A stretch of DNA of 64,000 nt, taken from positions 8,122,001 to 8,186,000 of the forward strand of contig OZ014416.1 of assembly GCA_963965975.1 (NCBI GenBank). Direction: 5' to 3'. Positions within the stretch are counted from its first letter, which is position 1. Every line of letters begins with the position of its first letter. The notes under the pieces are model-generated. The model was not told the origin of the DNA. It ran no database searches and saw only the letters and a list, made by a program, of their open reading frames with translations. This DNA is from Xestospongia bergquistia (taxonomy: Eukaryota; Porifera; Demospongiae; Haplosclerida; Petrosiidae). Below, piece by piece: positions 1 to 64,000 of this stretch. The position numbers were made by a program, and so were the translations under genes.

Positions 1-1689
1 AGAGGAAGTACACAAGTATTTATTATTGATTATAATAGTATTAATTATAGAATATATACCAATAATAAAATGGATCACATATTAAAATTAAACATTATTA
101 AAATTATCTTAAGATACTTTTGGATGTATTGGTATTGCAGTTGTTTTCTCTATTATTGAAAGCTGGAAATATCAACTAGTTATCATAAAATAATAGAGAA
201 GTCTTATAATTAATAGTTGAAGAGACTACATTTAAAGAAACATTTTCTGTCTTCAGGTTAAATTACTTAACACTTGGTCTTCAAGTAGATATGTTCAGGT
301 TGAATAATTGTGTTGATGGAAAGAGTAAATTAAATTCATTTGTTATGTTCAGTTAAATTTCATTCAACACTTTCAATATTCAAATATATCTATAAAATAA
401 TGTATAAAAATAGACATTGACATTGTATACAAACACAGTCCAAAACATAACTGTCCAGTATGTAAAGTACGCTAATGAAAAAAATAACAACTACAACTAT
501 TGCAGATATATTTAGTAATTTATAATTTATTTAAGTTTATTGATAAGAAACAACTGACGATATTATATTAATACAAGTATTAGTATAACAATTGTAACAT
601 CTGCTCTGAAAGACATGAGTAATAATTTATTTTTGGATCATGGCTATCATTATTATTAACTACATGATATACAGGACTTGTTTGGTTATTATTATGTAAT
701 GTCTTTTAAAATAAGATATAAATTTGGTTATGTAATTCCTACAAACTTCCTTGTTTTGATTTCTATACAATATATCATTACACATGACATGAAAACACAA
801 TTGACAATTAATGTTAAACTAATATGTTGATATGTAGGGTTTTCCTCACACAGTCATACGTTAGATTTAATAACAAATGTGACTTTGATTTCTATCTTTA
901 GTATGTTCAAGATAAACTAAACTTTATCATTTATAATTAAATTTCTATATTTTTCAGGTTCTAACTTTGTCTTTCATCTTATTTACCTTAATACTGCTCT
1001 ATACATCTTATATACATCTTTTAGTAGTTTTAAATATGTCTACTTTTACATTTTCTAACAACACCTCTTAGTAATAACAAGATAACACCAAGTTTGTACT
1101 AGTTTTACAAATCTAGTGGTACTTCTGTGAATACCAGGATTCTTTTAAGGATTACCTGCTATATTGTTAGTCTATAAACTAAATAGACTTCAAATGTTAG
1201 GTCCATAGAATTTAATAATAGAAATGTTCATATCATTTATTGGCCGACATTCACTGATCATGAATATCATTTACCATAAGACAACATTATATCAATAAAT
1301 ACAAATCTACTAGTTTATAAATAAAATAATAGTCTTTTGATAAACTTGAATTTGACAAAAAGTTGTATTAATAGTACAAGGTTAGTAGGAAGTTTGCTAA
1401 AATGTCAAAATAGTCATATTAATTAAAGGTCTGGGATAAAAAATGCGTTGTTCATTAACATTGTATGACAATGTCAATAAAGTAAAATAATAGAGAAGTA
1501 TTATGGAAATAAGAAAAGAGATATTAAACTGTCTTCAGATGAAACAATGAAAACAATGTCTACAACAGTGGGTGGAGCTAAATCTCTTAAGTGGCTGTAA
1601 ATGATCTCCTTTGTTATAAAATATATTACTTTAAAAAGTAAATACTAACAAACAATAATAATTAATTATTATTTAATTAGTGTACTAAC
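1..1689 (-). other. Intronic sequence of gene A
   Basis: No exon with ankyrin or other recognisable coding potential was found. Parts (for example 60-240 and 1280-1680) match the region around 28100-28700 upstream of gene C's ankyrin exon. About 0.9 kb between them is present here only, so one copy gained or lost sequence after duplication. Confidence 0.6.
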
Positions 1690-4600
1690 CTTATCATACT
1701 GACCATGACGAACATTGACATTAGCACCTGATGTAATTGCTTGAGTTACATTTTCTATATCACCATTTTCAGCTGAAGTCAAAAGTAAGACATCCTGTTA
1801 AAATAAATAATATATTATAACTGTGACATGTACCCACATATAATTAGGTCATGTTTATAATATATCATAACATGTAAGATCACTATGTCCATATCATCAT
1901 ATACAATAAATATATTATTATATTTATCACTTACATTTCTAACTTGGTCTATATCTCTTGCTCCAAAAGAACATAAGATTTTAACAATGTTATCATGTTT
2001 ATACCAGTGTGCTAAATGAAGTGGACTATGTCCCAACTATAAAATGAAATAAATTCTTTAATAATTACAATAGATAAAAATTGTTAAAGTGGACATATAT
2101 AGTAATATATATACACACATGGTCCAAAATAATCTTAGAACTAATCATGTTTATTTCAAGTAAGAACATATTAATATTTTATATATTATTTTACATACTA
2201 GGTTTATTATATTTTCCAGTTATATTAGTAATTGTTATATATCAAACAACAAATGAGAGCTACTTTGTCCTATCCATACTTTATTGAAAATTAATTACAT
2301 TACATTGGCTTTGATCTATATCCTGTCCTACTATACAGGTAGTACTACATATATGTACATGTAGTAGAGATAATAAATGAAATATAAATTATACACAATA
2401 CATACTGACCTTGTTATAAATATTAGGATCTGCATTTGACTGTAGTAGAAATTGGACTACCTCAGTATGACCATTACGTGAGGCTAAATGTAAAGCTGTA
2501 TCATCATCCTAATAATAAAACAATAAAGAATGTAAATGAAAATATCACTACTATAATTTTTAAAATACTACAGTAAGAGAATATAACTAAGACTGGTAAT
2601 CAGTTACAGTATATAGTGAAGATATCACAGCAATGTTGAACATCATACTATAGAGTTAGTAACAGTATGAAAATATATGTGTACACAGATGAAGTAGTAA
2701 CTTTGTCAATATCAGAATTAGTCGTCTATTACAAAAATACAACAACATTGTGTTTATTGAGGTATCTAGATATAGTAAGTTCGTAATATAGAAGTCAAAT
2801 TATATATTGAACTGTGGATTCTTATTATGTACTGTGACTTTGAGTATCATACTTTGGTTTTCAAATGTTAGTATCTATACACAAACTATTTCAATGTCCT
2901 AGTGTTTTCATCATTATATGATTACTATATTACAATGTTATGACATATACAGTATAGCTCATTAGGGTTTGAATATTTCATGACAAAAATATCATTCAAA
3001 GCAATAAATCTTGTACATCTGACTTCTCTTGAAAATATTGTTTTTTAAATAAACTTATAATTGTCAAATTAATGAGTTATCCTTTACTAGAAACAATCAT
3101 TTATTATAGTAAGATATAACTTACAAAGTATTGTACTTGAACATTCACATTAGCATTCTTCTTTAAAGATTCTTTCACTATATCTAATAGTCCTTCTCTA
3201 GCAGCTGCTAACATAATTTCATCCTAAGAAATCACACAATAAGTAAATACAGATAATGTACATTATAATAAATACAACAGTATATATTAGGAATACACAT
3301 GTACATAAATGTCACATGACACAGATTTTATCAACCAGTAGCTCCATTATTAACTATATATAAAGTACATGATCATGTACAGTGTTATATAACTATATCC
3401 TACATATGATAGTATACTTTATTTATCTGAAATGATTTCAAGACATTTATAAATAAATAGATAAAGATCTCCTTTATGATAGAAGATTTACAGTGCTATC
3501 ATAGAGTTAATATGGATAGCTAGTCAAAGACAATTTAGTCATTGTTTAGAAATACATTCAGTCCAATTCAATCTCCTTTTTAAAAGTCTTACAAACTAAT
3601 TAACACAAAAAACAAAGACTAAATAGAAGCTTGACAAATATTAAATACTAAAATCAACTTGCTAAGTCATTTTACAATCTGTTTAAGTGTGTGTTAATAA
3701 GGTCTATTGAATTCATTAGTCATTAATAAACATTCCTGTGGTTACATGTTCTGAAACCAATTAATTCCATACCAAAACGTGACAGATATACAAACATTTA
3801 CTTAGTACTAAAATACTCAGCATTATATGTTAACTTTAATTAATGTAATTATAAATGTTATATGAAGTCAATTGATAACATTGTTGTATCTTATAATGTT
3901 ATATGACATGTTTTAAATTAATGATTTAATGATAGTTATTAACTATATAAACTAATATTAATAGAAAAATAGTGTGGATATAAACAGAATATAGGTATAT
4001 AACAATTATATTAGTAAATGTCATAATGAACTATCCATTAAATGACTTGGGCAATAAATAGGATACATTTTAATATAAGTATGTACATGTACATGTACAT
4101 AATATTAATATAACAATCAAACACCTGAGTTATATTAAATATTGACCTCAACTACATACATGTATATACTTACATAATCAGGAGTAACACCTGCATTTTC
4201 TAAGAACTCTACTATTGTCTTATGACCTTTGATGTAAGCTACAGTATGAGGTGTTTTACCCTATATAATGAAGAAAGACATTTTAATATATGAAATAAAA
4301 TCCAATTACATATATTGTGTATACACAATACAAACTATTACATTATATTGACATGTATCATTAATTAAGACATTACTATCACACAATATAATGGATTTCA
4401 TTCAATTAAATTATAAGACAATATTAAAAATACTACATATAAAGATCATGTATGTTATTAATTGTGGATACTAATTTAATAACTTTAACAAATAGAATAA
4501 TAATTAATAAATTGTGGAAATGTTGAAGTTGTTAATTAATATTTAGGGTGTGGTTAAAATGAATTAATACTCATTAAATGTATATATTTTGATTTAATTA

Positions 4601-7600
4601 CTTAAGTTAGTAGACACAAATAATAACTGTAGATTATAAGGTAAATTAATAGGATCTTACCCCTAAATGATAATTCAAGTTTGCCCCTCTATGAAGGGCT
4701 TGCTTGACTCTCTCTAAATGTCCATCACTAGCAGACTCCCAAAGTTCATCGTCCTATATAATAATAAAACAAGTCATTATATTTAAAAATAGTAAATCAT
4801 ACACAACTACATGTATTATATGAGACTAATAAAACTATAGGACAGGTCAAATACACAATACACAAAGTGATAATATTTATATAAAAAGAACATGATGTAA
4901 TTAGTATTATGTATATAACTAACAGAGACAATTAGACTATACTACAAATACAAGACAATACATTAACTAATAATAAACAGTTTAATTAACTTTATTTATA
5001 TAATATATTTACAACTATAGCTAGAACAATAAGTTAACATTAATAAGATTAACATTTATTTAAATTTTAGTCACTTTAAATGTTGCTTTCAAATAATATC
5101 AACAGTTAGCACTTATATAATGAAATACAATAGTTCCATTTTAATAAATAATACATCTAGAGTCCCAGTAGAAAATTCAATACTTCAATATGAAATTAAT
5201 ATTATACTCTAGACTCTAAACACTAAATCTAGGAACCTAAATGTATTGATTTCACATTAAAGTATGTGGCTTTTTTCTCTGGACTACATTAACTATACAA
5301 TAAAGGATACTATTATTATTAACAATACTAGTCACTACTAATTTAAATACATAATCATAATTATTTATAATACTAGTATGATAAAAGTCACTTTAAAAAT
5401 GAAAGGAGATATAGAGATGACAGTGCCAAAAATTTACTAAACAAATTATTAAAGTGAGTACTATGAACACATAGTGACATGTTCATATAATGATAGTAGA
5501 TACAACTATTGTTTATATAACTAATAGTATTTATGATGTGATAATGAATATGATTAGAGATTAAAGTTATAATAACTTTATTGGCAACTTTAAGAGCCTA
5601 AGTCTAAAATCATAAAGCTATTACTAACTATGGCATATAGCAATATATTTCTAAAAATCAGAATTAACGTAGCAGAAGAAGGACTACCAACCTTCTTCTA
5701 CAACTTTGACTAATGGAGGTCCAAACTACATGTACCAACTAAATAAATTAATATATATTTATTTATTTAAGATTTATTTCTTACTCCAATAGGATTGGAT
5801 GATTGGGAAAAAGCTTCTTGTTCCATTTCATCAAGTTCTTGTTCCTCTATTAAAATTGTAAGAACACAAGTAAATAAAAAATTTCCAAATAATGAATTAA
5901 ATGTCAGTCATTCACATAGAATGTAAACAAGATAGGGATGGCAATTGTATTATCTGGATTCTACACATGTACATAATAGCACAAAGGATGTCATATTGAT
6001 GCATTTTGATTTGCCTGTGTTATTATGCAGGAATGATGTAACTGCCTTTTCTACTATCTTGTTTGCATATTCTTTGTAAAGGATTAAAATCAGTTAACCA
6101 TCCTTAAATTTACATTATTTTAAAAAGTGTTTTAATTGCTTGTTTGATTACTTTTTCTAAAGGAAGCATTAAAAATAATATGGTGTCTAAAATATTTCGT
6201 TTTTCAGTTATTGTGTAATACAAAGAAGTCATGGCAGAAAGAAGACAAAAGAAAAGACTAATTAGACATGTGGTAGCATTGATACCACATGTCTAATTAT
6301 TTCTTTCAAAGTGTATTCATGTAGTGAAAACACCTAACTATCAAGACTTATGACTGACCTTTTGTAATCTTCATTATTAAAGCATTGTCTTTCTTCATTA
6401 GTGATTTGGACAGTTCTGGTTTCTCAGAAAAAGGCCTACATTTAAGAAAAGAAAAACATTGACCTAAAGATCAGAATAATACTTACAGCAAAGAAATTAA
6501 ATCAACATTAGATTTGACTTTGTAACATTTTTGTGATTCTTCCCACTCAAGATGAGTAAAAATCTGAGGTATATGGGAACTCTCACGAAATACTGTTGTT
6601 GGAAGACTAAATACCAATTCAATACAGCCTTCATTGTAGTTGTGAAAATGTAGGATAGCATTTGTTAACCCTAATAATTGGGCCAGGTTTAGTTGTACAG
6701 CTTTTACTTCATTTCCAGTCATAGATAGATCTTCAGATACTTTAAAAAGGAGATTGGTACGAGACTGATCATGGGATGAAGCACAAGGAATCTCAAAAAT
6801 GGAGCGATTCAAGTAAGGTATGAGATTTTTATCTTCATACGTTTCCAAGTATTGCTTTTCAGTTTCGTTGCCTACAGCCTTAACAATAACTTTAAGTGAC
6901 TCATAGTTAAACCACGAACAGTGTTTGGTTAACTTAGAAAGCACAATAGCAATACTGTCATTTTCATGAAATCCAAACAGTATTGTAGAAATATACATAC
7001 TACTTTCTAAAGTGCCGAAACTATGTGCAACTGATTGAACAACATTTGGATCAACTTTGCGTTCTATAAATGACTGCATAACATGGCCAACAAAAACTGC
7101 ATATGCTTCACGAACCTTACGATTCTCAATTATCAGCTTATTTCTCACTCCCTCCATCTCACTTGGTGTCAAACGTTCCCAATTTGGATAACGATCTTTT
7201 GCCTTATGTGGAGCGAGATAATCAGGTTGACTATCTATTGATTTTGTAGTTTTCTCTGATAGATATTTTAAAAAGGATTCTGCAGCATCCCGTTTCTCCA
7301 TTTTCAAGAATGCTTTTACCAACTCTATAGTGGTAGCAGCACTCCCATTTCTTCTTTTCCATTTCCATAATACAGCTGTCTTCCTTTCTACATCATCATT
7401 GATTTGTGAGATTTCATCCAGTGATTGCCTTGATAAAGTAAGAAAACGACCTGTTTTCCTGAAGTCATCTATGCTTTGTGAAGCTTTAATAATTAGCTCA
7501 TCGTCATCACACTCTTTATCCAAGTCTTCATATTGTAGACCATATTGACTCAAAAGATCTATACAATAGTTTTGGAGATATTCACTACATACATGTTTTT

Positions 7601-8053
7601 ATGCTACTATGATTGAAATAATCCAAAATTGAGAAAACATTATAAAATAGAATAAATTGCTAAATGCAGACTAGACTATTGCCAGAATCATAAATCTATC
7701 TACTCATACTTACCAGAAAAGGCTATTGGTAACTTTGTAGCTAGATCTTTACCAGCAATTGCTGCTGGTCCACCGACATCTTCAAGAATTTCAATGTAAC
7801 GTTTCCAGTCTTCCTGTATCTCCAAATCACTATTTCTACACTCTAATCTAGCTTTGAACTGACTCATGATACTACTGAACTTTTTCTCGTTCTTGACTTC
7901 ATCTGTTATCAATTTAGCAGCAAAGGCTTTACTAGCAAATGATTCCATACTTTCCTTTAGTACTGAACAAAGTTTGTCATAGTGGGAATCAAAAACGTCA
8001 ACAACATCTCTTCTATAGCTTCTTAAAGCCTTTTCATCAGGCACAACAGCCAT
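1..8053 (-). CDS. CARD-like / Death domain / sponge module / ankyrin protein (gene A, 3' end outside window)
   Basis: Ten exons read leftward with matching phases: 7714-8053, 6487-7558, 6359-6435, 5785-5846, 4661-4753, 4174-4260, 3125-3223, 2410-2508, 1935-2036, 1690-1794; 712 residues in the window. The start is the ATG at 8053-8051 (context AAGATGGCT). Order: an N-terminal alpha-helical CARD-like region (about residues 10-110), a Death domain (about 128-216), a cryptic module (about 250-440) ending near the motif FEIP, a short acidic linker, then six one-exon ankyrin repeats. All ankyrin exons are phase 0-0. No membrane segment or NACHT ATPase is visible. The protein probably acts as a cytosolic death-fold adaptor or receptor (family inference). 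It is divergent with the phospholipase gene at 8.7 kb. Its ankyrin exons are duplicated in gene C. Confidence 0.83.
1690..4753 (-). CDS. Ankyrin exon cluster of gene A (six single-repeat exons)
   Basis: Six exons (4661-4753, 4174-4260, 3125-3223, 2410-2508, 1935-2036, 1690-1794) encode 31, 29, 33, 33, 34 and 35 residues. Each corresponds to one ankyrin repeat and each is bounded by phase-0 introns. The clearest repeats are DTALHLASRNGHTEVVQFLL (2410-2508) and GHSPLHLAHWYKHDNIVKIL (1935-2036). The others are divergent, with cap-like starts such as DEIMLAAAREG. Five of the six have close duplicates in gene C. Confidence 0.88.
6259..6299. repeat. Perfect 17-bp inverted repeat with 7-nt loop
   Basis: The arm TAATTAGACATGTGGTA is followed by the loop GCATTGA and then the exact reverse complement TACCACATGTCTAATTA. 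It lies in the gene A intron between 5846 and 6359. It could fold as a stable RNA hairpin or be the remnant of a small palindromic transposon; the sequence does not decide between these. Confidence 0.8.
6487..7558 (-). CDS. Large exon of gene A: Death domain plus cryptic module
   Basis: The acceptor is TGTATAG|ATC and the donor GCT|GTAAGT; the exon adds 357 residues. Residues about 128-216 form a Death domain: helices start near SIDDFRKTGRFLTLSRQSLDE, the buried tryptophans are in LWKWKRRNG, and the last helices contain AATTIELVKAFLKMEKRDAA. The rest (about 250-440) is a separate module with KHCSWFNYESLK, a C-terminal Y..KNLIPYLNRSIFEIP and later QLLGLTNAILHFHNYNEG. The same pattern recurs in gene E. 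I know no Pfam name for it. Confidence 0.8.
7714..8053 (-). CDS. First exon of gene A: CARD-like N-terminal domain
   Basis: The exon encodes residues 1-113 plus one base and ends at a consensus donor (CTG|GTAAGT). It is polar and helix-rich, with hydrophobic spacing as in a six-helix bundle (YDKLCSVLKESMESF near the start, WKRYIEILEDVGGPAA near the end). It is placed where many sponge death-fold proteins carry a CARD or DED. The CARD assignment is a pattern judgement; sequence similarity to canonical CARDs is weak, and it could be another helical bundle. Confidence 0.6.
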
Positions 8054-8682
8054 CTTGTCACCTAGTATATTCAGAGCTCTGTAAGCTATCGATGGGTGGA
8101 CTATTCGCTAGTAACCAATATTAATAATATTCAAAGCATTTGTGGGTGGGACACTGTTTACATCAGAAGTTAATAAAAAACGTCTCTCAAGAGTTATGAA
8201 TTTTATAATCAATTGACGATTATGGGTGGTGCTCAAATCATCCCCAACTTATACAGGAGGGGCTACCTCAGGCTTCTCATTTTGATGTGACTCATGGATT
8301 AGTCTAACAAGCAGACGTTTCAACTATACTTTTACATTAAAGGTGGGCTCATCTCTGTATTTAAAGACAGTAATATTACCTCATATTTTAAGATCAATAG
8401 TTATTATGTGTTCCCAACTTTCTATAAATCTGATAATACTAGTCTGATACCTATACTACTAGACTGGACTATTAATGATTTTATGTTAATTTTATTAGTA
8501 TTTTGTGCTATTTTTCTAGCAGATATCTCAACAATATGGTATCATATGATCCCTCATTTACAAATTCCTCTTCATATTTCAATGTTCATAATATTCAAAG
8601 TTGTCTTGTTCCTTTTAAACAATTAAGGGAGAGAACACACAGAAAATCAGAATAAACTCCTTCCCCCTCAACATTGCTGTAG
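8054..8682. promoter_or_regulatory. Head-to-head intergenic region of genes A and B
   Basis: This 629-bp stretch separates the gene A start codon from the first recognised exon of the phospholipase gene. Because gene B lacks an in-frame Met near its first recognised exon, at least one short 5' exon of B must lie here or be missing. A shared or bidirectional promoter is inferred from geometry only. I see no convincing TATA box or other motif. Confidence 0.4.
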
Positions 8683-11600
8683 CAGGAGACAACACAACCT
8701 ATTCCAGTACCCAGACGTAAATGTCCAGGATCCTCTAACTACATCTCAAAATCTCCAGTACAAGGACGAACAGAACCTGAGAACCAGACACAGCAAAGGC
8801 CACGCCCATCTAGTTTCCATGGTGAAGATTCATTGAAGATAATTGAACTTCGATATCGAGAGTCATCAGAACCACAGCCAACTAATGAACAAAAACCAGT
8901 TCCAAAACCACGTACTAAGATACCAGGTAGAGGTTCTATATCAATAACACAGGTATCTGAAATACAATTTGAACATAAGATTTCTCAAGAGTCACCTGAT
9001 GATGGTAGAAAACGTGTTTATTCTAAAGGAAGTAAAGAATATAAACTTGAACATAAGAAAAATCAAGAACAGTCAAAAACAAAAGCCAATAGTCATTATA
9101 TATCTCCATTCCCAGTTCATGGTACTGGTATGAGTCTGTGTGGGTCTGATCCTCCTAGTCTCATACATATATTAGATTTGGCAACTGATGATTGTATGTC
9201 AATACGACATCGTTATGTAGGAAATGATGAAGAAGATATCAAAGAGAAAACAGTATGTTATGTAATGTAAAGTGTATCCATTTAGTTATCTATCCATCCA
9301 TTCATCTATTAATTTATATATCTTTTGACACAGTTGGATATCAATGAAATATCTACTCGTGATCTTCTGGGAGAACGAGAGTCAACTCTAGAGACACCTG
9401 ACTTTGAAATACCTGGTTTATCATTTAAAGAAGTGAGGATTTTCATAAATTAACATCATTATATTATTGTGTTCACTATCTGTATAGATTCAAGATGGAT
9501 TACATCATATTACATCATCAATAGAAAAGAGAACACCTCCTGATAAACCTCCAAGGTAAAGAAAATATTTAACTACAATTAACTGTTTAATTAATGGAAC
9601 TATTAATTATGTATTGTTCATTTTTTCTGAGATAGAAAGAAAAGTGCTCCTGTCACTGAGTCCCCTCCCATATTGTATCATTGTGATCAATGTCAAACTT
9701 CTCCAGAATTACCTAGATCTTCATCCTCTGTATCTTTCCAGTCATCATCTACAGAGAGAAGTAAATCTAAAGGATTATTTGATGCAATTAGACGTGTAAG
9801 TTAGCATCTATAATAACTTTAATTGTACCTCTTTTCAAAAGTATGTAAGAGAATATGATTAGATAATCTCTGTATATCTCTGTATATTCTACTGTCATTA
9901 TAAATGTCGTTTATTAATAAAATAATGTAATTTATAAAACAATGTAGTTTTATTAATAAAATAATGTAATTTATTAGCATTTTTTGTTCATTTAGAGTCC
10001 TATATTTGGGAGAAAGAATAAGACTCCACCCACTATTACTGATGCACCCACTACTGATATAACTGTTGATATTAGATCTAGAATGGATGATGAAGAGAGT
10101 GTTATTAGTCAGGTATAAGATCAATAAATATATTAGTAGTATAAAGACTACAAGTGTAGTGGATTAGTTTAATGAGAACAAAGTATAATGTCATAATAGT
10201 AACCTTTGTTATATTTCCTACTTTATTACTGAATATGAGAACAATAACATTATATTAAAAAATATTTAATTGAAGATGTATTGTTAAAATTTAATCATCA
10301 AATGAAATGTCATGTTATGTGATATAATATAACAAATATACAATGAATTGATATGTAATGTTATTTTATTTACAGACAGGAATTTCTAAATCAAAATTAC
10401 CTCCTCTTCATAGAGCGACTTTAAATGTGAGTTTAACACTTTCCTTTTTCTTTCTGTTATATACAGTTAATGTATTCTCTCTATAGCAACTCTGTAACAT
10501 TTTAAAAGATAAAACTATAGACCCTAATATCAGAGATGATGAAGGATATACTGCTCTTCATTGGTATGTACAGAAACCACGAAGAGATCGTCATAGGTTA
10601 CTACTAATGTGTCTTCAAAGTGGGTGTGGTTTTGATATTGATGCACAAGATAACTTTGACAATACTCCATTACACGTTGCAGCTGAGGTAAGTTTTTAAA
10701 AGAATTAAGTCTCTTGTGAGACCACTTTTGTTTTCTATTGATCAATATATTATACATGTACATGTAAAAGTTGAAAGATTTCTCTAATTTATTGTTTTAA
10801 CTTACTTTATTTAGAAAAATGATTATTTGTATGGCAAAATTCTTGTTGCATTTGGAGCTGATATATCAGTAAAGAACTATCAAGAACTAACACCTAGAGA
10901 TTTAGCAAAACAGGGTCAACTGTTAGAGCTACTAAGTCAATTTCCAGAGCCTTTGGTCAATGAGTGTCTATCATTAGCATCATTACCTCAGGAGCTAGAA
11001 TCATTAAATGTTGATGAGTTAAAGAATGAAATTATTGGACGTCTTATGGTACCAGAAAGAATGTCTGGTTTAGTACGACTTATAGACACTGAAATACAAC
11101 ACCAAAAGGAGAAACTTCATGTAAGTCCTGAGGACGAATTCTTCTCAATGACTCAACGAAGTTTGGACCAGATTTCTGAGGATATAGCAATGAATGGTCA
11201 ATGTTCATATATTAAAAATTGGAAAAAAACTGCTGGAAATCGTGTATTGTTTCTTGATGGAGGTGGTATCCGAGGTCTTGTTCAAATTGAGGTGTTGATG
11301 GAGTTGGAACGTCGTACTGGTCGTAAGATCACAGAGCTCTTTGATTGGATCATTGGTACCAGTACTGGAGGTATAGTAGCACTGGGAGTAGTATATGGTA
11401 AGTAAGGATAGAGCTTACTAATGGTAGCTATCCTAGGTCATTGTGGTTGGTACTGATCTTTACTAGTCTAGAACTTACTAATGATAGCTATCCTAGGTCA
11501 CTGTGGTAAGTATTAATATAGTGTTTGTTATTTATTTCTATATACAGGTAATAAGACACTGACTGAGATGAAACAAGTGTACTTTCAAATGAAGAATGAG

Positions 11601-12794
11601 GTATTTGTTGGTTCAGGTATTGCTGGTACATTCCTCAATATGGCACAAAAATCACGTAATCTTGAAAACATTCTAAAAAGAGAAATTGGAGATACTCCAC
11701 TTAACATTATCCATAAACCAAAGTATAATTGATATATAATATGTACTTATGATCATTTGTTTATTAGAATAATGATATGTACTGTTAACAAAGAACAGCT
11801 TCCAATTAAAGTTCAATTTTTTAATAACTTTATGACAGATAAACCAGAACTAACAGACAGTAAGCTTTAATATGTAACTAAACAATGGATCCTTTCCTTC
11901 CATAGTTCCTGCTTGGAAAGCAGCTAGAGCAACTAGTGCTGCTCCTATGTATTTTACACCCTATCAAGGCAAGTATGTTGATGGAGGTGTTATGGCTAAT
12001 AATCCATGTGAGTTTGCTATGAAAGAGATCAACTTGTATGACCAGTCTATGGGAATACCAGAGCGACATTTTCTATTAGCTATGTCCGTGGGTACTGGTA
12101 TATATCCAGATAAGACATTAGAAGGAGGAGAATGGGGCAAAGGATTTAATATTAAGAAACAGTTACAGTATGTTAAAGAAATGGTGGACATGTTAACTCA
12201 AGCTGTGAGTTGTATAACTAAATAATGTTAACATATAGTCTCATTGAAGAGGAAGTAATGAAAACAGTTTTTATAGATAACTTAGATGACCATATAAGGA
12301 AATGTTTAATTGTATTCATAACATAGTCAATAGTTAATTGTATTCACTCAAACTTCCAAATATGGTCATGAGCTTGTTAATAGTTCCTTCTTTTGTTATA
12401 AATTTTTGTCTATGTAAACTGTGTTCAGTTATATCCATGTAGTATGTTTGATAATATAACATTGTTAGTTTATATATTACATGATCTCTTATTTACTGTA
12501 GATTGGTGAGTCAGAGACAACTGCTCAAAATTTTGCTATCTCATGTCAGAAATATCGTGATCCTATTCCTTTCTTTCGTTTTAATCCTCAACTAATAGAG
12601 GGTGTGTCTCCTGGAGAGATTGATGACTGGAAAATAGTAGAACTAATACTACAAACAAAACAATACTTAGCTAGTCAAGTTAGTATTATTTTATATATTC
12701 TAGTTATATGTCACTATTGTAGGATGTACAAGATAAACTTGATCAACTAGTTCAACTCTTTAAACGTCTTGTTGATCAATCTATTCATCAATAA
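8683..12794 (+). CDS. PLA2G6-like: Ankyrin-repeat patatin-type phospholipase A2 (group VI iPLA2, PLA2G6-like; gene B)
   Basis: Thirteen exons join in phase: 8683-9252, 9334-9432, 9488-9555, 9636-9795, 9996-10112, 10376-10426, 10487-10687, 10815-11397, 11548-11722, 11768-11859, 11906-12204, 12502-12678, 12723-12794; 887 residues plus a missing N terminus. About 355 polar Pro/Ser-rich residues come first, then three ankyrin repeats, then a complete patatin domain. That domain carries the oxyanion loop DGGGIRG, nucleophile motif GTSTG (Ser) and catalytic DGG in [11 protein letters not shown]; the dyad is intact. The family hydrolyses the sn-2 ester of membrane phospholipids without calcium. The visible part alone is longer than vertebrate iPLA2-beta, because of the N-terminal linker. 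A PNPLA8-like identity is less likely because of the ankyrin repeats and C-terminal resemblance. Confidence 0.9.
11240..12794 (+). CDS. Patatin catalytic domain of gene B
   Basis: The domain is built from five introns' worth of splicing. The oxyanion loop and the GTSTG serine lie in the exon ending at 11397. The DGG aspartate lies in exon 11906-12204 (around 11982-11990), next to the conserved [11 protein letters not shown]. The C-terminal extension with [15 protein letters not shown] matches the post-patatin segment of group VI enzymes. All splice junctions keep frame, so the enzyme looks functional. Confidence 0.92.
11402..11512 (+). repeat. Two units of a dispersed ~60-bp intronic repeat
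   Basis: Two near-copies share the cores TGGTAGCTATCCTAGGTCA and TACTAGTCTAGA. They fill the intron after the catalytic-serine exon. The same repeat occurs in the spectraplakin intron at about 49.60-49.80 kb in the opposite genomic orientation, which is the same orientation relative to transcription. Confidence 0.8.
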
Positions 12795-13214
12795 AGACAC
12801 TACATTAGATAACTACTCACTGCTGTTAGTAAATGTGTTATGAAAAATTATTAGACAATTACTGAATAATGTTGTATATTGTTTTAATGAAATATTCTAG
12901 TTATGTAATTGTGGATTCATCACATTATATGTTATTAATATAATAATAATAATAGAGGATTAATTTGTTATGTATTTTAACCAAAAAAATTAACAAAAAC
13001 AGCAGTAACCATAATATAAGAAACTAAGGGTCTATTGTTTTAAGTATATTTACTAACCTAATTATACTAAGGAAATATATGAAGAGGGAAATATAAAAAT
13101 TGTAGAGGACTTGATACTAAGTAGGCGGAGCTAAGCCTGCAGTACATAAAAAGTAAAAAATGTCATGTACAATAGATTACTCAATGATGACATCATTAAT
13201 TAGTTAGAAAAATG
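12795..13214. other. Convergent intergenic spacer between genes B and C
   Basis: The 3' ends of gene B (plus) and gene C (minus) face each other across 420 bp. An AATAAA overlaps the gene B stop codon region (12790-12795). No other gene is visible. Confidence 0.6.
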
Positions 13215-13576
13215 CTAATTTTCAAATATAATGTGATACAATGTATTATAGTGTTGTATAATAAAATGTCTCACTTCTAGTTGACTTTTCATTCTTGTAC
13301 CAATGTCTTTTAACTCCTGGTTCTGCTTTAGAAGGAAGTCACAAAGAGCTTTTAAAAATTCAATTCCTTTTTCATCAACCTGTTGTTGTAGTTCATTAAC
13401 TACTTTATTTGCTTTGTCATAATTATCACCACTCATACTTTCTACATCTTTCTTAAAAATTAAAGATATCAATCTAGCAGTATAGAGCCGATTAACAATA
13501 GAAAGTGGTTTAACTTCAATGGCATCACAAATATCAGCAAAATAATCCAGAAATATTTCTGATGGATCAATAGTAC
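13215..13576 (-). CDS. Last exon of gene C: CARD-like C-terminal domain
   Basis: The exon encodes 120 residues and a TAG stop. Hydrophobic spacing (FLDYFADICDAI, IVNRLYTARLISLIF, GIEFLKALCDFLLKQNQEL) fits a six-helix death-fold bundle of CARD type, including the penultimate-helix pattern G.xFLxxLxxFL. If correct, it would give homotypic interaction at the C terminus, the reverse of gene A where the CARD-like unit is N-terminal. Confidence 0.6.
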
Positions 13577-16500
13577 CTACAGGATAAGTAAATAATTTAA
13601 AGAATAGTTAGTAGAAGAGAAGTAATGAATTAATATATCTTAATTTCTCAATCTCATTAATTTCTTAATCTCATTAATCAAATACAACTCTTAATAGTCT
13701 ATTTATTAACATATATAAACTACTTATATCAACTATAACAACATAGACTATAAAATAACTCTATATAAACACAATTGAAATCATCACATACATTATATGT
13801 AGTGTTTATTATTTAGATGTCTTATATTACCTTGTTGTGTAGTATTACTAGGGAGAGTATCTGGTTTGTGTTCACTTGATAGTTCATTAGTAGAATAATG
13901 CTATTGGGTACAAGATATAAGTGATGATATATGAGGTATATAATATTGTAGTTTTATAATACACAATATTGATGATGTATCTATTGTTTATATTATTACT
14001 AAAACTAGAGGTAAGGAATTACAATGTAATTGTTAGTAGTAATCATTGTTACATAGTGAAACTATTAATCTATCATGTCAAACTTAGGAATCCTTCTAAG
14101 AACCCACAACCACAAAGAATGTTTCATGGGTATGGCTGGTCAGTTGCATGCCCAGATACCAGAAACCATTATCAAGAACATATCACTTCAACAAGTGAGA
14201 TTTCTCATTTTGTCTGTGAATAGATGAGACACTCTTTCTGACATTAATCTAGTGAGTATCTGGAATGAGACTACACAGTTTACAAAAAGCAAATGATCTG
14301 ATTAGCAAGAATAACTCCTAATTACTGAAAGAAGCCATTATGTTACAGCTGACAAGACTAATTACTAAGTTATTATTGAATTGTTACTAATAACCCTGGC
14401 TTATTATAAAGTATAAACTCTATTGCTAGGATTTGTTTATAAATTTTACTGTGTTAAAGTTCAGCTGGAAAACTTACTATCATAGCTAAAAATTATCCAT
14501 TAGTAATTTTATTTATTATAATAGTGACTTTATAATAATGTCAGACATTTTGAATTATATGTATATCCTAACACTGTTAACAAATCAAATTTGTTAATGA
14601 CTATTAATTAATACAATCTATTACACGAGTGTACAAATCATACCTGATGTTCCATTGATAAGTTGTCAGTAATAGACCCTTGAGTTGAATCAACAGCACT
14701 TGATTCCATAGCATGTTCTATAGAATATTGAGTAGAACAAAGTGATAATTATATTATAGGATAAATGTTGTAGTAAATGTTTGTGTCATATACTAATATG
14801 TATTGAAGTTGTCAACTGTAATGTTGAATCAGTTAATCACACTACTGAAGAGGAACTGATTACTGACCAATAAGCAAATTTTCAAGAATAAAGCAATTTA
14901 CTATGGTAGAAGCTAATTATACACATTAGTATAGATTATATTAGTTTATCAAACCTTGTTCCTGTGACAATTTGTTCAATAAATCCTTTACATTGGTATA
15001 TAATCTATATTTGTTAAATTACACAAGTATATAGTATGTAACGGGAGCCATACTTTTGTATCAAATGCAGTAAATATGATTGTTTTAAAAGAAATATAAT
15101 GAGTACTTCTCTATTGTATACATTATTCATGATCCATTGTGTAATCATACAAAGTTTAGTAACATGGATTTACCATCAGTTTGATCATCAATTGTGTTTT
15201 TGTCTGCTTGTGTTACACATCCTATAATAACAATATATAATAATTAATAAAGTATTTTAATATAACAGTAGAAAAGCAACATTATCATTATACTACAAAT
15301 TATTACTTGTAAGCTATTCCTTAACTCAATGAAAAACTAAATCATTGTAATTATAACTAAGGATACAGGTGTCCCTGTATTTTTAATTTTCTTTAAGATT
15401 ATTAACTAATTAAGTATCATCATCAGTTAACTCAAATCTACATACACATGTATTCATAATGATATACCTCTGACATTACTCTCTTGTTGTTCTTGAACAT
15501 ACTTCTTAGCATTAGGCAAATCATCTAATATTGTGTAAAATAAAAGAACTATATTCAAAAGTAAGTTAAATATTAGATACATAGAAATCAAACACAACAT
15601 GTATTTCCTAACACTTTGTTATGAACATAATTAAACTACATTAGTTTCCTTTACTTTCCAAAGTAGACAGATAATTGATAAAATATTTGTTCATATTTAA
15701 GATAATTATATAGCATTGTCTGTGTTATCAATTGAAAATAAATTACTCATATTATAATGTTAGAAACATAGCATGTACATAGAAAATAAATATTTTTACC
15801 TAATAAAAGAACAGCTAATTTGTTGTTATTACCTGAATTAAAGTTACTACTATGCTTGCGTTTAAGAGAGCCAGGATTGGTTTCTATAAAAATAGATAAC
15901 ATAACATATCATAACTCCAAATACAAGTATAAAGTATAAAAGTGAGTTAAAATGATATATAAAGTTATCTGTAAATGTAGATAATAATTTAACAACTGTG
16001 TGTGTGACACTTTAAATAATCCACCTAATTGATCATTATCTGTGTTATCAGATTGTTTGAGCTTCTTTGATGTCGAATGGGAAAAGGATCTCTTACGCTT
16101 AGCAGGAGCTGAGTATAAATAAAAATCATGTCATTGATTAAACTAAAATAAAGGTTTATGTAACACTGTGATGTCATAATAAGAATAAAGCATATTCACT
16201 ACCTATTCAGTAAAAATTGCTAAATTTCATAATATGTAGTTATTGTTGTTAGGACATGAATATATGTAAATTACAAATGATATGATTATAATGTATCCCT
16301 TTCTGTAATATATAGGTACTTGTCCTAGACCACACCCCAAAACATTGCAAAACCATAAAGTATAGTACTATGTGCACATTCTGTGCAATCTCAACTTGAT
16401 TTATTTAACTTTCAAAGTACCACCTTTCAAGTGGAAGTTGCATGTTCTTCCCTCTATTGCATGACTATGGGTTACTAATATGTAGAAACATCTATGCTGT

Positions 16501-19500
16501 CCTGTTTGCTGACAAGTAAAGATAATATGATATTAGTGATGTCTAAGAATTAATATATCTTAATTTCTCATGATCTCAGTAATCAAATACAACTCTAAAT
16601 AGTCTATTTATTAACATATATAAACTACTTATGTCAACTATAACAATATAGACTATAAAATAACTCTATATAAACACAATTGAAATCATCACATACATTA
16701 TATGTAGTGTTTATTATTTAGATGTCTTATATTACCTTGTTGTGTAGTATTACTAGGGAGAGTATCTGATTTGTGTTCATCTGATAGTTCATTAATAGAA
16801 TGTTCCTATTGGATACAGGATATAAGTGATGATATATGAGGTATAAATTAGTATTGTAGTTTTATAATACACAATATTGATGATGTAACTATTGTTTATA
16901 TTATTTTTAAGACTGGAGGTGAGGAATTACAATATAATTGTTAGTATCAATCTATGTATGTCAAACTTAGGAATCCTTCTCAGAACCCACAACCACCAAG
17001 AATGTTTTGTGGGTGTGGCTACATATAGTGATATGGCTGTTCAGTTCACTTAGTCACAGGCTCAGACACCAACTTGCTTAACTACTCTTGCATTATCTGG
17101 AGCAAGTGTCCGAAATCTCCCATCTTACTGTGAATATACCAAATGCTCTTTCTCACATTAAGCTATTAAGCATCTGGGCATAATACTAAATATTCAAATT
17201 TGACTTTAGGACTACATATAGAATTTCTAAGTATTGTAATCACTGAAAAGATGTTCTATGGAGGAGGTTTCATTGTAATATATTATGGAAGTGATATGTT
17301 TATCATATAAATGTAATAATAGTGTCATTTTATATAATAACTAACAAACACTTTTCTTTGTCCTTATTGATTATTGTTAACATTAGTTTTCTTTAATAAC
17401 ATTAGTTTTCTTTTTATAAGAAGAGAAATTATTCTTCAATAATCACAAACTGTTGGCAAGTAATTGCAATATATATCAAGTATGCCATCAGTGGGAAGGT
17501 TTAATTTTTAAGGAGAGAAGTCTAGTTATATTAGTAACCATAGGTAATTTAGATGTTTTAAGGACAGTCCCAGATAATGCACATTGCTCCACGTCAAATC
17601 AACATAGAAATTTCTAATAACCACACCCATTACTCCTTGTATCTTACTTATATTGATAGGTAATACCATTATTAATTAGTACTCTCATAGTCAGGTGTTT
17701 AGTCATGAAAGGAATGCCTATACTTTATATTTGGTTTATGTATAAATTTAATCTCATGTAAACAGATCTATCAGTGACAGTCACTGATATAGGACATAAT
17801 TGTACATATGTTACATAGATGTACATATGTTAGAGATCATATCAAAGACTACCTCTTTAACTAGTTAATAAAGATTACCAATATTAGTCTGGCATTGCTA
17901 ACCCCTCCCAAAGAGATGAAGGGTCTGGTGACAAGTACATATAGGACTCATATAGTAAGAATGAGGATGTATGTAGAGTATACATTGACCTGAGCATGAG
18001 TTAAGAGAGTGAAAACACAAAATGGCTGTTATGGTATATGTTGAATGTAGTGATAATCTTTCATATAGAAGTACAGACTCTTTTTATTAACTTTATGTTG
18101 CCTCATATCACTTATTATGTGTCCAGTAGATCATGTGAACATTTGTTTTATATACAAATGAACAAAATGGCTTGTCCACATGTCAATGTACTTCCACCTC
18201 AAATTGGTAATCTATTTAGAATATATGAAGTTCCTAAGAATGCTATTACCTAACTATAGGAAAATCAATGTAGAGTGTATTGTAACACAGAGACTCAAAA
18301 ACTATTGAAGCCACAAACAGACAGGTAAATCACGAGTATAGACAAGTTTTAATGTGCATGTGTATATATGTGGGAGGGCTAATAAAGGGGTGGTTCTTGG
18401 TGGGACTTGAAAATGATGACATCATCATGACATGACACATCTTGATGTCACCATCATAATATAAGTTACAAGTTACACCAAGAAGCAACCTAAACCCTAA
18501 AACCCAAAAAACTAAACCATACATTCACACTGTCATTATTAACCTGTATGACACATAGTGATGTCATCATCATAGTACAAGTTATACCAAGAAGTACTCA
18601 ACAAAGGTCACATAGAACATGCTAAATTCTGTGTATTAATTATTCATGACCATTAATTAATTGACCATTAATAAATATTGTATTTGTTTGATATAATGAC
18701 AATAGGCTATGTTTGACATGTTGTAGGTAAAAATCTAAATTCAATTTTGGACTATTGTTCTTGGAACATCTTTTGACAAAACATGTTATCAAAATATTGG
18801 ATAGTCCAGATATGAGAGAGGTTGATATCAATATTGAAGAGAATATTAAATGTCATACTTCAAAGGGAATAATTCATAAGTAACTATAATATGACTTACG
18901 TCATCTGTAACATTTATGTCAGCTTGTCCCACTGTAATTAATAACTTTTGAACATCAACATGACCATTCATTGCTGCAAGATGTGCTGGTGTTAGTCCTT
19001 GCTAGAAAACAAAAGAGGAAAAATTATTCAATTATAAAAAGCACATGAACTATCATACAATAAACTATATAGTCAATATAACAGTCATTAATACAGATAA
19101 TCATAACTATTGTATTGTTATGTCAAAACTGACCAATGACAGAGAGACAGAAAGTAAGATATTAAATGACTCTCAATTTACTATAAACATTGTCATTAAT
19201 AATAAACTACATCATTTATGTCACAATCTTATCACACTTATAATGATTATTAATTCTATTAACTAAATATTCAAATTTGACTTTAGGACTACATATAGAA
19301 TTTCTAAGTATTATAATCACTGAGAAGATGTTCTATGGAGGAGGTTTCATTGTAATATATTATGGAAGTGATACGTTTATCATATAAATGTAATAATAGT
19401 GTCATTTTATATAATAACTAACAAACACTTTTCTTTGTCCTTATTGATTATTGTTAACATTAGTTTTTTTTTAATAATAGAACAGACTGTGGGTGTATCT

Positions 19501-22500
19501 AATGTACTCCATGTGAACTTAGTATGTATGAATGTTATAAGCCACACCCACTGATATGAAACATAGTGCTAGTCCTTTTATAAGAAGAGAAATTATTCTT
19601 CAATAATCACAAACTGTTGGCAAGTAATTGCAATATATATCAAGTATGCCATCAATGGGAAGGTTTAATTTTTAAAGGGAGAAGTCTAGTTATATTAGTA
19701 ACCATAGGTAATTTAGATGTTTTAAGGACAGTCCCAGATAATGCACATTGCTCCACGTCAAATCAACATAGAAATTTCTAATAACCACACCCATTACTCC
19801 TTATATCTTACTTATATTGATAGGTAATACCATTATTAATTAGTACTCTCATAGTCAGGTGTTTAGTCATGAAAGGAATGCCTATACTTTATATTTGGTT
19901 TATGTATAAATTTAATCTCATGTAAACAGATCTATCAGTGACAGTCACTGATATAGGACATAATTGTACATATGTTACATAGATGTACATATGTTAGAGA
20001 TCATATCAAAGACTACCTCTTTAACTAGTTAATAAAGATTACCAATATTAGTCTGGCATTGCTAAGCCCTCCCAAAGAGATGAAGGGTCTGGTGACAAGT
20101 ACATATAGGACTCATATAGTAGGAATGAGGATGTATGTAGAGTATACATTGACCTGAGCATGAGTTAAGAGAGTGAAAACACAAAATGGCTGTTATGGTA
20201 TATGTTGAATGTAGTGATAATCTTTCATATAGAAGTACAGACTCTTTTTATTAACTTTATGTTGCCTCATATCACTTATTATGTGTCCAGTAGATCATGT
20301 GAACATTTGTTTTATATACAAATGAACAAAATGGCTTGTCCACATGTCAATGTACTTCCACCTCAAATTGGTAATCTATTTAGAATATATGAAGTTCCTA
20401 AGAATGCTATTACCTAACTATAGGAAAATCAATGTAGAGTGTATTGTAACACAGAGGCTCAAAAACTATTGAAGCCACAAACAGACAGGTAAATCACAAG
20501 AGTATAGACAAGTTTTAATGTGCATGTGTATATATGTGGGAGGACTAATAAAGGGGTGGTTCTTGGTGGGACTTGAAAATGATGACATCATCATGACATG
20601 ACACATATTGATGTCATCATCATAGTATAAGTTACAAGTTACACCAAGAAGCAACCTAAACCCTAAAACCCAAAAAACTAAACCATACATTCACACTGTC
20701 ATTATTAACCTGTATGACACATAGTGATGTCATCATCATAGTACAAGTTATACCAAGAAGTACTCAACAAAGGTCACATAGAACATGCTAAATTCTGTGT
20801 ATTAATTATTCATGACCATTAATTAATTGACCATTAATAAATATTGTAATTGTTTGATGTAATGACAATAGGCTATGTTTGACATATTGTAGGTAAAAAT
20901 CTAAATTCAATTTTGGACTATTGTTCTTGGAACATCTTTTGACAAAACATGTTATCAAAATATTGGATAGTCCAGATATGAGAGAGGTTGATATCAATAT
21001 TGAAGAGAATATTAAATGTCATACTTCAAAGGAATAATTCATAAGTAACTATAATGTGACTTACATTTTCTGCAACATTTATGTCAGCTTGTCCCACTGT
21101 AATTAATAACTTTAGAACATCAACATGACCATTCATTGCTGCAAGATGTGCTGGTGTTACTCCACCCTAGAAAACAAAAGAGGAAAAGTTATTCAATTAT
21201 AAAAAGCACATGAACTATCATACAATAAACTATATAGTTAATATAACAGTCATTAATACAGATAATCATAACTATTGTATTGTTATGTCAAAACTGACCA
21301 ATGACAGAGAGACAGAAAGTAAGATATTAAATGACTCTCAATTTACTATAAACATTGTCATTAATAATAAACTACATCATTTATGTCACAATCTTATCAC
21401 ACTTATAATGATTATTAATTCTATTAACTAAATATTCAAATTTGACTTTAGGACTACATATAGAATTTCTAAGTAATATAATCACTGAGAAGATGTTCTA
21501 TGGAGGAGGTTTCATTGTAATATATTATGGAAGTGATATGTTTATCATATAAATGTAATAATAGTGTCATTTTATATAATAACTAACAAACACTTTTCTT
21601 TGTCCTTATTGATTATTGTTAACATTAGTTTTTTTTTAATAAAAGAACAGACTGTGGGTGTATCTAATGTACTCCATGTGAACTTAGTATGTATGAATGC
21701 TATAAGCCACACCCACTGATACGAAACATAGTGCTAGTCCTTTTATAAGAAGAGAAATTATTCTTCAATAATCACAAACTGTTGGCAAGTAATTGCAATA
21801 TATATCAAGTATGCCATCAATGGGAAGGTTTAATTTTTAAAGGGAGAAGTCTAGTTATATTAGTAACCATAGGTAATTTAGATGTTTTAAGGACAGTCCC
21901 AGATAATGCACATTGCTCCACGTCAAATCAACATAGAAATTTCTAATAACCACACCCATTACTCCTTATATCTTACTTATATTGATAGGTAATACCATTA
22001 TTAATTAGTACTCTCATAGTCAGGTGTTTAGTCATGAAAGGAATGCCTATACTTTATATTTAGTTTATGTATAAATTTAATCTCATGTAAACAGATCTAT
22101 CAGTGACAGTCACTGATATAGGACATAATTGTACATATGTTACATAGATGTACATATGTTAGAGATCATATCAAAGACTACCTCTATAATTAGTCAATAA
22201 AGATTACTAATATTAGTCTGGCATTGCTAACCCCTCCCAAAGAGATGAAGGGTCTGGTGACAAGTACATATAGGACTCATATAGTAAGAATGAGGATGTA
22301 TGGAGAGTATACATTGACCTGAGCATGAGTTAAGAGAGTGAAAACACAAAATGGCTGTTATGGTATATGTTGAATGTAGTGATAATCTTTCATATAGAAG
22401 TACAGACTCTTTTTATTAACTTTATGTTGCCTCATATCACTTATTATGTGTCCAGTAGATCATGTGAACATTTGTTTTATATACAAATGAACAAAATGGC

Positions 22501-25500
22501 TTGTCCACATGTCAATGTACTTCCACCTCAAATTGGTAATCTATTTAGAATATATGAAGTTCCTAAGAATGCTATTACCTAATTATAGGACAATCAATGT
22601 AGAGTGTATTGTAACACAGAGGCTCAAAAACTATTGAAGCCACAAACAGACAGGTAAATCACAAGAGTATAGACAAGTTTTAATGTGCATGTGTATATAT
22701 GTGGGAGGGCTAATAAAGGGGGTGGTTCTTGGTGGAACTTCAATATGATGACATCATCATGACATGAAATATATTGATGTCATCATCATAATATAAGTTA
22801 CAAGTTACACCAAGAAGCACTCTAAATCCTAAAACCCAAAAAACTAAACCATACATTCACACTGTCATTATTATCCTGTATGACACATAGTGATGTCATC
22901 ATCATAGTACAAGTTATACCAAGAAGTACTCAACAAAGGTCACATAGAACATGCTAAATTCTGTGTATTAATTATTCATGACCATTAATTAATTGACCAT
23001 TAATAAATATTGTATTTGTTTGATATAATGACAATAGGCTATGTTTGACATGTTGTAGGTAAAAATCTAAATTCAATTTTGGACTATTGTTCTTGGAAGA
23101 TCTTTTGCCAAAAACATGTTATCAAAATATTGGACAGTCTGTATATGAGTGAGGCTGATATCAATATTGAAGAGAATATTAAATGTCATACTTCAAAGGA
23201 ATAACTTATAAGTAACTATAATATGACTTACTATATCTGTAACATTTATGTCAGCTTGTCCCTCTTCAATTAATAACTTTAGAACATCAACATGACCCTT
23301 CTCTGCTGCACAATGTGCTGGTGTTTGTCCTTGCTAGAAAACAAAAGAGGAAAAATTATTTAATTATAAAAACACATGAACTATCATACAATAAACTATA
23401 TAGTCAATATAACAGTCATCAATACAGATAATCATAACTATTGTATTGTTATGTCAAAACTGACCAATGACAGAGAGACAGAAAGTAAGATATTAAATGA
23501 CTCTCAATTTACTATAAACATTGTCATTAATAATAAACTACATCATTTATGTCACAATCTTATCACACTTATAATGATTATTAATTCTATTAACTAAATA
23601 TTCAAATTTGACTTTAGGACTACATATAGAATTTCTAAGTAATATAATCACTGAGAAGATGTTCTATGGAGGAGGTTTCATTGTAATATATTATGGAAGT
23701 GATATGTTTATCATATAAATGTAATAATAGTGTCATTTTATATAATAACTAACAAACACTTTTCTTTGTCCTTATTGATTATTGTTAACATTAGTTTTTT
23801 TTTTAATAACAGAACAGATTGTGGGTGTATCTAATGTACTCCATGTGAACTTAGTATGTATGAATGCTATAAGCCACACCCACTGATATGCAATATAGTG
23901 CTAGTCCTTTTATAAGAAGAGAAATTATTCTTCAATAATCACAAACTGTTGGCAAGTAATTGCAATATATATCAAGTATGCCATCAATGGGAAGGTTTAA
24001 TTTTTAAGGGGAGAAGTCTAGTTATATTAGTAACCATAGGTAATTTAGATGTTTTAAGGACAGTCCCAGATAATGCACATTGCTCCACGTCAAATCAACA
24101 TAGAAATTTCTAATAACCACACCCATTACTCCTTGTATCTTACTTATATTGATAGGTAATACCATTATTAATTAGTACTCTCATAGTCAGGTGTTTAGTC
24201 ATGAAAGGAATGCCTATACTTTATATTTAGTTTATGTATAAATTTAATCTCATGTAAACAGATCTATCAGTGACAGTCACTGATATAGGACATAATTGTA
24301 CATATGTTACATAGATGTACATATGTTAGAGATCACATCAAAGACTACCTCTTTAACTAGTTAATAAAGATTACCAATATTAGTCTGGCATTGCTAACCC
24401 CTCCCAAAGAGATGAAGGGTCTGGTGACAAGTACATATAGGACTCATATAGTAAGAATGAGGATGTATGTAGAGTATACATTGACCTGAGCATGAGTTAA
24501 GAGAGTGAAAACACAAAATGGCTGTTATGGTATATGTTGAATGTAGTGATAATCTTTCATATAGAAGTACAGACTGTTTTTATTAACTTTATGTTGCCTC
24601 ATATCACTTATTATGTGTCCAGTAGATCATGTGAACATTTGTTTTATATACAAATGAACAAAATGGCTTGTCCACATGTCAATGTACTTCCACCTCAAAT
24701 TGGTGATCTATTTAGAATATATGAAGTTCCTAAGAATGCTATTACCTAACTATAGGAAAATCAATGTAGAGTGTATTGTAACACAGAGACTCAAAAACTA
24801 TTGAAGCCACAAACAGACAGGTAAATCACAAGAGTATAGACAAGTTTTAATGTGCATGTGTATATATGTGGGAGGGCTAATAAAGGGGGTGGTTCTTGGT
24901 GGGACTTCAATATGATGACATCACCATGACATGACATATATTGATGTCATCATCATAATATAAGTTACAAGTTACACCAAGAAGCAACCTAAACCCTAAA
25001 ACCCAAAAAACTAAAACCATACATTCACACTGTCATTATTAACCTGTATGACACATAGTGATGTCATCATCATAGTACAAGTTATACCAAGAAGTACTCA
25101 ACAAAGGTCACATAGAACATGCTAAATTTTGTGTATTAATTATTCATGATCATTAATTAATTGGTCATTAATAAATATTGTAATTGTTTGATGTAATGAC
25201 AATAGGCTATGTTTGACATATTGTAGGTAAAAATCAAAATTTGATTTTGGACTATTGTTCTTGGAACATCTTTCGCCAAAAACATGTTATCAAAATATTG
25301 GACAGTCCAGATATAAAAGAGGTTGATATCAATATTGAAGAGAATATTAAATGTCATACTTCAAAGGAATAATTCATAAGTAACTATAATATGACTTACA
25401 TAATCTGTAGCATTTATGTCAGCTTGTCCCACTGTAATTAATAACTTTAGAACATCAACATGACCATTCATTGCTGCAAGATGTGCTGGTGTTAGTCCTT

Positions 25501-28500
25501 CCTAGAAAACAAAAGAGGAAAAATTATTCAATTATAAAAAGCACATGAACTATCATACAATAAACTATATAGTCAATATAACAGTCATTAATACAGATAA
25601 TCATAACTATTGTATTGTTATGTCAAAACTGACCAATGACAGAGAGACAGAAAGTAAGATATTAAATGACTCTCAATTTACTATAAACATTGTCATTAAT
25701 AATAAACTACATCATTTATGTCACAATCTTATCACACTTATAATGATTATTAATTCTATTAACTAAATATTCAAATTTGACTTTAGGACTACATATAGAA
25801 TTTCTAAGTATTATAATCACTGAGAAGATGTTCTATGGAGGAGGTTTCATTGTAATATATTATGGAAGTGATATGTTTGTTACTACTAAATTGGAGACTT
25901 TTGCCTCGAGTGATTGCTGCCTAATAAAAATGAAGAGAAGCGACTCCTTGGCTACTCCTTCCTCTGTGAAGTGAAGAAGGGTAACTTATGACACATTTGT
26001 GAAGTGCAGCAAGAGTTGGACAAGGAGATACAAACAGTTTCCTGGCTCGAGTGCGAAACCGAAGTTGAAGATGGAAAGAAAGTTGTTAAGATCAGTTCTT
26101 TAGTATGTAAGAAGTATTAAGATCATATCAAAGCTAGGTGGATTAGTCATAAGCTAAATGCTCTCAAACGTGTCTTATCAAAGCATGGGGCTTACACAAA
26201 TCACTTAGCTGCTCTGTCCATAGATTCCAATGTTAAAAGCACTGATTGTGCAAAAATGAAAGGATACTACACAAAATGGACAGAAAGAAAGTACCTTCTA
26301 GGTTGTGCATTGTTCATTGATCTTCTTACTCCATGTTCAATAATCTCTAAAGAAATGCAAAGTGATGATGTTGACATTTTATCAGCCCTAAATAGTTTAT
26401 TAAGGACTATAAAGGAGATAGATAAGCTTAGCTTTAAGAGTCTAGACCAATGGCCAACTTATGCAGCAACTTTGAAGAAGGTCAAAGTTGAGGAAGGAAA
26501 AGAAACGTATCAATGTCAACAGATCAAGAAATTTTCAGATGCACCAGAACCACTCAGAAGATTTCTGTCGTAGTGTTATTGAGTGTGTACGTTCTAGGAT
26601 GTCATGGTCAGACACCCAGTTAATAAGAGATATCCTCTTTATGCTTGCTAGTCAAGGCTGGGAGAAGGCGATTGAAGAAAATGACACTATGGAGGCCATT
26701 CATAGACTAGTAGAAAGGTTCTCCATTCCATTGGAAAGTGCATTAGCCAACACAGGTGAAATTGTAGGGGAATTTATCACCATAGTGCAATATGCTATAC
26801 AGTTTATTTCAGTGTCTACACTCGATTATCGTGCTGTTTGGTGGCGTTTGTTTCATGTACCTACTGCTTCGGAGTGGTCTAATGTACTAATTCTCGCCAA
26901 ACTACTGTTTTCACTACCTGCTTCTAATGCTAAATTAGAAAGGATATTCTTACAAGTCAACAATATCAAAACAGACAAGAGCTCACTGCTCTCAAATGAT
27001 ACATTAGATGACCTACTTTTGTTGACCTCAGATAATGTTCTAATTGAAGATTTTTGTGCAGACCCCACAATTGACTTGTGGTGGAAATCAAAAGTAAGGA
27101 GACCTGATCAGAGTCTTAGAAAGCCTTATAAGAAGAGTTCATTGGAGCCCAGCTCAAGCACTACAGACACTGAAACAAATGAATGTGAGTTGGAATCTGA
27201 TTCAGATGTCTGCTATAGTAATACTCTTACAGACTGGGACAGTTTTATGCACTATAGTGCAGATGATTCTGATTCAGACTAAATTTTTCATTATGTTATC
27301 TCTTATCATTATGTTATCATTATGTTATCTCTTATCATTATGTTATCATTATGTTCTCTCGAACACTTGACAAAGCATTTTTCATCACTATTTTGCGTTA
27401 AAAATGTCCAATCATTTTCAATTGATGACCATTCAAATTAGGGACTGGGTGGTCATTATGACCAGTCAATTTCAAAATGTTATTTCATACACTGAAACTG
27501 TATGTTTATAGACTTAGATTTTGCAACACTTACTATACTCTTCATTAAATAAAATAAACATGGACACCAAGATCATAGCAGAAGAAGGTGAGTTAGATTG
27601 CTGCAACTTGAGAATGAAGCATTTTTAGAAAATTCCCACATCGAAAAAGTAGTTAATTTCATATTATTCCCACAAAAGTAATTTTTTGAGAGTGATCAAC
27701 TCTACCATATTGCTTGTGTTTTGGAACAGACAAACACAATGACAGACAGACTGACAAAGCAATGTAACCCATGCCCATAGAGTGAGTTATGAGTGTTAAT
27801 AAGAGGTACATCTCACATTGTGAATATTGTTAGTGATAACCATTAATAATATTAATAATTGTGTCTTTACACTTAAACATACCAATAAACATAACTTATC
27901 TATTTATAATTGATATACTTTAAATTATCAATAGTATTTTATCATAGTAACAGTTGCTATGACAACAACTATTATAATGTCCATGTTGTTCAGTAATATC
28001 TATCAATTGACAACTTAGTAAAATAAAATCAGTAAGAAATATGTACTATTATAACAGGCCACACCTACTGATAGCTCTCAATAACTATCCTTATTAATCC
28101 TTTATAAAATGGATCACATATTAAATTAAACATTATAAAAATTATCTTAAGATGCTTTTGGATGTATTGGTATTGCAGTTGTTTTCTCTATTATTGAAAG
28201 CTGGAAGTTTCAAGTAGTTATCGTAGAATAATAGAGAAGTCTTATAATTAATAGTTGAAGAGAATAATAATTTATTAGGTGATACCTCTGTGAATACCAG
28301 GATTCTTTTAAGGATTACCTGCTAAAATCTATTAGTTTACAAATAAAATAATAGTCTTTTGATAGTCTCTTGAATTTGGCAAAAAGTTGTATTAATAGTA
28401 CAAGGTTAGTAGGAAGTTTGCTAAAATGTCAAAATAGTCATATTAATTAAAGGTCTGGGATAAAAAATGCCTTGTTCATTAACATTGTATGACAATGTCA

Positions 28501-31500
28501 ATAAAGTAAAATAATAGAGAAGTCTTATGGAAATAAGAAAAGAGATATTAAATTTCTTTCTAGATGAAACAATGAAAACAATGTCTACAACAGTGGGTGG
28601 AGCTAAATCTCTTAAGTGGCTGGAAATGATCTCCTTTGTTATAAAATATATTACTTTAAAAAGTAAACACTAACAAACAATAATAATTTATTATTATTTA
28701 ATTAGTGTACTAACCTTAATATGATGATGAACATTGACATTAGCACCTGATGTAAGTGCTTGAGTTAAAGTTTCTATATTACCATTTTCAGCTGAAGTCA
28801 AAAGTAAGTCATCCTGTTAAAATAAATAATATATTATAACTGTGACATGTACCCACATATAATTAGGTCATGTTTATAATATATCATAACATGTAAGATC
28901 ACTATGTCCATGTCATTATATACAGTAAATATATTATTATATTTATCACTTACATTTCTAACTTGGTCCATATCTCTTGCTCCAAAAGAACATAAGAGCT
29001 TAACAATGTTATCATGTTTATACCAGTGTGCTAAATAAAGTGGACTATGTCCCCACTATAAAATGAAATAAATTGTTTAATAATAACAATAGAATAAACT
29101 TGTCAAAGTGGACATATATAGTAATATATACACACACATGATCCAAAATAATCTTAGAACTAATCATGTTTATTTCAAGTAAGAACATATTAATATTTTA
29201 TATATTATTTTACATATTAGGTTCATTATATTTTCCAGTTATATTAGTAATTGTTATATATCAAACAACAAATGAGAGCTACTTTGTCCTATCCATACTT
29301 TATTGAAAATTAATTACATTACATTGGCTTTGATCTATATCCTGTCCTACTATACAGGTAGTACTACATATATGTACATGTAGTAGAGATAATAAATGAA
29401 ATATAAATTATATACAATACACACTGACCTTGTTAGAAATATTAGGATCTGCATTTGACTGTAGAAGAAATTGGACTACCTCAGTATGACCATTAAGTGA
29501 GGCTAAATGTAAAGCTGTATTATCATCCTAATAATAAAACAACAAAGAATGTGAATGAAAATATGACTACTATAATTTTAAAAATACTACAGTAAGAGAA
29601 TATAACTAAGTCTGGTAATCAGTTACAGTATATAGTGAAGATATCACAGCAATGTTGAACATCATACTATAGAGTTAGTAACAGTATAAAAATATATGTG
29701 TACACAGATGAAGTAGTGACTTTGTTGTCAATATCAGAATTACTCTAATTCCTTGTCTATTACAGCAATACAACAAGATTGTTTATTGAGGTATCTAGAT
29801 ATAGTAAGTTCATAATATAGAAGTCAAATTATATATTGAACTGTGGATTCTTATTATGTACTGTGACTTTGAGTATCATACTTTGGTTTTCAATTGTTAG
29901 TATCAATACACAAACTATTTCAATGTCCTAGTGTTTTCATCATTATTGAATTACTATATTACAATGTTATGACATATACAGTATAGCTCATTAGGGTTTG
30001 AATATTTCATGACAAAAATATCATTCAAAGTATTAAATCTTGTACATCTGACTTCTCATTAAAATATTGTTTTTAAATAAACTTATAGTTGTCAAATTAA
30101 TGAGTTATCCTTTACTAGAAACAATCATTTATTATAATAAGATATAACTTACAAAGTATTGTACTTGAACATTCACATTAACATTCTTCTTTAAAGATTC
30201 TTTCACTATATCTAATAGTCCTTCTACAGCAGCTGCTAACATAATTTCATCCTAAGAAATCACAATAAGTAAATACAGATAATGTACATTATAATAAATA
30301 CAACAGTATATATTAGGAATACACATGTACATAAATGTCACATGACACAGATTTTATCAACCAGTAGCTCCATTATTAACTATATATAAAGTACATGATC
30401 ATGTACAGTGTTATATAACTATATCCTACATATGATAGTATACTTTATTTATCTGAAATGATTTCAAGACATTCACAAATAAATAGATAAAGATCTCCTT
30501 TATGATAGAAGATTTACAGTGCTATCATAGAGTTAAGATGGATAGCTAGTCAAAGACAATTTAGTCATAGTTTAGAAATACATTCAGTCCAATTCAATCT
30601 CCTTTTCAAAAGTCTTACAAACCAATTAACACAAAAAACAAAGACTAAATAGAAGCTTGACAAATATTAAATACTAAAATCAACTTCATTTTACAACCTG
30701 TTTGAGTGTGTGTTAATAAGGTCTATTGAATTTCATTAGTCATTAATAAACATTCCTGTGGTTACATGTTCTGAAAAACCAATTAATTCCATACCAAAAC
30801 GTGACAGATATACAAACATTTACCTAGTACTAAAATACTCAGCATTATATGTTAACTTTAATTAATGTAATTATAAATGTTATATGAAGTCAATTGATAA
30901 CACTGTTGTACCTTATAATGTTATATGACATGTTTTAAACTAATGATTTAATGATAGTTATTAACTATATAAACTAATATTAATAGAAAGATAGTGTGGA
31001 TATAAACAGAATATAGGTATATAACAATTATATTAGTAAATGTCATAATCAATAATTATTATCTATTAAATGTATTGTTGTGTATAAGGATTTGGGCAAT
31101 AAATAGAATACATTTTAATATAAGTATGTACATGTACATAATATTAATATAACAATCAAATACTTTAAGTTATATTAAATATTGACCTCAACTACATACA
31201 TGTACATACTTACATAATCAGAAGTAGCACCTGCATTTTTTAAGAACTCTACTATTGTCTTATGACCTTTGATATATGCTATAGTATGAGGTATTCTACC
31301 CTATATAATGAAGAAAGACATTTTAATATATGAAATAAAATCCAATTACATATATTGTGTATACACAATACAAACTATTACTTTACATTGACATGTATCA
31401 TTAATTAAGACATTATTATTACACAATATAATGGATTTATTCTATTAAATTATAAGACAATATTAAAAATACTACAAGTAAAGATCATGTATGTTATTAA

Positions 31501-31985
31501 TTGTGGATACTAATTTAATAACTTTAATAAATAGAATAATAATTAATAAATTGTGCAAATGTTGAAGTTGTTAATTAATATTTAGGGTGTGGTTAAAATG
31601 AATTAATACTCATTAAATATATATAACTATATGTCTATAGTTTGTAAGATATTATCACTTCATGAACAATTTAAGTTATAAAGAAACTGTGTACATGTTA
31701 GTATGAGGAAAAGAACAATTTGATTGTTTAACTAGTTACCATTTTGTCTAGTTATATAAAGACTTAATTAGTCAACTTTAACAGCTGCTATATGAATGTA
31801 ATATACTGTAATTGATTGAATGTGATAGTCACTTTTCCTGGACATATCTCTACATATTAAACATTACTCTACTTAATAATAATATATAATGTATTGATTA
31901 TATACTAACACATGTAGTATACTGGATTAGTTAATAATATACTTACAATTCTCCACTGCTCTCTCTTTGAAAATTGAGCTGCCAT
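13215..31985 (-). CDS. Ankyrin-repeat protein with basic linker and C-terminal CARD-like domain (gene C)
   Basis: Eighteen exons join in phase: 31947-31985 (ATG, 13 residues), 31214-31300, 30153-30251, 29429-29527, 28954-29055, 28715-28813, 25400-25501, 23232-23333, 21065-21166, 18900-19001, 16736-16805, 16025-16108, 15833-15883, 15468-15524, 15174-15221, 14644-14717, 13831-13900, 13215-13576; about 582 residues. Nine single-repeat ankyrin exons (all phase 0-0) are followed by a Ser/Thr/Asn-rich linker with nuclear-localisation-like basic clusters (AKRKRSF, KKLK, KRKHSS). The end is a helical CARD-like domain. Four ankyrin exons sit in tandem 2.17-kb units; five more are a duplicate of gene A's. 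Expression and exact exon use are inferred. Confidence 0.75.
13640..14110. repeat. Duplicated linker-exon segment, copy 1
   Basis: This segment is similar to 16540-16995 over about 460 bp, including the exon 13831-13900 and its flanking introns. It is a local direct duplication. Confidence 0.8.
13831..16805 (-). CDS. Linker exons of gene C
   Basis: Seven short exons (48-84 bp; 16736-16805, 16025-16108, 15833-15883, 15468-15524, 15174-15221, 14644-14717, 13831-13900) encode a low-complexity, polar linker. Most are phase 1-1, so they can be skipped without a frame shift. The exons at 13831 and 16736 are duplicates and share DTLPSNTTQQ. Confidence 0.65.
16540..16995. repeat. Duplicated linker-exon segment, copy 2
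   Basis: This is the partner of 13640-14110. It ends shortly before the first 2.17-kb tandem unit and holds exon 16736-16805. Confidence 0.8.
17184..25878. repeat. Tandem array of four ~2.17-kb units, each with one ankyrin exon
   Basis: Units begin at about 17184, 19263, 21428 and 23594, and a partial fifth runs from 25763 to 25878. The spacing is 2165-2167 bp except for unit 1 (2079 bp), which lacks a segment present in units 2-4 (for example 19481-19575). Intronic DNA is almost identical between units. Each unit holds one minus-strand exon of gene C (18900-19001, 21065-21166, 23232-23333, 25400-25501). The array stops abruptly at a hAT fragment. Confidence 0.95.
18900..25501 (-). CDS. Four tandem ankyrin exons of gene C
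   Basis: All four exons are 102 bp and phase 0-0 and encode 34 residues of the form xGxTPAHxAAxxGHVDV. Variable residues across the copies in genomic order: residue 1 Q/G/Q/E, 3 L/V/Q/L, 8 L/L/C/L, 11-12 MN/MN/EK/MN, 18 Q/L/L/L, 23-24 TV/TV/EE/TV, 31 V/V/V/A, 32 T/A/T/T, 33 D/E/D/D, 34 D/N/I/Y. All observed codon differences are non-synonymous. Canonical ankyrin positions (TP, H, AA, GH, LL, G, AD, N) are kept. Confidence 0.9.
25879..27290 (+). pseudogene. Decayed hAT-family transposase (ZNF862-like)
   Basis: Plus-strand coding remnants are antisense to gene C. An upstream fragment (about 25995-26110) resembles the N-terminal zinc-finger region (QTVSWLECETE) but is broken by stops. A frame from 26256 to 26573 and a second, overlapping frame from 26488 to 27282 carry the middle and the C-terminal hAT dimerisation region (STLDYRAVWWRLFHVP, LLFSLPASNAKLERIF, LDDLLLLTSD, IDLWW). 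At least one frameshift and several stops make it inactive. No terminal inverted repeats or target-site duplication were identified by eye. Confidence 0.85.
27291..28074. other. Intronic sequence of gene C
   Basis: It holds a short imperfect repeat of TTATGTTATCTCTTATCA (27295-27356), possibly the outer part of the decayed transposon. Nothing else is recognised. Confidence 0.5.
28075..31612. repeat. Segmental duplicate of 0-4.6 kb (ankyrin exons of gene A)
   Basis: This block is collinear and highly similar to about 50-4580, introns included. It carries five ankyrin exons: 28715-28813, 28954-29055, 29429-29527, 30153-30251 and 31214-31300. Similarity ends at about 31612 (4580 in the other copy). 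Beyond it, the next exon in gene A and the first exon of gene C are unrelated. Confidence 0.93.
31947..31985 (-). CDS. First coding exon of gene C
   Basis: The exon encodes 13 residues (MAAQFSKREQWRI) and then a consensus donor ATT|GTAAGT in phase 0, matching the phase of the ankyrin exon at 31214-31300. It lies just outside the duplicated block, so it supplies a new start to duplicated ankyrin exons. An ATG-first exon this short is plausible but not proven. Confidence 0.6.
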
Positions 31986-32040
31986 TACTAGGAGAGGGTT
32001 GGTATTAATAACTTGATCTCTAATAGAACATTAGATATCA

Positions 32041-32290
32041 ATGTACATATATCAGTTATACTATAATGTACATATATCAGTTATACTATAATGTACATAT
32101 ATCAGTTATACTATAATGTACATATATCAGTTATACTATAATGTACATATATCAGTTATACTATAATGTACATATATCAGTTATACTATAATGTACATAT
32201 ATCAGTTATACTATAATGTACATATATCAGTTATACTATAATGTACATATATCAGTTATACTATAATGTACATATATCAGTTATACTATA
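32041..32290. repeat. 25-bp satellite, ten exact copies
   Basis: The unit ATGTACATATATCAGTTATA plus CTATA is repeated ten times without a visible mismatch. It lies about 60 bp upstream of gene C's first coding exon, so it may sit in its promoter or 5' UTR. Confidence 0.97.
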
Positions 32291-32756
32291 ATGTATCACT
32301 ATATAAAAAGCAGTGTGTCATTTCAATCAACACCTTGGTTACCATAGTTTCATCAATATGATGTAGTCTAGTATGTATAAAGCTATTAAAATGTAATATT
32401 GTGTATTTTGTTGTCTAATATTTGAAAGGGGCCATTAACAAAAGATTAAAACTATTTCAACTGAACTAATCAATATATTAGTTACTATCATTGTAACTAT
32501 TGAAAAGACTGTCTTGATATCAGATTTAACTAAAAATACACTAAGTTATATAAAGAGACGTACTTCCTCTCTATAGTCTCCACTATAATGTTGTTTATAG
32601 GAAGTAATATATCTCGTGTATGTAGTCAACAAGTAAACATTGTAATACTACAAGTGTTTAATATGATCTATGACTCATATTATCTACATAAAGTATTACT
32701 AATTAACTTGTATTTTATATTACTTACCAACTAAGTCACTGATGGTATATCGTGTC

Positions 32757-33010
32757 ACTCTGTTGAAGTTAGCAGCACATTCCTCAGGTACTAGGAAACC
32801 ACGCCTTATTAAATATTTGTGGTTTCAAGTATTTTTGATAGGGTCGAGCTGTAGTTGCTGTATACGGAAACTTACAACAACATTGTATATAGGGTGGAGC
32901 TGTAGTTGCTGTACTCTGTTGAAGTTAGCAGCACATTCCTGTAGGCGGATCTTAAAACCGCGGTATGTGTGAATGTGCTGCTAAACTTCAACAGATTCTT
33001 CAACAGAGTG
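32757..33010. repeat. Compound direct and inverted repeat element
   Basis: CTCTGTTGAAGTTAGCAGCA occurs at 32758 and 32914 in direct orientation, and its complement occurs at 32971-32994 (TGTGCTGCTAAACTTCAACA). The second and third copies form a hairpin with about 24-bp arms (one bulge) and a 30-nt loop. GGAGCTGTAGTTGCTGTA-like boxes at about 32841 and 32896 are also paired. It is more GC-rich than its surroundings and looks like a small mobile element. Confidence 0.75.
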
Positions 33011-33220
33011 CGGGCTAAATGTTAGAGACTAATCGCTTTCAGACTCCATAGCTTTGCTTCTGTATCGAAAACAAAACATTCTATGGTTACTAAAGTGACT
33101 GTAATCCCATCATCTCCTCAGAAGAAAAGTTGCAGTCATTTATTTACCAATGATGAAAGTGTCTTCGGGAGTCAGTTAACTAGACCACCTTGATGTATAA
33201 AAAAAGTCAATTGTAAAGAA

Positions 33221-34330
33221 ATGGACTCAAGTAGCGATCAAATCTCAAATTGTGATGAATCACAGATCGAAGAGGAAGATCTACAATTAAGCATAAGCAC
33301 TAAATACAATTCGATCAGTTTTCAACCAGACTGTCCGTCTCAAGTTCCTAGTTATGGCTGTCAAACTAGTACCAGGACAGAAAATGATGATTTAATAACA
33401 AGTGGTATGTTGCTAAGTATAAATATAATGTATTAAACAACCTATTCATCTTACCTGCTAGTTTGGATAATTACTTAATTTGTTGGAATGTATATTTAAT
33501 TAACGGCTTCAAGTTTGTTCAAGAAGTTAGAGATAACTATATATAATACTTTTATAGAACTTTTGACAAAATTAGTGAAAGAGTTGGAATATAATTGTCA
33601 AACAATTAAAAAGATAGATGGAAGAATCTTTACAGGAAATTAAAAGACACCAAGAAAGAGATTCTGACCCTAACAAACATTCTCTTTAAATTGTCAAGCC
33701 TACAACAGAACTTAAGGTAACTTGTTTCATTTATAGTTGATACATTAATTTTAGAATGCTGTTATTAAAGTGTACAAGTCTATTGAAGGGTATGATGACT
33801 TTGATGATAATAATCTGTGAGACTTTAAGTTGTAAATATCTGTAAAGTTAATGTGATAGATTTTTTTACTTTATAGCAAATTACTGAAGTGTAAACACAA
33901 TCAGACAATACTACAAAAGATCACAGTGGTAAAAGGATTATTATCAAAGACTTTGACAGCAATAATTTTGAGTGAGTTCTTAAAAGTAGTAATTCTCTTA
34001 TTAATTACTTATTGTAAATAGTGGCTGCTCAAGTGTGCTTCACTAGTCTGGCAGTTCAATATAAAATGATCAACACAGATGTTTTTATATCCAAAAAAAG
34101 GAAAGAGAATAGATTGTTACAGGTAATTGTTTGCTCATGTTATTATTATTGTAGTCATTATCACATCACCAGAAGTCATCATGGCATAAGAGTGCTCTTA
34201 AAAGAATGGATGCTATAACTATAAATGATAAAAGGAACTGTCTCTCATATCTTGTCCCAGAACTGATTAGTTTGGAATATAGTGAAACTGAGCTATACAA
34301 CGGGAAAAGCTTCAAAGAAGATTAGTAAGA
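33221..34330 (+). pseudogene. Small unrecognised gene, probably decayed
   Basis: Exon-like pieces are 33221-33404 (ATG; acidic, Ser-rich, ending at donor AGTG|GTATGT), 33558 onward (KLVKELEYNCQTIKK, coiled-coil-like, then a stop unless the frame shifts by one base into MEESLQEIKRHQERD), 34021-34122 and 34155-34325. The last reads SSWHKSALKRMDAITINDKR and ends in a stop. Continuous splicing in frame could not be made, so it may be broken, or a weak gene whose exons I misplace. No known family was recognised. Confidence 0.35.
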
Positions 34331-36819
34331 CCGTTGCCTTGGAGGAGTGAGGTGACATCACTTTTTATGAGTATGGACAAAAAAACACCTTCACTTAATG
34401 TCTTGTAAAGGCTAAATGATGATGTTCCAACATCTAGTTGGACTACCATCTGATCAACATTGTCCAGAAAATGAAGACTGCCAAAATGAGGATTCAAATG
34501 AACTAAATGAACTAAAGTGAGACTAGTTATCATTGATACTATTACCTTTGTGTTTATATTGTTTATTTTATATATCACTTATCACAAAACCATGATTGTA
34601 TTTATTTACATATTATTATTGTATCTATAGTTATCACTTTTTATTTCAATAATTAAAATCTTTGGAATGTTGATAATTCTAATAAATTTACATATTGTAT
34701 ACATAAAATATTAAGTTATAGAAACACTGTTGAATCTTCAAATTTCATCATAAGTTTCCATTAAATGGAATTATTCTGTGTACAATATTTCCAATCATAA
34801 GAAATCTCTTAAGTTTCCTTATAAAAGAATCACATATAAAACTTGATGAAAATATCACATTTCTATACAGAATTCCATAATAGGAATTATTTTTTAACAC
34901 AGTGTATAGTACTGAGTATAAGAGGTAATGTCTATATAGTCACTATATAATTATTGTATCATTATGTCTTCCATGTGACTTCTGTTTAACCACGCCCCTA
35001 TTTCAATTAGTACTAATTACATTCCTCAATCAGTTGATTAGAGTAAGTGTAAATTACTTGACCACTTGTAGTGGATGTTCTATTATAACAAATGTTATAA
35101 TGTATTAATATGTGATATAAACTCTGGAGTCTATGATGTCTTGTTAATAACAATTTCTATATTTTATTACAAGTTTACAATAATGTCTACAAGTTATAAT
35201 AAGTAGGTCTTTAAAGTAACTGATGATGATATAGACAACAATGAATAGTACAGTGAGAGGTTAAAAATAGAAAAGATCAAGAGATTTTTATCCTCACACT
35301 ATATAACTTTAACTATAGTGTTCAGATCTTTTTTGTTTTCATAATATTATTTTTCTATTACTATATCCTTTTGTTTAACATTTAGTAATATTTGTATGTG
35401 TGTTAGTAGTTCTTGTATATGTTGTGTGAATATATGTCTGTATGTACATGTACATGTGTGTGTGTGACATCTAGTAGGTACAGATTGTCTACTAAAATCT
35501 GTAAGGACCTATAGAGGTAAGGACCTATAGAGTATATATGGTATTAGGACAAAGATGACATCAAAGGTTGAATACCTGTATAATATACAAGAACAATTAA
35601 GTTATGTAACTTGAAGAAGGTTAACACAGTTCTCATGTAGATTATGAAATCAGATAATGTTACTAATACTGTTGACTACTCCATTATAAATTAGAGAGAG
35701 AAAGAGACCTGCATGGATATCTAGGTAGGATAATGTTGATAATATTTATATTAAAATTCATCATACAAGTAAATAATTTACACCAAATGTTTCAGTAATC
35801 AGTATGACTATCTTCATCATTGTCAATGGTTCTCCAGGTTTCTATGTTCACTCCAATAAAATTTACATTTGGATAGCATTAATATTATATATATATATAT
35901 ATATAATATACCTGTTTAATCTATGATCATTATTATTCACATATAATACATCATGAGAATTAAGAGATACTAAACACTACATTGTTCTTATTATTAATAT
36001 ACTACTATTACCTACGGATATGAAGTCCAAACAGGAGATAACAACATAGACTTCCCTATCAAGAGGAAACAACAGATGTCCTACCTCATGTTCATCACTG
36101 AAGTTCAAACAAACTAGAATATAAAGATATAGACTACATTGTACATATAGAACATGGTATTGTCTAACTAATTAACCTGAATCTCATAGCTCTGACAATT
36201 ACAACTATATAGATCAAACTACATGACTTGTCATTAGTTAAGTATTAAAAAGAACAATTTAGTACCAACTACTTCTCAGTATCTCATTATATATTATATG
36301 AAATGAAAATTAACTAACCCTTAAAGATTGGTTATAATCACTCAATTAATTTTTTTGTTTTGTTCTTCAGTGTCTTAAATTTATTTTATTCAAAGTCTTC
36401 ACATCATTACTGTATAATAATATACACTTATTTTTTCATCACTACAAAGTAATAATAATAACAATAATATAATGTATTGTAGCTCTATATCTATAGACAC
36501 ACTACATTGTAATATGTAAAAGATTGTCATGTATTGGTACTTATGATCACTTAGAAATATGGAGTAGTTAGTACAGATACAGAGACTCTTATATCAAGTA
36601 TATTTTATTGAACATTATATAATTAATGGCTAAGATCCAATCTAATCTGCAAACGACTGCAAATTAATTTACAATATTAGCACTTCCTTTCACAACATTC
36701 CTTATAAGAGCATTATCACGAATATTTCTACAATGACGCTGTTATATATCAATTATTATTGTTGTAAGACGTCAAATACTGAAATAACATTCCTCTGAAA
36801 ATCGAGAAGTTGATATTTA
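34331..36819. other. Intergenic DNA upstream of gene E
   Basis: The DNA is AT-rich with no coding signal found. It has short simple repeats: (TA)n at about 35888-35905, a duplicated TAAGGACCTATAGAG at about 35501-35530, and a palindromic ATGTACATGTACAT near 35441. Confidence 0.5.
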
Positions 36820-39800
36820 ATGGCAACAGCTTACGAGAGCGATAGTGAGGCTGTCGTCGTGCCCGTATCCGTCGTCATAACGTCTCCTGCTGGAGCTATG
36901 AGTTCAGTTAGTAGTGCAGTAGATGGAGGAGTATCTTGTATACAAGGTGAGCTATATAACCTGTACAATTATAGCAAGCATTGAAACCTACTTTAGTGTT
37001 AAACTATAACTGTTCTTATATATATATATATATCACTGTTGTTTAAGTGAATTAGCAGATGTTCTAATGTCAATAATCAATGTGTTAAAGCTGTCTACTG
37101 GACTGTAATACTCAGATATATCATCATTAGTCTACACAAGATGTTATACTGTACCATTAATTCAATGCAGTATCAAATATATACTATTTATAACTTTTAC
37201 AATGGAGTGTTATATGTTATATAGTGGAATTTAGACTTGTACCTGAGCTAGAGCAATCTGATATCTTAATAATATGATATATCATATATATGCATAGAAC
37301 ATTGTTTATTTATTACCACAGTACGTGACCTTATGTCACAATAATGGAGACATTAAAAACAAAAACAATATTTATAATAATACCTTTTATTAACGTAATA
37401 ATTTCCCTATTATTATAATTAAGGCAAACAACAGAGTAATATAGTAAATAATACTAGACACTAAGGACATCTTAATGGAATTTTAAGTAGACAATTTCAG
37501 GTTTTGTGAGGAAAATCTTGTATGAATATATAGCCCTTTATCACTTCAATTGTAGACTAACCATATTATATTGGTGTTAATGCAATAGTACTTAATATGG
37601 AATAACTCCTTATATGGTTAAATTCAATGATACCAAATTAGTCCAAATATGTTGATGTTTGTTTCCAGTAATTTATTGGAATCTCTTGATTGTCTTAATT
37701 CAATACGTGTCTTAACCTTTAGTAGCATACCAATCGTGTTGTTGCTATCTCCTATAGTACTACAGTAATATTATCAGAACATCACAGGTGCTCTAATTAG
37801 AGATCATTAACGAATAATGCTTTATATCTCCTTTTTGGGAACATGGAGACTCAATGGTCTATGAAAAAGTTAGAGAATTTGATTGATGAGATGGATGGAT
37901 ACATAGATGTTAACGGCTGGATGAGTGGTACTAGACACATGGATTGGTGTCAGTGGGTAGATATATAGATATTAACTGAGACAATGAATGTGACACCTTG
38001 TCTGCAAATTCCTGTGTTGTTATATTGTTTTACAGTTTGTTTAATAGTCAACTTATTTGTAGTTATGACAACAATTTCCTCATTGCTTATAGCTATCTAT
38101 TGTATACAAGATTTAGTTAGTATATAAAGTATTACATATTAGAATGTATTATTGTACAAATTGTTAAGAAAATAAAGTATATTTGAGCAATTAGTGGGGT
38201 CTCTGTCATAAAGTGAAAAATAATAAACAATATTATTATAATAATTGTTATTATTATCATGTGTGGGATGGACTCCTATCAATTCACTCGTTAACATAAT
38301 TAATTGACAATAATCAATTTTCAAATATATAATTCTGTGATCACAACTACTCGTCTCTAGTTACTTCTAAGTAATGTCATATAATATAGAAATTATACTT
38401 TTAATACTCAAAATAGAATAGTATTGACTCCACATTATGTACTGTCATACATACACTATATGCTCAATTCACAGATGACAATTTCTCAGAATAATACCCA
38501 CTCTCAGACATCTACACAAGAGTAAACATAATTACTATTACTATAATAACATTTCTATACTATATATATTAAACTGATACTTGTAAGTAAGAAAACCCTT
38601 ACATCATACATCATATTGACTACTGATAAATTTATATCTATTGAAATAAAAGTTCTGAGGAATTAGTATAACAACTTTATTTTGTAGTCCCTAAGTTGAT
38701 ACTTCATTTATATAACATTGAAGTGTATAAATGATATAATATATAGAAGACTTAATGACAACAGTGGTATTGATTACAAAGATATCATACTCCTTCTAGT
38801 GTACTCCATTACTATTGATCATATGTGTATAGCATAACTTAACAATTTTTCTTATATTAGGTTTCCATCCTAAACAATTATGTTGCAATGGCTTCAGTCA
38901 CCAAAACACAACAAATAGAGAAACCTTTCAAAATAATACCACTCCCTGTGCTCATGAAATAAATATAGATTTCTCTATGGAATGTACTAATGGCAGCCAA
39001 GAATTAACTAGTATGAATGGAGATAATAACTTAGGAGGGTCTGTGGGAGGCAAATTAAATTATGAAAGCAGTTACAGTATGTCTGGTTTATCGCTATTAA
39101 GTGAGTATTATAATTACATTGACCTTATACAACAGCAAATAGAGAATCAATCTATATCTGTCAATCAAGTCCGACTCTCTTTACAATACTTACCTTGTTT
39201 GGTGCAAAAATCAACCAAACATTTTGTCTTCAATCATACTTCACCAATCTCCCAAGCTACAGATATCTCAACACTTTTTTCATCATTAAAGGATATATCT
39301 TCGTGGTATAATCATGGTCTATTTAAGTATCTTACATCAACCTTTCTCAACGAAGAAGGGCGAGAATTAACCAGCCAATACACAACCACTTTACTAAGTT
39401 ATTGTTCCAATGTACTTTTACTACTACCAACTGCATCAACTGGACCACAATGTGTTCAAGGATTTGAAGAAGTCAATGTCCATACTTCTAGTACTCCAGA
39501 CTCATACACACTGGGAGATGCTATACGAATACACGAGTCTGTGGCTGAGATACTTGGTTTAAATAATTTTGTTGTTTTGTTTCAAGGTGTTTCTAAAATT
39601 AAAGTTGGTTCATCGTTCCTTTACTGGATTCCCGAAGCTGTCAGTTCTCTTGCTATCTCAAATGCTGCCAGTAATATACGGAGGATGAGTGAATTAGATA
39701 TTGTACAAATCCAAGCCAAATATGAGACCATTATGTCTACTGATATCAATGAGGTACATCTTAATACATACCATACTTTATATGGAGTTGATATAGTAAT

Positions 39801-42292
39801 ACTACATGTGTATAGTACATAATTTAATTTGCTACTAAAATAACATTACACAATAAACTGTATGGCATTACTTACCTTGCATGACTTAACATATAAAGGA
39901 TAAAAAGAGATACCTTGATTGATAGCAGACAGACAGATAAGATGCAAGATTCCAACACACAAACTGGTATCTCCATTACTTGATGAATTAATACATGGAG
40001 GATAGTTACATAGATCAAAGATACATACATTATACATATTATATACAGTATTATCTTCACCTTTATTTCATAGGACACAACACCAACTCGTATTAAAACA
40101 AATAGTCTGTCTAGACGAGATCTTGCTGATAGTGCTTATGAGACAGAATGTGAACCTTTCAGTTCTACTACATACAATGAAGAAAGGACTCAAATTGATG
40201 ATAAAGATGATGATGTCTTCATAACACAACTAAGTCCAGACTCTTCTAGTAACTCTGCACGATATAGTATTGATCTTGGTACTCATAATAGTGATACTAG
40301 CAGTGATATAACACATGATTCAATCTCCTTACATCATTGTATTACTCCAGTAATTCCTCCACCTCCTGGATATACAGGTAGCAGCGTCACAGTGAACTCA
40401 GGTGTGTTAGATGGAATGACGTTATCACCAATTTTGTCTGAAAATGGAGCTAGCCAAGATATGGATACCAATGATACCATCATTCATGAGGTAAAAAATG
40501 AAGTTCAAGATGCTGACATTCGATATGAAGCAAAACAGTTAACAAAGTCATTACAAGATTTCAATGTTGATTCAGAAATTTTACATGAAATTGAGCGACA
40601 AAATTCAATTCGAGGTGCCCATTTTGATCCCATCAACTCAACTGCAAGTAACCTTGATCAACGTGATCACCTTAATCCAATTGGTAGATTTGCCGAGAAA
40701 CAGAAAAATAGAAAAGAAAATGGAGGTCAAAATTCAACTCACAGTGAAGGAGCCAATTCAAATGAAAGTGCATATATTTCAATGAGTTCTGCTTTTGTGA
40801 AAACCCCATCAACACAATGTTGTCCACCCATTATTGCCGAGGTGGTATCCCCTTCTCGTTCTAACTCTAGCTTTCCGTCTCGAACTCCATCTACTAGTGC
40901 TGTACCATTTCCATTCCATTTCCAAGCAATGTCAAGAAGTATATTTTCATACCAGAAGCCAAAAATTGAACCAAGTGGTTTTATAAGGAGAGTCTTACAG
41001 AGAGCGTGTTCAAAATGGCCAGCAAATTTACAAATGGTAGCTATCTCTAGTCAACAGGGATCTCTAGAACAATGTCTCCTTCATGTAGAACAAGGCGAGC
41101 GATTACAGGCCTTATATCTTGAAGGTAAGACATATATCCTCATTCCCAGACCAATAAGGTATGGGTATGAGACCACAATGACAGCCATAAACATCAGAAT
41201 AATCCTTTAAAGTACTCATTTTGTTTTTTTTCAGGTGATCACATAACAATGTGTAACAGTGCTGGTGAGAGTGGGCGTGTCCCTTATTCATTATGTCGGA
41301 TATCCACAGCATTTTATGGGGCAAAATCAAAGCCTGTCCTGTTAGCTCACTCACAACTCTATATACTCTCAACAATATGGATCCAAGAACATGTTAATGG
41401 CAATAGGAGTACTTCACAACCCATTCATATAGATCTAGTAATTATTAAAGGATACATTGCAAAGTTTAGAGATGAAATGTCAGTTAGAGTAGGAGAACAT
41501 ATATGTATGCTCTATTGTGATAAGACGTGGGTGTATGGGTCAACTGGTACAACTGGTAAAACTGGTTTTATACCTCGTAGTCATTGTCGTTTAACAAGAT
41601 GGAGTAATCAGCAATTACATTATTCTAAATGGCTTCACCCAAGACTACCATTTCAAGCTGATTTTGTCTTTAATCTCACACTGCCTCCTCCTTCATATCT
41701 TCTCGAGAACCCACACATTCCAAAGTCCATTAATGGCCAAATAAGAATGGTCACACGTAACTACACTGTCCCAGGAACACAATATGTTATTAAGAGAGGA
41801 ATCAATGTGAAAACCAAGTACTGCGAGGGGACACAATTTCGTTACGTAGCAACAATTACAGGAACATCCTTCTGGATCCCATCCTCTTTCACAATTCCTT
41901 CACCTGCCATTCCTGTCCTACCAATACTACTGAGAAGATCAATGGAAAATCTTAGCACCAACGTAACAAGTCCCAGTATACCAAAACCACGTCAACGAGC
42001 ATATACCATTTCAGGGGGCGAGCCAGAAAGATTAACTCCAAAGAAGAAGGTCTCATTTGCATCTGATAAAGATAACATTATCCATAGTGCTAGGTCATCA
42101 ATCTGTCAATCAAATCCAGAACTGTCTTTACTAGATGAAGTGAACTGTCCCTCTATTAGTTCAAGGAAAGAACCAACATACTCTACTATACCAACAGCAC
42201 GTAGAGCAAACTCAAACGAAAATTTTCCTCTCTTTCTTCTTCTCAATGACTCACCAACAACATTATGTGGGCGTTTCTTTTGCTTTCAATAA
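36820..42292 (+). CDS. Cryptic-module plus triple SH3-like protein (gene E)
   Basis: Four exons join exactly in phase: 36820-36946, 38861-39753, 40074-41124, 41235-42292; 1042 residues with the stop at 42290-42292. The second exon holds the same cryptic module as gene A (ISSWYNHGLFKYL, later AEILGLNNFVVLF). The third exon is a Ser/Thr-rich, low-complexity linker. The C-terminal part has three SH3-like domains: one across the exon 3/4 junction (QGERLQALYLEGDH), the clearest at KFRDEMSVRVGEH / KTGFIPRSHCRL, and a third near NYTVPGTQYVIKRG. SH3 domains usually bind proline-rich ligands, so a cytosolic scaffold role is inferred. The tail contains several basic/Ser clusters. No close named family was recognised. 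Confidence 0.85.
36947..38860 (+). other. First intron of gene E
   Basis: This 1.9-kb intron has a donor CAAG|GTGAGC and an acceptor TATATTAG|GTTT. It contains a short (TA)n run at 37018-37032. No other feature was recognised. Confidence 0.7.
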
Positions 42293-42822
42293 TAACTATT
42301 AATAACTATTACATAAAGTAATACAAAATAATATTTTGTATAATTATAACAAGTATGTATTAAAATCATGTATCATACTATTTTATAAACCCATATAATA
42401 ATTATAAGTTACTGTCAAAAATGTTAAAAATTCTTCTGTTTTCATTATTTAATTTTAAGTGGACAATTACATTCCTGTGGTCTAAAAATATGTAATTTGG
42501 AGACTACTTTTCACGTTACACAATAAACATTGTGTATAGTTTTGTAATTTTGTGAAAACATTTTAATTAATTCTAATTAACTGTGTATATTAAAACATGT
42601 GTACTATAAGAATTTTAAAAAAGAATGGATGACAATAATTCTAATTATATGAACATATTGAAAGAAACAATAGTAAAGTCGAAAAATGCAATCTAATAAT
42701 CAACTATAGTTTATTACACTATTAGTATAATTAAAATCAGAAGTGGGTGTGTCATAATAAAGCTGAAAATTTATATAAGTTAATAACTAGCTATTATTCA
42801 TGATTGTCACATGATTATCATC
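42293..42822. other. Convergent spacer between gene E and the spectraplakin
   Basis: This is 530 bp of AT-rich DNA between two facing stop codons, presumably holding both 3' UTRs. No gene was seen. Confidence 0.6.
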
Positions 42823-43573
42823 TTAACGACGTGGGGGCTTACCCCTTGATGGAGTGGGGATCTTACTGCCTGAAGGAGTTGGGATTTTACTAACATGGCG
42901 GGTTGGAGTCCCTGGCGTTGCTGTAGCTCCTGGAGACGTAGGTCCCTCACTAGGGGTTTTATCTGATGGTACACGTATTGCTCCAAGGCTACCATTTCTT
43001 GCTGGAGTTTTTGTTCGTGAAGGAACACGTTCTGGACTATTTAAATGAGTGGGTGGAGTCTTATCACGTATTGGTTGCTTAATGGGAGTTTTGGACCGAA
43101 CATGTCCCTCTCGTGAAGGACTCAACTATAAAGATATATTATAACTAACTATTTCATTATTAGCTTTAACTTACAGCTTTAGTTGGATCTCGTTGTGTGG
43201 GTGTGGCTGATCTAGTTGTGATAGTGCTACTGCTTCTTTGAGTGCGTTGTGACTTAGAATCTGAAGGACCCTCATTACCCTAGAGTAGTAACACAGAGAT
43301 AAAATGTGCTCTCTCTCTCTCCCTCTCCCTCTAAACTTACTCTTGTGGCTGGTAAAGATGTCCTTTTTGTTATAACAGTTTCCTGTCGTCCACTTGGAAG
43401 AGTTTTAGAAACTTTTTCACTCTCTGAATCTTTAGATGCTGCTGCTCTAAGAGCTTCATTTTTAGCATGAATAGCAGTCTGAGTTTTACGTCTAAATCCT
43501 GCTTGTGTCAGACCATAACTTGGTTGATCAGTACCTAAGATATCCCGTAATTCAGCGTTTGTACGTCCAGATA
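42823..43573 (-). CDS. Spectraplakin C-terminal tail with two SxIP motifs
   Basis: Exons 43341-43573, 43175-43279 and 42823-43125. After GRTNAELRD (the end of GAS2) the tail is rich in Ser, Thr, Arg and Pro. It ends with two copies of SKIPTPS (within 42844-42891) just before the stop. SxIP motifs flanked by basic and proline residues bind EB1 at growing microtubule ends in this family, so plus-end tracking is predicted. Confidence 0.9.
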
Positions 43574-45773
43574 CTACAATAAAAAAACTAAGTAACTATA
43601 GAACTAATACAATAGAACATTTCAACATGTACTACTGGGTATTGTAGTAAGTATACAGTATTGTCAGCTTTACCTCTACATGGATCATTTTTGCTTAAGA
43701 ACTCTTCCAGAGGTTCCCAACCTCCTCCCACACGAACCATTACAGTACTACGTAAAATGCGTACAAGTCGAAGTTTTTGAGAGTCTCCAAACTAGAAAAG
43801 ACAAAGATAATACCTCATATAATATAATACTAATATAATATAATACTAATATAATATAATACTTCATATAATATAATACTAATATAATATACTACCTCAT
43901 ATAATATACTAATATAATATACTACCTCATATAATATAATACCTCATATAATATAATACTAATATAATATAATACTTCATATAATATACTACTAATATAA
44001 TATACTACCTCATATAATATTCTTATACATTATATTGTCTGTAATATAATAGTATTCACATATATTTATGATCATTTAATACTCACTCTATATTGCCCTT
44101 CTCCTACTCTAATAACTTTAAATTTGTGAGGACAGCAACATTTGGAAACTTGATGATGTATCTGATAGAGAGAGGCAACAAAGGGTTAAAAGACACTACT
44201 CTATTATTTACCTCCATATCAATCTTTTCAGCATCACTAAGAGATCTAGCTGGTCCTGGATGAGATTGAAACTTTCTCTTTGATTTTTGTCCTTTGAGTA
44301 TAGCCATAATATCTGAGAGATCAATTAATCCATTTTTGTTTTTGTCAAAAGTATCGGCTATTTTTTCCATCTCAATTTGGTTCATGGCTAATCCTAAAAA
44401 TGTATAAACAAGTGTCTATTAACTCATCCATTTATGTGTCCATTCATCAACCTATGTGTCCATTCATCACTTCATCTGTCCATTCATCAACCTATGTGTC
44501 CATTCATCAACTTATGTGTCCATTCATCTACCTATCTGTCCATTCAACCTATGTGTCCATTCATCAGTTTGTCCCCTGTCTATCTATCCATTTATTTTAC
44601 CTGAGGCCTTTAGTCCTTTCATAAACTCCTCCCTCGTCAACATTCCATCATGATTAGTATCAAAACGACGAAACAAATCATTAACTCTTAATTTTTGTTG
44701 ATCTACCCATGCAACAAATCGTTTACACCAAGCTTCAAAATTAAATGACCTAGAACAATACATACATAAAATATAATATATATAGTAAATCACTGAGTTC
44801 AGTAAGAAATATAATGGTGTCATATTACATCTGTAGTTCTAGACTATTAATGATCAAATATACTTTGTTCTTTGGTATGAGATTAATAATATCATTACTA
44901 CCTTATAATACCACAGAGTTTACATAATAAATTCCTAACAACTCCCTTTACATATTTGAGGTACAAAAGTCCACTAACTAACCTCAAATGAACTACCAAT
45001 AATGTACATGTACTTGTACCATATAGCAGCTGGGTAAACAAGTAGAATTTAGTCAGTAACATTACAATTACTGGGTATATTCTGAACACTACCTTATTGC
45101 AATAACTTACCTTGCTAAAGCAATATCTTTTAATCTTGTACGAGCTTCTAAAAGTTGGCGATGACGCTCTGAAGATCTTAACCAAAGTTTTTGCCATCGT
45201 TTATACAAGTGACCTATTCTTTTTGTCATATCAGGATGAGAGGCTGATGTGGGAGTGAGAGATACTTTCGATTTACGACGTTTGGCTGCTTTGTTAAGAG
45301 CATCCATGTTAGGTTGGTGTGTAGCCATTTCTTCTTGGAAGGACTTAAAATGAAAGGAGAAATATTTAACTCCTTAGAAGCTTTATCCATCCATCCATCC
45401 ATCCATCCATCCATCCATCCATCCATCTATCCATCCATACCTCATGTTCTGCTAGTTGTTGTTCCACACTCTCCAAATCATCACCCAACGGAGTACCCTC
45501 GGCAGTTCCTAGTGTCTCCTCTGCTTCTTGTACCCAAACACTTAGTTTTTCTAACATATCCTGTAATCCATATACTTCTAACATATTAGATGCTAATGCT
45601 TCACTACGATTGTTCATTTTTGTTTTAAGTCCCATCCATTTTTGTTCCAATTGCTGTAGTTGTCCTTGAAGTATGGGCTCTGCTCGAGGATGGGCAAGTT
45701 GATGCAAGTTCGAACCTGCCTCTAAAATCTTTTCATAGTGTGGTTGTTGAGCTAAAACAGTTTGTTTGAAGAT

Positions 45774-45829
<56 letters not shown>

Positions 45830-45910
45830 AACAGATAGACAGACAGACAGAGACAGAGAGAAATGTATTATTAGTAATAAAAATGCATAAATATGAGAGA
45901 GAGAGAGAGA

Positions 45911-45998
<88 letters not shown>

Positions 45999-48900
45999 AA
46001 CAGATAGACAGACAGACAGAGACAGAGAGAAATGTATTATTAGTAATAAAAATGCATAAATATGTCATTATTACTATTACTCAAGAAGGGAATATTATAT
46101 TACAGCTGCTCATACAATTGTCTCCATTCCAAATACACACATACAATACACATCCTGTTATTGGTGACATTCTTTCCACAAATATTCAAGACATTAATAA
46201 AAAAGAAATAAGTTTGTTAACAACAAATAAAATATGATATAATACATCCTTTGAGAATAGTGTAGTTTATAATATCTTGTTTGGGCTATGATGTATTAAA
46301 GAATAATAAATTATTAAAATATTAGGCAATTCCAATGATAAGATCAACATTTTTTATTAATATTATTATTATTATATCATAAAGAAGTGATATACATGTA
46401 CATGTATTTTAAGACGGGAGGAAGTACTTACCTCTTGTTCTTCAATTTGTTGTTGAAGTTGTTCTACATCATCAGCTGGTGGAGCCATTTTGTCTAATAC
46501 TCTCTCCATTTCCTCCGTCCAACCCCATAGAGTACGAACACCTTGACTGAAGTCATAGGCAGCCTAGATTGATAGATAGACAGATAGATTAAAGGTTAAA
46601 TAAGTGAATGAAATGACAGATGTATTGATAAGAGATATATCAATAAATAAATGCTTACAGAGATATAACAAATAAAAAATGGATGACATGTACTTACTTT
46701 CTTTGCTTGTTGAAGTCTGTCTTGTTTCTGTATTGACTTGTTACAAATCTCCGCCCACATTTCATTAAGTTCATCTAATTGTTCTTTCGTTGGTGATGGA
46801 GCATCCAACACTTCATTTAACAAGTGTTGTCCAGCTGTATTAATAGCATCAATACTCTTTTGATGTGATCCTAATTCCCTCTGGAAAGCCTGAAAGAAAT
46901 AGAAGACATTATTATATTAGTACATGTATTAATAGATGTAGCTAAGCAAGAAAGAATTTAATATAATTCTCATTATATCGTATATAGTATAGTATAGTTA
47001 CATTGAACATCTGTGACCTGTATAATAGTTATAAATAGCAGTTTAAATATTACAAAAATTTCTGAACAAATAGTTCTGAAAACAAGAAATGAACATGTGT
47101 ATTACATGTAAATACATACCATGTACATGTGTACATCAATACCATGTACATGTACATATATAATTTCCTAATATGGTATGATATAATATAAGATCCTAAT
47201 ATGGTATAACATAATATGATATCCTAATATGGTATACCTCATGGTCATCGGTCAATTCATGGACAGTAGCTACGTCACCATAGACTGGTTCAGAATCATC
47301 TAAAGTTGGAAGGACCTTGTTCATCCAAGATTTCAATGGCTGAATCTGTGACTCAAACTGTCGCAACTACATAAGAAAAAACATCTCTTAAATATACTCT
47401 CTGACTAAAAATAATATACCTTCTTCAGTGCATCCTCAAGTTTCTGTTGCCTAGCAGCAGACATCTGACACACCCCTTCCCACTCTTGCTCAAGATCAGT
47501 CAATTTCCTTTTAAGGACATTTTTATCTTCACCAACTTTTGTTTTCATTAACTCTTTGCCTGCTTTTGTCACTGACTTATAACTTGTAGCACGAGCAGAG
47601 ATCTCTTTCTGTAAAGCCTAAAAGTACAAGTACTAGATTAAATATTAGCACAGGAGCTTATATTTAATACGTGTGCTTATTAACAAACTATTTAACTACA
47701 ACCAATTGCTATATTTAAAAGGACCTATATAGCTAACTTCATAAAATATTTCAAGTAATTTTTCTCCCTGTCATCTTGGGACATTTTTTAATTTGAACTA
47801 TGGTCTTTTTTAACAATCAATAATTGTTATCAAATTATTTGAAAATTTATATTAAAGTTAGATATACAGGTCCCAGTTAAGTGATGTTAACATTAATGTT
47901 CTTGAACAATTAATATAATTGCTCTAAAGCAGATATTATGTTCAGTATAAATGGCTTTCTTACTTACTTTATGTTTAGCTAACAATCCTGCTATATGATC
48001 TGCTTGTCCAGCTATAGGTTCAGGATTCTGTAGTTGATCCCAAATCTTACCTAACCATCCTCTTAGTTCACGATATGCATCTTCAAATTGTCCAAGAGTT
48101 AGAAGAGCTTCTTCAAGTTTAGAAAGTTGTGATAGAGCATCAGTTTGTAGAGAATCATAGTGAGATCTGAAAGAAAGAAAAGAGCATTTCATGACTTAAA
48201 TCATTTCTTTCAATCAACCATTCACTCATTGGTATGTACACATTACGTCATCTATTCTTTCAGTCAACCCATTCACTCATTGGTATGTACACATTACGTC
48301 ATCTATTCTTTCAGTCAACCCATTCACTCATTGGTATGTACACATTATTGTCATCCATTCATCTGTTCATAATTCCACCTGTCTATTCATGGATACTTAC
48401 CTAAGCTCTTCCAATTTGTCCTTAATATTATCTCCATCTTCCTTGACACAGTTCTTCATGAGACTTGCTCCATTACCTTCAAGCTCTTCAATATGAGTCT
48501 CTAACTCTTCCAATTGTTTGAGGAAAGTCTATTATGAGTAGAAACATTAGAACAGTTAACACTATTATAATACCATCCTTTGTCTTTAAGACAACTTAGA
48601 ACATACCATTCACATATCCACTTACAAATCATCTATCTCTACTTACCATATGATTTTCAAGTTGTTCTTTTACAGCTTCTGCTTCAGAGTGAATGACTGA
48701 TTGATCTTTGGCTTGTTTATCTAACTGGTCTAACTGGTCTGACAGGTTTTTGAAAGCCTCATCAAACTGATCAGCCTTTGACTTAGCTTCCTCCAATTGA
48801 GTCTACACATACACACACACACATCAATTTAATTAAATACAATAAAACATTGCACAAGAAACATGTTAAAAAATAAGTTGCATGTCCAAAGCACGTAAGT

Positions 48901-51900
48901 CAATGATAAAATAGTCACTCTGCTATTCCTGTCAAACTGGACAAACCTGTTTGTCTTCTGCAGCTATAATAATTTCCTCTAATCTTTCCTCGACATCAGA
49001 AATCCATCGATCTACAATTTCTTGATCAATATCACTTCCTTGACTCTTTAGGAGTTCAGCCTCATCTTTTAAATCATTAATAGGATCCTTCAATGCATGG
49101 ACAAGAGCTGTAAAGGTCTTATGTTCATCAATGTCAGCTTGACAAGTATCTGGGAGACCATGAGGGATCCAGTCTTGCACAGATTGCTCCTCTGCTTCGT
49201 TTAATCGGTCAACAATGCTTTTCCAGTTACTATGGAAACCACGAGCTCGTTCGAGTGCAGTTGAGAGTGTGAGTTGTTTATCAGCTGTGAGGTTTTTAAG
49301 AGAGTCCCATCTTAAGTGGAGAAAGAAACAAAATGAATAGAAGTAATTATATATTACATTAAAGAATAAATTAAATTAACAAACAATTAATAAAATAGAC
49401 TTACTTTTCATTTAACTCATTTACATCTTTTTGTATCTCGGCACTAGTATCGTCATGGTTACCAGCAATAAGTTTTTTACCAGCTTCATTTAATGACCCA
49501 ACACTGGGTTCTCTAGCAACTATCTCTGACTGAAGAGCCTAGAAAGAAAAAGTAAAGTTATCATATTAATGATTAGTTGATATGAAAAAAGCCACGATTA
49601 TTCAAGATAGCTACCATTAGTAAACTCTAGACTAGTGAACATAAGTACCTACCACAGTGACCTAGGATAGCTATCATAATAGACTAGTAAACATCAGTAC
49701 TTATCACAGTGACCTAGGATAGCTACCATTAGTAAGCTCTAGACTAGTAAACACCAGTACTTACCACAGTGACCTAGGATAGCTACCATTACCAATACAC
49801 TTACCAAATTTTCACAAACAGAGCTCAAAAAGAGTTGCCAGTCATCCATAGTAATAGTAATAGTAAAACTAACTTACTAAACTCTAAACTGACTATTAAA
49901 TATTAACCACTATAACTATTATAAAACAGTGGTAATATAATATTGTGTTATATGTAATGGTATCATAAAAGATTATGTACTGTTAATGGTAACTTAACAC
50001 TAAAGAACTAGAAACATAATATTATAACTAAGATATCATGAGATGATTGTGTTCATATTGAATAGTTGTGGTTGATTTGACCTGGTTCATATTATAACAA
50101 CATGACAATGTGTGTTTTCTAAGGAGTTCAATAATATTACACTAGATATGGTAGATCAGTTTAGTGTCAACGAACATAGGATCATATAACAGCACAATCT
50201 ATTGAACACCATTAGACATTAACTGATCCTCCATTATGACCAATGACAATGTAAAGGTTACAAATATAGAATAAGACTAGGTTACATTGTATGTAATATT
50301 TACTATCATTCTAAGAATAGTTCATTGCTTTGTATGATAACTATATATGTACAACAATATATAACAATAGTCATTTATAACTTACATAATATATTATTAT
50401 ATAGAACATCTATATGTACTATATAATATATGATATATTAGTTCAACTAATATTAATTGGTCAACTAATAATATATTAATTCATTCATTCATTACCTGTA
50501 GTTCATTCATTTGAGTCTCCAAATCTTCTAAAGACACACCAGGTGCTTCTCTTTGTCCAAGAGCATTCTTACTTTCATCAATCCATTCTAATAACTCACC
50601 CAAGGCTTCACGGAACTGTCCTAATCGTAGGAGAGCATTCTCTAACTGATGTTGTCGAGACTGACATGACAATTGGAGCTTAGCCCAGCTGGTATTTATT
50701 TCATCTAGTCGAGCATCTACCCAAGGACGATCGTCATGGTGACAGGACTCTTTGAGCTGTTTCCCTTTAGTAAGACAGTTGGTTATTTTTGGTTTAATTT
50801 CTTGTAATTCTGTCTCAAATTCCTGTCATTAAAAGAAAACAATAAATTCATATATACATAACAGAGGAAAGAGAAAAAAATTCAAATAGTATTTTATAAT
50901 TAGTGGGTGGAGTTTCTGTACCTTAAAATCCTCTAGTTGTATTTTGACAGTCTCAATATCTGTACCTACGGCTGACATCATTGTGAGGTCTGTTGTACGA
51001 GTTTCTATACAATTAAGAACATCCTCATGAGTCTTTGCAAAATCTTCAGCCTAAATGGATATACAATATTATAATGGACACACATTTGATGTAAATGGAC
51101 ACACATTTGATGTAAATGGACACATATTTGATTTAAATGGACACATACTTTATTGTAATGGATATATACTAACCATTTTCAAACCATCTTTCAATATTCT
51201 CATTCTACCAAAAACATGTCTTTGTACACTTTCATAACTAGCTTGAACTTGTGCCAAACGATCGCCAACTTGAACACAATCCTCTGGGGAAGCCCCACCC
51301 ATCATCCCTCGTCCTAAATTCATTAAATCTTGAAGTGCCTGCTGATGCTCTGTAATTTCACTCTTGAGAGCCTAAAAAAGAAGAAATGAGAGGGAAAGGA
51401 TAGCAAGAGGAAAAGGAAAGAGGTGAGGAGAGAAAAGAGAGGAAGGAATAGAGAAAAGAGTAAGAGAAAGAAGAGTGTTATTTTAAATACTAAAGATCAG
51501 TACAGTACCTCTGTTTCCTCAATTTGTTTCTTAACTCCATCTACAGTAGCTGACACTCCTTCATCAGTACCTGTTTTTAACTGAATACCATTAACCCAAC
51601 CAGTAAATTCTTTATAATCTTTCTCAAACTGTGTACTAGTCTCTAATACATTTTGTAACTTAGTATGCCATTGATCTAAGAGTGACTTGACATCATCATT
51701 ACAACTAGAGAGGTCATTAGATAGTATTCCAATATCATCTTCTCCTAGGAATAGATAATAGATATACAATAGAGTGATATACATTGATATATTGTATCAG
51801 GTAATGGTACTTACCATCTGTTGTAAAATCTTTAACAGAATTTAAGAGATCTTCAACAGGTGATTGTAAAGCAGACCATTGAGATGAAATTGTCTGTGAG

Positions 51901-53848
51901 AGATAATGACACACTTGTAAATAGACAGAAAGACAGAGAAAATAGACATAAGAACTAACTTCTAGTTGTTGTAACTGCTCTTTTACCAGATCAGGTAAAA
52001 GATGAGGAGGTTCATGACTTTCGAGTGTACTCTTCAAACTTTTCAGTTGACCCAACAGAGTTCTCAACTGCAATCTAAAAATAGTAACAATATTAATCTA
52101 AATATAGTAACAAGTGATCTAAATATAGTAACATATAAAGCAGCTAATGAAGACAGCAATGACACTTATAAACTTCTTACCTCAAATCCTCAGCTTTAGA
52201 GATATTAACTTCAGCGTCTTTCATCTTTTTATTGAGTTGTGCTGCTAGGTTGTCATAGCGACGCTGTAAATCTATATAGCCTAATATGGAAGGGGGTGTG
52301 GCCACTTCACTGCTAGCAGATATAAAAGACTCTAAAGCCTGACCAGCTGTAACTGTTGTATCTAACTGGTCTTTCTTGGCGGTAATATCAGCTTGTAAGT
52401 CCTACAGAATGGATAGATGGATGAATGGATGGATAAACAAGAGGATAATGATAATATACCTTTAGATTTTTCAGGACGTGATCCAAGCCACCAGTCAATC
52501 CAGTTCCTAAAACTGGTTTAGCAAGTTTTTCTTCACAACCAGTCAGCCATGAATCAAACTCTTTCTCTTGAGTTTCATATTCCACACACAATTTTATACC
52601 TTCTGCTAACTTTTCAGACTTCTCATCCAATTTGCTTAACAGGTTTCCCCACTTTTCATTTAACTCTGAAAGGCTTTCCCTCACGGAGTCACGTGACAAG
52701 TCATCACGGCAACCATCAACGAGGGAGGTCCCTGTGGCATTGATTGATTCTAGAGTTGGTTGTTTGTTCTGGACGTCATGTTGCAGACCCTATAATAATA
52801 AAGTAATTAAAAGAAAATGAGTATTAGACCCCCAAAATTAGTGAATAATTTAAGAACCATTTCCACTACCTACCTGCACTAATTGTAGTTGTGACTTTAG
52901 TTCATTACAAGAAGGTAACAAGGGACTAATATCCTGTAACTTAGCAACCATCTCATCTAACCAATCAGAAAAGCTCTTGTAATTAGATTCATAGTTCAAA
53001 ACAGCTTGCAAACACTGAGTAGTCTCATCTCGTTTCCGTCCCACCTCAATCTTCAATTTATCAAAACGACGTCGTATCTTAGCCCCACCCTCAATAGCTT
53101 CCACAGCTCCAGGACGTTTTAAAAACTCTGGATGGACTGCAGTATCAACAGATGATTCTAACATGCTTCCTTCAGTGGGTTGGTTAGGTGAAAGTGCAGC
53201 TCCTTCCTGTCTTCTAGGTGACATAGATGTAACAATTAATGATAGATTTTCTTGGTTTTCATAGCAAAGTAAGGTAGGGAGATCAGTGTAGAAGAGAGCT
53301 GTTTCACTTGAAGACATATCCTGTATGACTGGTTCATGAGACTGGACTGTCTGGTTAAAATCCTATACCAAAATACATTAACAATATAAATATATACATA
53401 ATTTATTAAACTTACTTTTGCCTCTTGTTCTAAAGTTTTCAAAGCTTGAGATCTGATGGGTGTGGCTGGCCAAGATAACATACGATCTTCCATTGTCTTA
53501 AGCCACTCAGAAAGTTGACTACAATTACCTTCAAATGCTATAGCTTTAGTTTGTGCATCCTAGAGAACATTCAATAAACATTTACTGTTATATTGACTAA
53601 GAATTCTTTCTCCAACTATCCATCCCAAAGTACTATTAACCTGTAAGTCACTCATTCTTGATTTTCCTGCTTTGTCTAAACCATAAAATCTCATTTCTAG
53701 AGCATGAAGTCTTTTTTCAATTTTCAATCTCTCTTCAGTAGTAGCTTCGGCTGCTACTTTGCTTCCAATGACTTTAGCTTGTTCTAATGCAGTATAGTTA
53801 ATTTTAATGTCCTCCAGTATTGGCTATGAGAGAGAGAGAGGGGAGAGA

Positions 53849-53880
<32 letters not shown>

Positions 53881-56800
53881 CAGAGAGAGAAAGAGAGACA
53901 GAGATAGAGACAGAGAGAGACAGAGACAGAGACAGAGAGACAGAGAGAGAAAGAGAGACAGAGACAGAGACAGAGAGACAGAGATAGAGACAGAGAGAGA
54001 GACAGAGAGAGACAGAGAGACAGACAGACAGACAGACAGAGACAGAGAGAAAGAGAGAGAGACAGAGAGAGGAGAAGAAGGAGATCATTTCTAAGAAGTG
54101 TTACATACAATAAATCATTCCCCTTTATAAAATACAGGGAATGTTACCTTAAATCCTTCAATTTGTGATTCTATTAATCGTACACGAGCAGCTACAAGTT
54201 CTAAACATTTAAATGCATTCTGTGTAGCATTAACCCATCTCTCAAGACTATCAGCAACTTGTTGAAATTCCTGAGTCTGCATAAGAGCATCAGTAAGCTT
54301 CTGATGTATATCACTAAGCAAGTTACCTAATAAAGTGAAACACAATAGTAATATCGAATATATCATACCTAATAAAGTGAAACACAATAGTAATATCGAA
54401 TATATCAGTATATCTTAAGTACATGTGTGACATTACATTGACAATGTTAGTCATTACTTACCAACACTGTCCCAGTCTTTTTGTAAGTCATGAACATTAG
54501 ATGTGAGGAGATCTTTTTGAGTGGAGTCTTGTATATAGCTAGCTAACTGGAGTCCTTCTTCATTACATTGAGCTAAACATGGAGCTAAACTATTGTATTC
54601 TGACTTTAGATCCTAAATAGGAAAGATAATGATTTATTATATAAGAGTGTCTGTCCATTTCTCTATCCATCTGTCCATCAATTCACTTATCTGTCCATTT
54701 CTCTATCCATCTGTCCATCAATTCACTTATCTGTCCATTTCTCAATCCATCCATCCATCCATCAATTCACTTATCTGTCCATTTCTCAATCCATCCATCC
54801 ATCCATCAATTCACCTATCTATCCATTTCTCTATCCATCCATCCATCAATTCACCTATCTATCCATTTCTCTATCCATCCATCCATCAATTCACTTATCT
54901 GTCCATTTCTCTATCCATCCATCAATTCACTTATCTGTCCATTTCTCAATCCATCCATCCATCCATCAATTCACCTATCTATCCATTTCTCTATCCATCC
55001 ATCCATCAATTCACTTATCTGTCCATTTCTCTATCCATCCTTCAATTCACCTATCTGTCCATTTCTCTATCTATCCATCCATCCATCAATTCACCTATCT
55101 CTCCATAACTTACATCAATTTTTATCTTCAATTCTTGTACAGCCTCTGGTTCAGATGGTATAGATCCTAAACCAGTCAATTCCTCAAGGGTTCTCTTCAC
55201 CCATGACGTCAGACGATCCTTTTCTTTCTCATATGATCTTGCCAGCTTCACAGCTGGTTCCAAACTTGCCTGAGCAGATGATAACTTGTCAGACAGGTCA
55301 GACCACATTTGTTGTATCTCGTCTAACTGGTTTTTCAAGGCTGGGAGTTCAGTATCATCAGATGAGAGAGCTGTGGTAATGCTGTGATACATTTGTACTA
55401 TCTCATCTCTTTGTGAAGATTTTTTTGTAAAATGATTCTGTAGTGACTAAAATAAAAGGAGAATTATTATTATTAATTAATAATTATTAATTAATTAATT
55501 ATTATTTGAATGAATGGATGGGATAAATGGACGAATAGATGAATAGAATGGATGAATGGATGGAGAGATTAATAGATCAATATACTTGACATGAAGTCAG
55601 TTGATCTTGTAAAACTTGAAAAGTTGGTACTTTAATAGACAATTCATCAACTGATGACACTTGTTCTTGTAACCATGGCAACAACTGATTAACATGACCA
55701 TCAAATTTCTTTAAATTATCATAAAGAGCAATTAACAATGCTAATCTCTCAGACAATGTTCGCTTTAAATTCTCGAGACGTTTTCTATCTTCATCCAGCC
55801 TCCCTTGTAATTCAGACTGACCTATTGAGAAAGAAGTTAATATGTCAATGCAATATACAAACACATGTACATGTGGTCATTGTTTTTACCTTGTCTTGTG
55901 TCCTCTGTTGGTAAAGGACTTACTGATAAAGCTAGTCCTTTCATCTCATCTAAGTAAGCAGGTTCTTCCTCTGGTCCTAAGTACATTTTCTGAGCCTCTC
56001 TGAGGTGAGCATGGAACTCGGGTTCATGATCAGATATTTCTGATTGAAGAGACTGCAGAATAATATTAGAAATATATTATAAATTACATATAAAATTTTA
56101 TGTAAAAATTAAAGTATTATGATATTTTTTATACTTTTTAACAACATAACAATGTAATACATTGTAATAAGCAAATATAATAAAAAATTTATTAAGGACA
56201 CCTTGTTAAAATTTGGGTACAAATAAAAAAATTCCTCTATAAATAACAGCTGCTAAACTATAGGTATCCCATTAATTAATAATACATAAATCTTAAATGA
56301 TCTCACTTTAATAGTTTCAATCTGAGATTGAATAAGAGTGGTTATGGCAGTGGGTGGAGCTAGCAAACTAGCTGACTCCTCCCATCCTAGCAAAACTCTT
56401 TCCCAGTTCTCAAGAGAGCCTTCGTATAATTTAACCCTCGGCAGAAACATGGTCAACATTTCTAATCGTTTACTAGTTAAATTTCTTAACTTTGAATAAT
56501 CCTTTAAAATACATTCCATTTTAATTTTTGGAGAACTAGAATCTGATTGGTCAGGTAGAGAAGATACCACACCCTCTAATTCAGATAAAAGAGGGAGATA
56601 AGCATCAATTTGATGCTGAAATCGACCAGCATGATGAACTTGACTGGTCAATGGCAACACAAGAACAGCACATCGTTGCATTGAATTTAGCTCTGTAAAA
56701 CGACTTTGTAGCCACACCTCCATAGGATATGCTTGAGTTTCAAAACCAAGTGTACGATAACGAGAGTTTAAAGTATTAAAACGAGCATCAAGTTCTCTTA

Positions 56801-57179
56801 TGTGGAGCTGTTCAAGGTAAGTAGAAAGAGATGAAATGAGAGACTCCATAGAATCTAATGGCATCTCATGTTCTGTAATGTCCTCTTGAAGTTGCTACAG
56901 TTAAAGGAGATGAAGACAATTTCAAATGATCCTATACAACTTACCTGAGCTTCTTTTAATTGTTCAGTCATGTTGACACCAGTTTTTCCTAATGTATTAT
57001 TTAATACATGTATTTTCTCTTCATTGGATGCCAGCCATGTTTCAAAGTCCATCCAGTCTAGCTCTAATGTCTTCAGTCTGTTAGTAATATGCTGAAAAGT
57101 GAATAGGTAGTTAATAACTAGTTATAACTAGTTGTTTGTCAATTAATATTATAATATATTCATAAAGAGATCACTCAAA

Positions 57180-57218
<39 letters not shown>

Positions 57219-57790
57219 CCTACTTTTAAAGCTTTTGTCTTCTCGTCCTTCATTTGTTTACACTGCTTCAATTTCTCTTTCAAAGAATTAACATCGCCTT
57301 GGAAACGAGTTTGATCAAAGGGTGTGTCCAACAAACTAGCACATTGCGCTAACAAAGCATCAAATTGTGTCTGTATAGATGTATACTCCTGAGTAAGTCC
57401 CTAGTAATTAGAATATAATTTTTATTATATTAAATATTGTGTATACTCCTGAGTAAGTCCCTAGTAATTAGAATATAATTATTACATTAAATATTGTCTA
57501 CATTTATGATAATATACATGTACAATATATTATTACCACAATCACATCATTGTCCACTAAATGTCAATTATTCATCCATTATATCACATATATATGTATT
57601 CTTTGTACCTCAAGCTCCACCCTCTTTTTCTCCGCCCCTTCTGTGGTATTTGTAGATGGAGAATATTCTGCTAGTTTTTCCAATAGATTGTCAGCACTTA
57701 ATATAAGTTGACGATGTGACACATAAAATGACTCTAACTGTGGAATAATGTCAGTAATCACTTCTATATCCTCGTGAATAACCTGTGAGT

Positions 57791-57860
<70 letters not shown>

Positions 57861-60800
57861 CACATATACACATTTCAAATCCATTCATATTATATATATA
57901 CCTGTAAACCACTCCAACGTGTTTCCAAGTTTTCAAGTTTCTCCTTTGTCTCTTCTTTCTCCTCTCCTTTCATTATGTCCAATATTGTATGGAACCGCCC
58001 ACACAAATCATGATACAACTCCTCATGAGCTGAAATATCAGCGGATACAGCCTAGAAAGGTCAAAGGTAAAAGGTCAACAAAAGATGTCAGATGTATTAT
58101 AGAATAGCAATATATTAATATACAACTTACTTTGAGGTATGCTAGTCCACTTTTGAGATCATTGACTTCTAATTTTAGTTGATTATCACGTTGAATTTTT
58201 CTCTCTGTATCTCGTAACCAACTGACAAAAGAGGAATAAGCAGATTGGAAAGCTTGAGCTCTATAGAAAATGAACATGACATCAATATATGTTAGTCAAT
58301 GGTAACTATCAGACAATATGGAGTACTACAGATTCTTCAGGTACTATTGGGTACTATAAACATAGATCTATGATGTCCAATAGTGCCTGTAATGTCATAG
58401 GTAGTATCTGAAATGCCCAATCAGACAAGATGGGCGGGGCACCATAGACATAGATCTATGGTGTCCAATAGTGCCTGTAAAGTCAGGTAGTATCTGAAAT
58501 GCCCAAGATAGGCGGGTACCATATATATAGATCTATGATGTCCCTAGCTGGAATCTTACTCTGCTAGTGAAGACTCTAGTTCTTCTCTAAGACTCCTCAA
58601 AGATTCTTGTATAGCTTCATAACGTTTTTGAGCTTTCTCTTTCTCTATCACACATTCATCCTCTCCTCCTTCTTCTTCTTCAGCTTCACTGTCCGTGGGT
58701 TCTCTCACACTCCAAGCAGCTACCGTCATATGTAGTGGATCCATGAGAGAACGAAGTTCTGAAAACTCAGACTCCAAAGTCTATAAATTGAGAAATTGTA
58801 ATGGTCACATGACTTTCATGTGACTTATTACATATTGGCTGTGTAATATCATGTTAATATCATATGATCACATGATGTTCATTGTAATATTGTATTTGAT
58901 AGCCACACCTACCTCCATCATTTCCAACTGTTCTCTTAAACTTTTAACACTGTTTTTCCCAAGACCAGATGTTTTAATATCGGCAATTAATGACTCTGCC
59001 CCTTCTAATTTAGGCAAGACAGCTTGGAATGCTTCTTCACATGCAAGACGTTTCTCTCGTGCTTCCTCATATCTCTGAGTTCTTCTAGCAACACGAGCTA
59101 GAGAGAGAGAGAGAGAGAGAGAGAGAGGTGAATACTATTCACACCTTTTACAACTAATGTTAATCCATTTAACTGACTCAATTGTGGTATGAATCCATTC
59201 AACAAATCAGTATTCATACAAGTATTGATCCATCTAACTAACTAGTATGCATCCATTGAGTACATATATGTATAACTATGTCCATTAAATCATACCTAAT
59301 GTATATACATGCATCCATTCTGTTATATTTATCCATTATGTTAACCTTTCAACTTTTGATATCTCTTTTTCTCAGCATGTACATCAGCTGATATTACTTG
59401 TAGTCCATTATCATAGGTGTGGCTTTGTAGAGGATGTTCCCCTTCATCAAAAGAGGCTGTCGAGGGAGACTTGAACCCATCACTCTCCCAATCAAAAAAT
59501 CCTTCAGGTAGGAGACAAGAGCGAGTGTGTTCTGGATGGAGTTTACGTTTATAGGACAACAGGAGTGCTTGATGTTTCTATGAGGTAATAATGACATCAT
59601 CACATATACATATAGTTTGACCTCAGATCATTTTGTCCATTTATCTGTTCATTTATTAATCCATCCATCCTTCTTACTTTAGCAGTTTCTATAAATTTGC
59701 CTCCTAGTGTCTCACAAGACACTAGATCATGAGAATGTAACTCAACATCTGTTTTAAATGCCTTCAAAGCCTCTGTCTGTTCAACTAACACATCTTTTCC
59801 TCCATAATCCACTCTATTCCATTGTGACAACTTAGCCTCAGTTTGTCCTAACCACACATCAAATGGATCACGACATTCCAAGTAGACATTGAGTCGTACA
59901 CGTCCTGTCTCAACTAAATCACGTCTATTTTCCGCCTACACAAATAATAACAAACTATTACATTACATGTACATGTATCAATAATTTAGTACATGTGTAT
60001 TAACTGACATGTATTATATAGTGTGAGTAGTAGTTATTAATAGGGTGTGGTTATACCTGTTCATAGAGCTCCTCCCAGTTAGATTTTAATTCATCATGAC
60101 ATTGAGTTATAGGTTCAGGTAAAAGTATTGTCTTGTGACCAGCCACTGACAAAAGATTACGCAATGATCTTTGATATTTGGGTTTACATTCTTCTACTTT
60201 TAACAGAATAGCCTGTAAACAAATGAACAGATCAAATGATATGAAAATAAAAGATATATCATACCTGTACTTCTTCATCTTGCGTCTGAACTACAGGGAC
60301 ACTCCCACCAAGTGGGCGGGCATCAGTAAGCTCCTCCCTCATCTCCATTACTTTACTTCTGACAGTCTCAAACTCAGTCCACCAACATCCGACATTATCA
60401 ATAACGTCAGCCAATTCAGAATGGTTCTCCTCAACTATAAGATAGAGCAAATATACACAGTATAGTATGTTGAAGATACGTAAATATTTAACTCTTTCAT
60501 ACTATAAAGGTTTCATTATCTATTGTTAATATATTAACCTTTTTCAAGTAATGATTGGAATTGAGATAATGTTTTTTCAATGTCGTCCTTATTTGGTAAG
60601 AGATGACATTTAGCCGAGAGAGACGTGAAGATTGGCTTCTGAGATATCAAAGGTTCGTAAACTTCCTTAGTGAAAGTATCCTGCAAGTAAATGGACAGAT
60701 ATGTGGATAAATGGATGAATGATTTAATGAATAGACAAATATACAGACCAATGGATATATACCTGCAAATCCTTTAAGTCACTTTTTAAATTTTCTACTG

Positions 60801-63574
60801 TAACAGCTGCTGGAAATAGTTCTTTATAATCTGGTTCTATAGCAAACAGAGCTTGCTTCAACTTGTTAAACTGGTCTGACAGGTCTTGAGATTGTTCTCC
60901 AGTCGCATGTAATTCATCATACCAGTTCTGCCAAGCTAGTAATAGATTAGACCAGTCTTGTATAAAATCAGTTAGTGTGTGAGATAGTGTGTCTTTATGA
61001 TGATTAGTAAAGTGTTCTCCAATGATAGATCGGCCTAAAGACAACATGGCGTCAACTTGTGGTTGTGCTTCTGTGAGCCTCTGACGAAATGTCTATAGAA
61101 GAAATGACCAGATAAGTTAATGTCTTCATTAATCCATTTCTCAATCCAGATCTCTCCATTCATTTGTCAGTCTGTTCAATATTCAAGTCATCCATTGATC
61201 CATCTTTCTCTTTGTCCATCCATCCATCTATCTATCTGTCCATCCATCCATCCAACTGTCCGTCCATCTATCTATCTGTCCATACCTGACAAGTTGAAGT
61301 TTGTTGGGCTATTTTCTCAGCACTATCTCCGACAGGTTTCTCGCTATCCAATAAACCACGCCCCTCGTTAATTAGTTCGCGTAGGAATTTATACATCTCT
61401 TCAAATTGAAGTAATCGATTCAACAAATCATCAGATTGTTGTAATCTAAGTTCAACCTGTACTTTGTACCTAATAAATGGATAGATAGTTGAATAAATGG
61501 ATCAATAGGAAGATAAATGGATCAATAGGAGGATAAATGGATCAATAGGAAGATAAATGGATCAATAGGAGGATAAATGGATCAATAGGAAGATAAATGG
61601 ATCAATAGGAGGATAAATGGATCAATAGGAAGATAAATGGATCAATAAGAAGATAAAAGGATGGACGAATGAGACAAGTACATCTCTATAAATAAACGAA
61701 TGGATGGATAGAATGGATGAATAAACTGATAAATGGACAGACACTAATAGTAACCATAGTAACCATACCTTTCCCATTGGTCTTTTAACACTCCAGACTG
61801 TTCAAATAGACTCATATCAGGAATGCCTTCAGAAGGTTCTCTTGTTGCCGTAGTAACTGAGAACACAGACGACTGCCTCTTAAGTTTTCTTGTAAATTTA
61901 TCAGCAGAACTTTGAATAGGCTAACAAATGGAGAGACATTAAAATACGATACTTGATACGATAATATTAAAAGGTTGGATGATATAATATTTCATTAGCT
62001 TCATGAAGGTAGTCGTTCATACCTCTCTACTTTTAGTAAACTGATCAGATAGTTCTTCTAAAGTCTCAACATTTTCTTTATGAACTAAAATATCTTTCAA
62101 CAATGTCTCAAAATTTTCTTTTTGTTTCTTTAGTTCTATTGCATCAGTTTCCAGTAATGGTAAACTAGAAAAGGTTTCCTGATGTTGTAGACACCATGAC
62201 TCGAGTGGGCTCTTAATAGAATCAAATTGTGATACTGTCTCTGAAATAGACTCTAACTTTGATAGTCTGTTTAAATGGAAAAAAATTGAAATGATGAATA
62301 TATTTGATAATAAATAAATATCTTTAAAAATAGATATATCATTTAAGGTATGTGCTCCAATTTAAGGATAATTTGAAATGGTCAAATGATTTGGTAATAG
62401 ATGTATAAAAGACAAAATAGATTAATGATTGTTGTATATAAACAAAATAAACACATGTTTATGTACAATGGACATACATTTGTGTATAATGGACACATGT
62501 TTATGTACAATGGACATACATTTGTGTACAATGGACACATGTTCATATACAATAGACATACATTTGTGTACAATGGACACATGTTTATGTACAATGGACA
62601 TACATTTGTGTATAATGGACACATGTTTATGTACAATGGACATACATTTGTGTACAATGGACACATGTTCATATACAATAGACATACATTTGTGTACAAT
62701 GGACACATGTTTATGTACAATGGACATACATTTGTGTATAATGGACACATGTTTATGTACAATGGACATACATTTGTGTACAATGGACACATGTTCATAT
62801 ACAATAGACATACATTTGTGTACAATGGACACATGTTTATATACAATGGACATATGTTTGTATATAATGGACACATGTTCATATACAATAGACATACATT
62901 TGTGTACAATGGACACATGTTTATATACAATGGACATATGTTTGTATATAATGGACACATGTTCATATACAATGGACATGCATTTGTGTACAATGGACAT
63001 ATGTTTATATACAATGGACATATGTTTGTATATAATGGACATACATTTGTGTACAATGGACATATGTTTATATACAATGGACATATGTTCATGTACAATG
63101 GACATTATTAATAAACAATGGATACATAGAGTACTGACCTGTTCTTGATCTGTTCTTGTATCGAGTCCCATCGTTTGTTAAGATCTTCAACAGCTTCTTC
63201 CATCCCAGGAAAAGGGGTGGAGTTTATTTTCTCCATGACAACAGATGCTTGAGTTAATTCATTTGACTGAAATGACTAAATGAGAGAGAAAAGATGGATG
63301 CATAAAGATGGATAAATAGATAAGGAAATGGATAGATGAATAAATCAAATGGACAGATATATTGTCCTGTGATATATACAGACCTGATAATCACTGATTT
63401 GATCCAAAATGAGTTGGTTCTCAGCAAATTTACCATTTTTAATAAGCCATTTCTCACAATCCTTTAATTTACTGTCAGCTTCTGCTAATAGCAATTGAGC
63501 ATCACCAACAGATGAGAGAAACCCTTCAAGACGAGACTGTAATGAGGAGAGACGATCTTGTAGAGCAGTTACCC

Positions 63575-63618
<44 letters not shown>

Positions 63619-64000
63619 CTCTTCACTTTTATTCTTTCAATCCTTACTGCTCTTCCAGTGGTCCCATTTCAGTGTAGCCACAATCTTTAAGTGTTTGGAG
63701 TTTCTCACATATACTGTCCACACTATCTTGAGTTGCCTAGACAACACTATATCATATAACAATGTACAGATACAACTCATAGTATGTACATTGGTTACAA
63801 AATAGGAGTAATCCAAGTAATGTAGTAATTTGTAAAGTATTTTAGATATTTTGTATATCATACCTTTAAACTGATCTGTAGGTCAGATACTTTTCCTGTA
63901 ACTTCTTCAGTTGTCATAGAAACGCTATCATTTTCAATTTGAGTAGTACTTTTATCAATAGAGTCAAGAGAAGAGGATACAGCAAGCAAGTCTGACTGGA
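42823..64000 (-). CDS. MACF1/DST: Spectraplakin (MACF1 / dystonin / Shot type), 3' portion
   Basis: About 55 exons read leftward with consistent phases and encode about 3,690 residues. From N to C: a rod of roughly 30 spectrin repeats, two EF-hands, a GAS2 domain and a basic Ser/Pro tail. This order is diagnostic of spectraplakins, which link actin (through N-terminal CH domains, outside this window) to microtubules (through GAS2 and the tail). The N-terminal CH and plakin domains must lie beyond 64000. Introns are short but many contain microsatellites. One exon (49404-49538) does not keep frame as I read it. Everything else is intact, so the gene looks functional. Confidence 0.96.
43539..44161 (-). 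CDS. GAS2 (GAR) microtubule-binding domain
   Basis: It is encoded across exons 44087-44161 ([20 protein letters not shown]), 43674-43791 ([20 protein letters not shown] then [18 protein letters not shown]) and the start of 43341-43573 (GRTNAELRD). Zinc-coordinating cysteines typical of the fold are present (KCCCP, NDPC). It binds and stabilises microtubules in the family. Confidence 0.95.
43800..44035. repeat. AT-rich intronic minisatellite
   Basis: Irregular repeats of ATAATATAATACTAATAT and TACCTCATATAATAT fill the intron between the two GAS2 exons. Confidence 0.9.
44212..44749 (-). CDS. Pair of EF-hands
   Basis: Exons 44601-44749 and 44212-44393. The first loop is [12 protein letters not shown], fully canonical (D1, N3, D5, E12). 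The second is [12 protein letters not shown], with Asp instead of Glu at position 12, so its calcium affinity may be lower. In spectraplakins the EF-hands sit immediately before GAS2, as here. Confidence 0.94.
44412..44595. repeat. ~20-bp CATTCATCAACYTATGTGTC minisatellite
   Basis: About eight degenerate copies lie in the intron between the two EF-hand exons, ending beside the donor of exon 44601-44749. Confidence 0.9.
45111..49538 (-). CDS. Spectrin-repeat rod, C-terminal third
   Basis: Exons (right to left): 49404-49538, 48947-49310, 48647-48802, 48401-48528, 47968-48166, 47420-47617, 47238-47366, 46698-46889, 46432-46563, 45441-45773, 45111-45343. Each repeat is a three-helix coil with the signature W after the first helix (for example [29 protein letters not shown]). 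The last repeat leads through [20 protein letters not shown] into the EF-hands, as in MACF1. Confidence 0.92.
45386..45438. repeat. (ATCC)n microsatellite
   Basis: A run of ATCC tetramers ends at the donor of exon 45441-45773. Confidence 0.95.
45774..46065. repeat. (GA)n tract and its duplicate
   Basis: A (GA)n run abuts the acceptor of exon 45441-45773. The block AGACAGACAGACAGAGACAG plus AATGTATTATTAGTAATAAA appears twice (about 45837-45895 and 46007-46065) with a second, longer (GA)n run between. Confidence 0.95.
48200..48352. repeat. 51-bp minisatellite, three copies
   Basis: Units contain CATTCACTCATTGGTATGTA and ACGTCATCTATTCTTTCAGT. They lie between exons 47968-48166 and 48401-48528. 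Confidence 0.93.
49600..49800. repeat. Dispersed ~60-bp repeat, three to four units
   Basis: The core CACAGTGACCTAGGATAGCT plus ACCATTAGTAAGCTCTAGAC recurs with a ~60-bp period. It is the reverse complement of the repeat at 11402-11512. It lies in the intron upstream (in transcription) of exon 49404-49538. Confidence 0.9.
49801..50495 (-). other. Rest of the intron between exons 50496 and 49404
   Basis: AT-rich sequence with no exon or repeat recognised. Confidence 0.5.
50496..56894 (-). CDS. Spectrin-repeat rod, middle part
   Basis: Exons (right to left): 56307-56894, 55890-56052, 55586-55821, 55114-55446, 54462-54612, 54148-54326, 53641-53823, 53416-53559, 52874-53362, 52460-52789, 52181-52401, 51960-52074, 51815-51893, 51509-51744, 51174-51371, 50922-51050, 50496-50822. 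All phases match. Typical motifs are [20 protein letters not shown] and [16 protein letters not shown]. Exon 52874-53362 contains a longer loop with SPRRQEG and SPNQPTEGS. Confidence 0.92.
51053..51168. repeat. Short 21-bp AATGGACACACATTTGATGT repeat
   Basis: Four to five degenerate units of a 21-bp motif lie beside exons 50922-51050 and 51174-51371. They resemble the large array at 62455-63110. Confidence 0.85.
53824..54075. repeat. Compound (GA)n/(CAGA)n microsatellite
   Basis: About 250 bp starts at the acceptor of exon 53641-53823. On the coding strand it forms a very long pyrimidine tract. Confidence 0.96.
54645..55107. repeat. ~40-bp TCCATCAATTCAC minisatellite
   Basis: About eleven copies of a 36-44 bp unit with TCTGTCCATTTCTCTATCCA and TCCATCAATTCACTTA fill the intron and end next to the donor of exon 55114-55446. 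Confidence 0.95.
56945..64000 (-). CDS. Spectrin-repeat rod, upstream part (open at right edge)
   Basis: Exons (right to left): 63864 to beyond 64000, 63648-63736, 63384-63573, 63139-63275, 62023-62266, 61769-61920, 61286-61469, 60763-61092, 60539-60680, 60265-60434, 60057-60212, 59678-59935, 59346-59577, 58913-59097, 58560-58780, 58131-58260, 57902-58051, 57609-57782, 57224-57400, 56945-57091. Motifs include [15 protein letters not shown] and [16 protein letters not shown]. The rod continues out of the window. Confidence 0.92.
57179..57219. repeat. (GA)n at a donor site
   Basis: This purine run on the plus strand directly follows (in transcription) the donor AAA|GTAGGT of exon 57224-57400. 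Confidence 0.93.
57381..57498. repeat. ~60-bp tandem duplication across an acceptor
   Basis: The segment GTATACTCCTGAGTAAGTCC plus CTAGTAATTAGAATATAATT occurs twice, at about 57381 and 57441. It includes the first exonic bases and acceptor of exon 57224-57400, so a decoy acceptor lies upstream. Confidence 0.93.
57789..57861. repeat. (GA)n at acceptor of exon 57609-57782
   Basis: About 70 bp of GA on the plus strand, giving a CT tract just upstream of TTTACTCACAG. Confidence 0.95.
58355..58546. repeat. ~85-bp minisatellite, about 2.3 copies
   Basis: Units contain CATAGATCTATGATGTCCAA, TAGTGCCTGTAA and GGTAGTATCTGAAATGCCCA. They are intronic between exons 58131 and 58560. Confidence 0.9.
59098..59128. 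repeat. (GA)n at acceptor of exon 58913-59097
   Basis: On the coding strand the intron ends directly in (CT)n then AG, so the microsatellite is itself the 3' splice site. Confidence 0.95.
61195..61282. repeat. (TCCA)-type repeat
   Basis: Degenerate CCATCCATCTATCTGTCCAT repeats end beside the donor of exon 61286-61469. Confidence 0.9.
61476..61660. repeat. 20-bp minisatellite, about nine copies
   Basis: The unit is AATGGATCAATAGGAAGATA, alternating with an AGGAGGATA variant. Confidence 0.95.
62455..63110. repeat. 21-bp minisatellite, about 31 copies
   Basis: Units alternate between AATGGACACATGTTTATGTA(C) and AATGGACATACATTTGTGTA(C), with higher-order blocks of about 126 bp. It is intronic between exons 62023-62266 and 63139-63275. 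Confidence 0.97.
63574..63612. repeat. (GA)n at acceptor of exon 63384-63573
   Basis: The intron ends (CT)n then AG on the coding strand, as at 59098. Confidence 0.95.

Follow-up and report, generated by a model that had tools for sequence, protein, structure and literature searches.

The window, a stretch of 64,000 nucleotides of Xestospongia bergquistia DNA, carries a predicted minus-strand gene built around a tandem array of ankyrin exons. Four tandem units of 2077, 2165, 2166, and 2169 bp occupy 17188..25764 (no strand assigned; repeat families were also seen here), with the unit at 17188 being approximately 90 bp shorter than the other three. Only the start (approximately 115 bp) of a truncated fifth unit is present at 25765..25878, likewise without strand, ahead of a hAT-like fragment. 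Each of the four units carries a single minus-strand ankyrin exon of 102 bp that is in phase 0 and flanked by AG and GT. In transcript order, these are exon A (25400..25501, with AG/GTAAGT sites, EGLTPAHLAAMNGHVDVLKLLITVGQADINATDY), exon B (23232..23333, the most diverged copy, QGQTPAHCAAEKGHVDVLKLLIEEGQADINVTDI), exon C (21065..21166, GGVTPAHLAAMNGHVDVLKLLITVGQADINVAEN), and exon D (18900..19001, QGLTPAHLAAMNGHVDVQKLLITVGQADINVTDD). The introns of different units are 97.5-98.5% identical, and alignment bears out the claim of a sequence-only reading of this DNA that four near-identical tandem units each contain a single 102-bp ankyrin exon.

Outside the array, the gene is predicted to begin with a putative first coding exon at 31947..31985 (MAAQFSKREQWRI), which has an ATG and a GTAAGT donor. 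Ankyrin-like exons at 31214..31300 (open and flanked by AG/GT), 30153..30251, and 28715..28813 (DDLLLTSAENGN...) are included in the spliced product that was scanned, and ankyrin exons lie at 29429..29527 (DDNTALHL...) and 28954..29055 (WGHSPLYL...), all on the minus strand. The spliced product of 311 amino acids matches the Pfam model Ank_2 (3.5e-55; 185 bits versus a cut-off of 27.3), which identifies an ankyrin repeat protein. On the other side of the array, seven small minus-strand linker exons are predicted within 13831..16805 (16736-16805, 16025-16108, 15833-15883, 15468-15524, 15174-15221, 14644-14717, and 13831-13900), placed by eye with inspection of the flanking dinucleotides, and two of these are K/R-rich. 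A CARD-like domain exon lies near the C-terminus (13275..13576, minus strand); its acceptor was checked, and its donor at 13275 is inferred from the ends of paralogue matches. A scan covering the ankyrin part as assembled and the CARD-like exon found no NACHT or other NOD ATPase.

The description of the end domain as CARD-like, made initially from the sequence alone, is favored by structure prediction and by relatives upstream of NACHT exons, but not by Pfam on the window sequence. An AlphaFold2 model of the exon reaches a pLDDT of 93 with a 51-sequence alignment (for which 50 of 120 listed relatives, out of 136 found, were used) and 74.5 from the single sequence. CARD chains lead the fold comparisons of this model, and the death-fold helix bundle is closest to CARDs. 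The Pfam CARD model gave no match to the window protein or to two NACHT-adjacent exons, although 11 of the 51 alignment members match it at E<=10 (best 0.003), and the alignment, used as a profile against PDB sequences, had no match at E<=1. The domain is related to exons located just upstream of NACHT exons in this genome, with 33% identity to one of them. Overall, the modeling supports assignment of the C-terminal domain as a predicted CARD fold that falls below the Pfam threshold.

The CARD-like exon has 150 matches at E<=0.001 in the genome, and the array gene is one of a large family whose members lie mainly in clusters on one contig. A genome search for NACHT gave 95 matches at E<=0.001 among 103 scored candidates, none of them on contig C6, and a scan of the NACHT-adjacent exons for LRR gave no match. 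CARD-like relatives are also present in ENA contigs.

A duplicated neighbor gene to the left of the window provides four more array copies (C6:8102304-8109851), for eight in all, and region 13169-17181 of the window is 94.1% identical to it. Two upstream-type ankyrin exons at 1935-2036 and 2410-2508 (minus strand), which were compared with the exons at 28954..29055 and 29429..29527, respectively, probably belong to this neighbor. Further copies of both types, at C6:8115675 and C6:8119021, were included in the same comparisons, and because of them the assignment of the 1935..2508 exons is uncertain.

Exon divergence among pairs of the four window copies ranges from 5/102 to 17/102 (5-17%), whereas intron divergence among the units is 30/1974 to 49/1973 (1.5-2.5%), placing introns below exons rather than equal to or above them. 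The proposed reversal of exon and intron divergence is therefore borne out, and recounting gives the same number of variable codons, 12 of 34 (1, 3, 8, 11, 12, 18, 23, 24, 31, 32, 33, and 34), with no codon present in two synonymous versions. Because only 1.3-1.8 synonymous differences are expected at the local intron rate, their absence among four copies is unremarkable by itself. The signal in these copies is instead an excess of amino-acid-changing differences, with 20 observed versus 4.3-5.9 expected. The exon holds 20 segregating sites compared to 79 in the 2068 other alignment columns, and none of 1866 intervals of 102 columns off the exon reaches 20 (maximum 14).

Half of the 20 exon sites derive from copy B, whose donor-side flanking intron is also more diverged over approximately 300 bp. 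When copy B is removed, the excess persists with 10 sites (Fisher p 0.003, 0.0009, and 0.006 for flanks of 100, 200, and 400 bp), but 95 of the 1866 off-exon intervals reach or exceed 10 sites (maximum 13). In our reading, many of these 95 lie near the indel at 17391-17500.

Across all eight copies, at least 33 changes affect 18 variable codons, and none of them is synonymous (P ~4e-5 under the intron substitution spectrum, with changes taken as independent). Pairs among seven of the eight copies give pN values of 0.05-0.24, pS values of 0-0.06, and flanking intron values of 0.01-0.04; pN and pS are 0.128 versus 0.034 for the window copies and 0.142 versus 0.020 for the neighbor gene. For example, exon B and the neighbor-gene exon at C6:8106445 differ by 10 nonsynonymous and no synonymous changes, and their nearest 400-bp flanks, both sides taken together, show 9/800 differences (Poisson 3.5e-8, for a pair chosen post hoc). 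A Fisher test of the eight copies against 400-bp flanks does not reach significance (p 0.06), and the same test for the neighbor gene alone gives p 0.38; the flank of one copy in these tests is very unlike the others.

Codon models were fitted using custom code in which branch lengths were only scaled and recombination was ignored. For the eight copies, M0 yields an omega of 10.2 on the exon tree (p=0.001) and of 12.6 on the intron tree (p=0.0003), and M2a is preferred over M1a (p=1e-8 and 1e-11) with a positively selected site class. In these fits, omega of the conserved class moved to ~1, and this class includes most sites, so purification of the framework is not demonstrated by the codon models. 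Site models were fitted to the eight copies and to four other arrays (arr7429, arr7436, arr7272, arr7172, and arr7665 being left out), and M2a is not significant in any of these four arrays fitted singly (p 0.13, 0.29, 0.48, and 0.68). Among 67 collected ankyrin exons (40 + 27), NG pairwise pN/pS analysis covered 32 of the 40, with values from the 70 closest pairs, and the array comparison covered 43 of the 67 in 11 groups. Outside the window gene and its neighbor, pN is about equal to pS in the arrays compared, and we detect strong selection only in the young group formed by these two genes.

The CARD-like exon serves as an internal control. Between the window gene and its neighbor its pN/pS is 0.38, and the ratio of means over 91 pairs of 14 copies is 0.46. 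Among 13 comparisons with gene 1 (13 of 20 fetched loci used), 12 give pN/pS values of 0.30-0.58 and one gives 1.09.

The placement of the variable codons offers a second line of evidence. In PMC3308923, designed ankyrin library positions 2, 3, 5, 10, 13, and 14 are varied, and positions 26 and 33 are described as varied in earlier libraries and as not directly on the binding surface. By our own mapping, the first six correspond to exon codons 34, 1, 3, 8, 11, and 12, and the other two to codons 24 and 32. The initial suggestion that variable codons match library positions within a constant framework stands up well, since the 12 variable codons include all eight positions (hypergeometric p=2.7e-5; 6/6 and p=6.9e-4 for the six positions alone) and the framework is nearly constant. 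Over 10 groups (arr7429 dropped as a near-duplicate of arr7436), library positions are variable in 45/80 array-codon cells versus 46/260 elsewhere, or 31/64 versus 34/208 without the window gene and its neighbor. The array nevertheless differs from the designed libraries, which are artificial, in having one extra residue per natural repeat (GQAD) and further variable codons at 18, 23, 31, and 33. For the window gene and its neighbor, selection mostly at hairpin and inner-helix positions within a nearly constant framework is demonstrated statistically.

We consider it probable that the locus combines a recognition array with CARD-like signaling, in which units recombine and selection acts at binding positions for non-self or microbe recognition. 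The product would be a receptor-like intracellular protein with upstream ankyrin repeats, four cassette repeats, a linker, and a CARD-like signaling domain, each cassette being one phase-0 102-bp exon within a near-identical 2.2-kb unit. Recombination between units may add, remove, and homogenize copies, as patchy intron identity and the duplicated gene suggest, while positive selection in the exon would favor amino acid changes mostly at hairpin and inner-helix binding positions. The most likely effect of coupling a changing ligand surface to CARD-type assembly would be recognition of non-self or microbes. Because all eight close array exons are 102 bp long and in phase 0, alternative splicing could combine them further.

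The sequence-only reading had offered diversifying selection or intron-homogenizing conversion as explanations, and these appear to be complementary. Support for the former comes from nonsynonymous changes in excess of the intron rate, pN above pS, omega above 1, the purifying control exon, and the concentration at library positions; the latter probably acts too, given the patchy intron identity. The modular recognition receptor suggested in the same reading is a putative role.

One alternative is that diversifying selection is real but serves a role other than immunity, such as allorecognition, gamete compatibility, or conflict with transposable elements. Sequence does not give the ligand, the two K/R-rich linker exons make a nuclear role possible, and large clustered families are found in several such systems. 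However, the kinship of the CARD-like domain with exons upstream of NACHT exons favors immune or cell-death signaling without excluding other roles. We judge a non-immune role somewhat unlikely, although its odds overlap with those of the preferred reading.

It is more doubtful that recombination alone is responsible, with conversion homogenizing introns and exon differences being old imports from diverged paralogues, without adaptive selection. The divergence of copy B in both its exon and approximately 300 bp of flank fits this idea, as does patchy intron identity such as 97% over part of the unit at C6:7401884. Also, 15 of the 29 minor codon variants of the eight copies recur, at the matching codon, among 49 further 102-bp ankyrin exons that were collected, but 14 are absent from those 49, which are part of the family only. 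Furthermore, old imports should carry synonymous differences, as more distant pairs indeed do (mean pS 0.07-0.20 at intron distance >=0.06), yet the eight copies have none, and the CARD-like exon in the same genes is under purifying selection.

Targeted hypermutation, or dedicated machinery that diversifies the exon, is very unlikely. In its favor, the 28 pairs show 220 codon differences, among them 56 with two and 19 with three nucleotides changed, and the first and last codons of the exon vary in more arrays than any others (9/10 and 8/10 arrays). However, a local mutator should raise synonymous variation at surface codons, and this is not higher there (4/80 at eight surface-type codons versus 17/260 elsewhere in 10 arrays). 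Relaxed constraint on dispensable or unexpressed, decaying exons is hardly credible. Most sites do fall in the omega ~1 class of the eight-copy fits, but decay predicts pN similar to pS whereas pN is several times higher, the eight exons are free of stops and constant in length compared to six indel runs in the introns of units A, B, and C, and all of the best-scoring 150 listed genomic matches are stop-free.

The best reading is that of a germline-diversified intracellular ankyrin-CARD recognition family, which would resemble fungal NLR repeats but use cassette exons. Our search of open-license literature (titles and the starts of abstracts) found no description of an ankyrin-CARD cassette family. 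More tentatively, there may be a large, as yet unnamed class of animal intracellular receptors, apart from NACHT genes, in which single-repeat ankyrin cassette exons are duplicated and shuffled, vary at the binding face under selection, and are joined to a CARD-type signaling domain, making it nature's equivalent of a designed-ankyrin library. How animals without antibodies diversify intracellular recognition is an open question, and this locus provides a clean test in that the neutral rate can be read from the cassettes' own introns and the signaling-type exon serves as an internal control. If the reading is correct, natural array variants could inform binder design.

Several known systems share some of these features. 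Sponge CARD-NACHT-LRR receptors (PMC12909245) and the CARD-like/NACHT genes of this genome have a related CARD-like domain and large families in common with the array gene, which differs in having ankyrin repeats and no NACHT. The PRDM9 zinc-finger array (PMC3890296) is likewise made of modules that turn over rapidly, and its recognition residues seem to be under positive selection, but it is a DNA-binding coding minisatellite, whereas the repeats here are of the protein-binding type and each has an exon of its own. Snake three-finger toxins undergoing ASSET (PMC2711939) also have similar introns with differences confined to exon segments, although there segments are replaced in secreted toxins, whereas here codons change in intracellular-type repeat exons.

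Fungal NLRs offer a further parallel. PMC4986451 describes the ANK, TPR, and WD repeats of Podospora NLRs as highly conserved and near-identical, with concerted evolution suggested and positive selection at few positions per repeat; in ANK repeats all but one of these positions lie on the concave surface, in inner helices and the hairpin/loop. Near-identical repeats with positive selection at binding-type positions are likewise present in the window gene and its neighbor. Unlike the fungal genes, the array gene gave no NACHT/NOD module, has a CARD-like signaling-type domain at the C-terminal end, encodes each array repeat in a separate exon within a 2.2-kb unit, and belongs to an animal host. 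If this comparison holds, the evolution of an ankyrin-CARD system in the manner of fungal NLR repeats would represent convergence between fungi and animals.

The exon reading of the window, which covers C6:8122001-8186000, predicts an array gene on the minus strand, from ~31985 to ~13275. Its predicted exons encode five upstream ankyrin-like repeats 5' of the array and four array repeats, A to D (25400, 23232, 21065 and 18900), followed by small linker exons, placed by eye with their flanking dinucleotides read off, and a CARD-like exon (13275-13576). Spliced together, the ankyrin exons hit Pfam ankyrin families (Ank_2, 3.5e-55), and the C-terminal domain is modelled with a CARD-type fold. A hAT-like transposase fragment (26121-27282, plus strand; Dimer_Tnp_hAT, E 0.0014, just under the Pfam cut-off) lies in an intron of the array gene beside a truncated fifth unit. 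On the opposite strand is a Patatin-like phospholipase gene (8683-12800, plus; Patatin 9.7e-9 in one exon) with putative ankyrin-like stretches upstream within it. The minus strand also carries an apparently single long gene at 42800-63900, whose frames read as spectrin-like repeats and EF-hand-like segments.

A unit-length DNA search revealed four more array exons in a neighbouring gene (C6:8102304-8109851, same contig), the main matches being 95-99% identical. This neighbour is a duplicate of the window gene across much of its length, identity being 94.1% for window 13169-17181 and 94.7% for 28325-31625. The hAT-like fragment recurs in it (C6:8110885-8112524, 96% identity) and is thus probably older than the duplication. 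Because at least two further copies of the upstream ankyrin exons lie around C6:8115-8124 kb, its 5' end is uncertain. A 371-codon open frame between the two genes (6483-7598, minus) matches the Pfam Death domain (1.4e-9). Across the 146.46 Mb searched (21 contigs), exon A protein gave 526 candidates; none of the 150 scored contains an internal stop, and 131 of these, by hand count, lie on the same contig.

Among the four window units (2077-2169 bp), intron divergence is 1.5-2.5% and exon divergence 5-17%, the direction of contrast that the sequence-only reading had proposed, and a recount upheld its tally of 12 variable codons out of 34 with no synonymous difference. The exon holds 20 segregating sites, compared with a maximum of 14 in 1866 same-length windows off the exon. 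The nonsynonymous excess is significant against 100-, 200- and 400-bp flanks (Fisher p 1.2e-4, 5.7e-7 and 3.0e-7), and also without copy B (0.003, 0.0009 and 0.006), although 95 of the 1866 windows then have at least as many sites as the 10 left in the exon.

The eight copies of the two genes together have 18 variable codons, 27 segregating sites and a minimum of 33 changes, with no synonymous codon version at any codon. Given the 26% synonymous share expected from the intron substitution spectrum, zero has P ~4e-5 if changes are independent. The eight-copy Fisher test reaches significance against 100- and 200-bp flanks (p 1.8e-4 and 9e-5). It does not do so at 400 bp (p 0.06, or 0.38 for the neighbour gene by itself), a distance at which one copy departs strongly from the others on its acceptor side. 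Pairs among seven of the copies show intron distances of 0.01-0.04, pS of 0-0.06 and pN of 0.05-0.24. In one pair chosen post hoc, exon B is separated from C6:8106445 by 10 nonsynonymous changes and no synonymous one, with 9/800 differences in the nearest 400-bp flanks; on the donor side correspondence is lost farther out (226/773 at 800 bp).

The diversifying selection suspected earlier is supported by codon models, with omega 10.2 on the exon tree (p=0.001) and 12.6 on the intron tree (p=0.0003). M2a is favoured over M1a (p=1e-8 and 1e-11, respectively), with 18-20% of sites in a selected class of omega 17-25 and the conserved class moved to omega ~1 in both fits. Site values exceed 0.9 at codons 1, 8, 11, 31 and 34 (exon tree) or 1, 3, 11, 12 and 34 (intron tree). 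Because these self-written models only scale branch lengths and ignore recombination, their p-values are optimistic.

The CARD-like exon serves as an internal control. Between the two genes its pS is 0.033 and pN 0.013; pN/pS against the window gene is 0.30-0.58 in 12 of 13 comparisons and 1.09 in one, and the ratio of means over 91 pairs of 14 copies is 0.46. The same two genes, members of a large family, thus combine purifying selection at one end with strong diversification in the array. Four CARD-like matches with equal scores (C13:3415633, 3637089, 3826846 and 4037128), ~190-221 kb apart, may stem either from recent duplication of large segments or from the assembly itself. At NACHT loci (95 NACHT matches genome-wide), a CARD-like frame precedes a long frame in stretches L069 (265-3834) and L070 (186-3885).

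DARPin sequences align with the array exon, and by our mapping the eight designed-ankyrin library positions correspond on its TPxH..AA..GH framework to codons 34, 1, 3, 8, 11, 12, 24 and 32, under a repeat numbering that we take to be the standard one. The 12 variable codons include all eight, a set of our choosing (p=2.7e-5), in agreement with the suggested placement at designed-library positions; a six-position subset alone gives p=6.9e-4. In a pool of ten arrays that contains both the window gene and its neighbour, 45/80 library-codon cells show amino-acid variation versus 46/260 others (Fisher p 9e-11; 2e-5 when positions are permuted), cells of related arrays being non-independent. Without these two genes the counts are 31/64 versus 34/208 (p 6e-7). 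Synonymous variation is not so concentrated in the ten arrays (4/80 versus 17/260). Other arrays therefore vary at the same codons, but an omega well above 1 is demonstrated only for the young group: in nine other groups pN is about equal to pS, slightly higher or lower, and M2a is unsupported in the four fitted (p 0.13, 0.29, 0.48 and 0.68). Where intron distance is large, exons have a lower pS (0.20) than the corresponding intron value (0.43); constraint, exon-level conversion or badly aligned introns could each account for this.

For about half of the exon variants templating is conceivable, as 15 of 29 recur at the matching codon in a collected set of 49 further exons. The data establish the nonsynonymous excess in the eight copies and its position bias, the purifying selection on the control exon, the large family and the CARD-type model. 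Unequal exchange and conversion between units may have shaped the array. In a distant array copy (C6:7401884-7403280) one stretch of the unit has 97% identity, yet the donor-side flank of its exon differs by 17-19% from those of the 7 listed close copies, a pattern of patchy homogenisation across some 0.7 Mb. The concave ankyrin face would bind ligands, the CARD-like domain might drive assembly, and the gene could have an immune role.

PMC12909245 mentions sponge CARD-NACHT-LRR genes, and NACHT-Ank architectures without a known function; the passages considered name no ankyrin-CARD cassette family. Such a family would be new as far as aimed searches of open-licence literature go. Fungal NLRs have a NOD module, whereas none was found in the window array gene, which we therefore do not class as a member. 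The array works like the ankyrin repeats of those fungal proteins, for which PMC4986451 describes positive selection at sites that lie mostly on the concave surface, and suggests that concerted evolution may be at work.
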